Shown piece after piece: positions 1-64,000 of a DNA stretch of 64,000 bases. The first letter of the stretch is position 1, and each line of letters opens with the position of its first letter. The notes beneath the pieces were generated by a model that saw only the letters and a list, made by a program, of their open reading frames with translations, was not told where the DNA came from and searched no databases. Source of the stretch: Clostridia bacterium (GTDB lineage Bacteria; Bacillota; Clostridia; Christensenellales; Aristaeellaceae); the NCBI GenBank assembly GCA_017527065.1, contig JAFXQO010000004.1, positions 1-64,000 of the forward strand, read 5' to 3'. The position numbers were made by a program, and so were the translations under genes.

Positions 1-129
1 AGAGACCGTCGGGCGGGAATATCCAAAGTAGTGGCAGATATCCGCGGCGCGAACGAACTCCTTCTGTCCGGAAAGGATCAGAATCGATTCAAGGTAATCT
101 TCTGCTGATTCACGTAATTCTTCTGCCAT
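1..129 (-). CDS. DtxR/MntR-family metalloregulator, 5' part only
   Basis: The first 43 codons are present and the gene runs off the left edge. The protein begins MAEELRESAEDYLESILILS and continues into a helix-turn-helix with a SRPTVS recognition-helix segment. This matches the N-terminus of the DtxR/MntR/IdeR family, which are Fe(II)- or Mn(II)-dependent repressors of metal uptake. An AGGAG ribosome site lies about 10 nt upstream of the ATG. The metal-binding and dimerisation residues lie outside the window, so the metal cannot be stated. The match rests only on the N-terminal wHTH. Confidence 0.75.
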   Translation of the reverse strand, partial: MAEELRESAEDYLESILILSGQKEFVRAADICHYFGYSRPTVS

Positions 130-225
130 GGATGCCGCTCCTTTTGATAGTCTGACAATCTTTACTCTATTTTATCATTGTTTGTGCATAAATGGCAAAC
201 TGCCTGCGCACGATTGGAAAGCTAC

Positions 226-261
226 CAAAAACGAAGGACCGTCCCCGAGGGAGACGGCCCT
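226..261 (-). terminator. Rho-independent terminator of gap
   Basis: Read on the minus strand, a GGGCCGTC...GACGGTCC hairpin (about 236-260) is followed by CGTTTTTGG. It lies 18 bases after the gap stop codon. Confidence 0.8.
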
Positions 262-278
262 TTCTGTTCACAGTGCGA

Positions 279-1349
279 TTAGCCGAGCTCTGCGAAATAT
301 TTGATGGTGCGGACCATCTGAGAAGTATAGGAGTTCTCATTGTCGTACCAGGAAACGACCTGCACCTGATAGGTGTCATCGGTGATCTTGGTGACCATGG
401 TCTGGGTAGCATCAAACAGAGAGCCGTAGGTGATGCCGATCACGTCGCTGGATACCAGAGGCTCCTCGGTGTAACCGAAGGAAGCGGAGGAAGCAGCCTT
501 CATTGCGGCATTGATTGCATCCTTGGTGATGTTCTCGCCCTTGACGACTGCAACGAGGATCGTGGTGGAACCGGTGCAGACGGGGACGCGCTGTGCGGAG
601 CCGATCAGCTTGCCGTTCAGCTCGGGGATAACAAGACCGATTGCCTTTGCGGCGCCGGTGGAGTTGGGAACGATGTTCACTGCTGCAGCACGGGCACGGC
701 GCAGGTCGCCTTTGCGATGCGGGCCGTCAAGGACCATCTGGTCACCGGTGTAAGCGTGCACGGTGGTCATGATGCCGCCCTGGATCGGATAGGCGTCATT
801 CAGAGCCTTGGTCATGGGGACCAGGCAGTTGGTGGTGCAGGACGCGGCGGAGATGACGGTGTCCTCGGGCTTCAGGGTGTTGTGGTTCACGTTGAAGACG
901 ATGGTGGGCAGATCGTTGCCGGCAGGCGCGGAAATGACGACCTTCTTGGCGCCGGCGTCGATGTGCGCCTGGGCCTTGGCTTTGGAGGTGTAGAAGCCGG
1001 TGCACTCGAGCACGACGTCGACATCCAGAGCCTTCCAGGGCAGGTTCGCAGCCTTGGGCTCGGCATAAATGGTGATTTCCTTGCCATCAACAGTGATGGA
1101 GCCGGGAACCTTCACGGTCTTGCCATCTTCTTCAAACTCGGGCTCCTTGGAGCAGACGGTGTGCTTGTTCTCGCCGATGACGCCGCAGTAACCCTTCTGG
1201 GCGGTGTCATACTTGAGCAGATGGGCCAGCATGGCGGGGCTGGTCAGATCGTTGATCGCGACGATTTCATAGCCCTCAGCGCCGAACATCTGGCGGAAAG
1301 CGAGGCGGCCGATGCGGCCGAAGCCATTGATAGCAACCTTAACAGCCAT
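279..1349 (-). CDS. gap: Glyceraldehyde-3-phosphate dehydrogenase, type I
   Basis: This enzyme oxidises glyceraldehyde-3-phosphate to 1,3-bisphosphoglycerate with NAD in glycolysis. The protein has 356 residues. The Rossmann fold begins at residue 3 ([11 protein letters not shown]), and the catalytic motif ASCTTNC puts the nucleophile at Cys171. IND at 32-34 carries the acidic residue typical of NAD preference. The start has an AGGAGGT ribosome site about 7 nt upstream. The protein is about 20 residues longer than the usual 335, and the extra length is in the 60-95 region. The gene is monocistronic, with its own promoter (1418-1446) and terminator (226-261). The rest of lower glycolysis (pgk-tpiA-gpmI) lies about 60 kb away at the other end of the window. 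Confidence 0.97.
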
Positions 1350-1417
1350 TGGAAAGACCTCCTAACAAATTGTCGAATGCCAGCGGGGCGCAAACCTGAT
1401 GCCCCACGTTCAAAACC

Positions 1418-1446
1418 ATTTTACCCTGATATGCGCGGAATAGCAA
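1418..1446 (-). promoter_or_regulatory. Sigma-A-type promoter of gap
   Basis: On the minus strand, TTGCTA (1446-1441), a 17-nt spacer and TAAAAT (1423-1418). This leaves a leader of about 60 nt that contains a small GGGGC/GCCCC hairpin (1385-1405). Confidence 0.65.
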
Positions 1447-1509
1447 GTGTTTTTTGGTAAAATGTATATTGACCGCCGGGCGAATACCGTCCCACGGGCA
1501 AAACATTGC

Positions 1510-1538
1510 TTGACCGCGCGCACGTTTGGCCGTATAAT
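1510..1538 (+). promoter_or_regulatory. Sigma-A-type promoter of the AAA ATPase gene
   Basis: TTGACC (1510-1515), a 17-nt spacer and TATAAT (1533-1538), located 36 nt before the start codon. It is divergent from the gap promoter. Confidence 0.8.
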
Positions 1539-1574
1539 TGATGGGCAACAAACGCAGAAGGAGCGCTTATCCAT

Positions 1575-2804
1575 ATGAGCAAGACGGACAAGAGGGACGA
1601 GATCATCCTCAAGCAGTACGAGGTCATCCGCAGCATGGCGGAGCACAGCTTCGATTCCATCGCCTACGATTTCTGGGGCGTGCCCGCGTCCAGGACGCCC
1701 AAAGCCCCCGCGGATGAAAAGCGGCCCGAGAGCAAGGGCCCCGCGCCCGCGCAGACGGCTCCCGCCAAGGCCGCGCCGCAGCCGAAGGAGCCGGAGAAGA
1801 CCGAGACCATTGAGGAGCTGCGCGGGGAACTGAACACCTACATCGGTCTGGAGAGCATCAAGAAGGAAGTCAATAACCTCATCAACATGGTCACGGTGTA
1901 CAAGCTGCGCCGCGCCCATGACCTGCCCACGCCCGACCTGTCGCTGCACATGGTGTTCTCCGGCAACCCCGGTACCGGCAAGACCATGATCGCCCGGCTG
2001 ATGGCGCGCATCTATAAGACGCTGGGCATCCTCTCCAAGGGCCAGCTGGTGGAGGTGGACCGCAGTGGCCTCGTGGCGGGCTACGTGGGCCAGACCGCGA
2101 CCAAAACGAGCGAGGTCATCGAAAAGGCCAAGGGCGGCGTGCTCTTCATCGACGAGGCCTACGCCCTCAACAGCAGCAGCGAGAACGACTTCGGCCAGGA
2201 GGCCATCGACACCATCCTCAAGGCCATGGAGGACAACCGCGACGACCTGGTGGTCATCGTGGCGGGCTACGACGGGCTCATGGATCGCTTCATCCATTCC
2301 AACCCTGGCCTCGAATCGCGCTTCAACCGCTACCTGCACTTCGACGATTACAACCTCGACGAAATGATGGGTATTTTCCAGCTCCAGTGCAAGAAGGGCT
2401 GCTATGAGATGGAAGACGAGGCGCGCGCCGCGGTGCGCGAGTTTATCGCCGCGGAGAACACCAACTCCATCTCCTTCGGCAACGCGCGCGGCGTGCGGAA
2501 CATCTTCGAGAAGGTGCTCGTCAACCAGGCCAACCGTCTGGCCGCGATGGAGACAGTGACCCGCGAGGACCTGATGAAGATCACGAAGGAAGACGTCGAT
2601 CTGGCGCGCGGCGAGGACGCGAAAAACCACGCGCAGGCCGAAGCCGCGCCCGAAGAAGATCCCGCCGAGGCGCTGGCCAGGGCCGTCGAGGCGCTGAACG
2701 CGCAGCTGGCGGCGAATCAGGCGCAGGCAGGGGAGGAAGCGGCCCCGAAGGAGGCGGAAGCGGAATCCGCCGAAGCCGCGCCCGTCCCGGCGGACAAAGA
2801 ATAA
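1575..2804 (+). CDS. CbbX/SpoVK-like AAA+ ATPase
   Basis: This 409-residue AAA+ ATPase belongs to the CbxX/CfqX/SpoVK group, which are hexameric remodelling ATPases. Walker A is GNPGTGKT at 130-137 and Walker B is VLFIDEA at about 189-195. A sensor/arginine-finger region with ESRFNRY follows. The N-terminal 80 residues are Pro/Ala/Lys-rich linker, and residues from about 345 onward are an Ala/Glu-rich low-complexity tail. The start has AAGGAG 12 nt upstream. The gene stands alone with its own promoter and terminator. In Bacillus, SpoVK acts in spore maturation, and CbbX is a rubisco activase. No rubisco is present here, so the substrate is unknown. The family call is firm, but the role is only inferred. 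Confidence 0.85.
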   Translation: MSKTDKRDEIILKQYEVIRSMAEHSFDSIAYDFWGVPASRTPKAPADEKRPESKGPAPAQTAPAKAAPQPKEPEKTETIEELRGELNTYIGLESIKKEVNNLINMVTVYKLRRAHDLPTPDLSLHMVFSGNPGTGKTMIARLMARIYKTLGILSKGQLVEVDRSGLVAGYVGQTATKTSEVIEKAKGGVLFIDEAYALNSSSENDFGQEAIDTILKAMEDNRDDLVVIVAGYDGLMDRFIHSNPGLESRFNRYLHFDDYNLDEMMGIFQLQCKKGCYEMEDEARAAVREFIAAENTNSISFGNARGVRNIFEKVLVNQANRLAAMETVTREDLMKITKEDVDLARGEDAKNHAQAEAAPEEDPAEALARAVEALNAQLAANQAQAGEEAAPKEAEAESAEAAPVPADKE

Positions 2805-2823
2805 ATGATACAGATAAAGCGAT

Positions 2824-2863
2824 CGCCCCGACGCGGCCTTTTGCGGGCCGGTCGGGGCGTTTG
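2824..2863 (+). terminator. Terminator after the AAA ATPase gene
   Basis: CGCCCCGAC (2824-2832) pairs with GTCGGGGCG (2851-2859), followed by TTTG. Confidence 0.7.
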
Positions 2864-2874
2864 TATGCGTTCAA

Positions 2875-3213
2875 TTATTTCCATCCAGCCCACACGTCCG
2901 GCTGGTAGCCCACGGTGGCCTGCGCGCCGTTGCGCACGATGGGCAGGCGCAGGAGCTTCGGGTCGTCCCGCAGCTTTTCCAGGGCGGCCTGCGGGTCGCT
3001 GAGCTGGGCGACGTAATGGCTCTGCCAGTCCTTGTCGCTGAGGCGGATCATCCCTTCCAGCCCCACCTGGCGGCGCACGACCTCAAGCTCCTTTAAACCC
3101 ATGCCCTTTTTGCCGAGGTCGATAAACTGGTAGGGGATGCGGCGCTCCTTGAAGTAGCGCTCGGCCTTCTGCACGTCAAAGTCGCGCTTGAGCGCGTAGA
3201 TCTGTATGTTCAT
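2875..3213 (-). CDS. ArsC/Spx-family thioredoxin-fold protein without the catalytic cysteine
   Basis: This 112-residue protein matches the length and layout of the ArsC/Spx/YffB family: an opening beta strand (MNIQIYAL), a helix with QKAERYFKER, and a late LRLPIVRNG segment that resembles the family's substrate-arginine/cis-proline region. The position that normally holds CxxC or Cys (after the first strand) reads KRDFD. The protein has no cysteine at all, so classical arsenate reduction is ruled out. It may be a Spx-like regulator or an uncharacterised paralogue. It sits 15 nt upstream of the coding start of nothing else on its strand; the next minus-strand gene upstream is lepB, whose stop is at 3229. 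Confidence 0.7.
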   Translation of the reverse strand: MNIQIYALKRDFDVQKAERYFKERRIPYQFIDLGKKGMGLKELEVVRRQVGLEGMIRLSDKDWQSHYVAQLSDPQAALEKLRDDPKLLRLPIVRNGAQATVGYQPDVWAGWK

Positions 3214-3228
3214 GCGGCCTCCCGATCG

Positions 3229-3975
3229 TCAGTTGCCGTTGTAAACCTCGGAGCCTTCGACGGCGTCCCAGCGGTTGAGCGGCCAGATGATGCGCAGCAC
3301 TTTGCCGACGAACATATCGCGCGTGATGACGCCCACGCGGCGGCTGTCGTTTGAGTTGTCGCGGTTGTCGCCCATCACGAAGTACTCGTCCTCGCCGAGG
3401 GTCACGGTGAAGTTGCTCGTCGCGCGGCTGAAGGAGACGACGCGCTCGGGCGTGAGGTAGGGCTCGTCGTACTGAACGCCGTTGACGGTGAGCACGCCGT
3501 TCGTGACCTCGATGGTGTCGCCGGGCACGCCGACGACGCGCTTCACGAAGTTTTCCTTGCGGTTCGGATAGTGCAGTATGACCACGTCAAAACGGCTGGG
3601 GCCGTTGAGGCGCATGTCCAGCACGTCGACATAGAGCCGGTCGCCGTTGAGCAGGGTGTCGCTCATAGAGGGGCCGTCCACGCGGATGATGGTGAACAGG
3701 AACGCGCGCACCAGCAGCACCACCGCCAGCGCGACCGCGAAGGAGACGATCCAGTCCTTGACTTCCTTTTTGATCTTTTGGATGGTTTCCTTTTTCTTCT
3801 CATTATCCGCGGACTCATGGAGCTCGAGGAGGCCGTGCTTCTCCTCGCCGGTTTCCTCGGAGGATTCTTCCTGGCCTTCGGTTTCCTCGGGCCGTTCGTC
3901 CTGTTCATCGCTTCGGGCGTTGGCGGGCGATTCGGTCTTCTCCTCAATTTCGTTGGGATATTCGTTCTGTTCCAT
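3229..3975 (-). CDS. lepB: Signal peptidase I (first of a tandem pair)
   Basis: This membrane serine protease cleaves signal peptides from exported proteins. The 248-residue protein has an acidic Glu-rich cytoplasmic tail (1-60), one transmembrane helix (about 75-96), the catalytic Ser103 in GPSMSDTL and the catalytic Lys145 in NFVKRVVGVPGD. The C-terminal GDNRDNSNDSR box is also present. All S26 hallmark boxes are there, so it should be active. The start has AAAGGA upstream. It follows the second signal peptidase gene by 31 nt on the same strand and is probably co-transcribed with it and the DUF951 gene. Confidence 0.95.
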   Translation of the reverse strand: MEQNEYPNEIEEKTESPANARSDEQDERPEETEGQEESSEETGEEKHGLLELHESADNEKKKETIQKIKKEVKDWIVSFAVALAVVLLVRAFLFTIIRVDGPSMSDTLLNGDRLYVDVLDMRLNGPSRFDVVILHYPNRKENFVKRVVGVPGDTIEVTNGVLTVNGVQYDEPYLTPERVVSFSRATSNFTVTLGEDEYFVMGDNRDNSNDSRRVGVITRDMFVGKVLRIIWPLNRWDAVEGSEVYNGN

Positions 3976-4006
3976 GCTTCTCAGTCCTTTTCTGTCGATT
4001 CTGTCA

Positions 4007-4672
4007 TTATACGCGGCTGATGCGGTTCAAAGGCCAGAAGATGGCGCGCACTTTGCCGATGAGTTTCGTCACGGGCCCCACGTCCGCCGAGTGGCTGTCA
4101 TGGGAGACGCTGCGGTTGTCGCCGAGGACGAAGTATTCGCCTTCGCCCAGTGTGGTTTCAGGGTAGCTGTACCGGTTGGTATGGACGACGTAGGTCTCGT
4201 CGAGGGCCTCGCCGTTGACGTAGACCTGCCCGAAGTCGATCATGACCGTGTCGCCGGGCAGGGCGATCAGGCGCTTGACGATGTAGTCCGTGCGCCCCGG
4301 ATACTGGCAGATGACGATGTCGCCGCGGTCGTAGCCGCCGATCCGGGCGGAAAGCACGGAGACGTAGAGCTTGTCGCCGTTGACGAGCGTGTCCAGCATG
4401 GAGGTGCCGTCCACGGTGATGAGGGTGAAGACGAACATGCGGATGAGCACCGCCAACGCCAGCGCCGCGGCGAAGCTGAGCGCCCATGAAAGGATTTCAT
4501 GTATCACGGCTTTTTTCTTCTTTTCTCTTTTTTCCCTGTTTTCTTCTTCTAAGCTCTTTGTTTCTTCCCAGTTTTCTTCTTCTGAGTTCTGCGTTTCTTC
4601 CTCTGTGTTCTGCTTTTCTTCCTTATCTTCTTCCTCTGTGCTGCGTTGCGTCATGTCGGGCGCGGTCTGCAT
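4007..4672 (-). CDS. lepB: Signal peptidase I (second of a tandem pair)
   Basis: This is a 221-residue S26 signal peptidase. The catalytic Ser91 is in GTSMLDTL, Lys133 is in DYIVKRLIALPGD, and the last box reads GDNRSVSHDSH. One membrane helix spans about 60-86. Residues 12-55 are a Glu/Lys/Asn-rich repeat-like tail (EEE-D/N-K units). It is encoded by a purine-rich, visibly AT-richer stretch (4506-4640) that stands out from the GC-rich surroundings. The gene is similar to but clearly diverged from its neighbour at 3229-3975, so this is an old tandem duplication. The start has AAAGGGG upstream. Confidence 0.94.
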   Translation of the reverse strand: MQTAPDMTQRSTEEEDKEEKQNTEEETQNSEEENWEETKSLEEENREKREKKKKAVIHEILSWALSFAAALALAVLIRMFVFTLITVDGTSMLDTLVNGDKLYVSVLSARIGGYDRGDIVICQYPGRTDYIVKRLIALPGDTVMIDFGQVYVNGEALDETYVVHTNRYSYPETTLGEGEYFVLGDNRSVSHDSHSADVGPVTKLIGKVRAIFWPLNRISRV

Positions 4673-4687
4673 GCGATCTGCCCCTTT

Positions 4688-4879
4688 CTACTCTTCCGCG
4701 TGTGGGGTCAGGATTTTCCTGACTCTTTTTTCAAATTCCGGCCGGTCGAGCATGACCACGCGCCCGCAGCCCTCGCATTTGATCTTGACGTCCGCGCCGG
4801 TGCGCGTGACGATCCAGCGATCACTGCCGCAGGGATGCGTCTTGCGCATTTGCACCACATCGCCCAGGTTCAGCAGCAT
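4688..4879 (-). CDS. DUF951 family protein
   Basis: This is a 63-residue protein starting MLLNLGDVVQMRK, with THPCGS and CEGCGR cysteine motifs and a FEKRVRKI tail, which matches the small Firmicutes family DUF951 (PF06107). The cysteine pattern suggests a small metal-binding knuckle, and the function is unknown. The frame is open for 20 more codons upstream, but the start at 4879 is chosen because GGAGG lies 8 nt before it and because family members begin at this point. It is the first gene of a likely DUF951-lepB-lepB operon. Confidence 0.85.
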   Translation of the reverse strand: MLLNLGDVVQMRKTHPCGSDRWIVTRTGADVKIKCEGCGRVVMLDRPEFEKRVRKILTPHAEE

Positions 4880-4910
4880 GGCCTTCGCCTCCGAAACAAT
4901 TCTTCCCGTC

Positions 4911-4939
4911 ATTATACGCCCTTTGCGTACGCGGCACAA
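4911..4939 (-). promoter_or_regulatory. Promoter of the DUF951-lepB-lepB operon
   Basis: On the minus strand, TTGTGC (4939-4934), a 17-nt spacer and TATAAT (4916-4911). It is about 32 nt before the DUF951 start. Confidence 0.8.
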
Positions 4940-5075
4940 GGGCTTTCATCGTTTTTTAATTCGTAATTCGCATTTGCGTGTCGCCGGGCGGAGCGCGCGC
5001 CGATGTCGGGCGCGCAGGACAGTTAATATCATGTAAAATACAGTTATACAAGGAAAATTGACTCGGGAAAGACGG

Positions 5076-5104
5076 TAGACAATGGAAACGCCGCATGATA
5101 TAAT
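5076..5104 (+). promoter_or_regulatory. Extended -10 promoter of the giant surface protein gene
   Basis: TAGACA (5076-5081), a 17-nt spacer and TATAAT (5099-5104), with TGA directly before the -10, which makes an extended -10 element. The leader is about 80 nt. The rest of the 4940-5190 intergenic region holds only an AATTCGTAATTCG motif (about 4958-4970). Confidence 0.75.
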
Positions 5105-5190
5105 GAAGCGTCTAAAGTTTAAGCATTTGTAAAATGCTGAAGCGCAGGATCGAAACCAACGATCATTTTTCCGAAAGGAGAAGTCGAATA

Positions 5191-8100
5191 ATGGACAAGA
5201 AGACCTGGTTGAGGAACGGTTTGTGCCTGCTGGCCATCGCGGCGCTGCTGCTGTGCGGCGCGTTCGCGCTGGCGGAAGATGATCCCGAAATGCCGCCGTC
5301 GCCCGAGTTGAGTTATTATACAGATAACTTGTATCTTCCGCGCGGCGAATTCGTCACTGTCGTAATATACGATGTTCCTGATTACTGGGGCTTTGAAAAC
5401 CTGCAGTACTACGCCGAGGTTTCAGGCTCCCCCGAGAGGTACTACTGGGACGAGGATGAAAGGACCATCAAAATCCCCACCGCGCAGTTCGAGGCCGGTC
5501 ATCAGTATATGCTGCAGGTGACTATGACAGCGGATGGGTATTGGGAACAGAGTTCTTCCACCGATACTATCATCGTGACCGAGCCCGAGGCAGCCATCAC
5601 ATGGGATATAGAGAAGACGGAAGCCGTGTCGCAGGAGCGGTTTGGCTGCTCGGTATATGCGCCCGGCGCGAAGGCGCTGCGGGTGAAGGTAAACAATGTC
5701 GTGCGGGCCTACTGGGACGATGAAGACGAGTATTTCCGGGACTACGTTGTCTTCTCTGTGTTCCACGACCGTCCGGGCACGTTCCAGGTCATCGCCGAAG
5801 CCTGTTTTGAGGGCGACGTGGAGGACGACAGCAACTGGGTGCAGTGCGATTCGCCGGCCAGCGTGACCATCACCACGCCCTATGGCGATATGATGACTCC
5901 GAGCATCTCGGCAGCTTCCAGCGTCGTGCGCGGCGATTTCCTGAGCGTCGATCTTCTGAATCCGGAGGATTACATCGGCCCCGACGCGCCTGATTTTGAA
6001 GGCCTGGAATTTGGCGTGGACGCCGTCATCAGCGACGCGGCGGGGAAGAAGTGGTCCTTCGAAGGGTTCTGGGATGGCGAAAGCGGGCACCCCATGCTCG
6101 TGCCTACGGGGAATTTGCCGGCAGGCGAGAATTACGTGCTGCACAGCTTTGCCTGGGCCAACGGTTACCAGGTCGGCGAGTATACGCAGCCGCTCACCAT
6201 CGAAGAGCCCGTGAGCGAACTGGATCACCCGGTCTACCTCACCGTCGATAAGGAAGAAGTCGTCGCCAACGAGACGTACTTCATGTCGGCCTACGCCCCC
6301 GGCGCGACCGCCATCGTCCTATACTGGCGGGACGATCCGAACGGGGAGTGGATCGAGGACGAGGGGTACTATGAAGAAACCGACAGCGCCTATTGGGAAA
6401 ACGCGGCCGATAGACGGATCGAACGGCTGGAATACGCCCTGCGCGCCTGCTACGGCGATCCGGAGGACGAGGATGACTGGAGCGAACTCAGCGATCTGAC
6501 GCCGCTGGTCGTCATGTCCGTCGAAGCGGACGGCTGGTTGGACGACGTGCCCGTCGAGCTCAGCGCCAATGTCCTGACGGCGGCCGAGGTGAACGCAGGC
6601 GAGGGCCTGCAAGTCACCATCGAGCCCGTCGAGGGCGCCACGTGGTACTACGTTACCCTGAACGATCACAATATTGAGGTTTCGCCTTGGGGCCTGGATG
6701 AAAACAAGGTCTTTGAAGACGACATCGAGCCCTTCGAGGGCACCTATACCTCAATCGTGCCGGCCGAGCGCCTGACACCCGGCCACATCTACGACGTGTG
6801 GGTGTGCGCGGGCGGCGCGCTGGGTCTGGAAAACACCAACTGCAACTATCCCTTCATCGTGCTGCCTGATGTGGAGACGTCCCCCTTCGCGCTGTACGTG
6901 AACGGGAGCACCGAGGACCAGAGCGCGGCAGCCAACCAAAAGAACAGCCTGTATGCCGTCGCGCCTCAGGGGGCGACGGGCGTCTGCGCGTTCTTTGGAG
7001 ACGATATGCGCTGGTCGGAAGGCCGCTACCTGGATCATACCATGAACCTTTACTGGCCCAAGGATTACCCGATCGTCGCGATGTACACCACCGACGACAT
7101 CTTTGACGAGAACGGCGAGCCTGTGGACGGCTGGTGGGATAACTGCGCCTGGGCGGGCTATTCCAACATCGTCACGCTGACCATCACGGCCAGCGGCGAG
7201 CTGCCCGACCTGCAGGTCAGCATACCCGAAGGATCCACTGTTGATCGCGGCGAGTGGCTGGAAATCACCATCGAAAACGCCGCTGAATTGCTGGCGACAG
7301 AGGCTCAGGACCTGCGCGTCGAAGCCGCGCCCTTCGGCAGGTATGATGGCCGCGGCTTCCAGTCCTGGTATGTCTGGAACGGCGAAGTCCATGACGGCGT
7401 GGGCACGATCATGATGCCCACCGCCGACCTGCCCGCGGGCGATTACCGCCTCGACGCGTATGCCATCGCCCCGGGTTATACCGGCGGTTATTGCGAGCCT
7501 CTCTTCTTCACCGTGACCGATCCGGAAATCGGGGAAGGCGAGCCCCCGGTATACCTTGAACTGGACAAGAACAATGTGGAAACGAACGAATGGTTCAACC
7601 TGTCCGCCTACGCGCCCGGCGCGACCCAGATCCAGATCGTTTGGAACGACAACGGAGACGATGAATGGCGGGACTGGGGCGATCCTGTCGACGGCGAGGG
7701 CACGGCGTGGAACGATAGAATAGACCATCCCGTGCATCGCACCTTCGCCTTGAGGGCATGCTACGGCGAGGACGATTGGACCGACGTATTCGAAGAGTAC
7801 GCCGTCACAGTGACGGTCCGCGCGCCTTCTGGCCGTCTGGGCACGATACGCGCCGAATTGAGCGCCGCCGTGATCGAGCCGGACGATGAACTGACCCTGA
7901 CAGTCTACCCGGTCGATAATGCCGAGGAATACTGGTTTGAGGTCAATGACAACGACATCCACGAGGGCAACAACTGTGTCTTCGGCCGACATGTCTTCCC
8001 CGGCGAGGACGGCTGCACCATTACCATCCCCACGGATGAACTCATTCCCGGCCACTACTACGAGGTGTCGCTGCACGCCCGCGGCGGGCGGGGCGTTGAG

Positions 8101-11100
8101 ACCGCCGACGACAGGTATATGTTCTTCGTGCAGCCTGAGGAATTCACCGATAATTTCACGCTGTACGTAAACGGTGGAACGGAGTCGTTTGAATGGCCTT
8201 ACGGCGATAACATCGACATACTGGTTGTTGCGCCGGAAGACGCCACCGGCGTGTGGGTTTCGGCCGGCGATAGGATCATCTCTCAGCCTGGCAACCGCCT
8301 GCATGACTACGGTACCCGCCTGGACAACGGCTTCATTTATCCCGTCGTTGCGAAGTACACCACCGGCGATGTCATCCTGGATGAGTTCGGCGAACCCGTG
8401 GACGGCTGGCAGGATGGCCTCGAATGGATCGGCTGCTCCAACATCGTTGTGGTGACCGCCGTCGCGGAGAACGGCGATCTTCCCAGGCCCGCCTTCGAGG
8501 CGCTCCATGACGTGACCCGCGGCGAGTTTATGACAATCACCATCACCAACGCCGACGCGTTCCGGAACATTGAGGGCCTGGAGATCGTGGCCGCGCCGTG
8601 GGCCAGGGGAGATGACGGTCACGGCTTCGACTCCTGGTACGGCTGGAACAGCGAGACAGGCGTCATCACGATGCCCACCGCCGACCTGCCCGAGGATTCT
8701 TACCTCCTGAACGTGTGGGCTCATGCGCCCGGCTATGTGGAGAGCTGGGGAGAGGAATTCATCTTCAACGTGACCGAGCCGCAGGCCGGCGAGGGCGAGC
8801 ACGACGTCGTCTTCACGCTGAACAAGCATGAGGTCGAAACGCTGGAATTCTTCGCCGTGTCCGCCTACGCGCCCGGCGCGAATGGCGTCAGAGTGGAAAC
8901 TGAACATAGACAATGGTTCAGACAGGGCCCCGGCGTCGCGTTCGAGGAAAGCTTCTGTAATCCCGACGAGATGGACTTTGTCGTATACGCCAACTGGGGC
9001 GATCTGGAAAACGATGAAGATTGGGAAGAATTCCATCCCGAAAACGCGCACCTGTCGGTCACCGCGCCGGAAGGCAAGCTGATCGACGTGCCCCTCACAT
9101 ACGCCTCCTCCGTCGCGGCGGGGCAGGATTTCACCATCACCGCCGGCAATGTGCCGCACGCGGAGTTCTTTAACTTCGAGGTGAGGGACAACAACATCTA
9201 CGACGAGGACGACTTCGTCTTCAGCGGCGGCGCGGGCACGTATACCATTCCCGCGAGACTGCTGACGCCCGGCCATGCCTACTATATTATGACGCACGCC
9301 GAGGCGCGCGGCTACGATGCCAGCGACGGCCGCTGCGGCTTTATCGTGCTGCCCGAGCCTGAAAACGTCAGAGGGGACATCGCCCTGAAGATCGACGGCG
9401 GCACCGAGGCCGTCCAGCGCCTCATCGGCCAGCGCTTCACCATCACCGTCGAGACGGGCGAGAACGTGAAAGCCACCGGCGTGTACATCTACGAGGGAAC
9501 CGACTGGGATCATAGCGAGGAAGGCTCCTACGAAAACGACGACTGGTGGATGCCCGATGAAGGCAGCTATACCTTCGCCGCGAAGTACACCACCGACGTC
9601 GACATCGACCCCGATTCCGCCTGGTGGGAGACCTGCGAGTGGGCGGGCTATTCCAACGCGGTGACGGTTACCGTCACCTCCAACGGAACCATGCCCGATC
9701 CAGTGATTGGCAATCTGCCGGAAACCATCCAGCGCGGCCAGTGGCTTGAGATTCCGCTGACGAACATCCTGGAGTATTTCAGCATCAACGGCGCTTACCG
9801 CGTGCAGGGCTGGTTCGAGGATCCGGAGACCGGCGAAGGCTGGGGCTGGACCGACATGACCGTGGACTACGGAACCAATCCCCCGACCGCTACGATCAAG
9901 ATGTCCACCGCCGAACTGTGGACGGGCGAGAACGGCAGCAAGACCTACGAGTTGCATTTCCTCGCCTTCGTCGACGGCCGGGTCGGCTGGCACGACAGCA
10001 ACGAAATCGTGCGCAATATCACCGTTACCGAGCCTAACAGCGCGGGAGATCATCCCATCTTCTTCTCCCTCAGCACGGATACGGCCATCACCGGCGTGGA
10101 TTACGGCGTCTCCATCTACGCGCCCGGCGCTGTCCAGATTCACTTGCAGAGGCAGGACGACGGTAATAACTGGAACTGGGGCGACCCCTACGACCCCGAA
10201 GGATACTGCGACAGCGTGTTTGAGAACTGGAACGAAACCCACCAGAGAGAGACGGATTACTGGGTGGAGGCGCTCTATGTCGACGCGGAAACCGGCGAAC
10301 AGACCTGGGTCGAGTGCCCGGATGTCCGGCATCTGAGCGTCATCGCGCCCAATGGCAAGATGGATCCCGTGAACGTGGTGCTCAGCGCCAGCGTGCTGGA
10401 TTCCCGCGATGATCTGACCATCACCATCAACCCCGTTCAGAACGCCATGGAATACTGGTTCGAGGTGACCGATGAGGATTACAGAACCAACGAATACGGC
10501 GACATCTACCAAGAGGAAATTCTCAACGGGTGGACCAACTGGGCTCCGCGGACCTACACCATACCCGCGGACGACCTGACGCCCGGCCATTCCTACAGCG
10601 TCCACGCCTGCGCCGTGGCCTTCGGCTACGACAACAGCGACGTGTTCGTCGGCTTCGTGGTGCGGCCCGATGATGCGGACGAGAACATCACGCTGACCGT
10701 GAACGGCAGCGCGGAAGACATGACCGTCACCGTCGGCCAGAACATGCGCGTGGCCGTGACAGCGCCCGCAAACGCCACCGGCGTCTATGTGGTCAACGCC
10801 GGCGTCCATGAGGACATGGCCACCGGCAATACCTACGACAACGATGACAACTGGTACATCGACGAGGCGGGCGTCTACACCTACCTGGCCAGCTACACGA
10901 CCGATCCGATCGACGAGAACGAGGAATGGTGGAAGACCTGCGACTGGGCCGGCACCTCTGCCCCGGTGAAGGTCACCGCCACGTCGAACGGCCGCCTGCC
11001 CATGCCGCAGTTCTCCATGCAGAGGACGGTCACCCGCGGCGACGAGATGGTCATCACCATTGACAACGCGGCCGAATACCGCGGCAAGGCTTTCAGCGGC

Positions 11101-14100
11101 AGCCTCAATTTGGTCGCCCGCGCCTGGGACAGGCAGCGGGACCGCTGGACCAGCGAATACGAATGGGACAGCGCGACGGGCGTCATCCGCCTGTCCACCG
11201 TCGATTTGGAAGCGGACACGATTTACGAAGTGCACGTTACCGCCGACGCGGACGGCTGGGAGGGTACCGGCTTCTGGTCCGCCCTTGAAGTGACCGCGCC
11301 CGAGGAAAACGACCACGCCATCCGCTTCTTCGCCGACCGCACGACCGTCCAAACCCGTGAGCACGCCTACCTCAGCGTGTACGCGCCCGGCGCCGACGGC
11401 CTGCGCCTTTACAGGGACGGCATGCTGGAGGATTGGTGGGACGACGATTACGTCATCTATGACGCCTCCGAGAACTGGGCTTGCGCGCACGCCTACACCG
11501 TTGCCGCCCGCTTCGACGGCGAATGGGTCTTCGCCGATAATACCATCACGATCACCGTGACCTCGGCCGGCCCGCTGCCCACGGTCACGATCGACGGCCC
11601 GGATTCCATCGAGGCCGGCGAGGACTACGTGTTCAGCGTGGTCAACCAGAATGGTCAGCCCATCGAGTTTGACGGCATCGACGTGAACGTCTGGCGTCAG
11701 AGCGACTGGCAGCCTATCTGGCAGGGCTACGCGCATGAAAACACCATTGCCGTTCCCGCCTTCAACGACTGGGGCGATGGAGACTCTTCCGTCTACCATG
11801 GCCAAGCGCGCATTGGTGACGATATCCTGCTCGCGAGCGGCGAGATGTACTCGCTGCGCGTCACGGTCAACCTGACCGGCCGCGATTCCGTCGAATTCCA
11901 GAAGTACTTCACCGTGGGCGATTACTACAACGAGGAGAACGGCTTCACCCTCACCGTCAACGGCGAGAACGCCCAGGCGACCGCGCAGGTCAACGAACCC
12001 GTGCGCGTCGTCGTGAACGCGCCTCAAAACGCCACGGCCATCCGCCTCTACGCGAAGGATGATGAGGAGTGGGGCGACGGCATACGCCGCGGCAATCAGC
12101 TGGACGACTATTACAGCTGGGGCAGCGCCGATGCGGTTCCCGTCTACGCCCGCTACACCACCGATACATTGACCGGCGAAGACTGGGAGATCGACTGGAA
12201 CAGCGTCAGCTGGAGCAACACGACCAGTAACGTCGTATACCTGACCCTGACGAACAGCGGCGCTGTGGCGTATCCTGAATTCACCGTGACGCCCAGGACC
12301 GTGACCCGCGGCGAGCTGGTCACCGTCACAATCACCAACTACACGGAGGGCCATTCCTACCGCGCCGAATTCGACCAGCCCGGCGTGCGCCGCTGGAACG
12401 GCACGGACTTCCGGGATGGCGACACCGCGATCCTGCACACCGAGAACCTGGAGCCCGGCGAATACCGCGTTCTGGTGGGCGATAACGGCGCGCTGGGCCT
12501 GACCGGCAGAGAGAGCTACATGCCCATCACTGTGGTCGAGCAGGCACAGCCGGTGTTCACGCTCAGCAGCCATAACCTCATGAACCGCCAGTCGTTCACC
12601 GTGTCGATGTACGCCCCCGGCGCGACAGCGCTGAAAGCTGTCATCGACGGCGATGAAGATCATCCCTGGTATGACTACGAAACCGACAACTTCATGGCCA
12701 GCGACTGGCGCTTCGACGACCCCGGCGAGCACACCATCACGCCCATGTGGCGCGACGCGAACAACAACTGGCACAGCCTGGAAGGCGAAACCATTAACGT
12801 CACTGCGCCCAACGGCCTCATCGACGTGCCCAACATCTCGTTCCCGAACGGCCGCGTCATCACGCTGGGTCAGGACATGATCGTCGACCTGGGCCGGAAC
12901 GATTTCGACTACGTCCACGCCTGGGCGCGCAGGGAAGGCCAAGACTTCTACGACAACAGCAACTTCGATAACTACAGGAACGGCATCGTCAACCCGCGCT
13001 TCGTGATTCCCGCGAGCGTCCTTGACGTGGCCGGAAACTACAGCATCTGGTTCAACCTCTACGGCGTCGGCTACCTGGACAACAGCATCGAAATCTCCTT
13101 CATCGTGACCGACGGCCAGACGTCCGGCCTGACGCTGGAGATCGACGGCGGAACCGCCGATGTCACCAAGCTCGTCAATCAGGAGTTTACGGTGAGCGTC
13201 ACAGGCGCGCCGGCGAATGCCACCGCCATCGCCCTGTACACCGGCAACGACTGGCAGTACTTCCCCGGCAGCACATTCGAGGAGGTCATGAGCCAGACCG
13301 ATGTAGCGAACCGGTGCTGGTACGCCAAGTACACCGAGGACGTACTGCCCGAGAATTTCGTCCGCTATGACCACAGAGGGCAGGAACTGACCTGGAGCGG
13401 CATCAGCAACATGATCGCTGTGACCACCACGGCGAACGGCACGCTGCCTCAGCCCACGTTCACGCTGGACAAGAACACCTTCGTCCGCGGCGAGATGATC
13501 GCTGTGCACCTCAGTAACTGCGTAGACGGCGCGAACTACAGCGCGGACATCCACACCGAAGGCGAATGGGATTGGTTCGGCCGCAGGTGGGGCGTCGGAA
13601 CGATCTACATGCCGACAGTGGATATCCCGGCCGGTGACTACGAGATGCACGTGAATGCGGACGGCGTGGTCGGCATGAAAGGCAGCTTCTCGACCATCAA
13701 CATCTCCGTGGTAGACGGGGAATTGGAACCGTTCTTCATGGTCGAAAAGACGGAAGTGGAGACGGGAGAAGGTTTCCGCTACTTCATCTACGCCCCCGGC
13801 GCGGACGCCGTGCGCTTCTGCTACGAGAGTATTGACAATCCCTGGCAGGAGGAAGAGGGAGATCACCTGGACAGCGGCGCTGGGTGCCATAACCCCAAAG
13901 ATTGGACCTTCCTGGCCGCGGCTACCTACGACGGCGGCGTGACCTGGGTGGAGATCGACCGCATTACAATAAGCGTCAGCGCGTCGCACGGCCCGATCGC
14001 GGTTGCGATCGGCGCGCCCAACGTGTTGTTCGCCGGCGACGATCTCACCCTGTCGATTGATACGGCCAAGGGCCAGTGGGGCATCGTGGAAATCCACGAT

Positions 14101-14583
14101 ATAGCGGATCAAGGCAGGTGTGTCTATGAGTATGACGACGCGCCGGTGAACACGCCCATTATGGTGCCCGCCAATACCTTCGTGGCTGGCAGAGAATACG
14201 AGATTTACGTTTACGCTTCACCGTTCGGCCAGGAGGGCGGTAGTGAACCGGGCTGGTACGAGAACCGCGTGACCAAGGAGTTGAGAGTCGTCGACATCAA
14301 CGACCTGTCCACCCTGACCCTGCCTGCGGCGCTGAGCGAGATCGGCGAGGAAGCCTTCGAGGGCATCGCCGCAGAGCGCGTGATCATCCCGAACGGGATT
14401 ACAACCATCGCCCCGCGCGCCTTCGCGAACTGCGATAACCTGATCATCGTGGAGATTCCGGACAGCGTGACCACCATTGACAGCACTGCATTCGACGGCA
14501 GCGACAGGATCATCTTCGTCTGCAGCGACACCAGCAAGGCGGCAGAGTTCGCGGAAGCCCACGACATCACCCATTTGAACTGA
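5191..14583 (+). CDS. Giant secreted modular-repeat protein with a terminal BspA-type LRR
   Basis: The start at 5191 is chosen because GAAAGGAG lies 10 nt upstream and a signal peptide follows (MDKKTWLRN, hydrophobic core, cleavage after ALA at about residue 28). The upstream in-frame Met at 5134 has no signal. The mature part is acidic, rich in Trp and Tyr, and built from about 29 modules of roughly 100 residues in four types. Type A contains xxRGExxxITIxN, with RG motifs starting at nt 5335, 5923, 7240, 8512, 9727, 11029, 12301 and 13480. Type B contains YAPGA (8 copies). Type C contains AGxxLTIxP and a late DNxI (7 copies). Type D contains LxVNGGTE, ATGVY, YTTD and WxGxSN (6 copies). The order is AB, then six ABCD units, then ABC. 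The last 90 residues are two BspA-like leucine-rich repeats (IPDSVTTIDSTAF). No LPXTG motif or membrane anchor is seen. The function is unknown; adhesion or extracellular binding is an inference from the beta-rich Ig-like pattern. Confidence 0.9.
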   Translation: MDKKTWLRNGLCLLAIAALLLCGAFALAEDDPEMPPSPELSYYTDNLYLPRGEFVTVVIYDVPDYWGFENLQYYAEVSGSPERYYWDEDERTIKIPTAQFEAGHQYMLQVTMTADGYWEQSSSTDTIIVTEPEAAITWDIEKTEAVSQERFGCSVYAPGAKALRVKVNNVVRAYWDDEDEYFRDYVVFSVFHDRPGTFQVIAEACFEGDVEDDSNWVQCDSPASVTITTPYGDMMTPSISAASSVVRGDFLSVDLLNPEDYIGPDAPDFEGLEFGVDAVISDAAGKKWSFEGFWDGESGHPMLVPTGNLPAGENYVLHSFAWANGYQVGEYTQPLTIEEPVSELDHPVYLTVDKEEVVANETYFMSAYAPGATAIVLYWRDDPNGEWIEDEGYYEETDSAYWENAADRRIERLEYALRACYGDPEDEDDWSELSDLTPLVVMSVEADGWLDDVPVELSANVLTAAEVNAGEGLQVTIEPVEGATWYYVTLNDHNIEVSPWGLDENKVFEDDIEPFEGTYTSIVPAERLTPGHIYDVWVCAGGALGLENTNCNYPFIVLPDVETSPFALYVNGSTEDQSAAANQKNSLYAVAPQGATGVCAFFGDDMRWSEGRYLDHTMNLYWPKDYPIVAMYTTDDIFDENGEPVDGWWDNCAWAGYSNIVTLTITASGELPDLQVSIPEGSTVDRGEWLEITIENAAELLATEAQDLRVEAAPFGRYDGRGFQSWYVWNGEVHDGVGTIMMPTADLPAGDYRLDAYAIAPGYTGGYCEPLFFTVTDPEIGEGEPPVYLELDKNNVETNEWFNLSAYAPGATQIQIVWNDNGDDEWRDWGDPVDGEGTAWNDRIDHPVHRTFALRACYGEDDWTDVFEEYAVTVTVRAPSGRLGTIRAELSAAVIEPDDELTLTVYPVDNAEEYWFEVNDNDIHEGNNCVFGRHVFPGEDGCTITIPTDELIPGHYYEVSLHARGGRGVETADDRYMFFVQPEEFTDNFTLYVNGGTESFEWPYGDNIDILVVAPEDATGVWVSAGDRIISQPGNRLHDYGTRLDNGFIYPVVAKYTTGDVILDEFGEPVDGWQDGLEWIGCSNIVVVTAVAENGDLPRPAFEALHDVTRGEFMTITITNADAFRNIEGLEIVAAPWARGDDGHGFDSWYGWNSETGVITMPTADLPEDSYLLNVWAHAPGYVESWGEEFIFNVTEPQAGEGEHDVVFTLNKHEVETLEFFAVSAYAPGANGVRVETEHRQWFRQGPGVAFEESFCNPDEMDFVVYANWGDLENDEDWEEFHPENAHLSVTAPEGKLIDVPLTYASSVAAGQDFTITAGNVPHAEFFNFEVRDNNIYDEDDFVFSGGAGTYTIPARLLTPGHAYYIMTHAEARGYDASDGRCGFIVLPEPENVRGDIALKIDGGTEAVQRLIGQRFTITVETGENVKATGVYIYEGTDWDHSEEGSYENDDWWMPDEGSYTFAAKYTTDVDIDPDSAWWETCEWAGYSNAVTVTVTSNGTMPDPVIGNLPETIQRGQWLEIPLTNILEYFSINGAYRVQGWFEDPETGEGWGWTDMTVDYGTNPPTATIKMSTAELWTGENGSKTYELHFLAFVDGRVGWHDSNEIVRNITVTEPNSAGDHPIFFSLSTDTAITGVDYGVSIYAPGAVQIHLQRQDDGNNWNWGDPYDPEGYCDSVFENWNETHQRETDYWVEALYVDAETGEQTWVECPDVRHLSVIAPNGKMDPVNVVLSASVLDSRDDLTITINPVQNAMEYWFEVTDEDYRTNEYGDIYQEEILNGWTNWAPRTYTIPADDLTPGHSYSVHACAVAFGYDNSDVFVGFVVRPDDADENITLTVNGSAEDMTVTVGQNMRVAVTAPANATGVYVVNAGVHEDMATGNTYDNDDNWYIDEAGVYTYLASYTTDPIDENEEWWKTCDWAGTSAPVKVTATSNGRLPMPQFSMQRTVTRGDEMVITIDNAAEYRGKAFSGSLNLVARAWDRQRDRWTSEYEWDSATGVIRLSTVDLEADTIYEVHVTADADGWEGTGFWSALEVTAPEENDHAIRFFADRTTVQTREHAYLSVYAPGADGLRLYRDGMLEDWWDDDYVIYDASENWACAHAYTVAARFDGEWVFADNTITITVTSAGPLPTVTIDGPDSIEAGEDYVFSVVNQNGQPIEFDGIDVNVWRQSDWQPIWQGYAHENTIAVPAFNDWGDGDSSVYHGQARIGDDILLASGEMYSLRVTVNLTGRDSVEFQKYFTVGDYYNEENGFTLTVNGENAQATAQVNEPVRVVVNAPQNATAIRLYAKDDEEWGDGIRRGNQLDDYYSWGSADAVPVYARYTTDTLTGEDWEIDWNSVSWSNTTSNVVYLTLTNSGAVAYPEFTVTPRTVTRGELVTVTITNYTEGHSYRAEFDQPGVRRWNGTDFRDGDTAILHTENLEPGEYRVLVGDNGALGLTGRESYMPITVVEQAQPVFTLSSHNLMNRQSFTVSMYAPGATALKAVIDGDEDHPWYDYETDNFMASDWRFDDPGEHTITPMWRDANNNWHSLEGETINVTAPNGLIDVPNISFPNGRVITLGQDMIVDLGRNDFDYVHAWARREGQDFYDNSNFDNYRNGIVNPRFVIPASVLDVAGNYSIWFNLYGVGYLDNSIEISFIVTDGQTSGLTLEIDGGTADVTKLVNQEFTVSVTGAPANATAIALYTGNDWQYFPGSTFEEVMSQTDVANRCWYAKYTEDVLPENFVRYDHRGQELTWSGISNMIAVTTTANGTLPQPTFTLDKNTFVRGEMIAVHLSNCVDGANYSADIHTEGEWDWFGRRWGVGTIYMPTVDIPAGDYEMHVNADGVVGMKGSFSTINISVVDGELEPFFMVEKTEVETGEGFRYFIYAPGADAVRFCYESIDNPWQEEEGDHLDSGAGCHNPKDWTFLAAATYDGGVTWVEIDRITISVSASHGPIAVAIGAPNVLFAGDDLTLSIDTAKGQWGIVEIHDIADQGRCVYEYDDAPVNTPIMVPANTFVAGREYEIYVYASPFGQEGGSEPGWYENRVTKELRVVDINDLSTLTLPAALSEIGEEAFEGIAAERVIIPNGITTIAPRAFANCDNLIIVEIPDSVTTIDSTAFDGSDRIIFVCSDTSKAAEFAEAHDITHLN

Positions 14584-14601
14584 TAACCCAACGACCAACA
14601 T

Positions 14602-14643
14602 AAAAGGAGCGCCGCCGCGAGACCCGCGGCGGCGCTCCTTTTG
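14602..14643. terminator. Bidirectional terminator between the giant gene and sbcC
   Basis: A perfect hairpin, GGAGCGCCGCCGCG (14606-14619) with CGCGGCGGCGCTCC, is flanked by AAAA on the left and TTTT on the right. It can therefore stop transcription from both convergent genes. Confidence 0.9.
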
Positions 14644-14667
14644 CATGTTTTGATGGGAGATGGCGCC

Positions 14668-17600
14668 TCATTCGTCGATCCGGACGCTGGCTTCGCTGCC
14701 TCCCTCCCGGAGATTTCTGACCACGATCTGCCGCCCGATGCGCTCCCGCAGCTCGCCCACGTGCGACACGATGCCGACCAGCCGCGAGCCCTCGCCCAGC
14801 CGCAGCAGCGTGTTCACCGCCTGGTCGAGGGCGGCGGGATCCAGCGAGCCGAAGCCCTCGTCGACGAACAGCGTGTCGATGGTCACGCCGCCCGCCTCCT
14901 CGGAAATGGCGTCCGACAGGCCCAGCGCCAGCGCCAGCGAGGCCAGGAACGCCTCGCCGCCGGAGAGCGACGCCACGGGCCGCTCCCGCCCGGAATGGTA
15001 GTCCATCACATTCAATTCCAGCGCGCCGTCCATCAGGCCGTTCAATAGAGCCCGACGCCGCAGCTCGAACCGGCCGTCGGTCATCCGGGTGAAGCGCGCG
15101 TTGGCCCGCCTGAGCACCTGCTCGAGATAACCGCGCTGGACGTACTGCTCGAAGGACACGCGGTATTTGCCGATCATCTTGCCGTCGCAGAGCTGGCTCA
15201 GGCGCGTAAGCCGCGCCAGCTTCCGGCCCGCCGCGTCGTGTCGCGCCGTCAGGCCTTCCAGCTTTTCAAGCAGGCTCTCGTTCAGGCGCATGCGGCCTTC
15301 GATGACGGAAAGGCGCGCGCGGCATTCGTCAAGCTCCCGTTTTTCGGCTTCGGCTTCGCCGGCTTCCGCGGCCTGCGGCTGTTCGGTTTCCCGGGTGAGC
15401 CGCTCGACGTCGGCGCGGGCGGCGGCCAGGCCCCGGTCATAGTCGGATACGGCGCGCTCGATGGCGGCGCGGGCGTCGTCGTCCAGCTTCGCGGCGAGAT
15501 AGTCCGCCTCGCTGGCGAAACCCTGCTCGGCGATGGCCTCAGTACGCCGCTGGCCGGCGCCGGCCAGAGCGGCTTCCGCCTGCCGCAGATGCTCGTCGAG
15601 GGCCGCGGCCTGGCCCTCCAACTCGCCCCGCTTCTTTTCAGCCGAGCGGCGCAGCGCCTCCGCGCCGTCGATGGCCTGGGCAAGCTGCAAGGCGGTTTGC
15701 TCGGCTTCGGCGAGGGAGGCGCGGGCGTGGGCTGGATCGGTTCCGGCTTCCTTCAGCGAATCGAAAAGCGCCTGCGCGGCGGCGCGCCGCTGGGCCAGCG
15801 CTTCGGCTGTCTGCGCCAGCGCCGCATTGCCTTTTTCGAGCAGCGATTCGTCCTTTTCAAGGGCCTGCGCATGCTCGCCCAGCTTCAGTCTGATGAGCGC
15901 CCGCTCGGCCGCGAGGCGGTTCAGCCGGTCGATTTCCTGCTCCAGCCCGGCGAGTTCCCGGCGGAGAACCAAGGCGGCGTCGTTGATCGCGTCGGCTTCC
16001 GCGGCGACGCCGAGGGCCCCTGAGGCGTCCGTCAGGCGCTTGCGGACGGCGTCCAGCCGGGCGACGGCCTCGGCGGCCCGCTCGCGAATCTCAGCCGTCG
16101 CCGCGCGGCAGCTCTTGGCGCGCTGCTCGAGCTGGCGCAGTTCGTCCTCGGAGGGAATATCCCGGCTCAGCGGGGCGGGGCGGGGGTGGCTCGTCGAGCC
16201 GCACACCGGGCAGGGCGCATCCGGCGCGAGGGTGCGCGCCAGAAGGCCCGCCTGGCCCAGAAGATAGCGCGTGTTGGCGTCCGCGAATGCGGCCTCGGCG
16301 CGCTGCTGGACGTCGGCGGCGGCCTGTTGGCGCGCCGCCAGCGCCGCCACCTGGGCGGCCAGCTGGGCGGTTTGATCGTACAGCGCGGCCATATCGCGCA
16401 GGGCGTTCAGCCGGTTCAGGCGCTCGCTCCGCTGGAGCTGGGCCTGCGCCCGCCGCGTCTCGTCCTGCTCGCCCCGCTCAAGCTCACTTCTCATGCCGGC
16501 GATGAGCGCGCGGCGCTTTGCTGCCTCGTCGTTCAGGGCGCGCAGGGCCTCGCTCTGCCGCGCGTGAAGCGCCTGCGCCTCCCGGGCAAGCTGCGTGAGC
16601 CGCGCGAGTTCGTCGTATTTCGGCAGGAGCCGGCGCAGCGTCTGGACGCGCAGGGCGAGCGCGTTCAGTTCTTCGCGCCGCCGCGGGAGCGAGGCGACGG
16701 CTTCATCCGCGCGGGCTTGCTCCGCTTGGGCCGCGGCGCGCTGGGCGTCCAGCGCCTGACGGCGCGTCCGCGCTTCTTCGAGGCGGCGGCGCGCGGTTTC
16801 GAGCAGGGCTTCCTCCGGGGCGAGCCGGCGGGCCCGCGCGTCGGCGCTGAGGGCCGTGCGGCGCGCGGCCATGTCCCCGGCCTGATCGAGCAGCGCCGCC
16901 TCACGATGCGCGGCCTCCTCCAACTGCGCGCGCAGTTTTTTCAGGCGCTCGCCCTCGGCCTGCCGCTTTACGGCCTCGGCATAGGCGGCTTCGCGGGCGG
17001 CCAGCTCGGCCTTTGCTTCGTCGAGGGCGGCGCGGTCGGCTTCGAGCATCTCGCGGGCCTGCCCGATGAGCGGCAGCGCCTGGGCGGCGGTCCGGATATC
17101 CTGCTGTTCGCCCTCGGGGAACTGGATGGAACCGAGAGCGAACAGGATTTCCTTTGACAGCGCGTCGGTTTCGGCGGCCTGCGCCTCGACGCGTTCCCGG
17201 AGGATCCGCCCGGCGCGCTCGAAAGCCCACGTGTCGAACAGGCGGCGGAAGACGGCTTCCCGGTCGCGGCTGCGGGCCAGGAGCAGGTTCAGGAATTCGC
17301 CCTGGGCGAGAAGGGAGACCTGCTTGAACTGGGCGTAGTCCAGCCGCAGGAGCCCGTATATTTCTCGCTTCACGTCGGCGTCGTTTTCGACAACGCGGCC
17401 GTCCGGGAGGGTCAGGCAAACGGCGGCGGGCTGCGACACGGTGCCTTCGCCTCGCAGCGCGGCGCGCTCGTAGGCGGGGGAGCGGGTGATGTCGTAGGTC
17501 TTTCCGGCGTGCTCGAAGCGCAGGCGAACAAAGGTGGGATCGCCCGGCGCGGCGTAGTCGCTGCGCATGCCGGAGCCCGAGCGGCGCTCGTTTGTCACAC

Positions 17601-17763
17601 GACCGTACAGCGCGTAGACGATGGCGTCGAACAGCGTGGTCTTGCCCGAGCCGGTGTCGCCGGTAATCAGGAAAACGCCCGATTCGCCCAGCGCGCTGAA
17701 ATCAATCGTCGTCTCGCGGGCGTAGGGGCCGAACATGGACAGGGTCAGTGCAATAGGTCTCAT
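14668..17763 (-). CDS. sbcC: Exonuclease SbcCD ATPase subunit SbcC
   Basis: This is the ATPase of the SbcCD (Rad50/Mre11-type) complex, which opens and cuts DNA hairpins and ends. The protein has about 1,031 residues. Walker A is GDTGSGKTT near residue 40. Long coiled-coil arms are broken by the zinc-hook motif CPVCGS (about 16198-16212). The ABC signature SLSGGEAFLASLALALGL and Walker B TLFVDEGFGSLD are near the C-terminus. The frame stays open upstream to 18381, but the true start is the ATG at 17763, which overlaps the sbcD stop in an ATGA junction and begins MRPIALTLSMFGPY as expected for the family. Confidence 0.96.
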   Translation of the reverse strand: MRPIALTLSMFGPYARETTIDFSALGESGVFLITGDTGSGKTTLFDAIVYALYGRVTNERRSGSGMRSDYAAPGDPTFVRLRFEHAGKTYDITRSPAYERAALRGEGTVSQPAAVCLTLPDGRVVENDADVKREIYGLLRLDYAQFKQVSLLAQGEFLNLLLARSRDREAVFRRLFDTWAFERAGRILRERVEAQAAETDALSKEILFALGSIQFPEGEQQDIRTAAQALPLIGQAREMLEADRAALDEAKAELAAREAAYAEAVKRQAEGERLKKLRAQLEEAAHREAALLDQAGDMAARRTALSADARARRLAPEEALLETARRRLEEARTRRQALDAQRAAAQAEQARADEAVASLPRRREELNALALRVQTLRRLLPKYDELARLTQLAREAQALHARQSEALRALNDEAAKRRALIAGMRSELERGEQDETRRAQAQLQRSERLNRLNALRDMAALYDQTAQLAAQVAALAARQQAAADVQQRAEAAFADANTRYLLGQAGLLARTLAPDAPCPVCGSTSHPRPAPLSRDIPSEDELRQLEQRAKSCRAATAEIRERAAEAVARLDAVRKRLTDASGALGVAAEADAINDAALVLRRELAGLEQEIDRLNRLAAERALIRLKLGEHAQALEKDESLLEKGNAALAQTAEALAQRRAAAQALFDSLKEAGTDPAHARASLAEAEQTALQLAQAIDGAEALRRSAEKKRGELEGQAAALDEHLRQAEAALAGAGQRRTEAIAEQGFASEADYLAAKLDDDARAAIERAVSDYDRGLAAARADVERLTRETEQPQAAEAGEAEAEKRELDECRARLSVIEGRMRLNESLLEKLEGLTARHDAAGRKLARLTRLSQLCDGKMIGKYRVSFEQYVQRGYLEQVLRRANARFTRMTDGRFELRRRALLNGLMDGALELNVMDYHSGRERPVASLSGGEAFLASLALALGLSDAISEEAGGVTIDTLFVDEGFGSLDPAALDQAVNTLLRLGEGSRLVGIVSHVGELRERIGRQIVVRNLREGGSEASVRIDE

Positions 17764-18908
17764 GCGTCCTCCTCCCGCGCGGCTTCCGTGAGCACGTCGC
17801 GCATGTCGCTTTGTTCCTCGACGGTGAGGTCGAGGCCGGTTATCTCCGAGGCGAAGCGGCTGAACACCGCCATGGGGTCGCGCCGGTCTTCCCGCCGGGC
17901 GACGGGCTCTCCGCCGGGCATATTCAGCATCATGTCGCGCTCGCGGCGCACGTTGACCGTGCGCGGGTAGCGGGCGCGCAGCCTCTGCATGGCGTCGTAG
18001 ACCGGCTCCTCGTCGGTGAGCAGCACTTCCAGGAAATCGCCGTCGTTTTCCGCCGGCGGCGCGGCGAGGATGTCCTCGAGCCGGCCGCGCACCGCGCGCA
18101 GCCCCACGGAGGGATGAAACGGCTCCTGCTTCACCGAGACCGCGCCCTTTTCCATCATATCCACCACGGTGAAGCTCTTCGCCGCGCCCGCCTCGCCCAG
18201 CGCGTATTTGAGCGGCGCGCCGGCGTAGCGCACGGTCTCCGCGCCGACGCGCTGGGCCTGGTGCAGGTGCCCCAGCGCTACGTAATCGAAGGGCGCGAAA
18301 TGGGCGGCGCTCACCAGCTCCGTGCCGCCTGCGAAGAGCATTTCGGAATCGGAGCGGATGGGTACGTGCCCGGCGGCGCACACGAACTGATGCCCCACGA
18401 GCACATTGCGCTGCGACGCGTCGATGGGCATGCGTTCGATGGCGACGCGCACGGCGTCGTCGTATCCGGCGACGGGCTCATCCACGGCCTGCGCGCGGAT
18501 ATGGCCCGGCCGGAAGAAGGGCAGCAGGTAGAAGTTGACCGGGCCGAAGGCGTCCGACAGGGTGACGGGCGGCTGGCCGAGGCGGTAATCGCCGGCGATG
18601 TGGATGCCGGCCTGACCCAGGATGTCGCTGAGGAAGGCGAGCCGGTCGGTGGAATCGTGGTTGCCCGCGATGATGAGCGCGGGGATATTCAGCCGGGACA
18701 GGGCGGACAGGAAACCGCTCAGCAGGTTCACGGCCTGAACGGAGGGCGTGGAGCGGTCGTAGACGTCGCCCGCGATGACGACGGCGTCGGCCCCGGCGTG
18801 GGCGGCGTAGTTCACGATTTCCGTGAGCGCCTCGCGCTGCAGGTCGATCAGGCTGAACTCGGCGAGGGAGCGGCCCAGGTGAAGATCGGCGAGATGGATA
18901 AAACGCAT
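17760..18908 (-). CDS. sbcD: Exonuclease SbcCD nuclease subunit SbcD
   Basis: This is an Mre11-type metallophosphoesterase of 382 residues, the nuclease partner of SbcC. Its phosphodiesterase motifs are DLHLG at residues 8-12, GDVYDR, GNHDS, and later GHQF and GHLHQ. The start at 18908 (MRFIHLADLHLG) is preferred over the upstream in-frame Met at 18968, because the family begins directly with the first strand and a GGAG lies upstream. It overlaps sbcC by 4 nt, which suggests translational coupling. Confidence 0.96.
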   Translation of the reverse strand: MRFIHLADLHLGRSLAEFSLIDLQREALTEIVNYAAHAGADAVVIAGDVYDRSTPSVQAVNLLSGFLSALSRLNIPALIIAGNHDSTDRLAFLSDILGQAGIHIAGDYRLGQPPVTLSDAFGPVNFYLLPFFRPGHIRAQAVDEPVAGYDDAVRVAIERMPIDASQRNVLVGHQFVCAAGHVPIRSDSEMLFAGGTELVSAAHFAPFDYVALGHLHQAQRVGAETVRYAGAPLKYALGEAGAAKSFTVVDMMEKGAVSVKQEPFHPSVGLRAVRGRLEDILAAPPAENDGDFLEVLLTDEEPVYDAMQRLRARYPRTVNVRRERDMMLNMPGGEPVARREDRRDPMAVFSRFASEITGLDLTVEEQSDMRDVLTEAAREEDA

Positions 18909-19021
18909 GCTTTCTGTCTCCGCTTTCTTGATGATTTGAACGGCGCGTCCCTGAAAGATTAACCGCATTGAGAGGGAAAGGGCGCGCGGGGCGGCGTATA
19001 ATAGACATACTGTTCTGCCTC

Positions 19022-19050
19022 ATTATACCACGATAAGCCTTGCCTGAAAA
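19022..19050 (-). promoter_or_regulatory. Promoter of sbcDC
   Basis: On the minus strand, TTTTCA (19050-19045), a 17-nt spacer and TATAAT (19027-19022), with TGG just before the -10 (extended -10). The leader to sbcD is about 110 nt. Confidence 0.7.
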
Positions 19051-19087
19051 GACAGTCGGGGGGAAAGAACACGAAGGGATGAGCGAA

Positions 19088-20026
19088 ATGAATAATTTAC
19101 TTGTTACGAGCAACATCGTCTTCCCCATTTTCCTGGTGATGCTGATCGGCTTCCTGTCGCGGCGATTCGGCCTGATGAACGAAGAGACGGTCAAAGGCTG
19201 CAACAAGCTGGTGTTCCGCGTGTTTCTGCCGGTGTCGCTGTGCCGCAGCATCATGCGCGTGGATTCGAGCTTCTCCATGTCCGGCGGGCTGCCGCTGTTT
19301 GCCGCGCTGGGCACGCTGGCGGTGTTCGCCGTATGCATGCTGGTCATTCCGCGCATAGAGCCGGAGAACAGCCGGCGCGGCGTGATGATCCAGGGCATCT
19401 TCCGCAGCAATTACGCCATCTTCGGCATCCCGCTGGCCCAGGCGCTCTATCCCCAGGGCGACGGCGGCGTGGCGGCGATGATGGTCGTGGCCGTGATACC
19501 GGTGTTCAACATACTGGCCGTCGTCGCGCTGGAGATCTTCCGCGGCGGCAAGTTCGACCTGAAGCGCATCGTCCTGGGCGTGCTGAAGAATCCGCTCATC
19601 TGGGGCTGCCTGATCGGATTTGTGGTCATGAAGACCGGCCTGAAGCTGCCCTCGGTGATCAATTCGACGGTGGACAGCCTGGCGAGCCTGGCCTCGCCCC
19701 TGGCGCTGTTCGCGCTGGGCGCGTCGCTTAAGCCGGGCAAGATGATGGGCAACGCGAAGGCGCTGCTGGTCAGCGTCGGCGCGAAGCTGGTGATCGTGCC
19801 GGCCGCGGCGCTGATCATCGCCTACGCCATCGGCTGGCGCGGTCCGGAATTCGCCACGCTGATGATCGTGTTCGGCTCGCCGACGGCGGTCAGCTCGTTC
19901 ACCATGGCCGAGCAGATGGGCGGCGACGGCGACCTGGCGGCCCAGCAGGTGGTGTTGACCACGGTGTTCTCGGCGGTCACGATCTTTCTGATGATTTTCC
20001 TCTTTAAGACATGGGGCATTCTGTAA
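19088..20026 (+). CDS. AEC-family transporter (auxin efflux carrier type)
   Basis: This is an integral membrane protein of about 312 residues with ten predicted hydrophobic helices in two halves separated by a charged central loop. It matches the AEC (PF03547) family of small organic-anion or malonate-type permeases. Hallmarks are the N-terminal MLIGFLSRRFGLMNEE segment, a central NPLIWGCLIGFV segment and a C-terminal GSPTAVSSFTMAEQMGGD segment. The start is uncertain. ATG at 19088 has GAAGGGA about 8 nt upstream, and ATG at 19079 is also possible. It is divergent from sbcDC. The substrate cannot be told from sequence. Confidence 0.88.
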   Translation: MNNLLVTSNIVFPIFLVMLIGFLSRRFGLMNEETVKGCNKLVFRVFLPVSLCRSIMRVDSSFSMSGGLPLFAALGTLAVFAVCMLVIPRIEPENSRRGVMIQGIFRSNYAIFGIPLAQALYPQGDGGVAAMMVVAVIPVFNILAVVALEIFRGGKFDLKRIVLGVLKNPLIWGCLIGFVVMKTGLKLPSVINSTVDSLASLASPLALFALGASLKPGKMMGNAKALLVSVGAKLVIVPAAALIIAYAIGWRGPEFATLMIVFGSPTAVSSFTMAEQMGGDGDLAAQQVVLTTVFSAVTIFLMIFLFKTWGIL

Positions 20027-20056
20027 TCAGATCGGAAGAAGGGAGAAAAAGAACCA

Positions 20057-20764
20057 ATGCTTGAAATTGAACACCTGACGAAACGATACGGCAGGAAAGC
20101 GGCCGTGAGCGATTTGTCACTGACGCTCGGGGCGGGGCGTCTGGCGGCGCTGCTGGGGCCGAACGGCTCGGGCAAGACCACCCTCATGAAGATGATCGCC
20201 GGCCTGGCGACGCCTACGGCGGGCACGATCGCGCTGGACGGCATGCGCGTGGGCAAGGAAATGAAGGCGCACGTGGCCTACATGCCCACCGAGGGCTACT
20301 TCTACAACTACATGACCGCGCTGGACGCGGGCCGGTATTATCGCGACTTCTTCCATGATTTCAACATGGACAACTACCTCTCGGCGCTGGCAAAGGAGAG
20401 CCTCGACCCGAAGGGCAAGATCCGCACGATGTCCTCCGGCATGGTGGCGAAGGTGAAGCTGGCGCTGACCTTCGCCCGCGGAAGCCGCCTCGTGATGCTG
20501 GACGAGCCGCTGAACGGCATCGACATCGTGGCGCGGGAGCGGACGCTTGAGACCATCCAGGCCAATCACGGGGGCGAGCGCACGATGATCGTCTCCAGCC
20601 ACCTGGTGGACGAGCTGGAAACCATGATCGACGACGCCATCTTCATCAAGGACGGCGAGCTTGTGCTGGCGGGCGACGCGAACGCGCTGCGGGAGAAGCA
20701 CGGCATGTCCATCGTGGATATGTACATGAAGATTTACGGAGAGGGGGCGACGCTCAATGCTTAA
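20057..20764 (+). CDS. ABC transporter ATP-binding protein
   Basis: The protein has 235 residues, with Walker A GPNGSGKTT (about 35-43), a signature region reading MSSGMVAKVKLA instead of a strict LSGGQ, Walker B RLVMLDEPLNGID and an H-loop SSHLVDE. The MSSGM variant is common in the small Firmicutes ABC-2 exporters of the YtrB/bacitracin-resistance type. It overlaps the permease gene by 8 nt (ATGCTTAA), so the two subunits are translationally coupled. It follows the AEC gene by 30 nt and may be co-transcribed with it. The exported substrate is unknown. Confidence 0.92.
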   Translation: MLEIEHLTKRYGRKAAVSDLSLTLGAGRLAALLGPNGSGKTTLMKMIAGLATPTAGTIALDGMRVGKEMKAHVAYMPTEGYFYNYMTALDAGRYYRDFFHDFNMDNYLSALAKESLDPKGKIRTMSSGMVAKVKLALTFARGSRLVMLDEPLNGIDIVARERTLETIQANHGGERTMIVSSHLVDELETMIDDAIFIKDGELVLAGDANALREKHGMSIVDMYMKIYGEGATLNA

Positions 20765-21575
20765 GCTCATCAAATACGAGTTTCGCAAGAACCGGACGCT
20801 GCTCCTGACCATTCTGGGCATCATCGCGGCGCTGGAGGCGTATTTCCTGATCAGCGCGCATCTGGCGGAGAAATACAGGCTGCTCGACGCATTCTCCGAA
20901 GCAACGCAGAAGACGGAGATCAACCTGGCGGTGTCCATGAGCCTGCTGGCGGCCGCCAGCTTCGGCACCGCGATGGCGGTGTTCGTCATGGGCGTTGTGG
21001 GGTATTCCCGCGAGCTCAATCAGAAGACGAGCTACCTCATCTTCATGACGCCCAACTCCACCATGAGCATGGTCGGCTCGAAGCTGCTGTTCACGCTGCT
21101 CACCGGCGTGGGTTTCGCGGGGCTGCTCCTGGGGCTGGCCGCCGCGGATTTCCCCATTTTCTCCGACGCTATCGGTTCGGAGTGGCGCGGCTATTACAAC
21201 CTGCTGGATATTTTCATGACCAGCAACGACCTGAGCCTCACCGGCGCGCTCCTGACCATCGCGTTCTACGTGTGCGTGGTGTTCCTGAGCATCATCTCCA
21301 CGGTGAGCGTGGCCTATTTCGCCATTACGCTGAGCGCCACCTTCATGCGCGGCAAAAAGGGCCACGCGCTGGTGAGCGTGGCCATGTTCCTGCTGCTTTC
21401 CTGGGGCATTTCCCGGCTGACCAGTCTGATCATGCCGGACGACGTGTACGATATACTGCGCAGCACCAGCGACCTGATGCGCGTCATGGCGCCGCAGGGG
21501 CTGCTTGACGTCGTCGTGCTCGTCCTCTCGCTGCTCTCCTGCGCGTGGATGCTGAAAAAGCGGGTCGATCTGTGA
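20757..21575 (+). CDS. ABC-2-type transporter permease
   Basis: This 272-residue membrane protein begins MLKLIKYEFRKNR, a typical amphipathic lead-in of ABC-2 permeases. It is followed by about six hydrophobic helices (starting near residues 18, 58, 110, 160, 190 and 240). It partners with the ATPase encoded immediately upstream. No GntR-type regulator lies next to the pair, although such pairs often carry one. Confidence 0.85.
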   Translation: MLKLIKYEFRKNRTLLLTILGIIAALEAYFLISAHLAEKYRLLDAFSEATQKTEINLAVSMSLLAAASFGTAMAVFVMGVVGYSRELNQKTSYLIFMTPNSTMSMVGSKLLFTLLTGVGFAGLLLGLAAADFPIFSDAIGSEWRGYYNLLDIFMTSNDLSLTGALLTIAFYVCVVFLSIISTVSVAYFAITLSATFMRGKKGHALVSVAMFLLLSWGISRLTSLIMPDDVYDILRSTSDLMRVMAPQGLLDVVVLVLSLLSCAWMLKKRVDL

Positions 21576-21622
21576 TTCGTGCGCTGAAGCACCTGAAGGA
21601 CAAGCTGGGAAAGAACGACTGA
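21572..21622 (+). CDS. Possible 16-residue coupled microORF
   Basis: A GTG overlaps the permease stop (GTGA) and opens a 16-codon frame, VIRALKHLKDKLGKND. It would be read only by translational coupling. It is short, basic and amphipathic, and may be chance. Confidence 0.2.
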   Translation: MIRALKHLKDKLGKND

Positions 21623-21635
21623 CGGGAGGCGCGGC

Positions 21636-22526
21636 GTGATGCGGCGGGAGATCGGATGCGTCGTCGCGCCGGAGGACGACGGGCGGCTGGTGAAGCGCGT
21701 GGTGCGCGCGCGGCTGGGCGTGTCGCACAGGCAGTTCACCTCGCTCAAGCAGAAGAACGCCGTTCTGCTGGACGGCGCGCCGGTGCACGCGGATGTGACC
21801 GTGCGCGCGGGCCAGCGGGTGTCCGTGCTGCTGGACGAGGATGAAACCGGCGGCGCGCCGGCGTCCGACGGGCCGGTCAATGTGGTCTACGAGGACGAGG
21901 ACATCCTCGTCGTGGACAAGGAGGCGCCCCTGGCCTGCATGAGCGGGCTGGACCAGCCCGGCGATTCGCTGGAAGGCCGCCTGACGGGGCGCTATGGCGC
22001 GGGCTATGTATTTCGGCCGGTGAACCGGCTGGACAAGGGCACGAGCGGCCTGATGGCCGTGGCGAAGCACGCCCACGCGCAGCAGCTCATGCAGCGCGCG
22101 CTGCACACCGACGCCTATGTGCGGGAGTATGCGGCGCTGGTCGAAGGCCGGGTTGAGCCCGCCGCGGGCGTGATCGACGCGCCCATCGGCAAGGCGGACG
22201 GCGCGACGGTGCGCCGGGAAGTGCGGCCGGACGGCAAAAGCGCCGTGACGCGTTATGAGACCGTCGCCTCGGGCGGCGGCTACACGCTGCTGCGCGTGCG
22301 GCTGGAGACGGGGCGCACGCACCAGATCCGCGTGCACCTGGCCTCAAGAGGCTGGCCCATCACGGGTGATTTCCTCTATGGCCGCGAAGACGCGCGCCTG
22401 CCCGGGCGCTTCGCGTTGCACTCGGCGAAGCTGGCCCTCGCGCATCCCGTGACCGGAGAGCGCATGACCTTTGAGAGCGCGCCTCCGATAGTCTTCTATG
22501 AAATGATGGGGAGCGGTTCGATTTGA
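21636..22526 (+). CDS. RluA-family pseudouridine synthase
   Basis: This RNA pseudouridine synthase has 296 residues. An S4-like N-terminal region (about 1-70, with the SHRQFTSLKQKNAVLLDG segment) precedes the RluA catalytic domain. The catalytic aspartate is Asp133 in NRLDKGTSG. Later family motifs are EYAALVEG, SAVTRYE, LETGRTHQIRVHLA and ITGDFLYG. It could modify 23S rRNA (RluD- or RluC-like) or tRNA, and the exact site cannot be assigned. The C-terminal codons overlap the terminator hairpin at 22508-22540. Confidence 0.92.
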   Translation: MMRREIGCVVAPEDDGRLVKRVVRARLGVSHRQFTSLKQKNAVLLDGAPVHADVTVRAGQRVSVLLDEDETGGAPASDGPVNVVYEDEDILVVDKEAPLACMSGLDQPGDSLEGRLTGRYGAGYVFRPVNRLDKGTSGLMAVAKHAHAQQLMQRALHTDAYVREYAALVEGRVEPAAGVIDAPIGKADGATVRREVRPDGKSAVTRYETVASGGGYTLLRVRLETGRTHQIRVHLASRGWPITGDFLYGREDARLPGRFALHSAKLALAHPVTGERMTFESAPPIVFYEMMGSGSI

Positions 22527-22540
22527 ACCGCTCCCCCTTG
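22508..22540. terminator. Hairpin between the convergent rluA-type gene and the phosphohexomutase gene
   Basis: GGGGAGCGGTTC (22508-22519) pairs with GAACCGCTCCCC (22525-22536). The left arm lies inside the last codons of the pseudouridine synthase gene. The T tract is weak (CTTGTATT). Confidence 0.6.
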
Positions 22541-22542
22541 TA

Positions 22543-24240
22543 TTATGTGTCTTGCGCGAACCGGGCCGCAAGGTCGGCGGCGAGGCGCTTCTCGACGGCC
22601 TCCGCCTTTTCCCTGTCCGGCGCGGCGACGGAAAGATACGCCTTCAGTTTGGGCTCTGTGCCCGAGGGCCGCACGACGATGGCGCTGCCGCCCGCCAGGC
22701 GGTATTTGAGCACGTCGGAGGACGGCAGGCCGTCCAGGCCGGGCAGGTAGTCCAGCGTCTCCTCCACGGCCAGGCCGGCGAAGGCGCCGACGCCCTGGCG
22801 CAGCGCGGCCATGATGCCGTTCATGCGGGCCATGCCGCTGCTGCCGTCGAACTGATAGCTGTGCAGCGTGTTCAGGCAGTAGCCGTATTCGGCGTACAGC
22901 GCGGCCAGCCGCTGCGTGAGGCTCACGCCGCGCGTGCGGTAATAGGCGAACATCTCCGAGATCATCAGCGCGGCGTTCACGGCGTCCTTGTCGCGCACGT
23001 GGGTCCCGGTGAGGTAGCCGTAGCTCTCCTCGAAGCCGCAGATGTAGGCGTCCGCGCGGCCCCGCTTCTCCAGCAGGCCGATCTGCTCGCCGATGAACTT
23101 GAACCCGGTCAGCACGTTTACGGTCCTTACGCCGTAGCGGGCCGCGATGCGCTCGGCCAGGTCGGTGGTCACGATGGTCTTCACGAACACGGGGTCCTCC
23201 GGCATTTTGCCGTGTTTCACCCGCTGCCCGCAAATGAAGTCCAGCAGGAGCAGCCCCGTCTCGTTGCCGGTGAGCAGCGTGTATTGGCCCGCCTCGTCCT
23301 TCACGGCGATGCCGCAGCGGTCGCAGTCCGGGTCGGTGGCGAGGAGCAGGTCCGCGCCGGTGCGCTCGCAATACCGGATGCCCAGCTGCATGGCCTCGCG
23401 GATCTCGGGATTGGGGTAGGGGCAGGTGGGGAAGCGGCCGTCGGGGGCTTCCTGTTCCTTCACCACAGTGATGTTGGTGAAGCCGGATTCGGTGAGCGCG
23501 CGGGTGACGGGCTTGAGGCCCGCGCCGTTGAGCGGGCTGTAGACGATGGCCACGTCGCGGTTTATTTCGTCGCCGAAGAGCACCGACTGCGCCTTGACCG
23601 CCTCCGTGAAGGCGGCGTACACGTCCCCGCCGATCCACTCGATCCGCCCGGCTTCCATGAGCGCATCGAAGTCCGGAAGGGGCGCGTCGAACTCGTTCAC
23701 CTTCTCGATCTCGCCCAGTATGGCCGCGGCGGCTTCGGTGGTGATCTGGCAGCCGTCGCTGCCATAGACCTTGTAGCCGTTGTACTGGCTGGGGTTATGG
23801 CTGGCTGTGACCATGACGCCGGCGGCGCAGCCCAGCGCGCGCACGGCGTAGCTCAGGCAGGGCGTGGGCATCAGCTCGGGATAGATGAACACGCGGATGC
23901 CGTTCGCCGCGAACACGGCGCAGGCCACGCGGCTGAACAATTCGCTCTTGATGCGGCTGTCCCGGGAGACGGCGACGCGGCGCGCTTCCTTCGGAAAATG
24001 CGCTAAGATGTAGCGGGCGAGGCCCTGCGACGCCTTCGCCACGGTATAGACGTTCATACGGTTGGTGCCCGCGCCGATGACGCCCCGCAGGCCGCCCGTG
24101 CCGAAAGCGAGATGGCGGTAGAACGCGTCCTCGATGCGGGCCTCGTCGCCCTCCATGCCCCGCAGCTCGCGGACAAGGTCTTCATCCGCCGTGGCCTTTT
24201 GAAGCCACAGCGCGTAGGATTCCATTATCTCTTTTTTCAT
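22543..24240 (-). CDS. Phosphohexomutase (phosphoglucomutase/phosphomannomutase)
   Basis: The enzyme interconverts hexose-1-phosphate and hexose-6-phosphate, linking glycolysis to nucleotide sugars. The 565 residues hold all four domains of the alpha-D-phosphohexomutase superfamily: the active phosphoserine in TASHNP (Ser147), the Mg-binding DPDCDRCG loop, the sugar-binding GFEESYGY loop and the C-terminal phosphate loop VRPSGTEPKLK. This large form is the Firmicutes PgcA type. Glucose versus mannose preference cannot be settled. The gene has its own strong promoter (24277-24305) and is divergent from the dcw cluster. Confidence 0.93.
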   Translation of the reverse strand: MKKEIMESYALWLQKATADEDLVRELRGMEGDEARIEDAFYRHLAFGTGGLRGVIGAGTNRMNVYTVAKASQGLARYILAHFPKEARRVAVSRDSRIKSELFSRVACAVFAANGIRVFIYPELMPTPCLSYAVRALGCAAGVMVTASHNPSQYNGYKVYGSDGCQITTEAAAAILGEIEKVNEFDAPLPDFDALMEAGRIEWIGGDVYAAFTEAVKAQSVLFGDEINRDVAIVYSPLNGAGLKPVTRALTESGFTNITVVKEQEAPDGRFPTCPYPNPEIREAMQLGIRYCERTGADLLLATDPDCDRCGIAVKDEAGQYTLLTGNETGLLLLDFICGQRVKHGKMPEDPVFVKTIVTTDLAERIAARYGVRTVNVLTGFKFIGEQIGLLEKRGRADAYICGFEESYGYLTGTHVRDKDAVNAALMISEMFAYYRTRGVSLTQRLAALYAEYGYCLNTLHSYQFDGSSGMARMNGIMAALRQGVGAFAGLAVEETLDYLPGLDGLPSSDVLKYRLAGGSAIVVRPSGTEPKLKAYLSVAAPDREKAEAVEKRLAADLAARFAQDT

Positions 24241-24276
24241 GGCGCGACGCTCCTTGCCGGTTCTTATTACGGTGAA

Positions 24277-24305
24277 AGAATAGCAGGAATCCCTTTGCCT
24301 GTCAA
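24277..24305 (-). promoter_or_regulatory. Promoter of the phosphohexomutase gene
   Basis: On the minus strand, a perfect TTGACA (24305-24300), a 17-nt spacer and TATTCT (24282-24277). Confidence 0.85.
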
Positions 24306-24351
24306 GCGCCCGAATCCCTCCTTTTTGTCGAACACCAGTACTTAACTGTAC

Positions 24352-24364
24352 ATTTGTGACAAAT
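24352..24364. promoter_or_regulatory. Perfect 13-bp palindrome upstream of mraZ
   Basis: ATTTGTGACAAAT is a perfect inverted repeat with a central G. It lies between the divergent phosphohexomutase and mraZ promoters and just upstream of the MraZ box. It could be an operator, but no regulator is known for it. Confidence 0.4.
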
Positions 24365-24376
24365 TATATAAAATTT

Positions 24377-24420
24377 GTGGTTTAGAGTGGTTTTTTCTGG
24401 CTGAATGTGGTATAATTTGG
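24377..24420 (+). promoter_or_regulatory. MraZ box overlapping the mraZ/dcw promoter
   Basis: TGG occurs at 24378, 24388, 24398, 24408 and 24418, an exact 10-bp period over five repeats (mostly GTGGT). MraZ is known to bind direct TGGGN-like repeats spaced by 5 nt in its own promoter, and this array fits that. The fourth repeat's TGG is directly followed by TATAAT (24411-24416), so it also forms an extended -10. No good -35 is seen at 17 nt. A weaker promoter, TTAACT-N17-TATATA, lies at 24342-24370. Confidence 0.85.
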
Positions 24421-24443
24421 AGCATAAGGTAAGGATGGGGGTG

Positions 24444-24911
24444 ATGTCGGTGGAGGGAATCGAATTTTCGGGCAATTTCGCTCATACAATAGACCCCAAG
24501 GGTCGCGTCACCATCCCCGCCGCGTACCGCGAGGCGCTGGCCGGAGGCTTTACCATCGGCCTCAACAATCAGTTCGCCGCCATCGCGCTCTATCCGAAGG
24601 AGAAATGGACGCAGAAGTGCGAGCAGCTGAGCCGCATCCCCGAATCGGACATCAAGGGCACGCGCTACGTGCGCCTGATCACCGGCAATTCCTTCTCCGG
24701 CTGCGAGCTGGACGCCCAGGGCCGCGTGCTCCTGCCGGCCACGCTCCGCGCCAAGGTGGGCATGGACAAGGCCATCCGCTTCGTGGGCATGGGGCAGTAC
24801 CTGGAAATCTGGGACGAGCAGCGCTACCTCGGCGAGTGCGGCGTATCCGAAGGCTCGATCGACGAGCTGCTCGACTATGTGAACGGGCAATACTATCACG
24901 CGCAGACCTAG
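24444..24911 (+). CDS. mraZ: Transcriptional regulator MraZ
   Basis: MraZ is a ring-forming DNA-binding regulator at the head of the dcw cluster. The protein has about 155 residues with two MraZ/AbrB-like domains, each with the DxxxR signature: DPKGRVTIP near the N-terminus and DAQGRVLLP in the second half. ATG at 24444 is preferred over in-frame starts at 24405 and 24435, because AAGGA lies 8 nt upstream. It should autoregulate through the repeats at 24377-24420. The next gene is an ftsL-like gene, whereas rsmH is the usual neighbour. Confidence 0.95.
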   Translation: MSVEGIEFSGNFAHTIDPKGRVTIPAAYREALAGGFTIGLNNQFAAIALYPKEKWTQKCEQLSRIPESDIKGTRYVRLITGNSFSGCELDAQGRVLLPATLRAKVGMDKAIRFVGMGQYLEIWDEQRYLGECGVSEGSIDELLDYVNGQYYHAQT

Positions 24912-24938
24912 TTCTGCGGGGAAAGGACGGTGAATAGA

Positions 24939-25388
24939 ATGGCTCAGGCAGGCGTCAGGACGCGCGGCGTACAGCCCGCGCGGCGGAACTATGCGCCCAC
25001 GCGGGTCGGATACGCGCCCATGGAGCGCAGCTACGCGCAATCCCAGAAAACGGCGGCCATGAACCGCCGGATGTTCATCATCGCGCTGGCGTTGGTGCTG
25101 GCCAGTCTGTTCATCTATGTGAACCGCATGGCCGCCATCGCCGGCGGGGCGAAGACCATCAGCCGCCTCCGCACGCAGATCGCCGCGGAGGAGAGCCGCC
25201 GTCAGCAGCTGGAGATCCAGCTGGCTGAGCGCCAGAGTCTGGACATGATCGGCAGCGAAGCCGTGAGCCGCCTCGGCATGGTCAGGCCGGGCTCGTGGTC
25301 CGTGCGCGTGGTCACGCTGCCGGGCGACGCCGCTTCCGGCGAGAGCCAGACGGCCTACGACGCGGCGGGGGAGTCCGCGACGCCCTGA
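24939..25388 (+). CDS. ftsL: FtsL-like division protein
   Basis: This small bitopic membrane protein of about 149 residues has a basic N-terminal cytoplasmic segment (1-48, Arg-rich). One transmembrane helix spans about 50-68 (MFIIALALVLASLFIYV), followed by an extracellular coiled coil (about 80-110, SRLRTQIAAEESRRQQLE). This matches FtsL/DivIC-type septum proteins. The position directly before the class B penicillin-binding protein gene in the dcw cluster supports FtsL over DivIC. Start: ATG at 24939 with GGGGAAAGGA upstream; GTG at 24930 is the alternative. Sequence conservation in this family is low, so the call leans on topology and context. Confidence 0.8.
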   Translation: MAQAGVRTRGVQPARRNYAPTRVGYAPMERSYAQSQKTAAMNRRMFIIALALVLASLFIYVNRMAAIAGGAKTISRLRTQIAAEESRRQQLEIQLAERQSLDMIGSEAVSRLGMVRPGSWSVRVVTLPGDAASGESQTAYDAAGESATP

Positions 25389-25414
25389 CTTTCATCCGGG
25401 GAGGGTGATGGAGC

Positions 25415-27541
25415 GTGATCGCCACCGGCTCCGTCATACGAAAGCGGATTCTGATCATGATGGCGGTGTTCGCGCTCAGCACGCTGGCGCTCATCGCGCA
25501 GCTGTTTAATCTGCAGGTGGTGCGCGCGCAGGAGCTTCAGCAGCGGGCGCAGCGCCAGTGGACGAGCGAATCTGTCGTCGCGCCGCGCCGCGGTTCGATC
25601 CTGGACCGGAACGGCGTGCCCCTGGCCGTCAGCGCCACATCATACACCGCCTGCGCCTCGCCCCGCCAGGTGAAGGACGCGGCGGCTTTCGCGCGCATCG
25701 TCGCGCCGGCGCTGGAGACGGAGGAGGCCGACATCGTCAAAAAGGTGTCGGATACGAGCAAGGGCGCGGTGATTCTCAGGCGCAAGCTGCCGCGCGAAAC
25801 GGCGCAGGCCGTCAAAACGCTCTGCGCGAATTATAAAGCATCCGATAAAAATTGGCTCAGCGGCCTGTATCTTGAGGAGGACTCAAGCCGATACTATCCG
25901 ATGGGCTCTTTTGCGACCCAGCTGCTCGGCCTCACGACCATCGACGGCGTGGGTCAATCCGGCCTGGAGCAGTCGCTGGAAAAATACCTGGCCGGCCGCA
26001 GCGGCGCGCTGCTCAGCGAGGTTGACGGCAAAGGCCGCGCGCTGGCCTACGGCGCGCAGGAATACATCGAGGCGGTGGACGGCGGCGACGTGGCGCTGAC
26101 CATCGACTATGTCATTCAGAGCTATGTGGAACAGGCGGCGCGGGAGGCGCTGGCCGTCAACAAGGCCAAGGGCGTGCGCATCATCGCCATGGACCCGCAG
26201 ACCGGCGAGATACTGGCCATGTGCACCAAGCCGGACTACGACCCGAACGAGCCGCCGCGAAACGACGTGTCCCTGCTCACCTCGCTCATGCGCAACCGCG
26301 CCGTGACCGACGCCTACGAGCCGGGCTCCACGTTCAAGATCCTCACCTCGTCCATCGCCCTCGATCTGGGGCTCACAAACGTGAACGAGGGCTTCTACTG
26401 CAGCGGCAAAATCACCGTGGACGGAAGCACGGTGCGCTGCTGGGGCAATCCCCACGGCGCGGAGACCATGCGCCAGGGCCTTCAAAACTCCTGCAATCCG
26501 GTGTTTGTGGAACTGGGGCTGCGCATCGGCGCGGAGCGGTTCTACGACTACCTTGACGCCTTCGGCATCGGCGCGCCCACGGGCGTAGATATCGCCGGCG
26601 AGTCGGCCGGCATCCGCATCGCCCGGGAGCGGGTGAAGCGGGTGGACATGGCGCGCATCGGCTTCGGCCAGTCCATCGCCGTGACGCCTCTCCAACTCAT
26701 CACGGCAGCCAGCGCCGCGGTCAACGGCGGCCAGCTGATGAAGCCCTATGTGGTGAAGGAGATTCGCGCCGCGAATGGCGAGCTCGTGGAGAAAAACGAG
26801 CCGGAGGTCGTGTCGCAGCCCATCTCGGAGGCGACCTCGGCCGTCATGCGGGACCTGCTTGAAGGCGTGGTGCGCGAGGGCGGCGGGCGGAACGCCTACA
26901 TCGAGGGCTACCGCATCGGCGGCAAGACCGGCACCGCGCAGGTGTACGTGGACGGCGTCGTGTCTTCCTCGACGCACATCGGCTCGTTTATCGGCTTCGC
27001 GCCGATCGACAATCCGCGCATCGCGCTCCTGGTGATCGTGGACGAGGCGGATAAATCGCCCGATTACGGCTCGGTCACGGCTGCGCCTTTCGCGAAGGAC
27101 ATTCTCGAAAAGGCGCTGGCTTACTTGGGCTGCGCGAAGGAAGCGCCCCAGGGCGAGGCGCTTCGGGACGCGGCCGTGCCGGATGTGACGGGTCTGACGG
27201 TCAAGGAGGCCGCCGCCCGGCTCAGAGAAGCGGGCCTTCAATACACGCTGAGCGGAGCGGGGGCCAGGGTCGTGGACCAGCTCCCAGCGCCGGGGGCGAT
27301 GATGACGGAGAAGTCCATCGTCATGCTCTATGTGGACGGAAACAACAAGGCGGCAGGCGCAGCCGAGATCGAAGTGCCCGACGTGGAAGGGCTGTCGGTC
27401 GGGGAGGCCAACCGGCTGCTCATGTCATACGGATTTGAAATGAGAATCAGCGGAAGCGGCGTTGCCGTGTCCCAGACGCCGCAGGCCGGCGCTATGGCGG
27501 CGCCCGGCTCCCGCGTGGCGGTGACGTTCCTGGCGCCCTGA
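25415..27541 (+). CDS. Class B penicillin-binding protein with two PASTA domains (FtsI/SpoVD type)
   Basis: This peptidoglycan transpeptidase cross-links septal or spore-cortex wall. The protein has 708 residues, with an N-terminal membrane anchor (about 8-28) and a dimerisation domain (from RRGSILDRNG). The transpeptidase motifs are Ser305-T-F-Lys308, Ser359-C-Asn361 and Lys504-T-Gly. Two C-terminal PASTA domains follow (PDVTGLTVKEAAARL and PDVEGLSVGEANRLL). The GTG start has GGGGAGGG 9 nt upstream. It is the only class B transpeptidase in the cluster, so it could serve as FtsI, SpoVD or both. B. subtilis has separate pbpB and spoVD genes here. Confidence 0.94.
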   Translation: MIATGSVIRKRILIMMAVFALSTLALIAQLFNLQVVRAQELQQRAQRQWTSESVVAPRRGSILDRNGVPLAVSATSYTACASPRQVKDAAAFARIVAPALETEEADIVKKVSDTSKGAVILRRKLPRETAQAVKTLCANYKASDKNWLSGLYLEEDSSRYYPMGSFATQLLGLTTIDGVGQSGLEQSLEKYLAGRSGALLSEVDGKGRALAYGAQEYIEAVDGGDVALTIDYVIQSYVEQAAREALAVNKAKGVRIIAMDPQTGEILAMCTKPDYDPNEPPRNDVSLLTSLMRNRAVTDAYEPGSTFKILTSSIALDLGLTNVNEGFYCSGKITVDGSTVRCWGNPHGAETMRQGLQNSCNPVFVELGLRIGAERFYDYLDAFGIGAPTGVDIAGESAGIRIARERVKRVDMARIGFGQSIAVTPLQLITAASAAVNGGQLMKPYVVKEIRAANGELVEKNEPEVVSQPISEATSAVMRDLLEGVVREGGGRNAYIEGYRIGGKTGTAQVYVDGVVSSSTHIGSFIGFAPIDNPRIALLVIVDEADKSPDYGSVTAAPFAKDILEKALAYLGCAKEAPQGEALRDAAVPDVTGLTVKEAAARLREAGLQYTLSGAGARVVDQLPAPGAMMTEKSIVMLYVDGNNKAAGAAEIEVPDVEGLSVGEANRLLMSYGFEMRISGSGVAVSQTPQAGAMAAPGSRVAVTFLAP

Positions 27542-27585
27542 ACCGGCGCCGGGAGCCATTACAAGTGGACGGGAGGGTTCGACCC

Positions 27586-29037
27586 ATGAAGCTTACGGAG
27601 ATTGCGAGCGCCCTGAACGGCGGGGCGAGGCTATATGGAAACGGTCAGGTTGAGATCACGGCGCTGTGCACGGATTCCCGAAAGGTCAAGCCGGGCGCGC
27701 TGTTTTTCTGCATACCCGGCCTGCGCGTCGACGGGCACGCGTTTGCGCCAAGGGCCTGTCAGGCGGGCGCGGCGGCGCTCGTCGTGGAGCGTGAGCTGCC
27801 GCTGGACTGCCCGCAGCTGCTCGTCGAGGACGTGCGCGGCGCGATGGCGCTCATGGCCGCCTGCTTCTATGGCTATCCGGCCAGGGAAATGAAGCTCATC
27901 GGCATCACCGGCACCAAGGGCAAGACCACCACCAGCTATCTGGTTAAGTCCATCCTGGAAAAGGTGGGCTACAAGACCGGCCTCATCGGCACCGTGGGTT
28001 CCATGATCGGCGAGACGCAGATCCCCACCAATCTCACCACGCCCGATCCCATCGACTTCCAGAGCCTGCTGCGGCAGATGGCCGACGCGGGCGTGGAGTA
28101 TGTGGTGATGGAGGTGTCGGCCCACGCGCTGGCGCTGCGTCGGCTCGTCGGCATCCAGTTCGAGGCCGCGGCGTTCACCAACCTCTCCCAGGATCACTTC
28201 GACTTTTTCGGCAATTTCGACAATTACCTCGCCGCCAAGATGAAGCTGTTCGAGCCGGGATTCTGCAAGCGCGCCGTGTACAACGCGGACGACGAGCGCG
28301 TGTCCGCGGCGATGAAGCGGGTGTCCATCCCCGCGGAGGGCTACGCCATCCGGGTGCCCGCGCAGATCTACGCCAAGGACATCGACGTGAACGAGCGCGG
28401 CTGCACCTTCCAGCTCAATTTCCATAAGCGCTACCGGCTGGACGTGACGCTCAAGCTCAGCGGCATTTTCAACGTGTACAACAGCCTCACCGCCGCCGCC
28501 CTGTGCGACGAGGTGGGCGTCGCGCCGGACTGCATCCGCGAGGGCCTCGAGGCCGTGAAGAGCGTGCCGGGCCGCATCGAGCTGCTCGACACCGAGACAC
28601 CCTACCGCATCATACTCGACTACGCCCACTCGCCGGACGCGCTGGAGAACATCCTCAAAACCGTACGCCAGACCGCGCGGGCCCGCGTCATCGCGCTGTT
28701 CGGCTGCGGCGGCGACCGGGATCATGAAAAGCGCCCCATCATGGGCGAAATCGGCGGCCGCATGGCGGATTACTGCGTGCTCACCAGCGACAACCCCCGC
28801 AGCGAGGACCCCTTCGAGATACTGCGCGAGATCGAGGCGGGCATGAAGCAGACGGAAGGCCGCTACAAGGTGATCGAAAACCGCCGCGAGGCCATCCGCT
28901 ATGCCATGACCATCGCCGAGCCCGGCGACGTGATCGTGCTCGCCGGCAAGGGCCACGAGACCTACCAGGAAATCAAGGGGGTCAAGTATCCCTTCGACGA
29001 GAAAGTGGTCGTAAAAGAACTGCTGGAAGAAATATGA
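27586..29037 (+). CDS. murE: UDP-MurNAc-L-Ala-D-Glu:meso-diaminopimelate ligase
   Basis: MurE adds the third residue to the peptidoglycan stem peptide in the cytoplasm, using ATP. The protein has about 483 residues. The ATP loop is GITGTKGKTTTSYL, and the central ligase domain contains LSQDHFDFFG. The substrate-specificity motif is DNPRSEDP; DNPR is the signature for meso-diaminopimelate rather than lysine. ATG at 27586 (MKLTEIASAL) is chosen over the in-frame upstream GTG at 27565, because GGGAGGG lies between them as a ribosome site. It is followed by the repeat element at 29042-29182, whereas murF is usual at this position. Confidence 0.96.
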   Translation: MKLTEIASALNGGARLYGNGQVEITALCTDSRKVKPGALFFCIPGLRVDGHAFAPRACQAGAAALVVERELPLDCPQLLVEDVRGAMALMAACFYGYPAREMKLIGITGTKGKTTTSYLVKSILEKVGYKTGLIGTVGSMIGETQIPTNLTTPDPIDFQSLLRQMADAGVEYVVMEVSAHALALRRLVGIQFEAAAFTNLSQDHFDFFGNFDNYLAAKMKLFEPGFCKRAVYNADDERVSAAMKRVSIPAEGYAIRVPAQIYAKDIDVNERGCTFQLNFHKRYRLDVTLKLSGIFNVYNSLTAAALCDEVGVAPDCIREGLEAVKSVPGRIELLDTETPYRIILDYAHSPDALENILKTVRQTARARVIALFGCGGDRDHEKRPIMGEIGGRMADYCVLTSDNPRSEDPFEILREIEAGMKQTEGRYKVIENRREAIRYAMTIAEPGDVIVLAGKGHETYQEIKGVKYPFDEKVVVKELLEEI

Positions 29038-29041
29038 AAAA

Positions 29042-29182
29042 ATGGGGAATTGGGAATGGGGAATGGGGAATTGAGGCGCGGCTGAGGCCGCGCGGGAAAC
29101 GACACCCCGAAAACGACAACCCCCCGTTCCTTTCAATCAAACTCATAATTCCTAATTCCAAATTCCCAATTCCTAATTCCTA
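29042..29182. repeat. Imperfect inverted-repeat element between murE and mraY
   Basis: The left arm is GGGGAATT/GGGAAT/GGGGAAT units (29042-29075). The right arm is made of AATTCC/CAATTCC/TAATTCC units (29142-29182). Their reverse complements align over about 33 nt. Between them lies a perfect GCGCGGC-TGAG-GCCGCGC hairpin (29076-29093) and an AC-rich stretch. The segment has no coding frame of interest and its AT-rich arms contrast with the surroundings. It resembles a short non-autonomous or REP-like element. Confidence 0.65.
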
Positions 29183-29202
29183 ACAGGGGGTCACATAAGA
29201 CG

Positions 29203-30204
29203 ATGCAAAGGATTATATGGGCGGTTGTTTTGGCGTTCGCCATAGCCATGGTCTTGGGGCCGGTGTTCATTCCCTGGCTGAAGAAGCTCAAATTCGGGCA
29301 GACGATCTACGACCTGGGGCCGCAGAGCCACAAGGTGAAGCAGGGCACGCCCACCATGGGCGGCATCATCTTTGCCGTGCCCATGATCGCCGTGCCGCTG
29401 ATCCTGGCCGTGGGCGGACTGAGATCCCCCTACCTGCCCATAGCGCTCATTTCCACCGTGGGCTTCGGGCTGGTGGGGTTTGTGGACGACTACATCAAGG
29501 TGTCCAAGAAGCGCTCGCTTGGGCTTACGCCCATGCAGAAGATCGTGCCCCAGGTGGTCATATCGGCGGGGCTGGCGGTGTGGGCATATCTGTCTGTCGG
29601 CTCGAAGCTGATCGTGCCGTTTACGAGCGCCGAGTGGGATCTGGGCGTGTTCTACATCCCGGTGATGATGTTCATCCTTGTCGGCACGGTGAACAGCGCG
29701 AATCTTCTTGACGGCGTGGACGGGCTGCTCTCAGGCTGCTCGCTGATCGACTTCGCCACGATGGTCATCGTCTGCCTCGCGCTTCCGGCCATGAAATCGC
29801 TGAACAGCGCGGAATACCTGGACATGGCCGTCTTCTGCGGCGCGGCGGCGGGCGCGGTGCTGGGCTTTCTGAGGTTCAACACCCATCCGGCCTCCGTGTT
29901 CATGGGCGACGTGGGCTCCTTCACCATCGGCGGCGCGCTGGTGGCCGTGGCGATGGTCACGCGGACGAGCCTGCTTTTGCCCATCATCGCGCTGGCGATG
30001 TTCGTCTCGTCCCTGTCGGACATCATCCAGGTGGGCTATTTCAAGTACACGAAGAAGAAGACCGGCGCGGGCAAGCGCGTGTTCCGCATGGCCCCACTGC
30101 ACCACCACTTCGAGCTGGGCGGCATGCCGGAGACGCGCATCGTGTGGATGTATATGGCGGTGACGGCGCTTCTGTGCCTGGTGACGCTGACCATGTTTAT
30201 CTGA
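29203..30204 (+). CDS. mraY: Phospho-N-acetylmuramoyl-pentapeptide transferase
   Basis: MraY moves phospho-MurNAc-pentapeptide onto undecaprenyl phosphate to make lipid I at the inner membrane. The 333-residue polytopic protein shows the family motifs KQGTPTMGG, FVDDYIKVSKK (the aspartate pair), NSANLLDGVDGLLSG, and the C-terminal APLHHHFELGGMPE. AGGGGGTC lies upstream of the ATG. It follows the repeat element and is 12 nt before murD. Confidence 0.97.
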   Translation: MQRIIWAVVLAFAIAMVLGPVFIPWLKKLKFGQTIYDLGPQSHKVKQGTPTMGGIIFAVPMIAVPLILAVGGLRSPYLPIALISTVGFGLVGFVDDYIKVSKKRSLGLTPMQKIVPQVVISAGLAVWAYLSVGSKLIVPFTSAEWDLGVFYIPVMMFILVGTVNSANLLDGVDGLLSGCSLIDFATMVIVCLALPAMKSLNSAEYLDMAVFCGAAAGAVLGFLRFNTHPASVFMGDVGSFTIGGALVAVAMVTRTSLLLPIIALAMFVSSLSDIIQVGYFKYTKKKTGAGKRVFRMAPLHHHFELGGMPETRIVWMYMAVTALLCLVTLTMFI

Positions 30205-30216
30205 CGGAGGCAGGCA

Positions 30217-31608
30217 ATGCGGTTTGATTATAGCGGAAAGCATGTGATGATGCTGGGCATGGCGCGCAGCGGCGTGGCGGCGGCGAAGCTGCTGGCCTCC
30301 CGCGGCGCGCTCGTGCGCGTCAATGACATGAAGACCGAGGCGCAGCTGGGCGAAATCCTCGAACCGATCAGGGGCGTGGAAAACATCGAGTGGCGGCTGG
30401 GCGAGAAGGCCGAAGCGCTTCTCGAGGGCATGGACGCGCTGGTCATCAGCCCCGGCGTGCCGATCGAGAGTCCGGTCGTCCAGAAGGCCAGGGCGCTGGG
30501 CGTGGAGGTCATCGGCGAGATCGAGCTCTCCGCGCGGTTCAACCGGGGCCGGCTCGTCGCCATCACCGGCACAAACGGCAAGACCACAACGACGACGCTC
30601 ACCGGCGAGATATTCAAGGCGTCCGGCGCGAAGACTTACGTCGTCGGCAACATCGGCTATCCCTTCGCCGCCGTGGCGGGGGAGACGGCGGAGGACGACG
30701 TGGTCGTGTGCGAGGTGTCCTCCTTCCAGCTGGAATCGGTGGCGGGGTTCCGTCCCGCGGTGGCGTGCGTCACCAACATCCGCGAGGATCACCTGAACCG
30801 CCACCACACCATGGCCTGCTACGCCGCGATGAAAAAGCGCATCTTCGAGGCGCAGATGGCGGAGGATACCCTCGTGTTGTTCTACGACGACCCCATGCTC
30901 CGGGAGGCCGCGCGGGAGGCAAAGAGCCATGTGATCTGGTTTTCCGCCACGCAGACGCCGCCCGAGGGCGCGTTCGTGAAGGACGGCATGATCATATTCG
31001 GCAAGGCGGGCGATTGCGAGGCCGTGTGCCGCGCGGACGAATTGAAGATTCCCGGCCGGCATAACCTTGAAAACGCGCTGGCCGCCGTCGCCGCGGCGAT
31101 GGCCGCGGGCGTGAAGGCCGAAGCCGCGGCCCGGGCGCTACGCGCCTTCGGCGGCGTGGAGCACAGGATGGAGTTCGTGCGGGAACTGGACGGCGTGCGC
31201 TATATAGACGACACCGAAGGCACCAACGCCGACTCCACTGTGCGCGCGGTGCAGGCGATGACATCGCCCACGGTGATCATATTGGGCGGCTCGGACAAGA
31301 AAAACGACTATACCGAGCTGTGCCGGACCATCGTGAAGAGCGGCTTTATCGCCCACGCGGTGCTCATCGGGCAGACGGCGAGGCAGTTCGAGGAGACGCT
31401 GCTGCGGGAGGGCTATCCCGCCCGGCGCATCCACCACGCGGCGCGGGATTTCCGCGGCGCGATCGAGCTGAGCCGGGCGCTGGCGGAGAAGGGCGGCGCG
31501 GTGCTGCTCTCCCCGGCGTGCGCCAGCTTCGATATGTTCCATAACTGCGAGGAACGCGGCGACATATTCAAGGACATTGTGAAGGGCATGGTGAGCAGGC
31601 AGGCGTGA
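30217..31608 (+). CDS. murD: UDP-N-acetylmuramoylalanine--D-glutamate ligase
   Basis: MurD adds D-glutamate to UDP-MurNAc-L-alanine. The protein has 463 residues. An N-terminal nucleotide-binding domain (MMLGMARSGVAAAKLL) precedes the ATP loop ITGTNGKTTTTT. The central domain contains VCEVSSFQLE, NIREDHLNRH and HNLENALAAVAA, and the third domain contains EHRMEFV and DDTEGTNADST. GGAGG lies upstream of the ATG. The stop overlaps the ftsW GTG start by 4 nt (GTGA). Confidence 0.97.
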   Translation: MRFDYSGKHVMMLGMARSGVAAAKLLASRGALVRVNDMKTEAQLGEILEPIRGVENIEWRLGEKAEALLEGMDALVISPGVPIESPVVQKARALGVEVIGEIELSARFNRGRLVAITGTNGKTTTTTLTGEIFKASGAKTYVVGNIGYPFAAVAGETAEDDVVVCEVSSFQLESVAGFRPAVACVTNIREDHLNRHHTMACYAAMKKRIFEAQMAEDTLVLFYDDPMLREAAREAKSHVIWFSATQTPPEGAFVKDGMIIFGKAGDCEAVCRADELKIPGRHNLENALAAVAAAMAAGVKAEAAARALRAFGGVEHRMEFVRELDGVRYIDDTEGTNADSTVRAVQAMTSPTVIILGGSDKKNDYTELCRTIVKSGFIAHAVLIGQTARQFEETLLREGYPARRIHHAARDFRGAIELSRALAEKGGAVLLSPACASFDMFHNCEERGDIFKDIVKGMVSRQA

Positions 31609-32762
31609 CGAATCCTCCTCTTCGCGGGGCCAAAGACGGGGCGCTGCGGCGTCCGGGCATACGAAGGGAAGAAAAGGTCGATCGCGGCCTTCTGACGGTG
31701 TTCATTCTCCTGCTGGCGGTGGGACTTCTGGTGCTCTACGCCGCCAGTTATTACAACGCGCAGGACCGGGACGGCAGCCCCTGGGCGGAGGTCGTCAGCC
31801 AGCTCATGGGCATGGCGCTCGGCGCGGCGGGCATGGCCGTGCTGCTGCGCGTGGATTACAGGGTCCTGCAAAAGCCCATCGTCAGCAGCAGCCTCATCTG
31901 CCTGAGCCTGCTGCTGCTCGCGCTTGTGGCCATTCCGGGCGTGGGGAAGCTGGTCAACGGCTCGCGGCGCTGGCTGCGGCTGGGGCCGGTGAGCTTCCAG
32001 CCCTCGGAGCTTGCCAAGTATTCGGCCATCCTGTTCATGGCGCGGCTGCTGAGTCAGCCCAGGCGGGATGTCAGGCGATTGTTATCCGGCCTCGCGCCGG
32101 TGTTCATCATGCCGGGGCTGATGTTTATGCTCATCCTCCTGCAGCCCAATCTGAGCACGGCGGGCAGCATCCTGATCGTGTCCGGCTGCATGGCGCTGCT
32201 GGCCGGGGCGCGCTGGCGTCATCTGGGGCTGGTGGGCGGCGCGGGACTGGCCGTGGGCGCGTTCTACGCCTGGTCGGCGCCGTACCGGCGCGCGCGGCTG
32301 ATGTCCTTCCGGGACCCCTTCGCCATGCTGAGCAACGAGGGGTATCAGCTGGCGCAGTCGCTGATGGCGTTCGGCTCGGGCGGGCTGTTCGGCATGGGCC
32401 TGGGGCGCGGGCGGCAGAAATACGCGTTTCTGCCGTATCCGGAATCGGATTTCATATTCGCCGTGGTGGGCGAGGATCTGGGCCTGGTGGGCTGCGCGGC
32501 GGTTCTCATGCTGTTTTTCCTGTTCGTGTTTTTCGGGCTGAGGATCGCGCTGCGCTGCCCGGACCGCTTCGGCAGCCTGCTGGCGGGCGGCATCACCTGC
32601 ATGGTGGGCGTGCAGACGGTTCTGAACGTGGCCGTGGTCACAGGCATGATGCCCACCACCGGCCAGCCGCTGCCCTTTTTCAGCGCGGGCGGCACGTCCA
32701 TCGCCGTGCTGATGTGCGCGGTCGCCGTGCTCCTGAACATATCCCGCCATCGCGTTGGATGA
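31605..32762 (+). CDS. ftsW: FtsW/RodA/SpoVE-type peptidoglycan polymerase
   Basis: This SEDS-family glycosyltransferase polymerises lipid II and works with the class B penicillin-binding protein. The 385-residue polytopic protein has the family motifs NGSRRWLRLGPVSFQPSELAK, a central GAGLAVG segment, GSGGLFGMGLGRGRQK and a late FFSAGGTS. The GTG start overlaps murD. In the usual Firmicutes order this is the ftsW or spoVE position, normally followed by murG. Here murA follows. FtsW versus SpoVE cannot be decided. Confidence 0.92.
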   Translation: MTNPPLRGAKDGALRRPGIRREEKVDRGLLTVFILLLAVGLLVLYAASYYNAQDRDGSPWAEVVSQLMGMALGAAGMAVLLRVDYRVLQKPIVSSSLICLSLLLLALVAIPGVGKLVNGSRRWLRLGPVSFQPSELAKYSAILFMARLLSQPRRDVRRLLSGLAPVFIMPGLMFMLILLQPNLSTAGSILIVSGCMALLAGARWRHLGLVGGAGLAVGAFYAWSAPYRRARLMSFRDPFAMLSNEGYQLAQSLMAFGSGGLFGMGLGRGRQKYAFLPYPESDFIFAVVGEDLGLVGCAAVLMLFFLFVFFGLRIALRCPDRFGSLLAGGITCMVGVQTVLNVAVVTGMMPTTGQPLPFFSAGGTSIAVLMCAVAVLLNISRHRVG

Positions 32763-32835
32763 GGTTTTTGCACTGAAATTTGAAAAGCGCATAGTCATGG
32801 CAGTGAGCCTTTATCGACTTGGGAGGTGAGCTGCT

Positions 32836-34086
32836 ATGGCAGAGTTTTTCAGGATCACCGGCGGAAGGCGGCTTTCGGGGCGCGCGGAAATGCCCGCGGC
32901 GAAGAACGCCGTGCTGCCCATACTGGCCGCGTGCCTGCTGACGGACGACGCGGTGGCGCTTGACAACTGCCCGCTGCTCGAAGATATTGAAAACATGCGG
33001 CGCATCCTGGAAAAGCTGGGATGCCGCACGGAGCGGGCGGGCCGCCGCCTCACGGTGCGCGCCGCCGGCGCGGCCAGCCATGAGATGCCGGACGCGCTTT
33101 CCAAGACGCTGCGGTCGTCCATCTTCATGATGGGGCCGCTGCTGGGGCGGTTCCGGCGGGCGACGGTTACATATCCGGGCGGCTGCGAGATCGGCCTGCG
33201 TCCCATCGACCTGCACCTCAAGGGGCTCAGGGCGCTGGGCGTTGACATCCGCGAAGCCCACGGCCGCATCGAGTGCGACGGGAGCCATATGCGCGCGGCC
33301 GACGTGCTGCTGGATTTCCCCAGCGTCGGCGCGACGGAGAACATCATGATGGCCGCGGTGCTGACCCCCGGGGAAACCGTCATCCGTAACGCCGCCCGCG
33401 AGCCGGAGATCGCCGATCTGCAGGGCTTCGTCAACGCCATGGGCGGCAGGGTAAGCGGCGCGGGCTCGGGGATCATTCGCGTGCGGGGCGTCGACAGCCT
33501 GCACGGCGCGGCGTACCGGCCCATTCCGGACCGCATTACCGCGGGCACGCTGCTGTGCGCCGCGGCCGTGACGGGCGGCGAGATCGCCCTGTCCGGCGCG
33601 TGCGGTGACTGCATGGACGCGGTGCTCGTCAAGCTCCGGGAAGCGGGCTGCGCCGTGGAGGAATCCGAGGCGGGCGTAAGCCTTTCCTCTCCCGGGCATC
33701 TCAAGCCGGTGGACGTGTTCACCCAGCCCTATCCGGGCTTTCCCACCGACATGCAGGCCCAGATGATGGCGCTCTGCTGTCTGGCGAACGGCACGTCGAT
33801 CCTGGTTGAAAACGTGTTTGAGAATCGCTTTAACCACGCCGCGCAGCTGGTGCGCATGGGCGCGGACATCACCATTCATCACCGCACCGCCGTCGTGCGC
33901 GGCGGACGGCTCACCGGGGCGCGGGTGCAGGCGAAAGACCTCAGGGCCGGCGCGGCGCTGGTGCTGGCCGCGCTGGCGGCGGACGGCGTGACAGAGGTGG
34001 AGCAGGTTCACCTGATCGACCGCGGTTACGAGAAGCTGGAGGAAACGCTGACGGCGCTGGGCGCGTCGGCCAGGCGATTGAATTGA
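32836..34086 (+). CDS. murA: UDP-N-acetylglucosamine 1-carboxyvinyltransferase
   Basis: MurA carries out the first committed step of peptidoglycan synthesis and is the fosfomycin target. The 416-residue protein begins with the AKNAVLPILAACLLT segment. The catalytic cysteine is Cys117 in PGGCEIGLRPIDLH, so the enzyme should be fosfomycin-sensitive in principle; the Asp variant is the resistant form. The family's C-terminal FPTDMQAQ and ENVFENRF motifs are present. GGGAGGTG lies upstream of the ATG. In many Firmicutes, murA is elsewhere on the chromosome or is next to spoIID. Confidence 0.96.
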   Translation: MAEFFRITGGRRLSGRAEMPAAKNAVLPILAACLLTDDAVALDNCPLLEDIENMRRILEKLGCRTERAGRRLTVRAAGAASHEMPDALSKTLRSSIFMMGPLLGRFRRATVTYPGGCEIGLRPIDLHLKGLRALGVDIREAHGRIECDGSHMRAADVLLDFPSVGATENIMMAAVLTPGETVIRNAAREPEIADLQGFVNAMGGRVSGAGSGIIRVRGVDSLHGAAYRPIPDRITAGTLLCAAAVTGGEIALSGACGDCMDAVLVKLREAGCAVEESEAGVSLSSPGHLKPVDVFTQPYPGFPTDMQAQMMALCCLANGTSILVENVFENRFNHAAQLVRMGADITIHHRTAVVRGGRLTGARVQAKDLRAGAALVLAALAADGVTEVEQVHLIDRGYEKLEETLTALGASARRLN

Positions 34087-34110
34087 TCCCATGGGAGAGG
34101 AGGGCTCGGC

Positions 34111-35094
34111 ATGACGGCGCAGCGAAACGACAGACCGGAGTGGTCTGTCCGCGCGGCCGGCGCGCGAACGGCGGCGCCCCACGGCGCGGAGGTCCGGCGC
34201 GCGCCGCAGGCAGGAAGACCCGCTTCGCCCGCCCGCAAGGCCGCGCCCACCTACAGAGACGCGCCTGCCCGCAATGCCTCGACGGCCCACAAAGCCGCGA
34301 CGGCCCGCAAGACCCCGCCCGCCCATAAGGCCACGGCGGCCCGCAAGGCTTCGCCCAAGCGCAGGAGCGCGTCGCGCCGGTATGGCATGGCCGCGCTGAG
34401 CCTGCTGGCGATCGCGGCGCTGATCGTCCTCGGGACGGTCTTCACGAAGAACCGCCAGTTTGTGCTGGGCGAAGTCCTGGTGGAGGGCAACCAGAGGTAC
34501 ACGGATTCGGAAATCGCCGCAATGGCCTCGCTCACGCCGGGGGAGAGCATATTCGATATCAGCCGGGAGGCGGTGGAGCGCAGCCTTTCGGCCTACAGCG
34601 ACGTGAAGCTCGTCGATTTCCGCGTGACCTATCCCCACACGGTGTGCCTCACGGTGAGCGAACTGCAGGCCCGGGCGGCGGTCAACTGCGCCGGCGTGAT
34701 CCTGCTGGTGGACACGGAGGGCCGGATCCTGGACAGGCTCAGCAGTGTGCCGGAGGGCAGCGTGGTGGTGAGCGGCATGGACGTGAGCGTGAGCGCGCGG
34801 GGACGCAGTATCGAAACGGCAAAGGACTGGCAGCTGGGCGCCATGAAGGACGTGCTCGACGGCATGGACGCGCAGGGCCTTATGAAGGCCGTCTCCGAGT
34901 TCAACGTGGCCGACCGCTATAACCTGTATCTCGTTTCAAATACGGGCGTGAAGATCGTTCTCGGGGACGTGGAAAATCTGACCGCGAAGCTGGTATGGGC
35001 GCGCACCGTGCTGGAAAAACTGACGGAGGAAGGCGTGCGCAGCGGCGTTTTGGACGTTTCGACGGGCAAGAACGCCGTCTATGCGGACAGATAG
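34111..35094 (+). CDS. ftsQ: Division protein FtsQ/DivIB with a long basic tail
   Basis: This bitopic division protein has 327 residues. Residues 1-90 form an unusually long cytoplasmic tail of alternating AHKAAT/ARKTPP/AHKATA/ARKASP-like units, very rich in Ala, Lys, Arg and Pro. One membrane helix follows (about 91-112, MAALSLLAIAALIVLGTVF), then the POTRA domain (VLVEGNQRYTDSEI) and the beta domain. The start has GGAGAGGAGGG upstream. Position before ftsA/ftsZ and the POTRA sequence support the call. The tail resembles histone H1-like basic repeats. Confidence 0.88.
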   Translation: MTAQRNDRPEWSVRAAGARTAAPHGAEVRRAPQAGRPASPARKAAPTYRDAPARNASTAHKAATARKTPPAHKATAARKASPKRRSASRRYGMAALSLLAIAALIVLGTVFTKNRQFVLGEVLVEGNQRYTDSEIAAMASLTPGESIFDISREAVERSLSAYSDVKLVDFRVTYPHTVCLTVSELQARAAVNCAGVILLVDTEGRILDRLSSVPEGSVVVSGMDVSVSARGRSIETAKDWQLGAMKDVLDGMDAQGLMKAVSEFNVADRYNLYLVSNTGVKIVLGDVENLTAKLVWARTVLEKLTEEGVRSGVLDVSTGKNAVYADR

Positions 35095-35148
35095 GTCCCC
35101 AAAATGCTGAAAATTAGCGAATTGAGCGGCAAAAGTTTACAAAAACTC

Positions 35149-35177
35149 TTTTCAACGCCGCCCAAAACATGTATAAT
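35149..35177 (+). promoter_or_regulatory. Internal promoter before ftsA/ftsZ
   Basis: TTTTCA (35149-35154), a 17-nt spacer and TATAAT (35172-35177) lie in the 146-nt gap between ftsQ and ftsA. This would allow separate expression of ftsA and ftsZ. Confidence 0.7.
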
Positions 35178-35240
35178 AACTATTAGTACAATGTAGATGG
35201 GGGACAGCTGCGTCCCCGATAAGGCAGGCGAACAGGAGCA

Positions 35241-36458
35241 ATGAAGACGGTTGCGTCGGCGATTGAATTCGGAACGTCCAAGATCATCACCCTGATCGCG
35301 GAGAGCGGCAGCTTTACGCGCTGCGAGATCGTGGGCTCGGGCACTGTGCCTTATGCAGGCTACTCCAACGGCGAGTGGAACGATCGGGCGGGCCTGCAGC
35401 CGGCCATCGAGGCGGCTGTCAACGCGGCGGAGGTCGAGGCGAAGCGCCGCATCCAGTCGATCTTCGTCGGCGTCCCCAGCGAATACATCCACGTGACCAC
35501 CGCCGTCGGCGAGGCGGACATCCTCTCACCGGACGGACGGGTGACGGAAGACGAGATCATGCGCGTGATGGACGACGCGGCGGATCAGCTGAAACTGGGC
35601 GAGGCGGGCGGCAACGTGCTGCACAGGAGCCCCGCGTGGTTCAGCGTGGACGGCGGGCGGCACACCATGTCTCCCATCGGCGCGAAGGGCAAGCGCCTGA
35701 GCGCGCTGGTGTCCTTCATCCAGGCCGATCCGTACTTCATCGAGGACGTGCGCGGCTGCCTGGCGGCGCTGGGCATCGAGGTCAGCGCGTTCCTGGCCCC
35801 GGCGCTGGGCATGGCGATACTGCTCATGTCCTTTGACGAGCGGGACAAGACGCCCATCCTGATCGACGTGGGCTACCTGAACACGGAGGTCTCGGTGGTG
35901 GAGGGCGACGCGCTCACCTTCCACGCGGTGCTGCCCATCGGCGGCGGCGACATCACCGCCGCGCTGGCCGAGTCGCTGCAGATCAGCATGGACGAGGCGG
36001 AGGCCATCAAGCGGGATTATATCTTCACGCCGGACGAGTTCGACGCCCAGAGCGACCCGCAAGTGCGCCTGGAAAACGGCTCGGTCATCACGTTCCCGCG
36101 CTCCTTCGTGTCGCAGACGATCGAGAGCGTCACCGAAGAGCTGGTCGACGACATCCTGCAGACCTTCCGCTACGCCGACGAATACATCGCGGCGCGCTCG
36201 CAGGTCTACATCACCGGCGGCGGCCTGGTGAACATGCGCGGCGCGAAGGAATATCTGGCGGAGAAGCTCAACCGCAGCGTGCGCATTCCGGTCGTGAAGG
36301 CGGCCAGGCTGAACAATCCGCGCTTCTCCAGCTCGCTGGGGCTGATGGACCTGGTGTTCGACGCGGTGGAGCAGCAGGCCTCGGACGCCGGGGAATCGGG
36401 CGGCGGCCCGCTGAAGGGCCTTAAGAATATATTCAGGAAACAATCCGCTGAAGAATGA
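35241..36458 (+). CDS. ftsA: FtsA-like actin-fold division protein (divergent)
   Basis: FtsA tethers FtsZ filaments to the membrane. The 405-residue protein has the actin-like fold layout: phosphate-1 region IEFGTSKI, an SHS2-like insertion (about 70-150), phosphate-2 region DVGYLNTEVSVV, HAVLPIGGGDITAAL, and ITGGGLVNM. A C-terminal amphipathic helix (GPLKGLKNIFRK) probably binds membrane. Both phosphate loops deviate from the canonical FtsA DIGTSK and DIGGGTTD, so nucleotide handling may be altered. The gene is immediately before ftsZ, which supports the identity. It could also be a paralogue of the PilM/SepA-like branch, but the context makes FtsA the best call. Confidence 0.85.
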   Translation: MKTVASAIEFGTSKIITLIAESGSFTRCEIVGSGTVPYAGYSNGEWNDRAGLQPAIEAAVNAAEVEAKRRIQSIFVGVPSEYIHVTTAVGEADILSPDGRVTEDEIMRVMDDAADQLKLGEAGGNVLHRSPAWFSVDGGRHTMSPIGAKGKRLSALVSFIQADPYFIEDVRGCLAALGIEVSAFLAPALGMAILLMSFDERDKTPILIDVGYLNTEVSVVEGDALTFHAVLPIGGGDITAALAESLQISMDEAEAIKRDYIFTPDEFDAQSDPQVRLENGSVITFPRSFVSQTIESVTEELVDDILQTFRYADEYIAARSQVYITGGGLVNMRGAKEYLAEKLNRSVRIPVVKAARLNNPRFSSSLGLMDLVFDAVEQQASDAGESGGGPLKGLKNIFRKQSAEE

Positions 36459-36492
36459 GCGATACTAACTAATATGACGAGGGGGATGCCTT

Positions 36493-37818
<1,326 letters not shown>

Positions 37819-37825
37819 ACCAAAA

Positions 37826-37870
37826 ACACATCGCGCCGGATATTCAAAGCGAATATCCGGCGCGGTTTTG
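37826..37870. terminator. Bidirectional terminator between ftsZ and the anti-sigma gene
   Basis: CGCGCCGGATATTC (37832-37845) pairs perfectly with GAATATCCGGCGCG (37851-37864). TTTTG follows on the plus side and an A-rich stretch precedes it, so it can serve both convergent genes. Confidence 0.92.
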
Positions 37871-37876
37871 TATCCG

Positions 37877-38728
37877 TCAGCCCATTCCCATCGGCGGCGT
37901 GTATCGCGCGCCCACTAAGGCGTCGAGGCCGATCCATTCCGGCACGGCGGCTTTCGCTTCGCGGATAGCCAGCAGCAGTTCGGCCCATTGCTTCGCTTCG
38001 TCGGACGTCATGTCGTAGTGTGTCGCCCCGTGCGCCGCGGCCAACTGACGCTCATAGGCGTCCAGGTCGTCGCAGGCCTTGTAATATGCCTCCATCTCCG
38101 CCGAAGCGGGGGTGATCGCGTCGCCCTTCTCCCAGCAAACCGCCTTGTCGCCGCCGTATTCGATGCGGTCGATGCCGTCGAGCGAGACCTTCGTGAGGAT
38201 ATTTGCGACCGGCTTTGTCTCTTCGGCCTTCAGCTTATGGCCGAAGCGGTAGGTCTCCATGATGAGTTGCATCACATAGCTGCCGTCCTGTTCGCGCTTT
38301 TCAGAGACGCCGTATCCGACGCAAGGCTTTTCGCCGGAGGTCGTCACCATGACGACGACCTGGCCGTTCTTGAGCTGCGTCAGGCTGACCTGGCAGTTTT
38401 CCGAGGGCAGCTCCATCCGAAGCTGGTTATACAGCATGGTTCCGGCAAACAGCGCGCCGAAAGCCAGGGTCAACGCGGTCAGCAGGATCGCGACCTTCCG
38501 GAAGAAGCGCCTGTGCTTCATCCGCGCCGCCGTCTGGTCAAAGGATTTCTTCTCCTGCGCCGCCCTTTGAGAATTGTCATCAAGCGCCGCCTTCATGCCC
38601 GCAAGATACGCCCGGCAGGCTTCGCACTCCTCCAGGTGTTCGTTCACATAATTCCGGCTGGCCTCGCTGGCCACCCCGTCGATGGTCAGGGGCATCAGGT
38701 CCCGGGCCATGTCGCAGTTATTCTTCAT
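37877..38728 (-). CDS. Zinc-finger anti-sigma factor
   Basis: This 283-residue protein has an N-terminal zinc-binding anti-sigma domain (zf-HC2, with HLEECEACRAYLAG giving HxxxCxxC), followed by one membrane helix (about 90-115). The long extracytoplasmic part is of unknown fold. The start at 38728 is chosen because AGGAGG lies 9 nt upstream; an upstream ATG at 38734 is too close to it. It overlaps the sigma gene by 11 nt and is its likely partner. The C-terminal part resembles no family I can name. Confidence 0.82.
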   Translation of the reverse strand: MKNNCDMARDLMPLTIDGVASEASRNYVNEHLEECEACRAYLAGMKAALDDNSQRAAQEKKSFDQTAARMKHRRFFRKVAILLTALTLAFGALFAGTMLYNQLRMELPSENCQVSLTQLKNGQVVVMVTTSGEKPCVGYGVSEKREQDGSYVMQLIMETYRFGHKLKAEETKPVANILTKVSLDGIDRIEYGGDKAVCWEKGDAITPASAEMEAYYKACDDLDAYERQLAAAHGATHYDMTSDEAKQWAELLLAIREAKAAVPEWIGLDALVGARYTPPMGMG

Positions 38729-39221
38729 TGTCATCCGCCTCCTTCAGCGCTTTTTGCAGCATTTGCCGCGCGCGATAGTAGGTCACCCGCGCCCAGCTCT
38801 CCGTTTTGCCGAACAGGCCGGCGATTTCCGCGTGGCTGAGATCGCAGAAGACGCGCAGGGTGAACACCTCGCGGTAGGGCTCCTCCAGGCTGTGCAGCAC
38901 CCGCTGGGCCGTCATGCGCCGGTCTCGCCGGATCAGCGATTCGACGAAATCCGGTTCCGGGATCCGCTGCGCTTCGCCCTCGAGGGGCAGAGGCTGGCGG
39001 CGCTTCACGTTCGTCCAGTACACGCGCTTCGCGATGCCGCACAGCCAGGTGGCGAGGCTGCTGTCGCCGCGGAACCGGCCATAGCTTCTCAGCGCCTGGT
39101 AGAAGGTCTCCTGCGCGATTTCTTCGGCCAGCGACGTCTGCCCGCACAGCCGAAGGGCGAAGCGGAACACCAGCTCGTAATGCGCCTTGTATACCGCGTC
39201 GAAATCCTCCGCCAAGCTCAT
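38718..39221 (-). CDS. ECF-type RNA polymerase sigma factor
   Basis: This is a sigma-70-family factor of about 167 residues. Region 2 contains YKAHYELVFRFALRLCG and ETFYQALRSYGRFRGDSSLATWL, and region 4 contains LEEPYREVFTLRVFCDLSHAEIAGLFGKTESWARVTYYRAR. The cognate anti-sigma overlaps its 3' end. ATG at 39221 has AGGAGG only 2 nt away. A TTG at 39215 in the same frame would give an 8-nt spacing and may be the true start. Its regulon is unknown, and no stress gene lies downstream. Confidence 0.9.
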   Translation of the reverse strand: MSLAEDFDAVYKAHYELVFRFALRLCGQTSLAEEIAQETFYQALRSYGRFRGDSSLATWLCGIAKRVYWTNVKRRQPLPLEGEAQRIPEPDFVESLIRRDRRMTAQRVLHSLEEPYREVFTLRVFCDLSHAEIAGLFGKTESWARVTYYRARQMLQKALKEADDNEE

Positions 39222-39302
39222 CGCCTCCTTTCGCCTATTGGTGGCGCGGGTGAGTGAATTGTTACAAAAAACCCGGTATGCCTAGCCATGCTGTCAAAAA
39301 TA

Positions 39303-39311
39303 TGCTATAAT
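39303..39311 (+). promoter_or_regulatory. Extended -10 promoter before the DUF3592-like gene
   Basis: TGCTATAAT gives a perfect extended -10. No good -35 is seen. The rest of the 39222-39397 gap shows nothing else. Confidence 0.5.
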
Positions 39312-39397
39312 CGGATCGAATGGAGGCCCGCGACGGGCAGGGCGACGGATCAACGGACGGATAACGTTCGTCAACCTGGGAAAGCAGGTGAAAGACG

Positions 39398-39907
39398 ATG
39401 GATGAAATGACCTATAAGATGCTGCTGTTCTTCGGCGTCATGTCCCTCGGAGGCTGGTTCCTTCTGTTCGCGGGTTTATTGCAGCGCCGGGATTCGCGCC
39501 GCCGGAGTGAGCAGGAGTATACTGAGACGACGGGCGTCATCGTCGATTACGTTCTTAAAAAGATGAGCACAGGAGGAGGCAGGAGATTCCAGTACTGGTG
39601 TCCCGTGATCGAATTCACGATCGGGTGGCAGAACTACCGTCTGCAATACGAAAACCACATGAACAGGGAAAAGTTTCCGATTGGGGAAACCGTCGGCATA
39701 CTCTACGACATCAACGATCCGACGCACTTTCATCTGGATTCAGACCCTGTGTTTACCGATCCCGGCGGAGGCGCTATCCGGTTTGCCCTCGTCTGGTTTC
39801 TCATCTGCGCCGTTACCACGATCTTTTTTGCGGTGTTCGTCGGCGGCGCGACCTTCGATTTCACGCGTATGTGGTACAGGCTGAAAAGGGCGTTCATGAG
39901 ATATTGA
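39398..39907 (+). CDS. DUF3592-like membrane protein
   Basis: This 169-residue protein has two hydrophobic helices (about 9-27 and 127-150) flanking a soluble domain. That domain carries TTGVIVDYVLK, a YWCPVIEFTIG segment and GETVGILYDINDP. The order resembles DUF3592: transmembrane helix, beta-rich domain with a late xVLYxPxxP segment, transmembrane helix. The function is unknown. The gene lies between the sigma pair and the GH78 gene and may be unrelated to either. Confidence 0.55.
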   Translation: MDEMTYKMLLFFGVMSLGGWFLLFAGLLQRRDSRRRSEQEYTETTGVIVDYVLKKMSTGGGRRFQYWCPVIEFTIGWQNYRLQYENHMNREKFPIGETVGILYDINDPTHFHLDSDPVFTDPGGGAIRFALVWFLICAVTTIFFAVFVGGATFDFTRMWYRLKRAFMRY

Positions 39908-39982
39908 CGCGCGTTTATTGACCGGGCGGCGTTCTGTCCCTGCGGCAGGGCCGCCGGCCCGCATGGTGAGGAGGCTTTGCGC

Positions 39983-42109
39983 ATGGAACACAAAGAACAG
40001 TGGATTTGGCTCCCCGCTTCCCGCTGGCCGGAAAACCAGACGACGATCATCTACGCCACGCAACCGGACGACCCAGCGGGGCATTACACGGTGGCGGAAT
40101 TTGAAAGGCAATACGCCTTCGACCGGGAGGTCGTATCGGCACGGCTGCGCTTCAGCGCCGACACCGCGGTTCAGCTGTACTGCAACGGCGCGTTCGTGGC
40201 GACCGGCCCGGCCAGCGTCGGCGGCGACTTCATCGGCAACGAGACCGTCCGCGACAACTTCTACGCCTTTGAAACGGAGATCCATCCGAAGGAGCGGGAG
40301 CTTCGCTTCTTCGCGCGGGTCCGCATGATGCCGGTGCAGATTTGCGAGTATTCCAAGGGCCGCGGCGGCTTCATGCTCTCCGCGATCCTCACCTTCGACG
40401 ACGGCTCGCAGCGCGTGGTCTGCACCGACGAAACCTGGCTCGCGCGCCGGGTGGGCGCCTACTGCGCGTCAGGACGATACGACAGCCGGATCGCGCCGGA
40501 GGACGCCGTGAACGCCCAGGTCATACCGGACATATGGCGCGTGACCACCGCGCCCATCCCCGTCCGGAGCGAACGGGCGCTCGCGCCGGAGGGTTCGGAC
40601 ATCGCCCTCGCGCCGGGGGAGAAGAAGACCGTCCTTCTGGAATTCGACATGATCTACGCCGGCTTCGTCTGGCTGCGCGCGGAGACGGGCGGGGAGCTCG
40701 AGGTTTCGGTCACATGCCGCGAACTGTCAGAAAAAGGCGTGTGTGAACGCGCGGTCTTCGCGGGGGACGGGGAATACCGCGGCTTCTGCGTGCGCAGCGC
40801 CGGAAACCTCCTGGTGGAGGCGGAGAACCGCTCGGCGGGGCCCGCCCGCCTGCGCGTCCGGTTCATCGACACGCATTATCCCGTGACAGAGGAAGCGGAA
40901 AACGCCGTCAGCGATCCGGCGCTCAACCAGGTGCTCAAAACCTGCAAGCACACGCTGATGATCTGCCGCCAGACGCATCACCTGGACGGCCCCGGCCACT
41001 GCGAGCCCCTCGCCTGCACGGGCGACTACTACATTGAGAGCCTGATGACGCTCTTCTCCTTCGGCGACATGCGCCTGGCGGAATTCGACGTCGTCCGCAC
41101 CGCCGTGCTGCTGGAGCGGGAGAACGGCCGCATGTTCCATACCACTTACAGCTGCATCTGGGTCAGGATGCTCCTCGACATGTACATGATCACGGGACAC
41201 CGGACACTGCTGGAGCGCTGCGCCCGGGCGCTCGACCTGCTTTTGAGGCGCTTTGAAACCTACATTGGGGACAACGGCCTGATCGAGACCCCGCCGGACT
41301 ACATGTTTGTGGACTGGATATACATCGACGGCCTGTCCATGCACCATCCGCCCAAGGCGCTGGGACAGACCTGCCTGAACATGTTCTATTTCGGCGCGCT
41401 GGACGCCGCGGAGAAAGTCTACGACGCGCTTTCCCGCCCGAGCGACACGCGCGCCTGCGCCGAAAAACGGGAGGCGCTGCGCGAGGCGGTCAACGGCCTG
41501 CTCTTCGACGCGGAGAAGAGGTGCTATTTCGAGGGCCTGAACACGCCCACCGACGAGGCGCTGCTCGGCAAATGGATGCCGCCGAACGTGTCGAAGCGCT
41601 ATTACCTCAAACAGTCCAACATCCTGGCGGCTTATTTCGGCGTGTGCGACGACGATACCGGGCGGGACATCCTTCGCCGGATTATGTCCGATGAGATCGG
41701 GGGCGACTGCCAGCCTTACTTCATGCACTTCCTGCTGGAGGCCGTTTACCGGCTGGGCCTTCGGGAGAATTACACGCTGTCCATCCTCGAGAGATGGAAA
41801 CAGCCCGTGCTGGAATGCCCCAAGGGCATCGCGGAGGGCTTCGTCAAGCCGGAGCCGACCTATCAGTTTGACCACAGCCACGCCTGGGCCGGAACACCGC
41901 TCTACGCCCTCCCGAAGGCGCTGCTCGGGCTGGAGATCGCCGAGCCGGGCATGCGCGCGCTGCGCCTGTCGCCTTCTACGCTGGGACTGGCGCAGGCGCA
42001 CGTCGAGCTGCTCACGCCGCTGGGCAGGCTCGTCTGCGACATGCGGGGGCAGGAAGAACCGGTTATCAGCTGCCCGGAGGGGATCAGGCTGAGCGTATCG
42101 CAGAGATAA
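39983..42109 (+). CDS. GH78-like alpha-L-rhamnosidase family protein
   Basis: This is a cytoplasmic glycoside hydrolase of about 708 residues with no signal peptide. The N-terminal beta domain (WIWLPASRWPENQTTI) and the (alpha/alpha)6 catalytic domain match the GH78/Bac_rhamnosid family. The catalytic-loop region LDGPGHCEPLACTGDYYIES aligns with the family's DxPxREExxxxGD acid motif. Start: ATG at 39983 with GTGAGGAGG upstream; an in-frame TTG at 39977 is less likely. The substrate would be a rhamnoside, but remote members act on other sugars, so the exact activity is open. Confidence 0.72.
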   Translation: MEHKEQWIWLPASRWPENQTTIIYATQPDDPAGHYTVAEFERQYAFDREVVSARLRFSADTAVQLYCNGAFVATGPASVGGDFIGNETVRDNFYAFETEIHPKERELRFFARVRMMPVQICEYSKGRGGFMLSAILTFDDGSQRVVCTDETWLARRVGAYCASGRYDSRIAPEDAVNAQVIPDIWRVTTAPIPVRSERALAPEGSDIALAPGEKKTVLLEFDMIYAGFVWLRAETGGELEVSVTCRELSEKGVCERAVFAGDGEYRGFCVRSAGNLLVEAENRSAGPARLRVRFIDTHYPVTEEAENAVSDPALNQVLKTCKHTLMICRQTHHLDGPGHCEPLACTGDYYIESLMTLFSFGDMRLAEFDVVRTAVLLERENGRMFHTTYSCIWVRMLLDMYMITGHRTLLERCARALDLLLRRFETYIGDNGLIETPPDYMFVDWIYIDGLSMHHPPKALGQTCLNMFYFGALDAAEKVYDALSRPSDTRACAEKREALREAVNGLLFDAEKRCYFEGLNTPTDEALLGKWMPPNVSKRYYLKQSNILAAYFGVCDDDTGRDILRRIMSDEIGGDCQPYFMHFLLEAVYRLGLRENYTLSILERWKQPVLECPKGIAEGFVKPEPTYQFDHSHAWAGTPLYALPKALLGLEIAEPGMRALRLSPSTLGLAQAHVELLTPLGRLVCDMRGQEEPVISCPEGIRLSVSQR

Positions 42110-42129
42110 TATCAGCGTGATGATCGAAT

Positions 42130-42180
42130 GGGGGACAGGCTCCGCGCTCAGCGCGCGGCAACGAGCCGATCCCCCTTTTT
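42130..42180 (+). terminator. Terminator after the GH78-like gene
   Basis: GGGGGA (42130-42135) with a following AGGCTC pairs with GAGCC...TCCCCC (42170-42175), then TTTTT. The right half lies inside the last codons of the convergent GH116 gene. Confidence 0.7.
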
Positions 42181-44721
42181 CAGCGCATGGGTTTCACTGA
42201 ACAGAACGGCGTCCGCCAGCCGCTCAAAGGACAGCGCGCCGCCGTTCAGCGTCACGCTGCTCACAGTGTCCGGCTCGGGCAGCGCCCACTCGTGAAGGCT
42301 CATTTCGCCGTAGAGCACGTCCAGTTCAGATCGGCCCCGCTCCCAGCGGAAGACGCCCCACGCGCCGTCCACCGACCAGAAATACTGCCCTTCGCGCAGC
42401 GGGATCATGCCCATGCGGCGCTTGCGCATGTCAAACCGGAAGCCCGAATAGCTGAGCAGCAGGGCATAGCTCGCCATGCTGCGCGCGTAGTTGCTGCCGC
42501 ATTCCATCTCGTTCCAGGGATTGCGCTTTTCGCCGTCGTAGCGATTGCGGACGCCCCGCACGACGGACAGGCCCTCGTCCTCGAAGCCGTGGCGGATCAT
42601 GTGGGTGGCGGCCTGATATTCGAAGCCGTGCATACATTCCTCGGCGTAGGGAACCGGCACGACCGGCTTTTCCTTCCCCTCGGGCCAGTCGCATATGACC
42701 AGGCCCGCGTCGTCGTTGAGGCCGTAGATGCGGCAGGGGTTGAAGTGATTGCGGAGCGAGGGCTTGAAGTTGTGGCGGTAGATGGCCTGCAGCGCCGAAT
42801 CCACGTGGGGCGGATCGAGAATTTCCCCCAGGCCCGCTATCTCGCACATCCACTGGCCCAGCACCTGGTCGACGCCGCAGCCCTCGGCGATCTGGTATTT
42901 GATCTGCCCGGCCTCGTCGCTCCAGTAGGCGCTCACGGTGTCGCCTCCGGTCAGCGTGCCGCCGCCCGCGTAGGGCTTTAAAATGTCCTTGTCGCGCACG
43001 TCGATTTTCTGGATGTAGTATTCGCCGTTGAACAGCTCGCGGTCGGTGTATTCCCGGCCCCAGGCCAGGAGCTCGCGGTAGAGCGCGGCGTCCCCGTCGC
43101 CCATGGCCTCGGCCATCTCGGCGGCGGCCTTGAGCGCGCCCAGGTAGAAGCCGTTGAGCCAGGCGTTCGGGCCGAACAGCTCCATGTCGAGGGTGTGATG
43201 CTGGCGGCCGGAGATGACGCCCGTGCGCTCTGGATCCCAGCGGTCGGCGTTGGCGGGAGACCAGGCGAATTCCAGCGAGCGCTTCACCTTCGGCCACCAT
43301 GTTCTCAGCCATTCGTCGTCGCCGCACAGCTTCCATTCGCGATAGGTCTTGATGACGCCGCCCATCTGCCCGTCCACGCAGGGCCTGAACCTCCAGCGTT
43401 CGCGTCCCAGCGGCAGCTGCAGGCGGAAGGGCATGCCGCCGTCGTCGCGCAGGTTATAGGTGTAGTCCAGCTCCCGCATGGAGCGCTCGAGGGAGGGGAA
43501 CAGGAACGGCAGCGCCATGGCGTAGTTCCACACATGGGTGCAGCTGCCCTCGCAGCTGCCCGCGTCGCACTGGCAGCCCTCGAAACCGTAGAACTCGCCG
43601 TTTGTCAGGCGGAACACCGTGGGCGATTTGAGCACGGCGATATTGGACCCCACCGCCTCCATCGCCTCCGGCGGCAGGGAGGAGGCGTAAAGCGCGTCGT
43701 GGAAGAGAACGGTCTCTTCGCTCAGGCGGTCCCACTCGGCCATGGCGTATTCGGCCGCGTCAGGGGCGCTTTTGAACAGCTTCGCATAGTAGTTTTTCCA
43801 GGTCTGGCCGTTCACGTCGTCCGGATTGCAGGGCGACCAGTAGTTGACGCAGTTGGGATAATACCAGCCGATCAGGAAGCGCTGCCGCCAGATTTCGCCG
43901 GGGGCCAGCGCGGCGCGCACGGCGATGGTGGCGACGTCCTCGACGTTTTTCAGCTCGTCATACGCGCGCTCCTTCAACGCGCCCGGCGCCGTGAAATCCT
44001 GCCAGAACACGCCGAGATTGTCGAACCAGCTGCCGCGATACCAGTACAGCTGCGCCTGCATGGCGCAGGCCGCCGGCACGCCGAAGACGAGGGAACCGAA
44101 GGCCGGGTGCGCGCTGTCGGTGAAATCGTCCGCGAGCTCGACGCCCTGGAAGCTGGGGCTTCTCACGAGGCGATGCACGTGGTTCTTTTCTGACGGGTTG
44201 TTCACGGACAGCTCCAGCGTGTAATCGAGGCGTTCATCCGTGCTGTTGACCACTTCCACAGTGAAAAACGCGGCGGGAATGCTCGAATCATCCGGATTGG
44301 AGGGGATGAACGGATTGAAGGCTTCGAGCGAGACCTGGCCCGGAAAGGTGTCGTCCAGGAAACGCACCTGGGCCAGGGGGAATTCGCCGGCGAATTCGCT
44401 GTCCCTGAAGTGAGGCGCGCCGCTGAGCAGGTGGCGGTCAGGGCCGTATCCGTAGCCGGCGTGGCCCTTCTTTACCACATAGCGCCCCATGTACGAGCCC
44501 AGCAGGTCGGCGTTCATGACGCGGGCGTCGACCGTCCTTCCGTCCCTTTCCGCCTTGATGCCGAAGTGCGTGAATCCGTTCAGACTGCCCTTGTTCGGCC
44601 GGTTGAAGATTTCCCAGTCCCGCAGGCGGCCGGTGGCGTCCAGGCCGATGCATCCCGATCCGATGCCGCCGATGGGGAAACAGATTTCCTCCCGCTTGCT
44701 GTCCCGATAGATTCTCTTCAT
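42148..44721 (-). CDS. GH116-family beta-glucosidase/glucosylceramidase-like protein
   Basis: This is an intracellular glycoside hydrolase of about 857 residues without a signal peptide. The N-terminal domain starts KRIYRDSKREEICFPIGGIG, typical of GH116/GBA2 relatives. The catalytic (alpha/alpha)6 domain carries HHTLDMELFGPNAWLNGFYL, which holds the nucleophile glutamate position, and EGCGVDQVLGQWM, which holds the acid/base aspartate position. Start at 44721 with AAGGAAAGGGG upstream; the open frame reaches back over the tRNA gene to 44862 but this is not coding. Bacterial GH116 enzymes act on beta-glucosides or beta-xylosides. Substrate unknown. Confidence 0.82.
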   Translation of the reverse strand: MKRIYRDSKREEICFPIGGIGSGCIGLDATGRLRDWEIFNRPNKGSLNGFTHFGIKAERDGRTVDARVMNADLLGSYMGRYVVKKGHAGYGYGPDRHLLSGAPHFRDSEFAGEFPLAQVRFLDDTFPGQVSLEAFNPFIPSNPDDSSIPAAFFTVEVVNSTDERLDYTLELSVNNPSEKNHVHRLVRSPSFQGVELADDFTDSAHPAFGSLVFGVPAACAMQAQLYWYRGSWFDNLGVFWQDFTAPGALKERAYDELKNVEDVATIAVRAALAPGEIWRQRFLIGWYYPNCVNYWSPCNPDDVNGQTWKNYYAKLFKSAPDAAEYAMAEWDRLSEETVLFHDALYASSLPPEAMEAVGSNIAVLKSPTVFRLTNGEFYGFEGCQCDAGSCEGSCTHVWNYAMALPFLFPSLERSMRELDYTYNLRDDGGMPFRLQLPLGRERWRFRPCVDGQMGGVIKTYREWKLCGDDEWLRTWWPKVKRSLEFAWSPANADRWDPERTGVISGRQHHTLDMELFGPNAWLNGFYLGALKAAAEMAEAMGDGDAALYRELLAWGREYTDRELFNGEYYIQKIDVRDKDILKPYAGGGTLTGGDTVSAYWSDEAGQIKYQIAEGCGVDQVLGQWMCEIAGLGEILDPPHVDSALQAIYRHNFKPSLRNHFNPCRIYGLNDDAGLVICDWPEGKEKPVVPVPYAEECMHGFEYQAATHMIRHGFEDEGLSVVRGVRNRYDGEKRNPWNEMECGSNYARSMASYALLLSYSGFRFDMRKRRMGMIPLREGQYFWSVDGAWGVFRWERGRSELDVLYGEMSLHEWALPEPDTVSSVTLNGGALSFERLADAVLFSETHALKKGDRLVAAR

Positions 44722-44781
44722 GGAAAAGCCCCTTTCCTTAAAATGATAATGGCAAACACATTGCCGGGCGATATAAAGAAG

Positions 44782-44806
44782 AAAACCCCCGAGAAATCGG
44801 GGGCTT
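44782..44806 (-). terminator. Terminator after tRNA-Thr
   Basis: On the minus strand, CCCCCGA-TTTC-TCGGGGG followed by TTTTC, about 12 nt past the tRNA 3' end. It separates the tRNA from the GH116 gene. Confidence 0.85.
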
Positions 44807-44817
44807 TCGTCGTTACA

Positions 44818-44893
<76 letters not shown>

Positions 44894-44916
44894 GCGTTTT
44901 TTCAAGCGCAAGTGTT

Positions 44917-44945
44917 ATTATACAACGAGCCTCATCAAAACGCAA
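44917..44945 (-). promoter_or_regulatory. Promoter of tRNA-Thr
   Basis: On the minus strand, TTGCGT (44945-44940), a 17-nt spacer and TATAAT (44922-44917), with the tRNA starting 24 nt after the -10. Confidence 0.8.
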
Positions 44946-44984
44946 TCCCCCGGTGTGATTATTCTTCTATTCTTAACCTTCATC

Positions 44985-45016
44985 GCGGGCGGGAAGCGCC
45001 TCATCTTCCCGCCCGC
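44985..45016 (-). terminator. Hairpin after the GH32 gene
   Basis: GCGGGCGGGAAG (44985-44996) pairs with CTTCCCGCCCGC (45005-45016). On the minus strand it begins 7 nt after the GH32 stop. The following T tract is weak. Confidence 0.6.
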
Positions 45017-45022
45017 GTCGCG

Positions 45023-46555
45023 TCAGATGTGAATGTCCCTGAGCGGCCAGGCGGCGATGGACGCGCCTTCGCATTCGACGCGGTTGAGCAGGGCGTCGCT
45101 CATGTGCGAGAGGCACATCGTCGCTTCGCCGTCGCCGGCGTAGAGCTCCACGGCGTGCACGTCCTGCACGATGCGCAGCCGGATCACACCGTCCGCGCGG
45201 CGCACCGGCATGGACGCTTCCTCGCCGTCCGGCCCGGCCGCGGGGCACACGACGCGGCCCGCGTCCGCGTCGATCATCAGCTCCAGCCCGAACAGCCGCA
45301 GCGCGCGCCGGCCCGAAGCCGGCACGGCCAGCTCGATGTCGTTGGCGCGGCCGGTCATCATGAGGCGATCCTTTCCCTCCGCCTTTTCGCCGCGCAGCGC
45401 CTCGAATTCGGGGCTCGGCCAGGCGCAGAGGAACAGCTCGCCGTCCAGCCGCTTGAGCGACATGTCGTGCGGCGTGGTCATGCTGCCGTTGAAGGGCATG
45501 CCGGGGATGGGCGCGCGGTTCCAGGCGATGCGGACGCGCCGCCCGTCCGGCGCGGAGAAGAACGTCTGCGCGGCGTAGCTCTCGCGGCCGTAATGCAGGC
45601 GGCCCGTCCTGCGCGTCGTGACGAAATGCCCGCCTTCGAATCGGCCGATGAGATAGCGGTCATGCGCCGCGGTCAGCACCCACCAGCGCGTCCCGTCCAG
45701 GCTGAGCGGATAGAGATCGGGACATTCGTCGTCCTCCTCGATGGTCAGGCGCTGCAGGAGCGTCCAGTCCAGGAGGTTTTCCGAGGTGAACAGCGCGAAC
45801 GCGTGGCCTTCGAGGTAGAGGACCATCACGTAGCGGTTCAGTTCGTCGCAGAACACCACTTTAGGGTCGCGGTTGCCCGGGGCGATGTTCCCGATGACGG
45901 GCTTTTCGCACTTCGCGAAGGTTTCGCCGCCGTCGGTCGAATACGCCAGGCGCTGCGTGAAGGGCGCGCCGCGGCTCATTTCGCCGTGTCCGCCCGCCGC
46001 GGTGTAAAAGAGCAGCAGCGGCGCGCGGCCCTTTTCGCCGAGGCCGGTCAGGTTGTCCTTGTCAAACACGGCGGAGCCGGAGAACATCGCGCCGCTCTCG
46101 TCGGGCCAGAGCGCCTCGCTTGTCTCCCTCCAATGAACCAGGTCGCCGCTGACCGCGTGGCCCCAGTGCATGTTGCCCCACACGGTGTCGGCGGGGTTGT
46201 GCTGGAAAAACAGGTGATAGAGCCCCTCGTGCCAGATGAGGCCGTTCGGGTCGTTGATCCAGCCGCGCCGGGCGGTGAAATGCGCCGCGGGGCGATACGC
46301 CTCCCGGTAGAGGCCGTCCTCTTCCGGCGCGTCGGTCAATACCGGCGTGAAGTCGACGCCGGGCTCCACGCTGAATTCGAGCGTCCGGCCCAGGAAGGGG
46401 CGCAGGTCGTAGGGCATGATGAAACCCGGCCCGGCGGACAGGCGCAGCCGCAGCTCGACGACGGGCTTTCCCTTTTCCCGAAGGAAAATCGTCTTCGGAC
46501 GCGCCGTTTCGCTCACGGGCAGGAGCATGTAGCGCTTTGCAATATGAAGGATCAT
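45023..46555 (-). CDS. GH32 fructan/sucrose hydrolase (levanase/fructosidase type)
   Basis: This is a cytoplasmic enzyme of 510 residues that releases fructose from sucrose or fructans. The five-bladed propeller motifs are RRGWINDPNGLIW (nucleophile Asp), GNRDPKV (transition-state stabiliser Asp) and DECPDLYP (acid/base Glu). FFQHNPADTVWGNMHWGHAVS is also diagnostic. The C-terminal beta-sandwich follows from about residue 345. Before the propeller there is an N-terminal extension of about 95 residues that is not typical for the family. Start with GGAGGAGG 8 nt upstream. It is on the same strand as and 78 nt downstream of pfkA. No signal peptide, so it probably acts on imported oligosaccharides. 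Confidence 0.93.
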   Translation of the reverse strand: MILHIAKRYMLLPVSETARPKTIFLREKGKPVVELRLRLSAGPGFIMPYDLRPFLGRTLEFSVEPGVDFTPVLTDAPEEDGLYREAYRPAAHFTARRGWINDPNGLIWHEGLYHLFFQHNPADTVWGNMHWGHAVSGDLVHWRETSEALWPDESGAMFSGSAVFDKDNLTGLGEKGRAPLLLFYTAAGGHGEMSRGAPFTQRLAYSTDGGETFAKCEKPVIGNIAPGNRDPKVVFCDELNRYVMVLYLEGHAFALFTSENLLDWTLLQRLTIEEDDECPDLYPLSLDGTRWWVLTAAHDRYLIGRFEGGHFVTTRRTGRLHYGRESYAAQTFFSAPDGRRVRIAWNRAPIPGMPFNGSMTTPHDMSLKRLDGELFLCAWPSPEFEALRGEKAEGKDRLMMTGRANDIELAVPASGRRALRLFGLELMIDADAGRVVCPAAGPDGEEASMPVRRADGVIRLRIVQDVHAVELYAGDGEATMCLSHMSDALLNRVECEGASIAAWPLRDIHI

Positions 46556-46582
46556 GACGGCGGCCTCCTCCCGGCATGGATC

Positions 46583-46608
46583 GGGCCGCAGCGATGCGAC
46601 TGCGGCCC
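46583..46608 (-). other. Hairpin between pfkA and the GH32 gene
   Basis: GGGCCGCAG (46583-46591) pairs with CTGCGGCCC (46600-46608). No T tract follows on the minus strand, so it may be a partial terminator or a processing/stability element that tunes GH32 expression downstream of pfkA. Confidence 0.5.
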
Positions 46609-46633
46609 GTATGTGTTTGCTGTTTGCGGGTTG

Positions 46634-47623
46634 TCAGACACGCGGCACGGAAATGCCCACGGCCTCCAGCACCTCGTAGCGGTCCATCTGCAGGCTCTTC
46701 TTCATCTGCAGGCCCTCTTCGATGGGCGTCTCGACGATGGCACCGTCGCGGGTGGTGATGACCAGGTTGCTGCGGCCTTCCTTCAGGGCCTTCACGGCGA
46801 AATAGCCCATGCGGGTGGCGGTTTCCCTGTCGCGGGCGTTGGGCGAACCGCCGCGCTGGATGTGGCCCAGAACGGTCACGCGCGGCTCGATGCCGATGGC
46901 CTCGTGGATCTGCTTGCCGATCTCCACGGCGCTGCCCGCGCCTTCGGCCACGACCACCATGAAGTGGGTGTTGCCGGCCAGGCGCGCGTTGCGGATGCGC
47001 TCCACCACGTCGCGCTCGAAGTCCAGCTCGCGCTCGGGCACCAGCACGGCCGTGGCGCCCACGGCGATGCCCACGTACAGCGCCAGGAAGCCGGCGTTGC
47101 GGCCCATGACCTCCACCACGGAGCAACGCTCGTGAGACTGCATGGTATCGCGCAGTTTGTCGATGCACTCGATGGCTGTGTTGCAGGCGGTGTCGAAGCC
47201 GATGGTGTAGTTGGTGCAGCCGATGTCGTTGTCGATGGTGGCCGGGATGCCCACCACGGGCATGCCCATGCGCGAGAACGCCAGCGCGCCGCGGAAGGTG
47301 CCGTCGCCGCCGATGGCCACGATGGCGTCCAGGCCCAGCATCTTGCAGGTGGCCATGGCCTTTTCCCGGCCCTTATCGGTCATGAATTCCTCGCTGCGGG
47401 CCGTGTAGAGGATGGTGCCGCCCCGGTCGAGCACATGGCCCACCGCCGCGCCGTCCAGCGTCACGAAATCGCTGTTGATCAGCCCCTGCCAGCCCCGTCG
47501 GATGCCGACGCACTGTATGCCGAAGGTTATGGCCGTGCGCACGACGGCTCTCACCGCGGCGTTCATGCCCGGCGAATCTCCGCCGCTTGTCAGTACACCA
47601 ATGCGCTTGATCTTCTTATCCAT
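46634..47623 (-). CDS. pfkA: 6-phosphofructokinase (ATP-dependent)
   Basis: This enzyme phosphorylates fructose-6-phosphate to fructose-1,6-bisphosphate. The protein has 329 residues. The ATP-binding start is GVLTSGGDSPGMNA, and the catalytic region contains IGGDGTFRGA, where the Gly after GGD points to ATP rather than pyrophosphate. The substrate motifs TIDNDIGCTNYTIGFDTA and MGRNAGFLAL follow. The start at 47623 (MDKKIKRIGVLTS) has GGGAG 8 nt upstream; the in-frame ATG at 47629 is too close to that site. The gene is followed by the GH32 gene on the same strand. Confidence 0.96.
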   Translation of the reverse strand: MDKKIKRIGVLTSGGDSPGMNAAVRAVVRTAITFGIQCVGIRRGWQGLINSDFVTLDGAAVGHVLDRGGTILYTARSEEFMTDKGREKAMATCKMLGLDAIVAIGGDGTFRGALAFSRMGMPVVGIPATIDNDIGCTNYTIGFDTACNTAIECIDKLRDTMQSHERCSVVEVMGRNAGFLALYVGIAVGATAVLVPERELDFERDVVERIRNARLAGNTHFMVVVAEGAGSAVEIGKQIHEAIGIEPRVTVLGHIQRGGSPNARDRETATRMGYFAVKALKEGRSNLVITTRDGAIVETPIEEGLQMKKSLQMDRYEVLEAVGISVPRV

Positions 47624-47677
47624 ATACATTACTCCCTTCCACCGCGTTTCAGCCTCGTTGCCGGAATCCTTTCCTGA

Positions 47678-47706
47678 ATTATAACAGAAGATACGGGAAT
47701 AATCAA
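47678..47706 (-). promoter_or_regulatory. Promoter of pfkA
   Basis: On the minus strand, TTGATT (47706-47701), a 17-nt spacer and TATAAT (47683-47678). Confidence 0.8.
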
Positions 47707-47783
47707 TGCACAAATCGCAGGTTTCAGAAAAAACTGGCCGCGGGCGTGAACGAGCGTTTTTGACATTTTTTCGCCAAAGTTTC

Positions 47784-47812
47784 TTGCCGGACGCAGCGCT
47801 TTATGCTACAAT
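47784..47812 (+). promoter_or_regulatory. Promoter of the GPH-family symporter gene
   Basis: TTGCCG (47784-47789), a 17-nt spacer and TACAAT (47807-47812), with TGC just before the -10 (extended -10). It is divergent from the pfkA promoter. Confidence 0.65.
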
Positions 47813-47860
47813 GAATCCGGCTGATTTGCCGTATTGCGTCTCATGAGGAGGAAGATTTCC

Positions 47861-49225
47861 ATGAACAGTGTCAAGAAGCTCTCCACCGGGAAGGTCTGGT
47901 GTTTTGCCGTGGGCCAGTTCGGCTGGTCCGTGCTGGCGGCGCTCATCTCCAGCTGGCTGGTCAACTACTACCAGCCCGACCAGGCGACCCAAGCCGCCGG
48001 GCAGCCGATCTTCATCCCGCAGGGCCTGGCCATCCTGGGCGTCCTCACCGTGCTGGGGGCGATCACCGCCTTCGGCCGCATCTTCGACGCCGTGACCGAT
48101 CCGCTCATCGCCTCGATGTCCGACCGCTGCAAGTCCAAGGCCGGCCGGCGCATCCCCTTCATGCGCGCCGCGGCGATCCCCTTCGCGCTGGCCTGCATCC
48201 TCACCTTCTGGTCGCCCGTGAGCGGGGAGAGCTGGCTCAACGCCGGTTTCCTCTTCCTCATGCTGATGCTGTTCTATTTCTTCATGACCATGTACTGCAC
48301 GCCCTACAACGCGCTCATTCCCGAGCTGGGCGCGGATCAGAAGACGCGCATGAGCATCTCCACCGCCATCTCTTTCACCTACATCGCCGGCATGGCCGTG
48401 GCCTATGTCGCCCCGGTCATCTGGGGCGCGCTGCAGGGCATGGGCCTGGAGCGCGTGGCCGCCATCCGCACCACGTTTACGGCCATTGCGGTGATCGGCC
48501 TCATGTGCATGTTCGTGCCGGTGTTCACCATTCGGGAGAAGGACTATGTGCAGGCCGCGCCCAGCGAGTCCACCGCCTTCAAGTCGCTGGCGGCCACCTT
48601 CCGGAATCATGATTTCCGCGTGTTCGTGGCCTCGGACATCGCCTATTTCCTGGGCATCACCATGTTCCAGACGGCGCTGCCCTTCTTCGTGACCTCGCTG
48701 CTTAAGCTGGACGAGAGCTACTCCACCGTTTACTTCGTGCTCATGACGGCGCTGTCGGTGCTGTTCTACGTGCCGGTCAACAAGCTGACGCCCAGGTTCG
48801 GCAAGAAGAAGGTCATCCTGTTCGCCTTCTGCGTCTTCACGCTCAGCTTCCTGTTCACCGCCTTCTTCGGCGATCTGCTGCCGGTTCCCGCCGCCGTGCA
48901 GGGTTTCATCCTCTGCGCGCTGGCCTCGCCCGCCCAGGCTATCTTCGGCATACTGCCCCAGGCTGTGGTGGCGGACATCGCCGAATACGACGCCCTCGAG
49001 ACGGGGGAGAACCGCAGCGGCATGTTCTACGCCGCGCGCACCTTCGCCTTTAAGCTGGGCCAGTCCATCGCCATGCTGCTGGTCACCGCCTTCGCCACCA
49101 TCGGCCCGGATACCGGCCTGGGCTATCGCGTCACCGCCGTCGCGGCGGCGGCGGTCTGCGTGCTGGGCGGCGTGCTGTTCCTGCTCTACGATGAGAAGAA
49201 GGTCTACGCCCGCATCATGAAATAG
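47861..49225 (+). CDS. MFS transporter of the glycoside-pentoside-hexuronide (GPH) type
   Basis: This 12-helix membrane protein of about 454 residues is a cation-coupled sugar symporter by family. The diagnostic GPH segment between helices 2 and 3 reads AFGRIFDAVTDPLIASMSDR, followed by CKSKAGRRIPFM. A central cytoplasmic loop (about 215-240) separates the two six-helix halves. The start at 47861 is chosen over the in-frame ATG at 47834, because AGGAGG lies between them 9 nt before it. It is divergent from pfkA-GH32 and could bring in the oligosaccharides that GH32 or GH172 cut. The substrate is an inference. Confidence 0.88.
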   Translation: MNSVKKLSTGKVWCFAVGQFGWSVLAALISSWLVNYYQPDQATQAAGQPIFIPQGLAILGVLTVLGAITAFGRIFDAVTDPLIASMSDRCKSKAGRRIPFMRAAAIPFALACILTFWSPVSGESWLNAGFLFLMLMLFYFFMTMYCTPYNALIPELGADQKTRMSISTAISFTYIAGMAVAYVAPVIWGALQGMGLERVAAIRTTFTAIAVIGLMCMFVPVFTIREKDYVQAAPSESTAFKSLAATFRNHDFRVFVASDIAYFLGITMFQTALPFFVTSLLKLDESYSTVYFVLMTALSVLFYVPVNKLTPRFGKKKVILFAFCVFTLSFLFTAFFGDLLPVPAAVQGFILCALASPAQAIFGILPQAVVADIAEYDALETGENRSGMFYAARTFAFKLGQSIAMLLVTAFATIGPDTGLGYRVTAVAAAAVCVLGGVLFLLYDEKKVYARIMK

Positions 49226-49248
49226 TCTGTACACGGGAGGCGACAGAG

Positions 49249-50241
49249 ATGGCATCCACTTCTTCCAATCCGTTCAATGAGGATTATCTCCTCCATTCCG
49301 ATCATTACGGGCAGGACATGAAAGACCTCGTCCTGCCCGCGCTGGCGGAGAAACGTGTCAGGACCACCGTGAAGGGCTTCGAGGACAGGCCCATCGCCTG
49401 CTACCAATTCGCCGCGGAGAAGCCGAAGGGCACAGTGATGATCGTTCACGGCTTCACCGAGAACGCCTACAAATTCTCCGAGATCACCTATTCGCTGCTG
49501 AAGAGCGGCTACAGCGTGCTCGCCTACGACCAGCGCGGCCACGGGCTGTCCTGGCGCAAGGAGGGCCTGCCGGACACCTCGCTGACCCATGTGGACGATT
49601 TCGAGGAATACGTGAAGGACATGGAAATCGTATGCGGCAAGCTGCTCAAGGGCATGCCGGAGCCTCATTTCGTCTTCGCGCACTCCATGGGCGGCGCGGT
49701 GACGGGCCTCTTTCTCGAGCGGCACGCGGACGTGTTCAAAAAAGCCGTGCTGTGCGCGCCCATGATTGCGCCCAACCGCAGCGGCCTGCCCCTCGGCCTG
49801 GCCAAGGCCGTCTGCGGCGTTCCGACTGTGCTGGGCAAGGGCATGAAGCGCTCTTTCTTGTCCAAGCCGTACAGCGGGCCGGAGGATTTCGCCACCTCCT
49901 GCGCCGCGGGCCGCGAGCGGTTCGACTGGTACGACGCGGTGAAGCAGGCGCATCCCGAATTCCAGAACAACAGTCCCAGCTACCGCTGGATATTGGAAGC
50001 GGTCGGCGTGACGAAGAAGCTGCTCGCGCCGGGCGCGCCGGAGAAGATCGCCTGTCCCGTGCGGCTGTACACCGCCGAAACAGATTTTTCCGTGCTGCCC
50101 GAGCCCCAGGAGGCGTTCATCCGCCGCGTGAAGCAGGGCAAGCGCGTCTTCGTGCCCGGCTCGAAGCACGAAATATACCGCTCGACCGACGCGGTGTTTT
50201 TCCCCTGGTGGCATGAGATCCTCGGCTTCTTCTCGGATTGA
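49249..50241 (+). CDS. Alpha/beta hydrolase (monoacylglycerol lipase-like)
   Basis: This soluble 330-residue hydrolase has the nucleophile elbow AHSMGGAV (Ser146), an oxyanion segment VIVHGFTENAYKF and a late SKHEIYRSTD segment with the likely catalytic histidine. The fold order and YSVLAYDQRGHGLS motif match the lysophospholipase/monoacylglycerol lipase branch (Hydrolase_4). The start has GGGAGG upstream. It follows the symporter by 23 nt and is probably in the same transcript. The substrate is unknown and it may have no link to sugar use. Confidence 0.88.
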   Translation: MASTSSNPFNEDYLLHSDHYGQDMKDLVLPALAEKRVRTTVKGFEDRPIACYQFAAEKPKGTVMIVHGFTENAYKFSEITYSLLKSGYSVLAYDQRGHGLSWRKEGLPDTSLTHVDDFEEYVKDMEIVCGKLLKGMPEPHFVFAHSMGGAVTGLFLERHADVFKKAVLCAPMIAPNRSGLPLGLAKAVCGVPTVLGKGMKRSFLSKPYSGPEDFATSCAAGRERFDWYDAVKQAHPEFQNNSPSYRWILEAVGVTKKLLAPGAPEKIACPVRLYTAETDFSVLPEPQEAFIRRVKQGKRVFVPGSKHEIYRSTDAVFFPWWHEILGFFSD

Positions 50242-50260
50242 CGGCGGCAAGATAAAGCAA

Positions 50261-50304
50261 TTCGCCCCGCGCCATTTGACCGGCGCGGGGCGAACTACTT
50301 TTTT
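50261..50304. terminator. Terminator between the hydrolase and htrA-like genes
   Basis: TTCGCCCCGCGCC (50261-50273) pairs with GGCGCGGGGCGAA (50282-50294), followed by CTACTTTTTT on the plus side. Confidence 0.88.
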
Positions 50305-50338
50305 CAGGAGCAAGAAGGAATTTTCTTTTTGCGGTTTA

Positions 50339-51511
50339 TCAGTCGAGGATTTTCAGGGTGACGTCGATGTCGAGCATCTCGTAGCCGCCGCTGACCTGGA
50401 ACATGTTGTAGGTGCTGGTGCGGCCGCCGAAGAAGTAGGAGTAGTAGTCGTTGCCGCCGCTGACGGCCACCAGATCGATGTTGGCATAGCGGGCCACCTG
50501 CACGGTCACGGTATCGCCTTCGCTGTACTTATCCAGCTCGGTGGTCAGTTCGGCCACGCTGGTCACGCGCACGCCGTTCACGGAGTAGATGTAGTCGTAC
50601 TGCTTCAGGCCGGCGGCCTCGGCGGGCGCGTCCTTGATCAGTTCGCCGACATACACGCCGGCGGGGGCGTTTTTGCTCATGGGCTCGTCCGGGCCGTAGG
50701 CGTAATCATAGGCGTGGATGCCAATCTGAGCGCGCTGCACCTTGCCGTACTGGATCAGGTCGGTGGCGTTCTTGTACACGGTCTCGATCGGGATGGCGAA
50801 GCCCAGGCCCTCGAAGACCACGCTGGAATACATGCTGCCGGAATACTTCAAAGTGTTGATGCCGACCAGCTGGCCCTTGTAGTTGAACAGGCCGCCGCCG
50901 GAGTTGCCGTTGTTGATGGCCGCGTCGTGCTGGATGTAGTTGATGGTGCGGCTGGTGTTTCTGGCCTTGACTTTGCTGCGCTCCAGCGCGGAGACGATGC
51001 CCTGGGTCACGGTGTTGGAAAGCACCTCGCCGCCGGGGTTGCCGATGGCGATGACGGTGGAGCCGATCACCAGGTCGGCGGTGGAGCCGATCTCGACGGG
51101 CACCAGCTCGGACGCGGCGGAGCCGTCCACCTTCAGCACGGCGATGTCGGTCGAGGCGTCGGTGCCGACCAGCTCGGCGTCGACCTTCTCGCCGCTGGGC
51201 ATCAGAACCTGATAGGAATCGCCGTCCTCGATGACGTGGTTGTTGGTGACGACATAGCCGCCCTCGGCGATGACCACGCCGGAACCCTGCGCGACGGGGC
51301 TGTTTTCAACCTGGCGCGTGCTCTGGTTCCAGGTCTGCGTGGCGGTGATGACGCCGACCACGGAGTTGGCGGTCTTCTGGGCCACGTAGATGGCGGGCGA
51401 CGGATCGCTCGCGGGCTCGGCGCTCTCGGCGCCCACAGACAGATTCATCACGCCCACGATCAGCATCACGCTGAGGATCAGGGCAAACAGTTTTGCAAAA
51501 TTCTTTTTCAT
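50339..51511 (-). CDS. HtrA/DegP-family serine protease
   Basis: This exported S1C protease handles envelope protein quality control. The 390-residue precursor has a signal peptide or membrane anchor (about 1-28). The trypsin-like domain has His92 (TNNHVIED), Asp122 (STDIAVLK) and Ser204 (NNGNSGGGLF), so the triad is complete. One C-terminal PDZ domain follows (about 285-375, AGVYVGELIKDAPAEAAGLK). The gene is monocistronic. A TATAAT is seen on the minus strand at 51547-51542 without a clear -35, and a terminator is shared with the hydrolase gene. Confidence 0.95.
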   Translation of the reverse strand: MKKNFAKLFALILSVMLIVGVMNLSVGAESAEPASDPSPAIYVAQKTANSVVGVITATQTWNQSTRQVENSPVAQGSGVVIAEGGYVVTNNHVIEDGDSYQVLMPSGEKVDAELVGTDASTDIAVLKVDGSAASELVPVEIGSTADLVIGSTVIAIGNPGGEVLSNTVTQGIVSALERSKVKARNTSRTINYIQHDAAINNGNSGGGLFNYKGQLVGINTLKYSGSMYSSVVFEGLGFAIPIETVYKNATDLIQYGKVQRAQIGIHAYDYAYGPDEPMSKNAPAGVYVGELIKDAPAEAAGLKQYDYIYSVNGVRVTSVAELTTELDKYSEGDTVTVQVARYANIDLVAVSGGNDYYSYFFGGRTSTYNMFQVSGGYEMLDIDVTLKILD

Positions 51512-51618
51512 AACTCATACCTCCCTTTGGTTTATGGCCTTATTATATCCGCCCATTTTGGATAAATTATGAACGAAAATTAAACATGCACCGGCAGGAG
51601 AAAAAAAGTTTTTCCCAC

Positions 51619-51652
51619 GCAAAAAGCCTTCCCCGGATTCGAGGAAGGCTTG
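51619..51652 (-). terminator. Terminator after the GH172 gene
   Basis: On the minus strand, AAGCCTTCC...GGAAGGCTT (51651-51624) is followed by TTTTTG. It separates the GH172 gene from htrA. Confidence 0.8.
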
Positions 51653-51669
51653 CGCGATTCGAGCCTTTT

Positions 51670-52740
51670 TCAGATGATTTCCAGTTCGTCCTTCGAGGGC
51701 AGGGGCTTTCTCGCGGCGCAGGGCCTGTCCTGATACCAGTAGGCCACGGAGGCGATATCGTCCTGGAGGGGGAGGTAGCGCCCGCCCGAGCGCCAGCCCA
51801 GGGCCTGGATGGTCACCCGCAGGTTCTTTTTGAAGCGGATCGGGTCCGTGATGTGCCAGCGGTACATTCCGAAGCGCGTCTGCGAGCGATACGTCCCGTC
51901 AGGCCGGAGCACCTGTACAAGGCCGCTGTAGGGCGTGGTAAAAGGTATATACTGGCCGGCTATTTCAAAGTCGTAGGACCCGCAGAAGTAGTCCTCCGTG
52001 CCCGTGCCGCAGACGGTGGGAAAGGCTTCGTCGCCGTCCATGAAGAACTTGATCTCGCCCTCGCCCCACCAGCCGGCGTTGTTCACGCCCCAGGCCATGT
52101 AGGTGCCCACGTACTGTCCTTGGCCTTCGACGCCGTCCAGCAGCGTGTAATCCTGCTTGTAAGGCAGGGGATTCACGCGGTTGAACTGCGCGTGGAAGTA
52201 TCCGGCTTCCTCGGGGACCTCGCCCAGCTCATAGGTGATCTGGTAGTACAGCGCCACTTCGCCCTCCGTGCGGTTTTCCATCGTCACCCGGCAGCGGCGG
52301 CGGAAGGGCATCGTCCAGTAGCAGTTGAAGGCGCGGCCCGGATTCAGGCACACGGCCAGCGAGCTGATCTGGGCGTATTCCCCCCAGCCGCAGGCGAAGA
52401 AATCGCCCACGGGGCACTCGACGGAAGGCACGGGGCTGTCGTCCCAGTAGAGGCGCAGGATGAGGTTGCGCCAGTCGCCCGTGCCGGGCGTCATCCAGAT
52501 ATGGCGGATGGAGCCGCTGCCGCTGATGTCGGCCAGGACGCGGTCCTCGCCGGGCGAGAGCATGAGATAGGGGTTTACCTTCCAGCCCGTGCCCAGATCG
52601 CGGGCGGCCTTGCGCGCCGAGCCCTCCTCGAGGGGCGTGCGCGCGCCCTGGCCGGGCTCGCCGGTCAGGTTTTCGGGCGATATGGAGCGGGTTATATTGG
52701 TAGAGATGCATGCGAGACGGTCGAAATCGCGAAGAAACAT
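51670..52740 (-). CDS. GH172 (DUF2961) family glycoside hydrolase
   Basis: The 356-residue protein matches DUF2961 (PF11175), now CAZy GH172. Characterised members cleave difructose dianhydride I or alpha-D-arabinofuranosides. Family segments are SGSGSIRHIWMTPGTGDWRN, VGDFFACGWGEYAQ, FFMDGDEAFPTVCGTGTEDYF, and TPYSGLVQ. The GTGTEDYF loop holds the conserved acidic residue. The length (about 356) is that of a single jelly-roll-pair catalytic domain, with no signal peptide. The start has AGGAGG upstream. It lies 54 nt downstream of the SANT-domain gene on the same strand. The GH32 and symporter neighbours favour fructan-type substrates, by inference. Confidence 0.85.
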   Translation of the reverse strand: MFLRDFDRLACISTNITRSISPENLTGEPGQGARTPLEEGSARKAARDLGTGWKVNPYLMLSPGEDRVLADISGSGSIRHIWMTPGTGDWRNLILRLYWDDSPVPSVECPVGDFFACGWGEYAQISSLAVCLNPGRAFNCYWTMPFRRRCRVTMENRTEGEVALYYQITYELGEVPEEAGYFHAQFNRVNPLPYKQDYTLLDGVEGQGQYVGTYMAWGVNNAGWWGEGEIKFFMDGDEAFPTVCGTGTEDYFCGSYDFEIAGQYIPFTTPYSGLVQVLRPDGTYRSQTRFGMYRWHITDPIRFKKNLRVTIQALGWRSGGRYLPLQDDIASVAYWYQDRPCAARKPLPSKDELEII

Positions 52741-52794
52741 GGCGGGACCTCCTCTGCGCTTTTTTCATAAATATAGCACAAAGGTCCGCGCCCG

Positions 52795-53673
52795 TCAATT
52801 CGGCAGTTCGGCCGCGTCCGGCTTTTCCGCCTGCTTCAGGGCCTCCTGCGCCGCGCTCATGCAGCTCTCAAGCCGCCCCAGCCGCTCGGTGAGCTGATCG
52901 CAGAAGGCGTCCAGCTTTTCCACGCGCTGCTGGCGGGGACAAACGAGATAATCCTTCACCGCGGCCGAGAACTCGTCCGCCGTTTCGCAGAACTGGCGCA
53001 TCAGGCGCGTGCGGTCGGTCAGCGCCAGGCGGTAAAGATCCAGCCGCACGCTCATGCGGTCCATCTGCGTGGCGGGACCGCCCGCCGCGCGGCCGTTGCG
53101 GATGAGCCGCGCGAAGACGTCGCAGGCCTGAATGAGCTCCGAATCGCCGGTGCGGCGGGCGCTCACGGCCATTTGACCCAGGGCGTCCTCGGGCGAAAGC
53201 CGGGGCCTGGCACGCACCTGGGGCTGGGCGCACTCGACGCCGTCCGCCTTCAGCTTCTCGACGGCCTGGCGGATGATCTCAGGATGAGAGCGAAGCACCG
53301 CGCGGTATTTGTTCTGGTAGCGCAGCATGAGGGAGTGGTTGCCGCCCGCGAGCTCCTGAAGGCACGCGCGCACCGACTGGCCGGACGCCTTGCGGCGCAG
53401 CACGGTCTCAACCAGGCGATGCACCTCGCCCTCCTCAAAGGGCACAAACCGCGCCGCGCGCGCCCTGCCGCCTTCGCGCTCGCGCACCTGGGCGTAGTAG
53501 TAATTGCGGATGCTGTTCGGCCGGCGGCCCGTCTGCTCGGCGATGCGCTCAAAGACCTGCTTCAGCGGCAGGCCGCGCTCCTGCGCCTCGTCCGCCGTTT
53601 TCCAGAGGAGGTTGGATTCCTCCTCGCTCCAGCCGCTGTGCCGGTTTGAAAGATGGATGATTGACTGTTCCAT
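52795..53673 (-). CDS. SANT/Myb-like DNA-binding protein
   Basis: This protein has about 292 residues. Residues 12-62 form a SANT/Myb-like helix bundle (SGWSEEESNLLWKTADEAQ, then RRPNSIRNYYY) of the type seen in RsfA-like sporulation regulators. A second helical repeat (about 75-130, FVPFEEGEVHRLVETVLRRK) may be another DNA-binding unit. The C-terminal 100 residues are helical, with possible coiled coil. The start at 53673 is chosen because GGAGG lies 8 nt upstream, rather than the in-frame Met at 53727. It may control the GH172 gene just downstream or be a broader regulator. Target unknown. Confidence 0.65.
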   Translation of the reverse strand: MEQSIIHLSNRHSGWSEEESNLLWKTADEAQERGLPLKQVFERIAEQTGRRPNSIRNYYYAQVREREGGRARAARFVPFEEGEVHRLVETVLRRKASGQSVRACLQELAGGNHSLMLRYQNKYRAVLRSHPEIIRQAVEKLKADGVECAQPQVRARPRLSPEDALGQMAVSARRTGDSELIQACDVFARLIRNGRAAGGPATQMDRMSVRLDLYRLALTDRTRLMRQFCETADEFSAAVKDYLVCPRQQRVEKLDAFCDQLTERLGRLESCMSAAQEALKQAEKPDAAELPN

Positions 53674-53833
53674 GTCTCTGTCCTCCAAACGAACTGTTAT
53701 GGTACAGAGTATGCGCTCAGACGCCAAACAATATACGCCACTGACACTTTTTTTGCGCCGCCTCCGAAACCGTCCGCCGCCGTTAAACTTCGGAAAAGGT
53801 GTAAATTTAATGACGAAAATAATCGGCGCATAC

Positions 53834-53862
53834 TTGAAATAGAAATAGTTTTGTAATATAAT
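53834..53862 (+). promoter_or_regulatory. Promoter of the SH3b-repeat protein gene
   Basis: TTGAAA (53834-53839), a 17-nt spacer and TATAAT (53857-53862), about 36 nt before the GTG start. Confidence 0.85.
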
Positions 53863-53897
53863 ACAGGCAGGGAATTCTGAAAGGACGTGAAAAAGCG

Positions 53898-56078
53898 GTG
53901 AATACAGGCAAAAAACTACGCCGGATGGTGGCGATTTGCGTCATGGCGGCCCTGATTGGCCCGGCCGGCGCGCTCGCGGATGCGGTCACCGTGACGGCGG
54001 AACGCTTGAACGTCCGCACTGAGGCCTCGGCGCAAAGCAAGTCCGTGGTCGTGGTGAGCAAGGACGAAAAACTTCAATTCATCAGCGCTTCCGGCGACTG
54101 GATCCGCGTGATGACAAACGGAAAACCCGGTTACGTGATGAAAAGCTACGTTTCCGTCGACAAAGCTTCCATCGCTTCGGACGTGGCGGCGTCCCAGACC
54201 ATCTGGAGCCAGGCGCAGAGCGGCACGGCAACGGCGCGGGTGAACCTGCGGGCGCTGCCTATGACCGACGCGGATATCGTGAAGGTCATCGACGCGGGCA
54301 AAGCGGTCACGCTGACCGGCGAGTGCGGCGACTGGTACGTCGCCTCCTATGGCGGCGGCACGGGCTATGTCATGAAGGAATATATCCGTTACAGCGCCTC
54401 CGCCGGGACGGAGACCGGCTCGTCTTCCGCCTCGAACGCCGACGTTCCGACCGTGGGCGTGACCAACACGCGGGTCAACCTGCGCGCCGCGGCGTCCACC
54501 GGATCGAAAGTCATCAAGATCCTGGACAAGGGCACGACCGTCAGCCTGAACGGCCTGAACGGAAGCTGGTATCAGGTGACCGTGGGCGGGGTGTCGGGTT
54601 ATGTTTCCAGTCAGTACGTGAACACCCAGGGCGTCCGACCCACGGCCGCTCCGGTCGAGGACGCCGAAACCACTTTCGCCACGCCGCTCTCCGGCACGAC
54701 CAATACCCGCGTGAACCTGCGCGCCCGGGCGGATACCAAATCGGGCGTCGTGAAGGTGATCGAGAAGAACGCCTCCGTCACGCTGACCGGCGAAAAAGGC
54801 GCCTGGTATAAGGCCTCCTCCGGCGGCAAGACGGGCTATATCTACAAGCAGTACGTGAACGCCGGCGGCGCCGTCGCGCCGACGCCGACGGCCGCGCCCA
54901 CGGCCACGCCCGTGCCGCAGCCCGGCGACAGCAGCGCCGCCTCGGAGACGACCTACACGTCTCCCGTTCCGGCGAAGGCCAACGTGCGCGTGAACATGCG
55001 CGCGAACGCCGCCCAGAACGCCGCCCTCGTCAAGGTGATCTCAAAGGACGAAGCGGTGAGCGTGCTGGGGGAGAAGGGCGACTGGTATAAGATTTCTTCC
55101 GGCAACAAGACCGGGTACGCCGCTAAGCCGTACATCACCCTGCAGGGCGCGGCCGCCACGCCGACGCCGGCCCCCACCGCTTCCCCCTATCAGTCCTGGA
55201 CGGGTGTGACCAGCGTCGAGGTCAACATGCGCAGGGCTCCTGAGGGCGACGTCATCTATGTGCTCCAGGCGGGCACCGAGGTGACGGTCACCGGCGCGAA
55301 CGGAAGCTGGTATATGATCGACTACCGCGGCAGCGCCGGCTATGTGGCTTCCAGCTATGTCGTCCGCAAGGACGAAGCTTCGACGGGCGTCACGCCGACC
55401 CCCGCTCCCAACGCCACGCAGGCGCCCGGTCAGGGCACCGCGGGCTATGTGACCGGCGCGTATGTCAACGTCCGCTCCGGCGCGGGCTCGGATTACGGGG
55501 TGATCGCCACGCTCCGAATGGGCGACCAGGTGACGCTCTATGAACAGACGGACGGCTGGTACCGCATGACCGGCGGCGGTGTGTCCGGCTACATTTCCGC
55601 GAAATACGTGAGCCCGGACAAGCCCAGCGGGAACGCGACGCCCGCTCCTTCCGATTCCATCGGCAAAGTGGTCAACAGCGACTGGTGGACGGGCGTGATC
55701 TCGACCGCGTTCAAGACCGGTACCATCGCCACGGTGACCGATGTGGAGACCGGCCTGTCCTTCCAGGTCAAGCGCACCGGCGGCACCAATCACGCGGACG
55801 CCCAGCCGCTGACCGCCGCCGACACCTCGGTCATGTATCGCATCTACAGCTACAAGTGGCAGTGGACGCGCCGCGCGATCTGGGTAACGGTGGGCGGCGT
55901 CACCTATGCCGCCTCCATGAACGGCATGCCCCATGGCGACAGCGATTCCATGCCGGACAACAACTTCGACGGATGCTTCTGCATCCACTTCCTGAACAGC
56001 CGCACGCATTCGGGCAACCGGCTGGACGCCGCCCATCAGGCCGCCGTCGCCAAGGCGCTGAAGGAAGGCAACAAATGA
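53898..56078 (+). CDS. Secreted protein with seven SH3b domains and an unrecognised C-terminal domain
   Basis: The 726-residue precursor has a signal peptide (about 1-28, ending GALADA). Seven bacterial SH3 repeats follow, each with an R(L/V)NVR or RVN(L/M)R core and a GxxGYV end; they begin near nt 53980, 54225, 54455, 54690, 54960, 55200 and 55440. Short Pro/Thr-rich linkers (PTPTAAPTATPVPQ) separate the later ones. The last 140 residues form a separate domain (from WWTGVISTAFKTGTIATVTD), with conserved-looking residues in HADAQPLTAADTS, ASMNGMPHGDS, NNFDGCFCIHFLNSRTH and AAHQAAV. SH3b domains bind peptidoglycan, so a cell-wall role is likely. The terminal domain could be catalytic but this is not shown. 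GTG start, GAAAGGACG upstream. Confidence 0.85.
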   Translation: MNTGKKLRRMVAICVMAALIGPAGALADAVTVTAERLNVRTEASAQSKSVVVVSKDEKLQFISASGDWIRVMTNGKPGYVMKSYVSVDKASIASDVAASQTIWSQAQSGTATARVNLRALPMTDADIVKVIDAGKAVTLTGECGDWYVASYGGGTGYVMKEYIRYSASAGTETGSSSASNADVPTVGVTNTRVNLRAAASTGSKVIKILDKGTTVSLNGLNGSWYQVTVGGVSGYVSSQYVNTQGVRPTAAPVEDAETTFATPLSGTTNTRVNLRARADTKSGVVKVIEKNASVTLTGEKGAWYKASSGGKTGYIYKQYVNAGGAVAPTPTAAPTATPVPQPGDSSAASETTYTSPVPAKANVRVNMRANAAQNAALVKVISKDEAVSVLGEKGDWYKISSGNKTGYAAKPYITLQGAAATPTPAPTASPYQSWTGVTSVEVNMRRAPEGDVIYVLQAGTEVTVTGANGSWYMIDYRGSAGYVASSYVVRKDEASTGVTPTPAPNATQAPGQGTAGYVTGAYVNVRSGAGSDYGVIATLRMGDQVTLYEQTDGWYRMTGGGVSGYISAKYVSPDKPSGNATPAPSDSIGKVVNSDWWTGVISTAFKTGTIATVTDVETGLSFQVKRTGGTNHADAQPLTAADTSVMYRIYSYKWQWTRRAIWVTVGGVTYAASMNGMPHGDSDSMPDNNFDGCFCIHFLNSRTHSGNRLDAAHQAAVAKALKEGNK

Positions 56079-56101
56079 TCCGCATCGTCCCATCGGACGC
56101 C

Positions 56102-56145
56102 CGCGCCGCCTGGCAGCCAACGCCAGGCGGCGCGTTCATTTTATG
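56102..56145. terminator. Terminator between the SH3b gene and dpaB
   Basis: CGCGCCGCCTGGC (56102-56114) pairs perfectly with GCCAGGCGGCGCG (56122-56134), then TTCATTTT. It serves the plus-strand gene well, and may also act on dpaB. Confidence 0.85.
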
Positions 56146-56740
56146 TTTTCCCGGCGCGCAGCAAGGGCTGCATTTGCCGGCCCGCCAGCGCCTCGGCGGC
56201 GGCGTCGGGAATAAGCGCCATGTCCGCCACCAGCGAGGTTGGCTTTTTCAGGGGATCGTCCTGCCCAAAGGGCACGAAATACATGTTCCGCCAGGCCAGC
56301 AGCGTGCCGATGCTGCGCGCGCTCATGGCCAGCCCGTCGTTCGTGGAGACGGCCAGCAGCAGCGGCCTGTCGTTGCGCAGGTGCGACTTGGCCGCCATGG
56401 CCGCGGGCGTGTCGAAAATGCCGTTTGCCAGCTTGCCCAGCGTATTGCCTGTGCAGGGCGCGATGATCAGAAGATCCAGCAGTTTTTTCGGCCCGATCGG
56501 CTCGACCTGCGGCAGCGTGTGCCAGATTTCGCGGCCGCAGATGGACTGAAGCCGCTCCCGCACCTCGCCGGCGCTGAAGAAGCGCGTGTCCAGCGACCAG
56601 GTGTTGTAGGACAGTATGGGGAACAGCTGCGCGCCGGCCGCCGCCAGCGCTTCCGCCGCCTCAAACACCCTTGAAAACGTGCAGAACGAGCCAGTCATCG
56701 CAAAGCCGACGCGTTTGCCCGACAATATGTCATTCATCAT
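56141..56740 (-). CDS. dpaB: Dipicolinate synthase subunit B
   Basis: This flavoprotein-type subunit (199 residues, SpoVFB) works with DpaA to make dipicolinic acid from the lysine-pathway intermediate in the mother cell; dipicolinate gives spores heat resistance. Family segments are GKRVGFAMTGSFCTFSR, IIAPCTGNTLGKLANGI and NMYFVPFGQDDPLKKP. The start overlaps the dpaA stop by 11 nt; AAGGAG lies 6 nt upstream. ATG at 56737 is the alternative. Its presence indicates a spore-forming lineage. Confidence 0.93.
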   Translation of the reverse strand: MMNDILSGKRVGFAMTGSFCTFSRVFEAAEALAAAGAQLFPILSYNTWSLDTRFFSAGEVRERLQSICGREIWHTLPQVEPIGPKKLLDLLIIAPCTGNTLGKLANGIFDTPAAMAAKSHLRNDRPLLLAVSTNDGLAMSARSIGTLLAWRNMYFVPFGQDDPLKKPTSLVADMALIPDAAAEALAGRQMQPLLRAGKT

Positions 56741-57566
56741 TCGCCACTCCTTTTTTCAAAGCCTTCAATGCGGCGTCCAGCAGGAGGCGGCCCGCGCTCT
56801 CCGGGCAGTAGCGGCCAGGCAGGTTGTTCTCCCGGGCGGCCCGCAGGCCGAGCGCCTTCGCCCGCTCCAGCGAGAAGCCGTAGGGCGGGCTGGCCACGTC
56901 CATCAGCAGCGCGGCCGGGTCGATTTCAGCGAGCAGCGCGTCCGGCAGCACCGTGGCGGGCGGCGTCGAGATGATCAGCCGCCAACAGGGAAGCCGCCCC
57001 GCCATCTCGTCCAGAGGACAGGCCGCCGCCCCCGCCGCCTCCGCGCGCCTGAGCGACGCCTCCCGCCGGGCTGCCACGGTGACGCTGGCCCCCAGTGCGA
57101 TCAGAAGCCGCGCTGTCCGCTGCCCGATGCGGCCGTAGCCGATCACAAGGGCCCGCGTGTCCCGGATGGCGCAGGGCAGTGCGCGCATGGCCGCGCAGAC
57201 AGCGCCTTCCGCCGTCAGGGCCGCGTTTGCGGCGACATAGTCCTCGTCCGCCTGCAGGCACAGGCGTGGGGGAGCGTCCCGCGGCGCGCCGGCGTCGTCC
57301 GGCATGACGAGCCGCGCGCCGCGCTTCATCATGCCCATGACGGCCTCCGCAGGCGGGCAGTCCGCGCCCAACGGCCCGGGGAAGGGGGCGCGCCAGGGAT
57401 TCGCCATGACGACCGCGTCAGCCTGGCGGATAAAGCCCTCGTCCGCCCGGGGCAGATCGAAGCCGCTTTTTTCAAGGCCCACCGCCGCCGTCTCCAGGCC
57501 GCGCAGGGCCGCGAGGCGGGCCGCCCAGGCGAAGCGCATGTCGCCTCCGGCCAATAACAGTTTCAT
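56730..57566 (-). CDS. dpaA: Dipicolinate synthase subunit A
   Basis: This is the SpoVFA subunit of dipicolinate synthase, with about 278 residues. An N-terminal DpaA-type domain (MKLLLAGGDMRF) is followed by a Rossmann domain with VIGYGRIGQRTARLL (about 140-155). The start at 57566 is preferred over the in-frame Met at 57578, because GGAGG lies 8 nt upstream. It is the first gene of a dpaAB operon preceded by a plausible sigma-K promoter. Confidence 0.92.
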   Translation of the reverse strand: MKLLLAGGDMRFAWAARLAALRGLETAAVGLEKSGFDLPRADEGFIRQADAVVMANPWRAPFPGPLGADCPPAEAVMGMMKRGARLVMPDDAGAPRDAPPRLCLQADEDYVAANAALTAEGAVCAAMRALPCAIRDTRALVIGYGRIGQRTARLLIALGASVTVAARREASLRRAEAAGAAACPLDEMAGRLPCWRLIISTPPATVLPDALLAEIDPAALLMDVASPPYGFSLERAKALGLRAARENNLPGRYCPESAGRLLLDAALKALKKGVANDE

Positions 57567-57598
57567 ATCGTCCTCCACCTCCCGTTTTTGCCTCGCTG

Positions 57599-57627
57599 CA
57601 TGCTATGCCCGGCGCTTTTCTTCGGTG
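57599..57627 (-). promoter_or_regulatory. Candidate sigma-K promoter of dpaAB
   Basis: On the minus strand, CACC (57627-57624), a 15-nt spacer and GCATAGCATG (57608-57599) fit the sigma-K pattern mACm-N15/16-gCATAnnnT. It is about 33 nt before the dpaA start, and dipicolinate synthase is sigma-K controlled in Bacillus. Confidence 0.5.
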
Positions 57628-57723
57628 AAATCAGCTTTTTTTCCGAAAAATTCCATATATTAACCCGAACTTAACATATATGCGTTATAATCATCACATA
57701 CTACTTGCGAGGAGGCTTTCACT

Positions 57724-58134
57724 ATGGGTGCCAAAGAGAAAACCAGTGGTCTGCTCAAGGAGTTTAAGGAATTTGCCATAAAGGGCAATGTCATCGACAT
57801 GGCCATCGGCGTCGTGATCGGCGCCGCGTTCGGCAAAGTCGTCACCGCCGTCATTGATCTCGTCATCACGCCTATTTTGGACGCGCTGCCCAAGCTGGAG
57901 TCCGGCGGAACGGGCTTTGTGGGCGCTCTCATCAGCCTGCTGGGCGTTGTGATCGAATTCCTGCTCACGGCGCTGGTGCTGTTCGCCATCATCAAGGCCG
58001 TGAACAAGTTCAAGAGGAAGGAAGAGCCCAAGCCGGCCGAGAAGCCGCGCCTGTGCCCCTACTGCAAGGGCGAGATCGCCAAGGACGCGACCCGCTGCCC
58101 GCATTGCACCAGCGTTTTCGACCCCAAGAAATAA
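57724..58134 (+). CDS. mscL: Large-conductance mechanosensitive channel MscL with a C-terminal zinc ribbon
   Basis: MscL opens under membrane tension and lets solutes out during osmotic downshock. The 136-residue protein has the cytoplasmic N-terminal helix, two membrane helices (about 22-48 and 68-92, with [15 protein letters not shown]) and then a basic linker. Where the usual C-terminal helix bundle would be, there is a zinc ribbon with CPYC (111-114) and CPHC (125-128). AGGAGG lies upstream of the ATG. A TATAAT at 57686-57691 is the likely -10. Confidence 0.93.
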
Positions 58135-58145
58135 TTAACGCATAG

Positions 58146-58180
58146 AGAGCGGCGGATGCGCAACCATCCGCCGCTCTTTC
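58146..58180 (+). terminator. Terminator after mscL
   Basis: AGAGCGGCGGATG (58146-58158) pairs with CATCCGCCGCTCT (58165-58177), followed by a short TTTC. Confidence 0.7.
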
Positions 58181-58281
58181 GCGTCCAAAGGGTATTGTGT
58201 GATTTCCATATACCATTCCATTTTTGCCAGGTTTCTGACGCTTCATTCATATTCTTTCAATTCTCCCAGGAGGTGATCGGC

Positions 58282-58866
58282 GTGCAGGACGCACAGGCCG
58301 AGCGCAAACTGATTGAACGCGCCGGGCGCGGCGACCAATCCGCCTTTGAAGAGCTTCTATCCGCCCAGGAGGGGCGCATGTACGCCGTCGCGCTGCGCAT
58401 GTGCGGCAATCGCGAGGACGCACAGGACTGCATGCAGGAGGCCATGATCCGCATTTATCGCGCGATTTCCACCTTCAAGGGGCAGTCCTCTTTCGCCACG
58501 TGGGTGTACCGAATCACCATGAACAGCTGCCTGGACGAGCTGCGCCGCCGCAAGGCCCGCACCTCGACCTCGCTGGACGCCATGATCGAAAACGGCTTCG
58601 CCCCCACCGACGAGACCGATACGCCCGAGCGCCATTCCCTGCAATCCGAGCAGCGCCGCATGCTCGAGAAGGCCATCGCCGGCCTGCCCGAGGACATGCG
58701 CGCCGCCATCGTGCTGCGGGACATACAGGGCTGCAGCTACGATGAAATCGCCCAGGTGCTGGAGACCAACGTGGGCACCATCAAGTCGCGCATCAGCCGG
58801 GGCCGCGAGCGGCTCCGCACCGTTCTTTTACAGCAGCCGGAACTTTTTGGCCGCCGCATGGTCTAA
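58282..58866 (+). CDS. ECF-type RNA polymerase sigma factor (SigW/RpoE-like)
   Basis: This sigma factor has about 194 residues. Region 2 contains YAVALRMCGNREDAQDCMQE and SSFATWVYRITMN, and region 4 contains LPEDMRAAIVLRDIQGCSYDEI and GTIKSRISRGRERLR. The GTG at 58282 is chosen because AGGAGGTGAT lies 6 nt upstream; the open frame to 58156 crosses the mscL terminator and is not coding. It is followed within 24 nt by its probable anti-sigma factor. It fits the SigW/RpoE envelope-stress branch. Confidence 0.93.
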   Translation: MQDAQAERKLIERAGRGDQSAFEELLSAQEGRMYAVALRMCGNREDAQDCMQEAMIRIYRAISTFKGQSSFATWVYRITMNSCLDELRRRKARTSTSLDAMIENGFAPTDETDTPERHSLQSEQRRMLEKAIAGLPEDMRAAIVLRDIQGCSYDEIAQVLETNVGTIKSRISRGRERLRTVLLQQPELFGRRMV

Positions 58867-58890
58867 GGACACAGCAGGAGGAAAATGAAA

Positions 58891-60186
58891 ATGAACATGA
58901 ATTGCACAACTTTCCGCGCAAATCTTGACGCGTACATTGACTCCGAGCTGGACCGGAAGACCCGGCGCGCCATGGAGGAACACGCGGCCTCCTGTCCCGA
59001 GTGCGGTTCGCTGCTCAACGGGGCCATGGATGTGATCACGCGCTGCGCCGAGCTCAACGAGGGGCTGACCGTGCCGCTGGAGTGCCAGGCGGCCTGGCGG
59101 CGCGCCGTGCGCGAGGAGGCCGAGGCGAAGGAGAAGGCCGGCTCGAAGCGGCGCTCGAAGGGGCGCTCCGGCCGGAACGCATGGATACGCGCCCTCTCGG
59201 CCGTGGCCGCGGTGCTGGTGCTCGTCTTCGCAGTGGGCACGCAGCTCGGCCCGGACGGCTTCAGCGGCCTTATTCCCGCCCCGCAGAGCCGCAGCACAGC
59301 CGGCTATTACCCCTCGCCCAACGGCGGCATGGCCTACGACAACTATGTGGCCTTCGATTATGACGAGGAGTACGGCGCTCCCGCGATGTATGAGGCCGCT
59401 TCGGTCAGGGGCAGCGCGGCGTCCGGCGTCGTGCTGCAGAGCGACGGCGCGACCGATCAGACCATGAGCACCGCGGCGAAGGCCTCCTCCGGCGTCATCG
59501 TGCTCAGGTCTGCCACGCGCTCGATCAGCACGAAGGAATTCGACGCCGACCAGCTCTACCTGGACGATCTCGTGTCGGAATACGACGCTTACTTCGAGTC
59601 CCGCCGCGTCACGGGCAAGGCCGAGGACGCGAGCCGCCTTTTGAAGGCGACCATCCGCGTGCCCAGCGACTCGCTGGACGACTTCCTCACCGCGCTGGAT
59701 GTGCGCGGCGTGGTGACGCTGCGCGAGGAATCCGCCGAGGACATCACGGCCAACTACAACGACGTCGCCGCCCGCCTGGAGGTGCTGCGCAGCCAGCTGC
59801 AGCAGCTCAACGAGATGAACGCCAAAGCCAGGAACGTGTCCGACCTCATTGAAATCAACGAGCGTGCGAACGAGGTGACCGCCGAGATCGAAGCCTACGA
59901 GAGCCGCATCCGCGACTGGAACAGCCGCCGCAGCTATTCGTCCGTCACCCTGACGCTCACCGAGCTGGGCGCGGATCAGCCGCTGCCCGTCGAACGGACG
60001 CTGAGCGAGCGCATGAAGGACGCCTTCGACGATTCCATTCAGTGGCTCAAGGACTTCGGCGAGAACGCCGCCGTGTTCGGCGCGGCGCTGGTGCCCCGCC
60101 TGATCATCTGGGTCCCGGTGATCATCATCGTGATCGTGCTGCTGCGCGTGGCCTTCGGCCGCCGCGGGAAGAAAAAGGACAAGTAA
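58891..60186 (+). CDS. Anti-sigma factor with zf-HC2 and DUF4349 domains
   Basis: This membrane protein has about 431 residues. Residues 1-45 form the zinc-binding anti-sigma domain (EEHAASCPECG gives HxxxCxxC). A first membrane helix spans about 90-112. A DUF4349 domain follows (about 200-380), with a central coiled coil (ARLEVLRSQLQQLNEMNAKA). A C-terminal membrane helix spans about 392-420. ATG at 58891 is preferred (AGGAGG 9 nt upstream) over 58885. It probably holds the upstream sigma factor at the membrane. In most proteins DUF4349 stands alone, so the fusion to zf-HC2 may link its sensing to the sigma factor. Confidence 0.86.
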   Translation: MNMNCTTFRANLDAYIDSELDRKTRRAMEEHAASCPECGSLLNGAMDVITRCAELNEGLTVPLECQAAWRRAVREEAEAKEKAGSKRRSKGRSGRNAWIRALSAVAAVLVLVFAVGTQLGPDGFSGLIPAPQSRSTAGYYPSPNGGMAYDNYVAFDYDEEYGAPAMYEAASVRGSAASGVVLQSDGATDQTMSTAAKASSGVIVLRSATRSISTKEFDADQLYLDDLVSEYDAYFESRRVTGKAEDASRLLKATIRVPSDSLDDFLTALDVRGVVTLREESAEDITANYNDVAARLEVLRSQLQQLNEMNAKARNVSDLIEINERANEVTAEIEAYESRIRDWNSRRSYSSVTLTLTELGADQPLPVERTLSERMKDAFDDSIQWLKDFGENAAVFGAALVPRLIIWVPVIIIVIVLLRVAFGRRGKKKDK

Positions 60187-60225
60187 AAGTAAATCAGAGC
60201 GAGCGATTAGAAGGAGATGATAATC

Positions 60226-60921
60226 ATGAAGAAGCTGCTGATCCTCATCCTGGCGCTGTGCGTCGCTGTCTGCTCCGCCGCGCTGGCGGATACCGAAATC
60301 ACCGTGCAGGGCACGGGCGTCATTCGCACCGCGCCGGACATCGCCGTCATCTCCCTGGGCGTTGAGGAATCCGGCGAGGACGTCGCCGCCATCCAGTCCC
60401 AGCTCAACGCCCGCATCAACGCCATCATCGCCGCGCTGACCGGCGAGGCGGGCGGCATCGCGGAGGAGGATGTCCAGACCGGCAACTACTCCATCTATCG
60501 CCGCTATTACGACGATTACGGCAATCCCACCAAGGACTACGTGGCCTCGTGCATGCTGAACGTGACCGTGCGGGACATCGAGAAGGCCGGCGGTGTCATT
60601 GACGCCGCCTTCGCCGCCGGCGCGAACACGCTGGGCAACGTCTCCTTCAGCGTGGACGACGACGGCACCCTCGCCGACCGCGCGCTCGAACTGGCCGTGG
60701 AAGACGGCATGCACCGCGCGCAGGTGATCGCCGGCGCGGCGGGCGTCCAGCTTCCCGCCTGTCCCTCCCGCGTGAGCGAGGGCGCGGAGGTATCCTACGT
60801 TACCTTCAACAGCATGGCCCGCAGCGAAGACGTGGCGAGCGGCAAGACCGCCACGAAGCTCATGGGCGGCAGCGTGGAGATCAGCGCCACGGTGACGGTG
60901 ACCTATGACGTCGACGACTGA
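60226..60921 (+). CDS. SIMPL (DUF541) domain secreted protein
   Basis: This exported protein has about 231 residues, with a signal peptide (1-22, LILILALCVAVCSAALA). The SIMPL domain follows, with VQGTGVIRTAPDIAVISLGV near the start and VEISATVTVTYDV at the end. SIMPL proteins are envelope proteins of poorly known function. The start at 60226 has AAGGAG 9 nt upstream. It is the third gene of the sigma/anti-sigma transcript, 39 nt after it. Confidence 0.9.
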   Translation: MKKLLILILALCVAVCSAALADTEITVQGTGVIRTAPDIAVISLGVEESGEDVAAIQSQLNARINAIIAALTGEAGGIAEEDVQTGNYSIYRRYYDDYGNPTKDYVASCMLNVTVRDIEKAGGVIDAAFAAGANTLGNVSFSVDDDGTLADRALELAVEDGMHRAQVIAGAAGVQLPACPSRVSEGAEVSYVTFNSMARSEDVASGKTATKLMGGSVEISATVTVTYDVDD

Positions 60922-60943
60922 CGGGCTGGATTCATAAAGGGAC

Positions 60944-60984
60944 AAAACGAAGCGGGAAGGCCGGATCGGTCCTCCCGCTTTTGC
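60944..60984. terminator. Bidirectional terminator between the SIMPL gene and gpmI
   Basis: AAGCGGGA (60950-60957) pairs with TCCCGCTT (60973-60980), with partial inner pairing. TTTTG follows on the plus side and an AAAAC precedes it for the minus side. Confidence 0.8.
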
Positions 60985-60999
60985 TTATGGATTTGCGCC

Positions 61000-62522
61000 T
61001 CAGAACAGGCTCACGCCGGTCATTTCCTTCGGCTGGGGCATGCCCATCAGCTTCAGCATGGTGGGGCAGAGGTCGCACAGCTTGCCGCCCGCGCGCAGCT
61101 CGTGCTTCGGATGCTCGGGATCGATCACGATGCAGGGCACCGGGTTGGTAGTGTGCGGGGTGAAGGGTTCGCCGGTCTCGTAGTTGATCATCTGGTCGGC
61201 GTTGCCGTGGTCGGCGGTGATGATGGCCTTGCCGCCCTTGGAGACGATCAGGTCGACCATGCGGCCCACGCAGGTGTCCACGGCTTCCACGGCCTTGATG
61301 GCCGCCTCCATGACGCCGGTGTGGCCCACCATGTCGCAGTTGGCGTAGTTCAGGATGATCACGTCGTACTTGTCCGACTCGATGGCCTCGACCACCTTGT
61401 CGGTCACTTCATAGGCGCTCATCTCGGGCTTGAGGTCGAAGGTGGGCACGTCGGGGGAGGGCACCAGGATGCGGTCCTCGCCCTTGAACTGGCGCTCCTC
61501 GCCGCCGTTGAAGAAGAAGGTGACGTGGGCGTACTTCTGCGTCTCGGCGATGCGCAGCTGCGTCTTGCCGTTGGCGGCCAGGTATTCGCCCATGGTCATC
61601 ACCAGCTGCTCCGGCGGATAGGCCACCAGCACGTTCGGCATGGCGGCGTCATACTGGGCCATGCACACGTAGGTGACGGGGAAGAAGCCGTTGCGGCGCT
61701 CGAAGCCGGTGAAATCCGGGTCCACGAAGGCGCGGGTGATCTGCCGGGCGCGGTCGGGACGGAAGTTGAAGCACACGATGGAGTCGTTCGCCTTGATCAT
61801 GCCGTCTTTGCAGATGACGGTGGGCACGACGAATTCGTCGGTCACGCCCGCGGCGTAGCTGTCCTCAATGGCCTTCACGGCGTCGTCCGCCTGGTTGCCC
61901 TCGCCGTAGACCATGGCGGCGTAGCCCTTTTCGACGCGGTCCCAGGCTTTGTCGCGGTCCATGGCGTAGTAGCGGCCGCCGACGGAAGCCACGGTGCCCA
62001 CGCCCAGCTCCTCCATGTGGTCGCGCACGGTCTTCACGAAGCCCGCGCCGGAGGTGACGGACACGTCGCGGCCGTCCAGCAGCGCGTGCAGGTAGACCTT
62101 TTTGAGGCCGTGGCGCGCGGCCATGTCCACGATGCCCATGATGTGGTCGATGTGGCTGTGCACGCCGCCGTCGGACACCAGGCCGATCAGCTGCAGCGCG
62201 GAATCGTGCTTCTTGCAGTTTTCGATGGCCGCCAGCATGGCCTTGTTCTCAAAGAACACGCCGTCCTGGATGTCCTTGGTGATTTTGACCAGCATCTGGT
62301 AGACCACGCGGCCCGCGCCGATGTTGGTGTGGCCCACCTCGCTGTTGCCCATCTGGCCGTCCGGCAGGCCCACGTTCAGGCCGGAAGCGCCGATTTCGGT
62401 CACGCAGTAGTCTCTCTTGTAGCGATCGAGATTGGGCGTTTTCGCCGCATAGATCGCGTTGCTCTTGGGATCGGGACGGCCGTTGCCGAAGCCGTCCATG
62501 ATGATCAGCGCGGTGACAGCCA

Positions 62523-62523
<1 letters not shown>
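61000..62523 (-). CDS. gpmI: 2,3-bisphosphoglycerate-independent phosphoglycerate mutase
   Basis: This Mn-dependent enzyme interconverts 3- and 2-phosphoglycerate. The 507 residues include MDGFGNG near the start, the catalytic serine loop DGQMGNSEVGHTNIGAGR, NYANCDMVGHTG and the late ADHGNADQM metal motif. In spore-formers GpmI is known to be pH-sensitive and is shut down in the forespore. The ATG overlaps the tpiA stop by one base (TGATG), so the two are translationally coupled. Confidence 0.97.
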
Positions 62524-63269
<746 letters not shown>

Positions 63270-63323
63270 GGTAATTACCTCCATTTAACTCTTATAATCA
63301 AATCTTAAAAAACACCCCATACA

Positions 63324-63361
63324 GTCTTCAAGGCGCACGAAACCTGTGCGCCTTGAGACTG
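63324..63361 (-). other. Hairpin and T tract between pgk and tpiA
   Basis: On the minus strand, AGTCTCAAGGCGCAC pairs with GTGCGCCTTGAAGACT, and a TTTTTT tract (63308-63313) follows 10 nt later. It could be a partial terminator or an RNA-stability element that lowers tpiA-gpmI expression relative to pgk. Confidence 0.6.
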
Positions 63362-63380
63362 TTTTACTTATTTTTGATTC

Positions 63381-64000
63381 TTACTTGTCGTTCAGAGCGG
63401 CAACGCCGGGCAGGACCTTGCCCTCGAGATACTCCAGGGAAGCGCCGCCGCCGGTGGAGATGTGGGTCATCTTGGAGGCCAGGCCCATCTGCTGCACGGC
63501 CGCCGCGGAGTCGCCGCCGCCGATGATGGTCACGGCGTCGCTGTCGGCCATGGCCTGAGCCACGCCCAGGGTGCCCTTGGCCAGGGTGGGATTCTCAAAC
63601 ACGCCCATGGGGCCGTTCCAGACCACAGTCTTGGCGGCCTTCACGGCGGCGCCGAAGAGCTCAATGGTCTTGGGGCCGATGTCGCAGCCCTGCATGTCGG
63701 CGGGGATCTTGTCGGAATCCACGATCAGGGTGTCGATGGGGGCGTCGATGGGGTTGGGGAACTCCTTCACGCACACGGAGTCGATGGGCAGAAGCAGCTT
63801 GACGCCCTTCTCCTCGGCCTTCTTCATCATGTCCTTGCAGTAGTCGATCTTGCTCTCATCCAGCAGGGACTGACCCACTTCGTAGCCCTTGGCTTTGAGG
63901 AAGGTGAAGGCCATGCCGCCGCCGATGATCAGGGTGTCCACCTTCTCAAGCAGGTTGTTGATGACGTTCAGCTTGTCCTCGATCTTCGCGCCGCCCAGCA
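63381..64000 (-). CDS. pgk: Phosphoglycerate kinase, C-terminal part
   Basis: The C-terminal 206 codons are present and the gene continues past the right edge. Motifs are [13 protein letters not shown] near the edge, [34 protein letters not shown] (the nucleotide-binding Glu region), and the closing GGGDSAAAV and [17 protein letters not shown]. The enzyme makes ATP from 1,3-bisphosphoglycerate. It is followed by tpiA and gpmI on the same strand. Confidence 0.97.

What the first reader, a model, noticed from the sequence alone, without database searches (positions are those of the whole stretch)
5191..14583. 3,130-residue secreted protein built from a new four-module (A-B-C-D) superunit
A, B, C and D modules of about 100 residues each alternate in a fixed order. 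The RG motifs of module A recur at spacings of 439, 424, 405, 434, 424 and 393 codons. I recognise no named family in the modules apart from a general Ig-like beta pattern, and they are acidic and Trp-rich. A protein this large points to strong selection for extended surface display or binding.
Basis: partly seen in the sequence, partly recalled or inferred. Interest (0 to 1): 0.7.

Follow-up and report, generated by a model that had tools for sequence, protein, structure and literature searches.

The report
Giant secreted protein of alternating Ig-like modules
A gut-type Clostridia genome encodes a 3,130-residue exported protein built from two apparently new kinds of Ig-like block in strict alternation and closed by a short leucine-rich-repeat cap; it belongs to a variable family that looks like surface fibres, although neither its target nor how it is held on the cell is known.

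Summary
ORF 5191-14583 (+) encodes 3,130 residues and the A-module RG motifs recur at exactly the stated spacings. The interpretation needs three changes.

(1) A and C are one homologous class (X); B and D appear to be another (Y). The basic unit is an X-Y pair and ABCD a duplicated pair. With window-only profiles, 239 of 244 adjacent modules alternate X/Y in 19 relative ORFs, and 196 of 198 in 23 further ORFs.

Most relatives with an intact C-terminus have it, and so do ORFs without X-Y modules.

(3) Matches occur in 64 of 308 genomes of this bacterial family; samples of the order and class gave only weak, isolated ones. Against a congener the protein differs far more than four control genes, though orthology is not proven.

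Pfam names neither module; weak similarities point to Ig/fn3-like folds. No known anchor was found.

Best reading: a stalk that works like a fibrillar adhesin's, not filed as a member.

The parts
5191..14583 (+). whole ORF, 3,130 aa, about 348 kDa, calculated pI 4.06
5191..5274 (+). likely signal peptide (hydrophobic core GLCLLAIAALLLC, then A-x-A); end read by eye
   Evidence: hydropathy scan
5296..5880 (+). A1-B1 (one X-Y pair)
5881..7188 (+). unit 2, A-B-C-D
7189..8463 (+). unit 3, A-B-C-D
8464..9678 (+). unit 4, A-B-C-D
9679..10983 (+). unit 5, A-B-C-D (colinear with unit 6 of G004)
10984..12255 (+). unit 6, A-B-C-D (colinear with unit 7 of G004)
12256..13437 (+). unit 7, A-B-C-D
13438..14289 (+). 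A8-B8-C8; the array ends on an X-class module
14314..14583 (+). C-terminal LRR_5 cap with stop codon (PF13306 matches residues 3058-3123 of the 3,149-aa frame, E 6.6e-13)

Best explanation
The gene encodes an exported, probably rod-like surface or extracellular protein. A signal peptide sends it out of the cell. Fifteen X-class and fourteen Y-class modules of about 90-120 residues alternate to make an extended acidic rod, and a C-terminal LRR_5 cap follows the last X module. The repeating unit is the X-Y pair; ABCD is a pair that duplicated and differentiated before the window species and G004 separated. The rod most likely works like the stalk of a fibrillar adhesin, projecting or multiplying weak binding surfaces (acidic, Trp/Tyr-rich) away from the cell. 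Shown: the ORF, the alternation, the relation A-C, the cap, the large divergence from the G004 counterpart and the unstable location. Supported but weaker: the relation B-D. Inferred: the Ig fold, surface location, adhesion. Guessed: that the shared cap retains the protein on the cell.
For: Alternation: 239 of 244 adjacent modules (gap under 50 aa) in 19 relative ORFs with window-only profiles; a second pass with rebuilt profiles gives 275 of 289. Second set, 23 ORFs from 20 other genomes that I picked from the listing: 196 of 198, against a mean of 103 and maximum of 128 in 1,000 label shuffles (two of these ORFs, L211 and L212, look near-identical, so rows are not all independent). Fourteen window X-Y pairs align with 4 invariant columns. 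Profile searches of PDB give weak Ig-like matches: pairs to LILRB1 (E 2.1e-4), Y to a bacterial Ig domain (E 0.0017), X to CopC, IL-23 receptor and fibronectin (best E 0.0012). Conserved columns have lag-2 hydropathy autocorrelation 0.26 (X) and 0.36 (Y), shuffle s.d. 0.10. A strong hydrophobic core near the start is seen in 37 of 37 ORFs with an uncut start, with an A-x-A after it in 32 (no control run). The cap is found in 18 of 21 ORFs with an uncut C-terminus in the second set and in 13 of 19 by HMM in the first.
Against: No structure could be predicted, so the Ig fold rests on weak matches and periodicity. Composition is on the border of two disorder scales (Uversky 0.458 against a boundary of 0.457; TOP-IDP 0.055). 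With larger alignments X and Y are themselves related at 83.6%, then 57.7%, so the 85.3% for B-D does not by itself set B-D apart from X-Y. No known anchor: a sortase motif appears in 1 of 41 ORF ends scanned (LPATA, inside a cap; two of the 41 ends are not true C-termini) and no end has a hydrophobic span (highest mean 1.49), so the protein may be released. No known adhesive domain lies in the array. Context is not conserved: 13 window neighbours gave only 5 low-identity hits (25-32%) in flanks of relatives. Three ORFs of the first set (L124, L134, L135) and three of the second (L204, L213, L214) have no cap match.
Confidence: 0.5

Rival explanations
1. A multivalent glycan-binding protein: the Trp-rich Y modules are carbohydrate-binding modules with a CBM48-like Ig fold, and the array is a polyvalent binder of plant fibre, starch or mucin rather than a passive stalk.
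For: The Y motif (APGAT ... W) resembles the CBM48 motif (recalled). A 1,4-alpha-glucan branching enzyme is among the Y hits (E 0.12). CBM_48 is matched by 3 of 70 X-Y pairs, best E 0.0014. A pullulanase X25 model matches 1 of 14 window pairs at E 0.074. Y has two conserved Trp columns, 83% and 91%.
Against: CBM_48 falls to 1 of 71 (E 0.026) when Y modules are scanned alone and is not among the families matched by the 14 window pairs at E up to 1. Conserved Trp may simply be core.
Confidence: 0.2
2. A secreted matrix, sheath or scaffold protein that is not attached to its own cell; the cap binds other secreted proteins or the array polymerises.
For: No sortase motif, C-terminal hydrophobic span or Pfam anchor in the window protein. 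The cap also ends ORFs without X-Y modules.
Against: Nearly half of detected fibrillar-adhesin-like proteins also lack a known anchor (passage of PMC8286594).
Confidence: 0.2
3. A fast-diversifying exposed protein for evasion of phages, protozoa or the host: the variability itself is the function.
For: dN/dS of the aligned parts is about 0.55-0.84 (four segments) against 0.06-0.25 for four other genes between the same two genomes. Beside the signal-peptidase block the gene is not found in the stretches fetched from four congeners; two of these four have no X-Y match at all.
Against: dN stays below dS. Units 5-6 are colinear with units 6-7 of G004, so it is not a shuffled cassette. The G004 gene lies elsewhere, so it may be a paralogue, and its divergence would then be no rate. 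One species pair only; assemblies 72-89% complete.
Confidence: 0.1
4. Not a real gene: a fortuitous open frame in GC-rich DNA, or an assembly artefact.
For: A 2,453-aa ORF is also open on the opposite strand (6751-14112).
Against: Three or more matches in 45 of 308 genomes of the family, a ribosome-binding-like stretch and a signal-peptide-like start, codon-position GC 0.59/0.43/0.81, dN below dS.
Confidence: 0.01

Closest known systems
Fibrillar adhesins / FA-like proteins (PMC8286594 and PMC9210967, passages seen)
   Same: Very long, exported, a repetitive region of domains; many members of that class also lack a known anchor.
   Different: No Pfam stalk domain, no recognised adhesive domain in the array, no sortase motif; two module classes alternate strictly; the C-terminus carries an LRR_5 cap.
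Periscope proteins (PMC8201768, listing abstract; one passage on them in PMC9210967)
   Same: Tandem-domain surface stalk.
   Different: Periscope repeats are highly identical; here mean identity within a module type is 24-34% and no DNA tandem repeat is listed.
Mobiluncus mulieris giant Ig-like adhesin (PMC10619420, listing abstract only)
   Same: Giant protein made of tens of Ig-like domains.
   Different: That protein is described with ester, isopeptide, disulfide and thioester cross-links; here no Lys column exceeds 21% and no Cys column 24% in X or Y.
BspA-type LRR_5 surface proteins (PF13306)
   Same: The last about 66-90 residues are LRR_5.
   Different: The LRR part is one short cap on a 3,000-residue array, not the main body.

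Membership tests
Fibrillar adhesin (as described in passages of PMC9210967) | Large length and a rod-like repetitive domain region | tested here: met
   3,130 aa, 29 modules in line; the rod shape itself is inferred
Fibrillar adhesin (as described in passages of PMC9210967) | Recognised stalk domain (Pfam gathering score) | tested here: not met
   Only LRR_5 passes its cut-off in the window protein; best of 14 window pairs E 0.0082. One or a few relatives' modules reach Big_3_5 at E 4.2e-6 and fn3 at 3.6e-5
Fibrillar adhesin (as described in passages of PMC9210967) | Adhesive region | tested here: inconclusive
   No known adhesive domain in the array; the LRR_5 cap could be one
Fibrillar adhesin (as described in passages of PMC9210967) | Cell-surface anchor | tested here: not met
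   No sortase motif in the last 50 residues, no C-terminal hydrophobic span, no Pfam anchor domain in the window protein
Fibrillar adhesin (as described in passages of PMC9210967) | Exposed on the cell and binds a target | not testable with these tools
   needs labelling and binding assays
Periscope protein | Highly identical tandem repeats | tested here: not met
BspA-type LRR_5 protein | LRR_5 match above gathering score | tested here: met
   49.1 bits against 27.7, residues 3058-3123 only
CBM48 | Pfam CBM_48 match | tested here: not met
   Not among families matched by the 14 window pairs at E up to 1; best of 70 family pairs E 0.0014
Cross-linked Ig adhesins (isopeptide, disulfide) | Conserved Lys or Cys positions in the domains | tested here: not met
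   Highest Lys column 21% (Y) and 9% (X); highest Cys column 24% (Y) and 6% (X)

The most novel reading that the evidence does not exclude
The C-terminal LRR_5 cap is a dedicated retention or sorting module of this bacterial family: one short domain placed at the end of otherwise unrelated exported proteins holds them on the cell in place of sortase motifs, and the X-Y giants are its largest cargo.
Probability: 0.25. Interest if true: 0.65.

Novelty: new variant of a known kind. Interest (0 to 1): 0.45.

Why it matters
If right, it adds two domain classes that Pfam does not name and a giant-protein family with matches in 64 of 308 sampled genomes of one Clostridia family (three or more matches in 45). 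It is a simple case in which a two-domain unit became a four-domain unit. [quoted passage not shown]

Tried and rejected
Rejected: periscope protein (repeats too diverged); CBM48 membership; cross-linked Ig adhesin; a functional link to neighbours. Two of the genome's three Peptidase_S26 matches lie beside the gene, which suggested a dedicated export pair, but 13 window neighbours gave only 5 low-identity hits in flanks of relatives, and congeners keep the peptidases without the giant gene beside them in the stretches fetched.

Led nowhere: self-BLAST printed nothing. An iterated X/Y profile drifted until Y swallowed X and was discarded, then replaced. A regex listing of caps missed some and was redone with an HMM. 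A gpmI search in G003 found none, so the rate control is G004 only. Rfam lists one tRNA. One search listed neighbours in relatives that I did not annotate. Paper searches; from the titles and abstract starts listed (lists capped) none is on this family.

Rows left out: one search skipped ORFs with fewer than 3 modules. Of the 18 genomes, own, G077, G099 and G100 were not fetched. One search left out two ORFs cut at the C-terminus (L202, L221). One search used 26 of the 30 loci that one search gave for 109 matches; L265 repeated the ORF of L258, so 21 of 26 is properly 20 of 25. The cap profile was built from C-terminal caps and so favours C-terminal matches; no control profile from internal LRR_5 repeats was run.

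Full report
What is there. The ORF at 5191-14583 (+) is real and complete: 3,130 residues from ATG 5191, or 3,149 from an upstream ATG at 5134. The 5191 start has a ribosome-binding-like stretch and matches the start implied in G004. Spacings of the RG motif are exactly those reported. The layout is signal peptide, A1-B1, six A-B-C-D units, A8-B8-C8 and a C-terminal LRR_5 cap.

What the modules are. Profiles of the four window module types were compared with hhalign: A-C 96.4%, B-D 85.3%, all other pairs 6.3% or less. Fourteen X-Y pairs (8 AB, 6 CD) align along their length with four invariant positions. The repeating unit is thus an X-Y pair. With larger alignments X and Y are themselves related at 83.6%, then 57.7% after a second round. 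That is compatible with a common Ig-like ancestor, but it means that the B-D figure alone is not decisive; the two-class reading rests mainly on A-C, the pair alignment and the alternation test.

Relatives. With a six-unit alignment, 18 of 200 relatives (own genome included) have a match. With a 70-pair alignment, 64 of 308 genomes of the same family do, in 22 of 50 genera; 45 have three or more matches, 7 have two and 12 have one. In a sample of the order, 9 of 396 match: own, two others of the family, and six outside it with one or two weak matches each (best 3.9e-10). In a sample of the class, 7 of 391 match: own plus six single weak matches (best 2.9e-10). No wider group was searched. One member lies in a genome reached through a named record, Clostridia bacterium RGIG5678 from sheep duodenum, the only match among 10 named genomes tried. 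The own genome shows no second X-Y protein by unit query or profile.

The alternation rule. Profiles built from the window alone were run on 19 relative ORFs from 14 genomes: 239 of 244 adjacent modules alternate X/Y; a second pass with rebuilt profiles gives 275 of 289. On 23 ORFs from 20 further genomes, 196 of 198 alternate; 1,000 label shuffles reached at most 128. Only neighbours less than 50 residues apart are counted, so missed modules are not scored. The four-letter ABCD order is narrower: next-but-one neighbours switch subtype in 27 of 27 cases in G004, 27 of 33 in G003 and 224 of 334 in other genera (shuffle mean 166, maximum 189).

Age and divergence. Each of 29 window modules has its best match in G004 among modules of the same letter, some by a small margin (C8: 57 against 53), and units 5-6 of the window are colinear with units 6-7 of G004. 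Those units share 50% identity over 824 residues, dN 0.417, dS 0.71; three other segments give dN/dS of about 0.55, 0.72 and 0.84. Between the same genomes gpmI is 97% identical (dN/dS 0.08, dS 0.23), ArsC-like 93% (0.06, dS 0.57), and the two signal peptidases 82% and 77% (0.23 and 0.25, dS 0.51 and 0.63). The giant protein is less constrained than these four. Caution: the G004 gene lies at another place, so it may be a paralogue; that dS resembles that of three of the four controls speaks for equal age, but is not proof, and simple dN/dS at 50% identity is rough.

Variable location. Upstream lie a short conserved gene, two Peptidase_S26 genes and an ArsC-like gene. This block is found in whole or part in four congeners, but what follows it differs. 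In G001 and G002 it is the transporter block that lies at 19.0-21.6 kb in the window, inverted; in G003 and G004 it is other DNA. In none of the stretches fetched there is an X or Y match. G004 and G003 carry members on other contigs, and no X-Y match was found in G001 or G002. Assemblies are 72-88% complete, so absence is provisional.

The cap. PF13306 scores 49.1 bits on residues 3058-3123, and PDB LRR proteins match the same part (4fs7, E 5.5e-17). It is found in 18 of 21 ORFs with an uncut C-terminus of the second set and in 13 of 19 ORFs of the first set by HMM, with a 14th (L126) confirmed. Of the other five, one is cut by a contig end, one is an interrupted frame and three (L124, L134, L135) lack it. 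In three genomes one search lists 109 cap matches and gives 30 loci. Of the 25 distinct ones that I examined, 20 lie within 15 residues of the stop, and 5 belong to X-Y proteins (corrected for one duplicate). Carriers without X-Y in the own genome include ORFs of 1,476 aa (full cap) and 836 aa (partial, about 30 residues from the end); these two and a 731-aa ORF at a contig end have a signal-peptide-like start. For most carriers in the other genomes the start was not seen. Some carriers are ordinary LRR_5 proteins, where a terminal LRR is expected, and the profile favours C-terminal matches. A shared C-terminal module still suggests a common role; retention on the cell is my guess.

Fold. Profile searches of PDB and Pfam give mostly weak Ig/fn3-like matches with no dominant family: no Pfam family is matched by more than 4 of the 71-72 modules scanned per class, though one or a few relatives' modules reach Big_3_5 at E 4.2e-6 and fn3 at 3.6e-5. 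Conserved columns show beta-type lag-2 periodicity, while whole-array composition is borderline on two disorder scales (scales and cut-offs recalled). The X motif L-x2-G...Y...G resembles the tyrosine corner of fn3 domains (recalled). I take an Ig-like fold as likely, not shown.

Function. The most economical reading is a long exported rod that works like a fibrillar-adhesin stalk. It fails two tested features of that class (a known stalk domain and a known anchor), so I do not file it as a member. Glycan binding by Y modules, a released matrix role and diversification against attack remain open.

Literature seen: passages of PMC8286594 and PMC9210967; listing abstracts of PMC10619420 and PMC8201768. 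No paper on this family was recognised in the listings; the library is partial and some lists were capped.

Noticed in passing
window 6751-14112 (-): A 2,453-aa open frame runs antisense to the giant gene; G004 has a similar one (2,628 aa, L245:9992-17875). Probably a by-product of codon use, not tested.
   Followed up: no
window 3229-4672 (-): Two adjacent type I signal peptidase (S26) genes; only three S26 matches in the whole genome.
   Followed up: partly
window about 4690-4900 (-): Short conserved gene (about 70 aa, DUF951-like, name recalled) at the border of a region that differs between the window and four congeners.
   Followed up: partly
window 14668-18968 (-) and 19040-21575 (+): sbcC/sbcD and a transporter block; in G001 and G002 the transporter block lies inverted next to the signal-peptidase block.
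   Followed up: partly
L224 (G000:C61), L223 (G000:C11), L225 (G000:C65), L226 (G000:C74), L215:10768-12714: ORFs without X-Y modules that end in a full or partial copy of the same LRR_5 cap; the last has a sub-threshold transglutaminase-core match.
   Followed up: partly
G617:C4:15434-15985 (L193): A weak single X-Y match (E 1.6e-7) lies in a 9,334-aa open frame of another family of the same class.
   Followed up: no
window 53898-56078 (+): 726-aa protein with seven bacterial SH3_3 stretches.
   Followed up: no
window 42148-44862 (-) and 51670-52740 (-): GH116-like glycosidase and a DUF2961 protein.
   Followed up: no
L125 (G063:C391): A relative's giant gene is interrupted by an in-frame stop, giving frames of 1,082 and 699 residues.
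   Followed up: no
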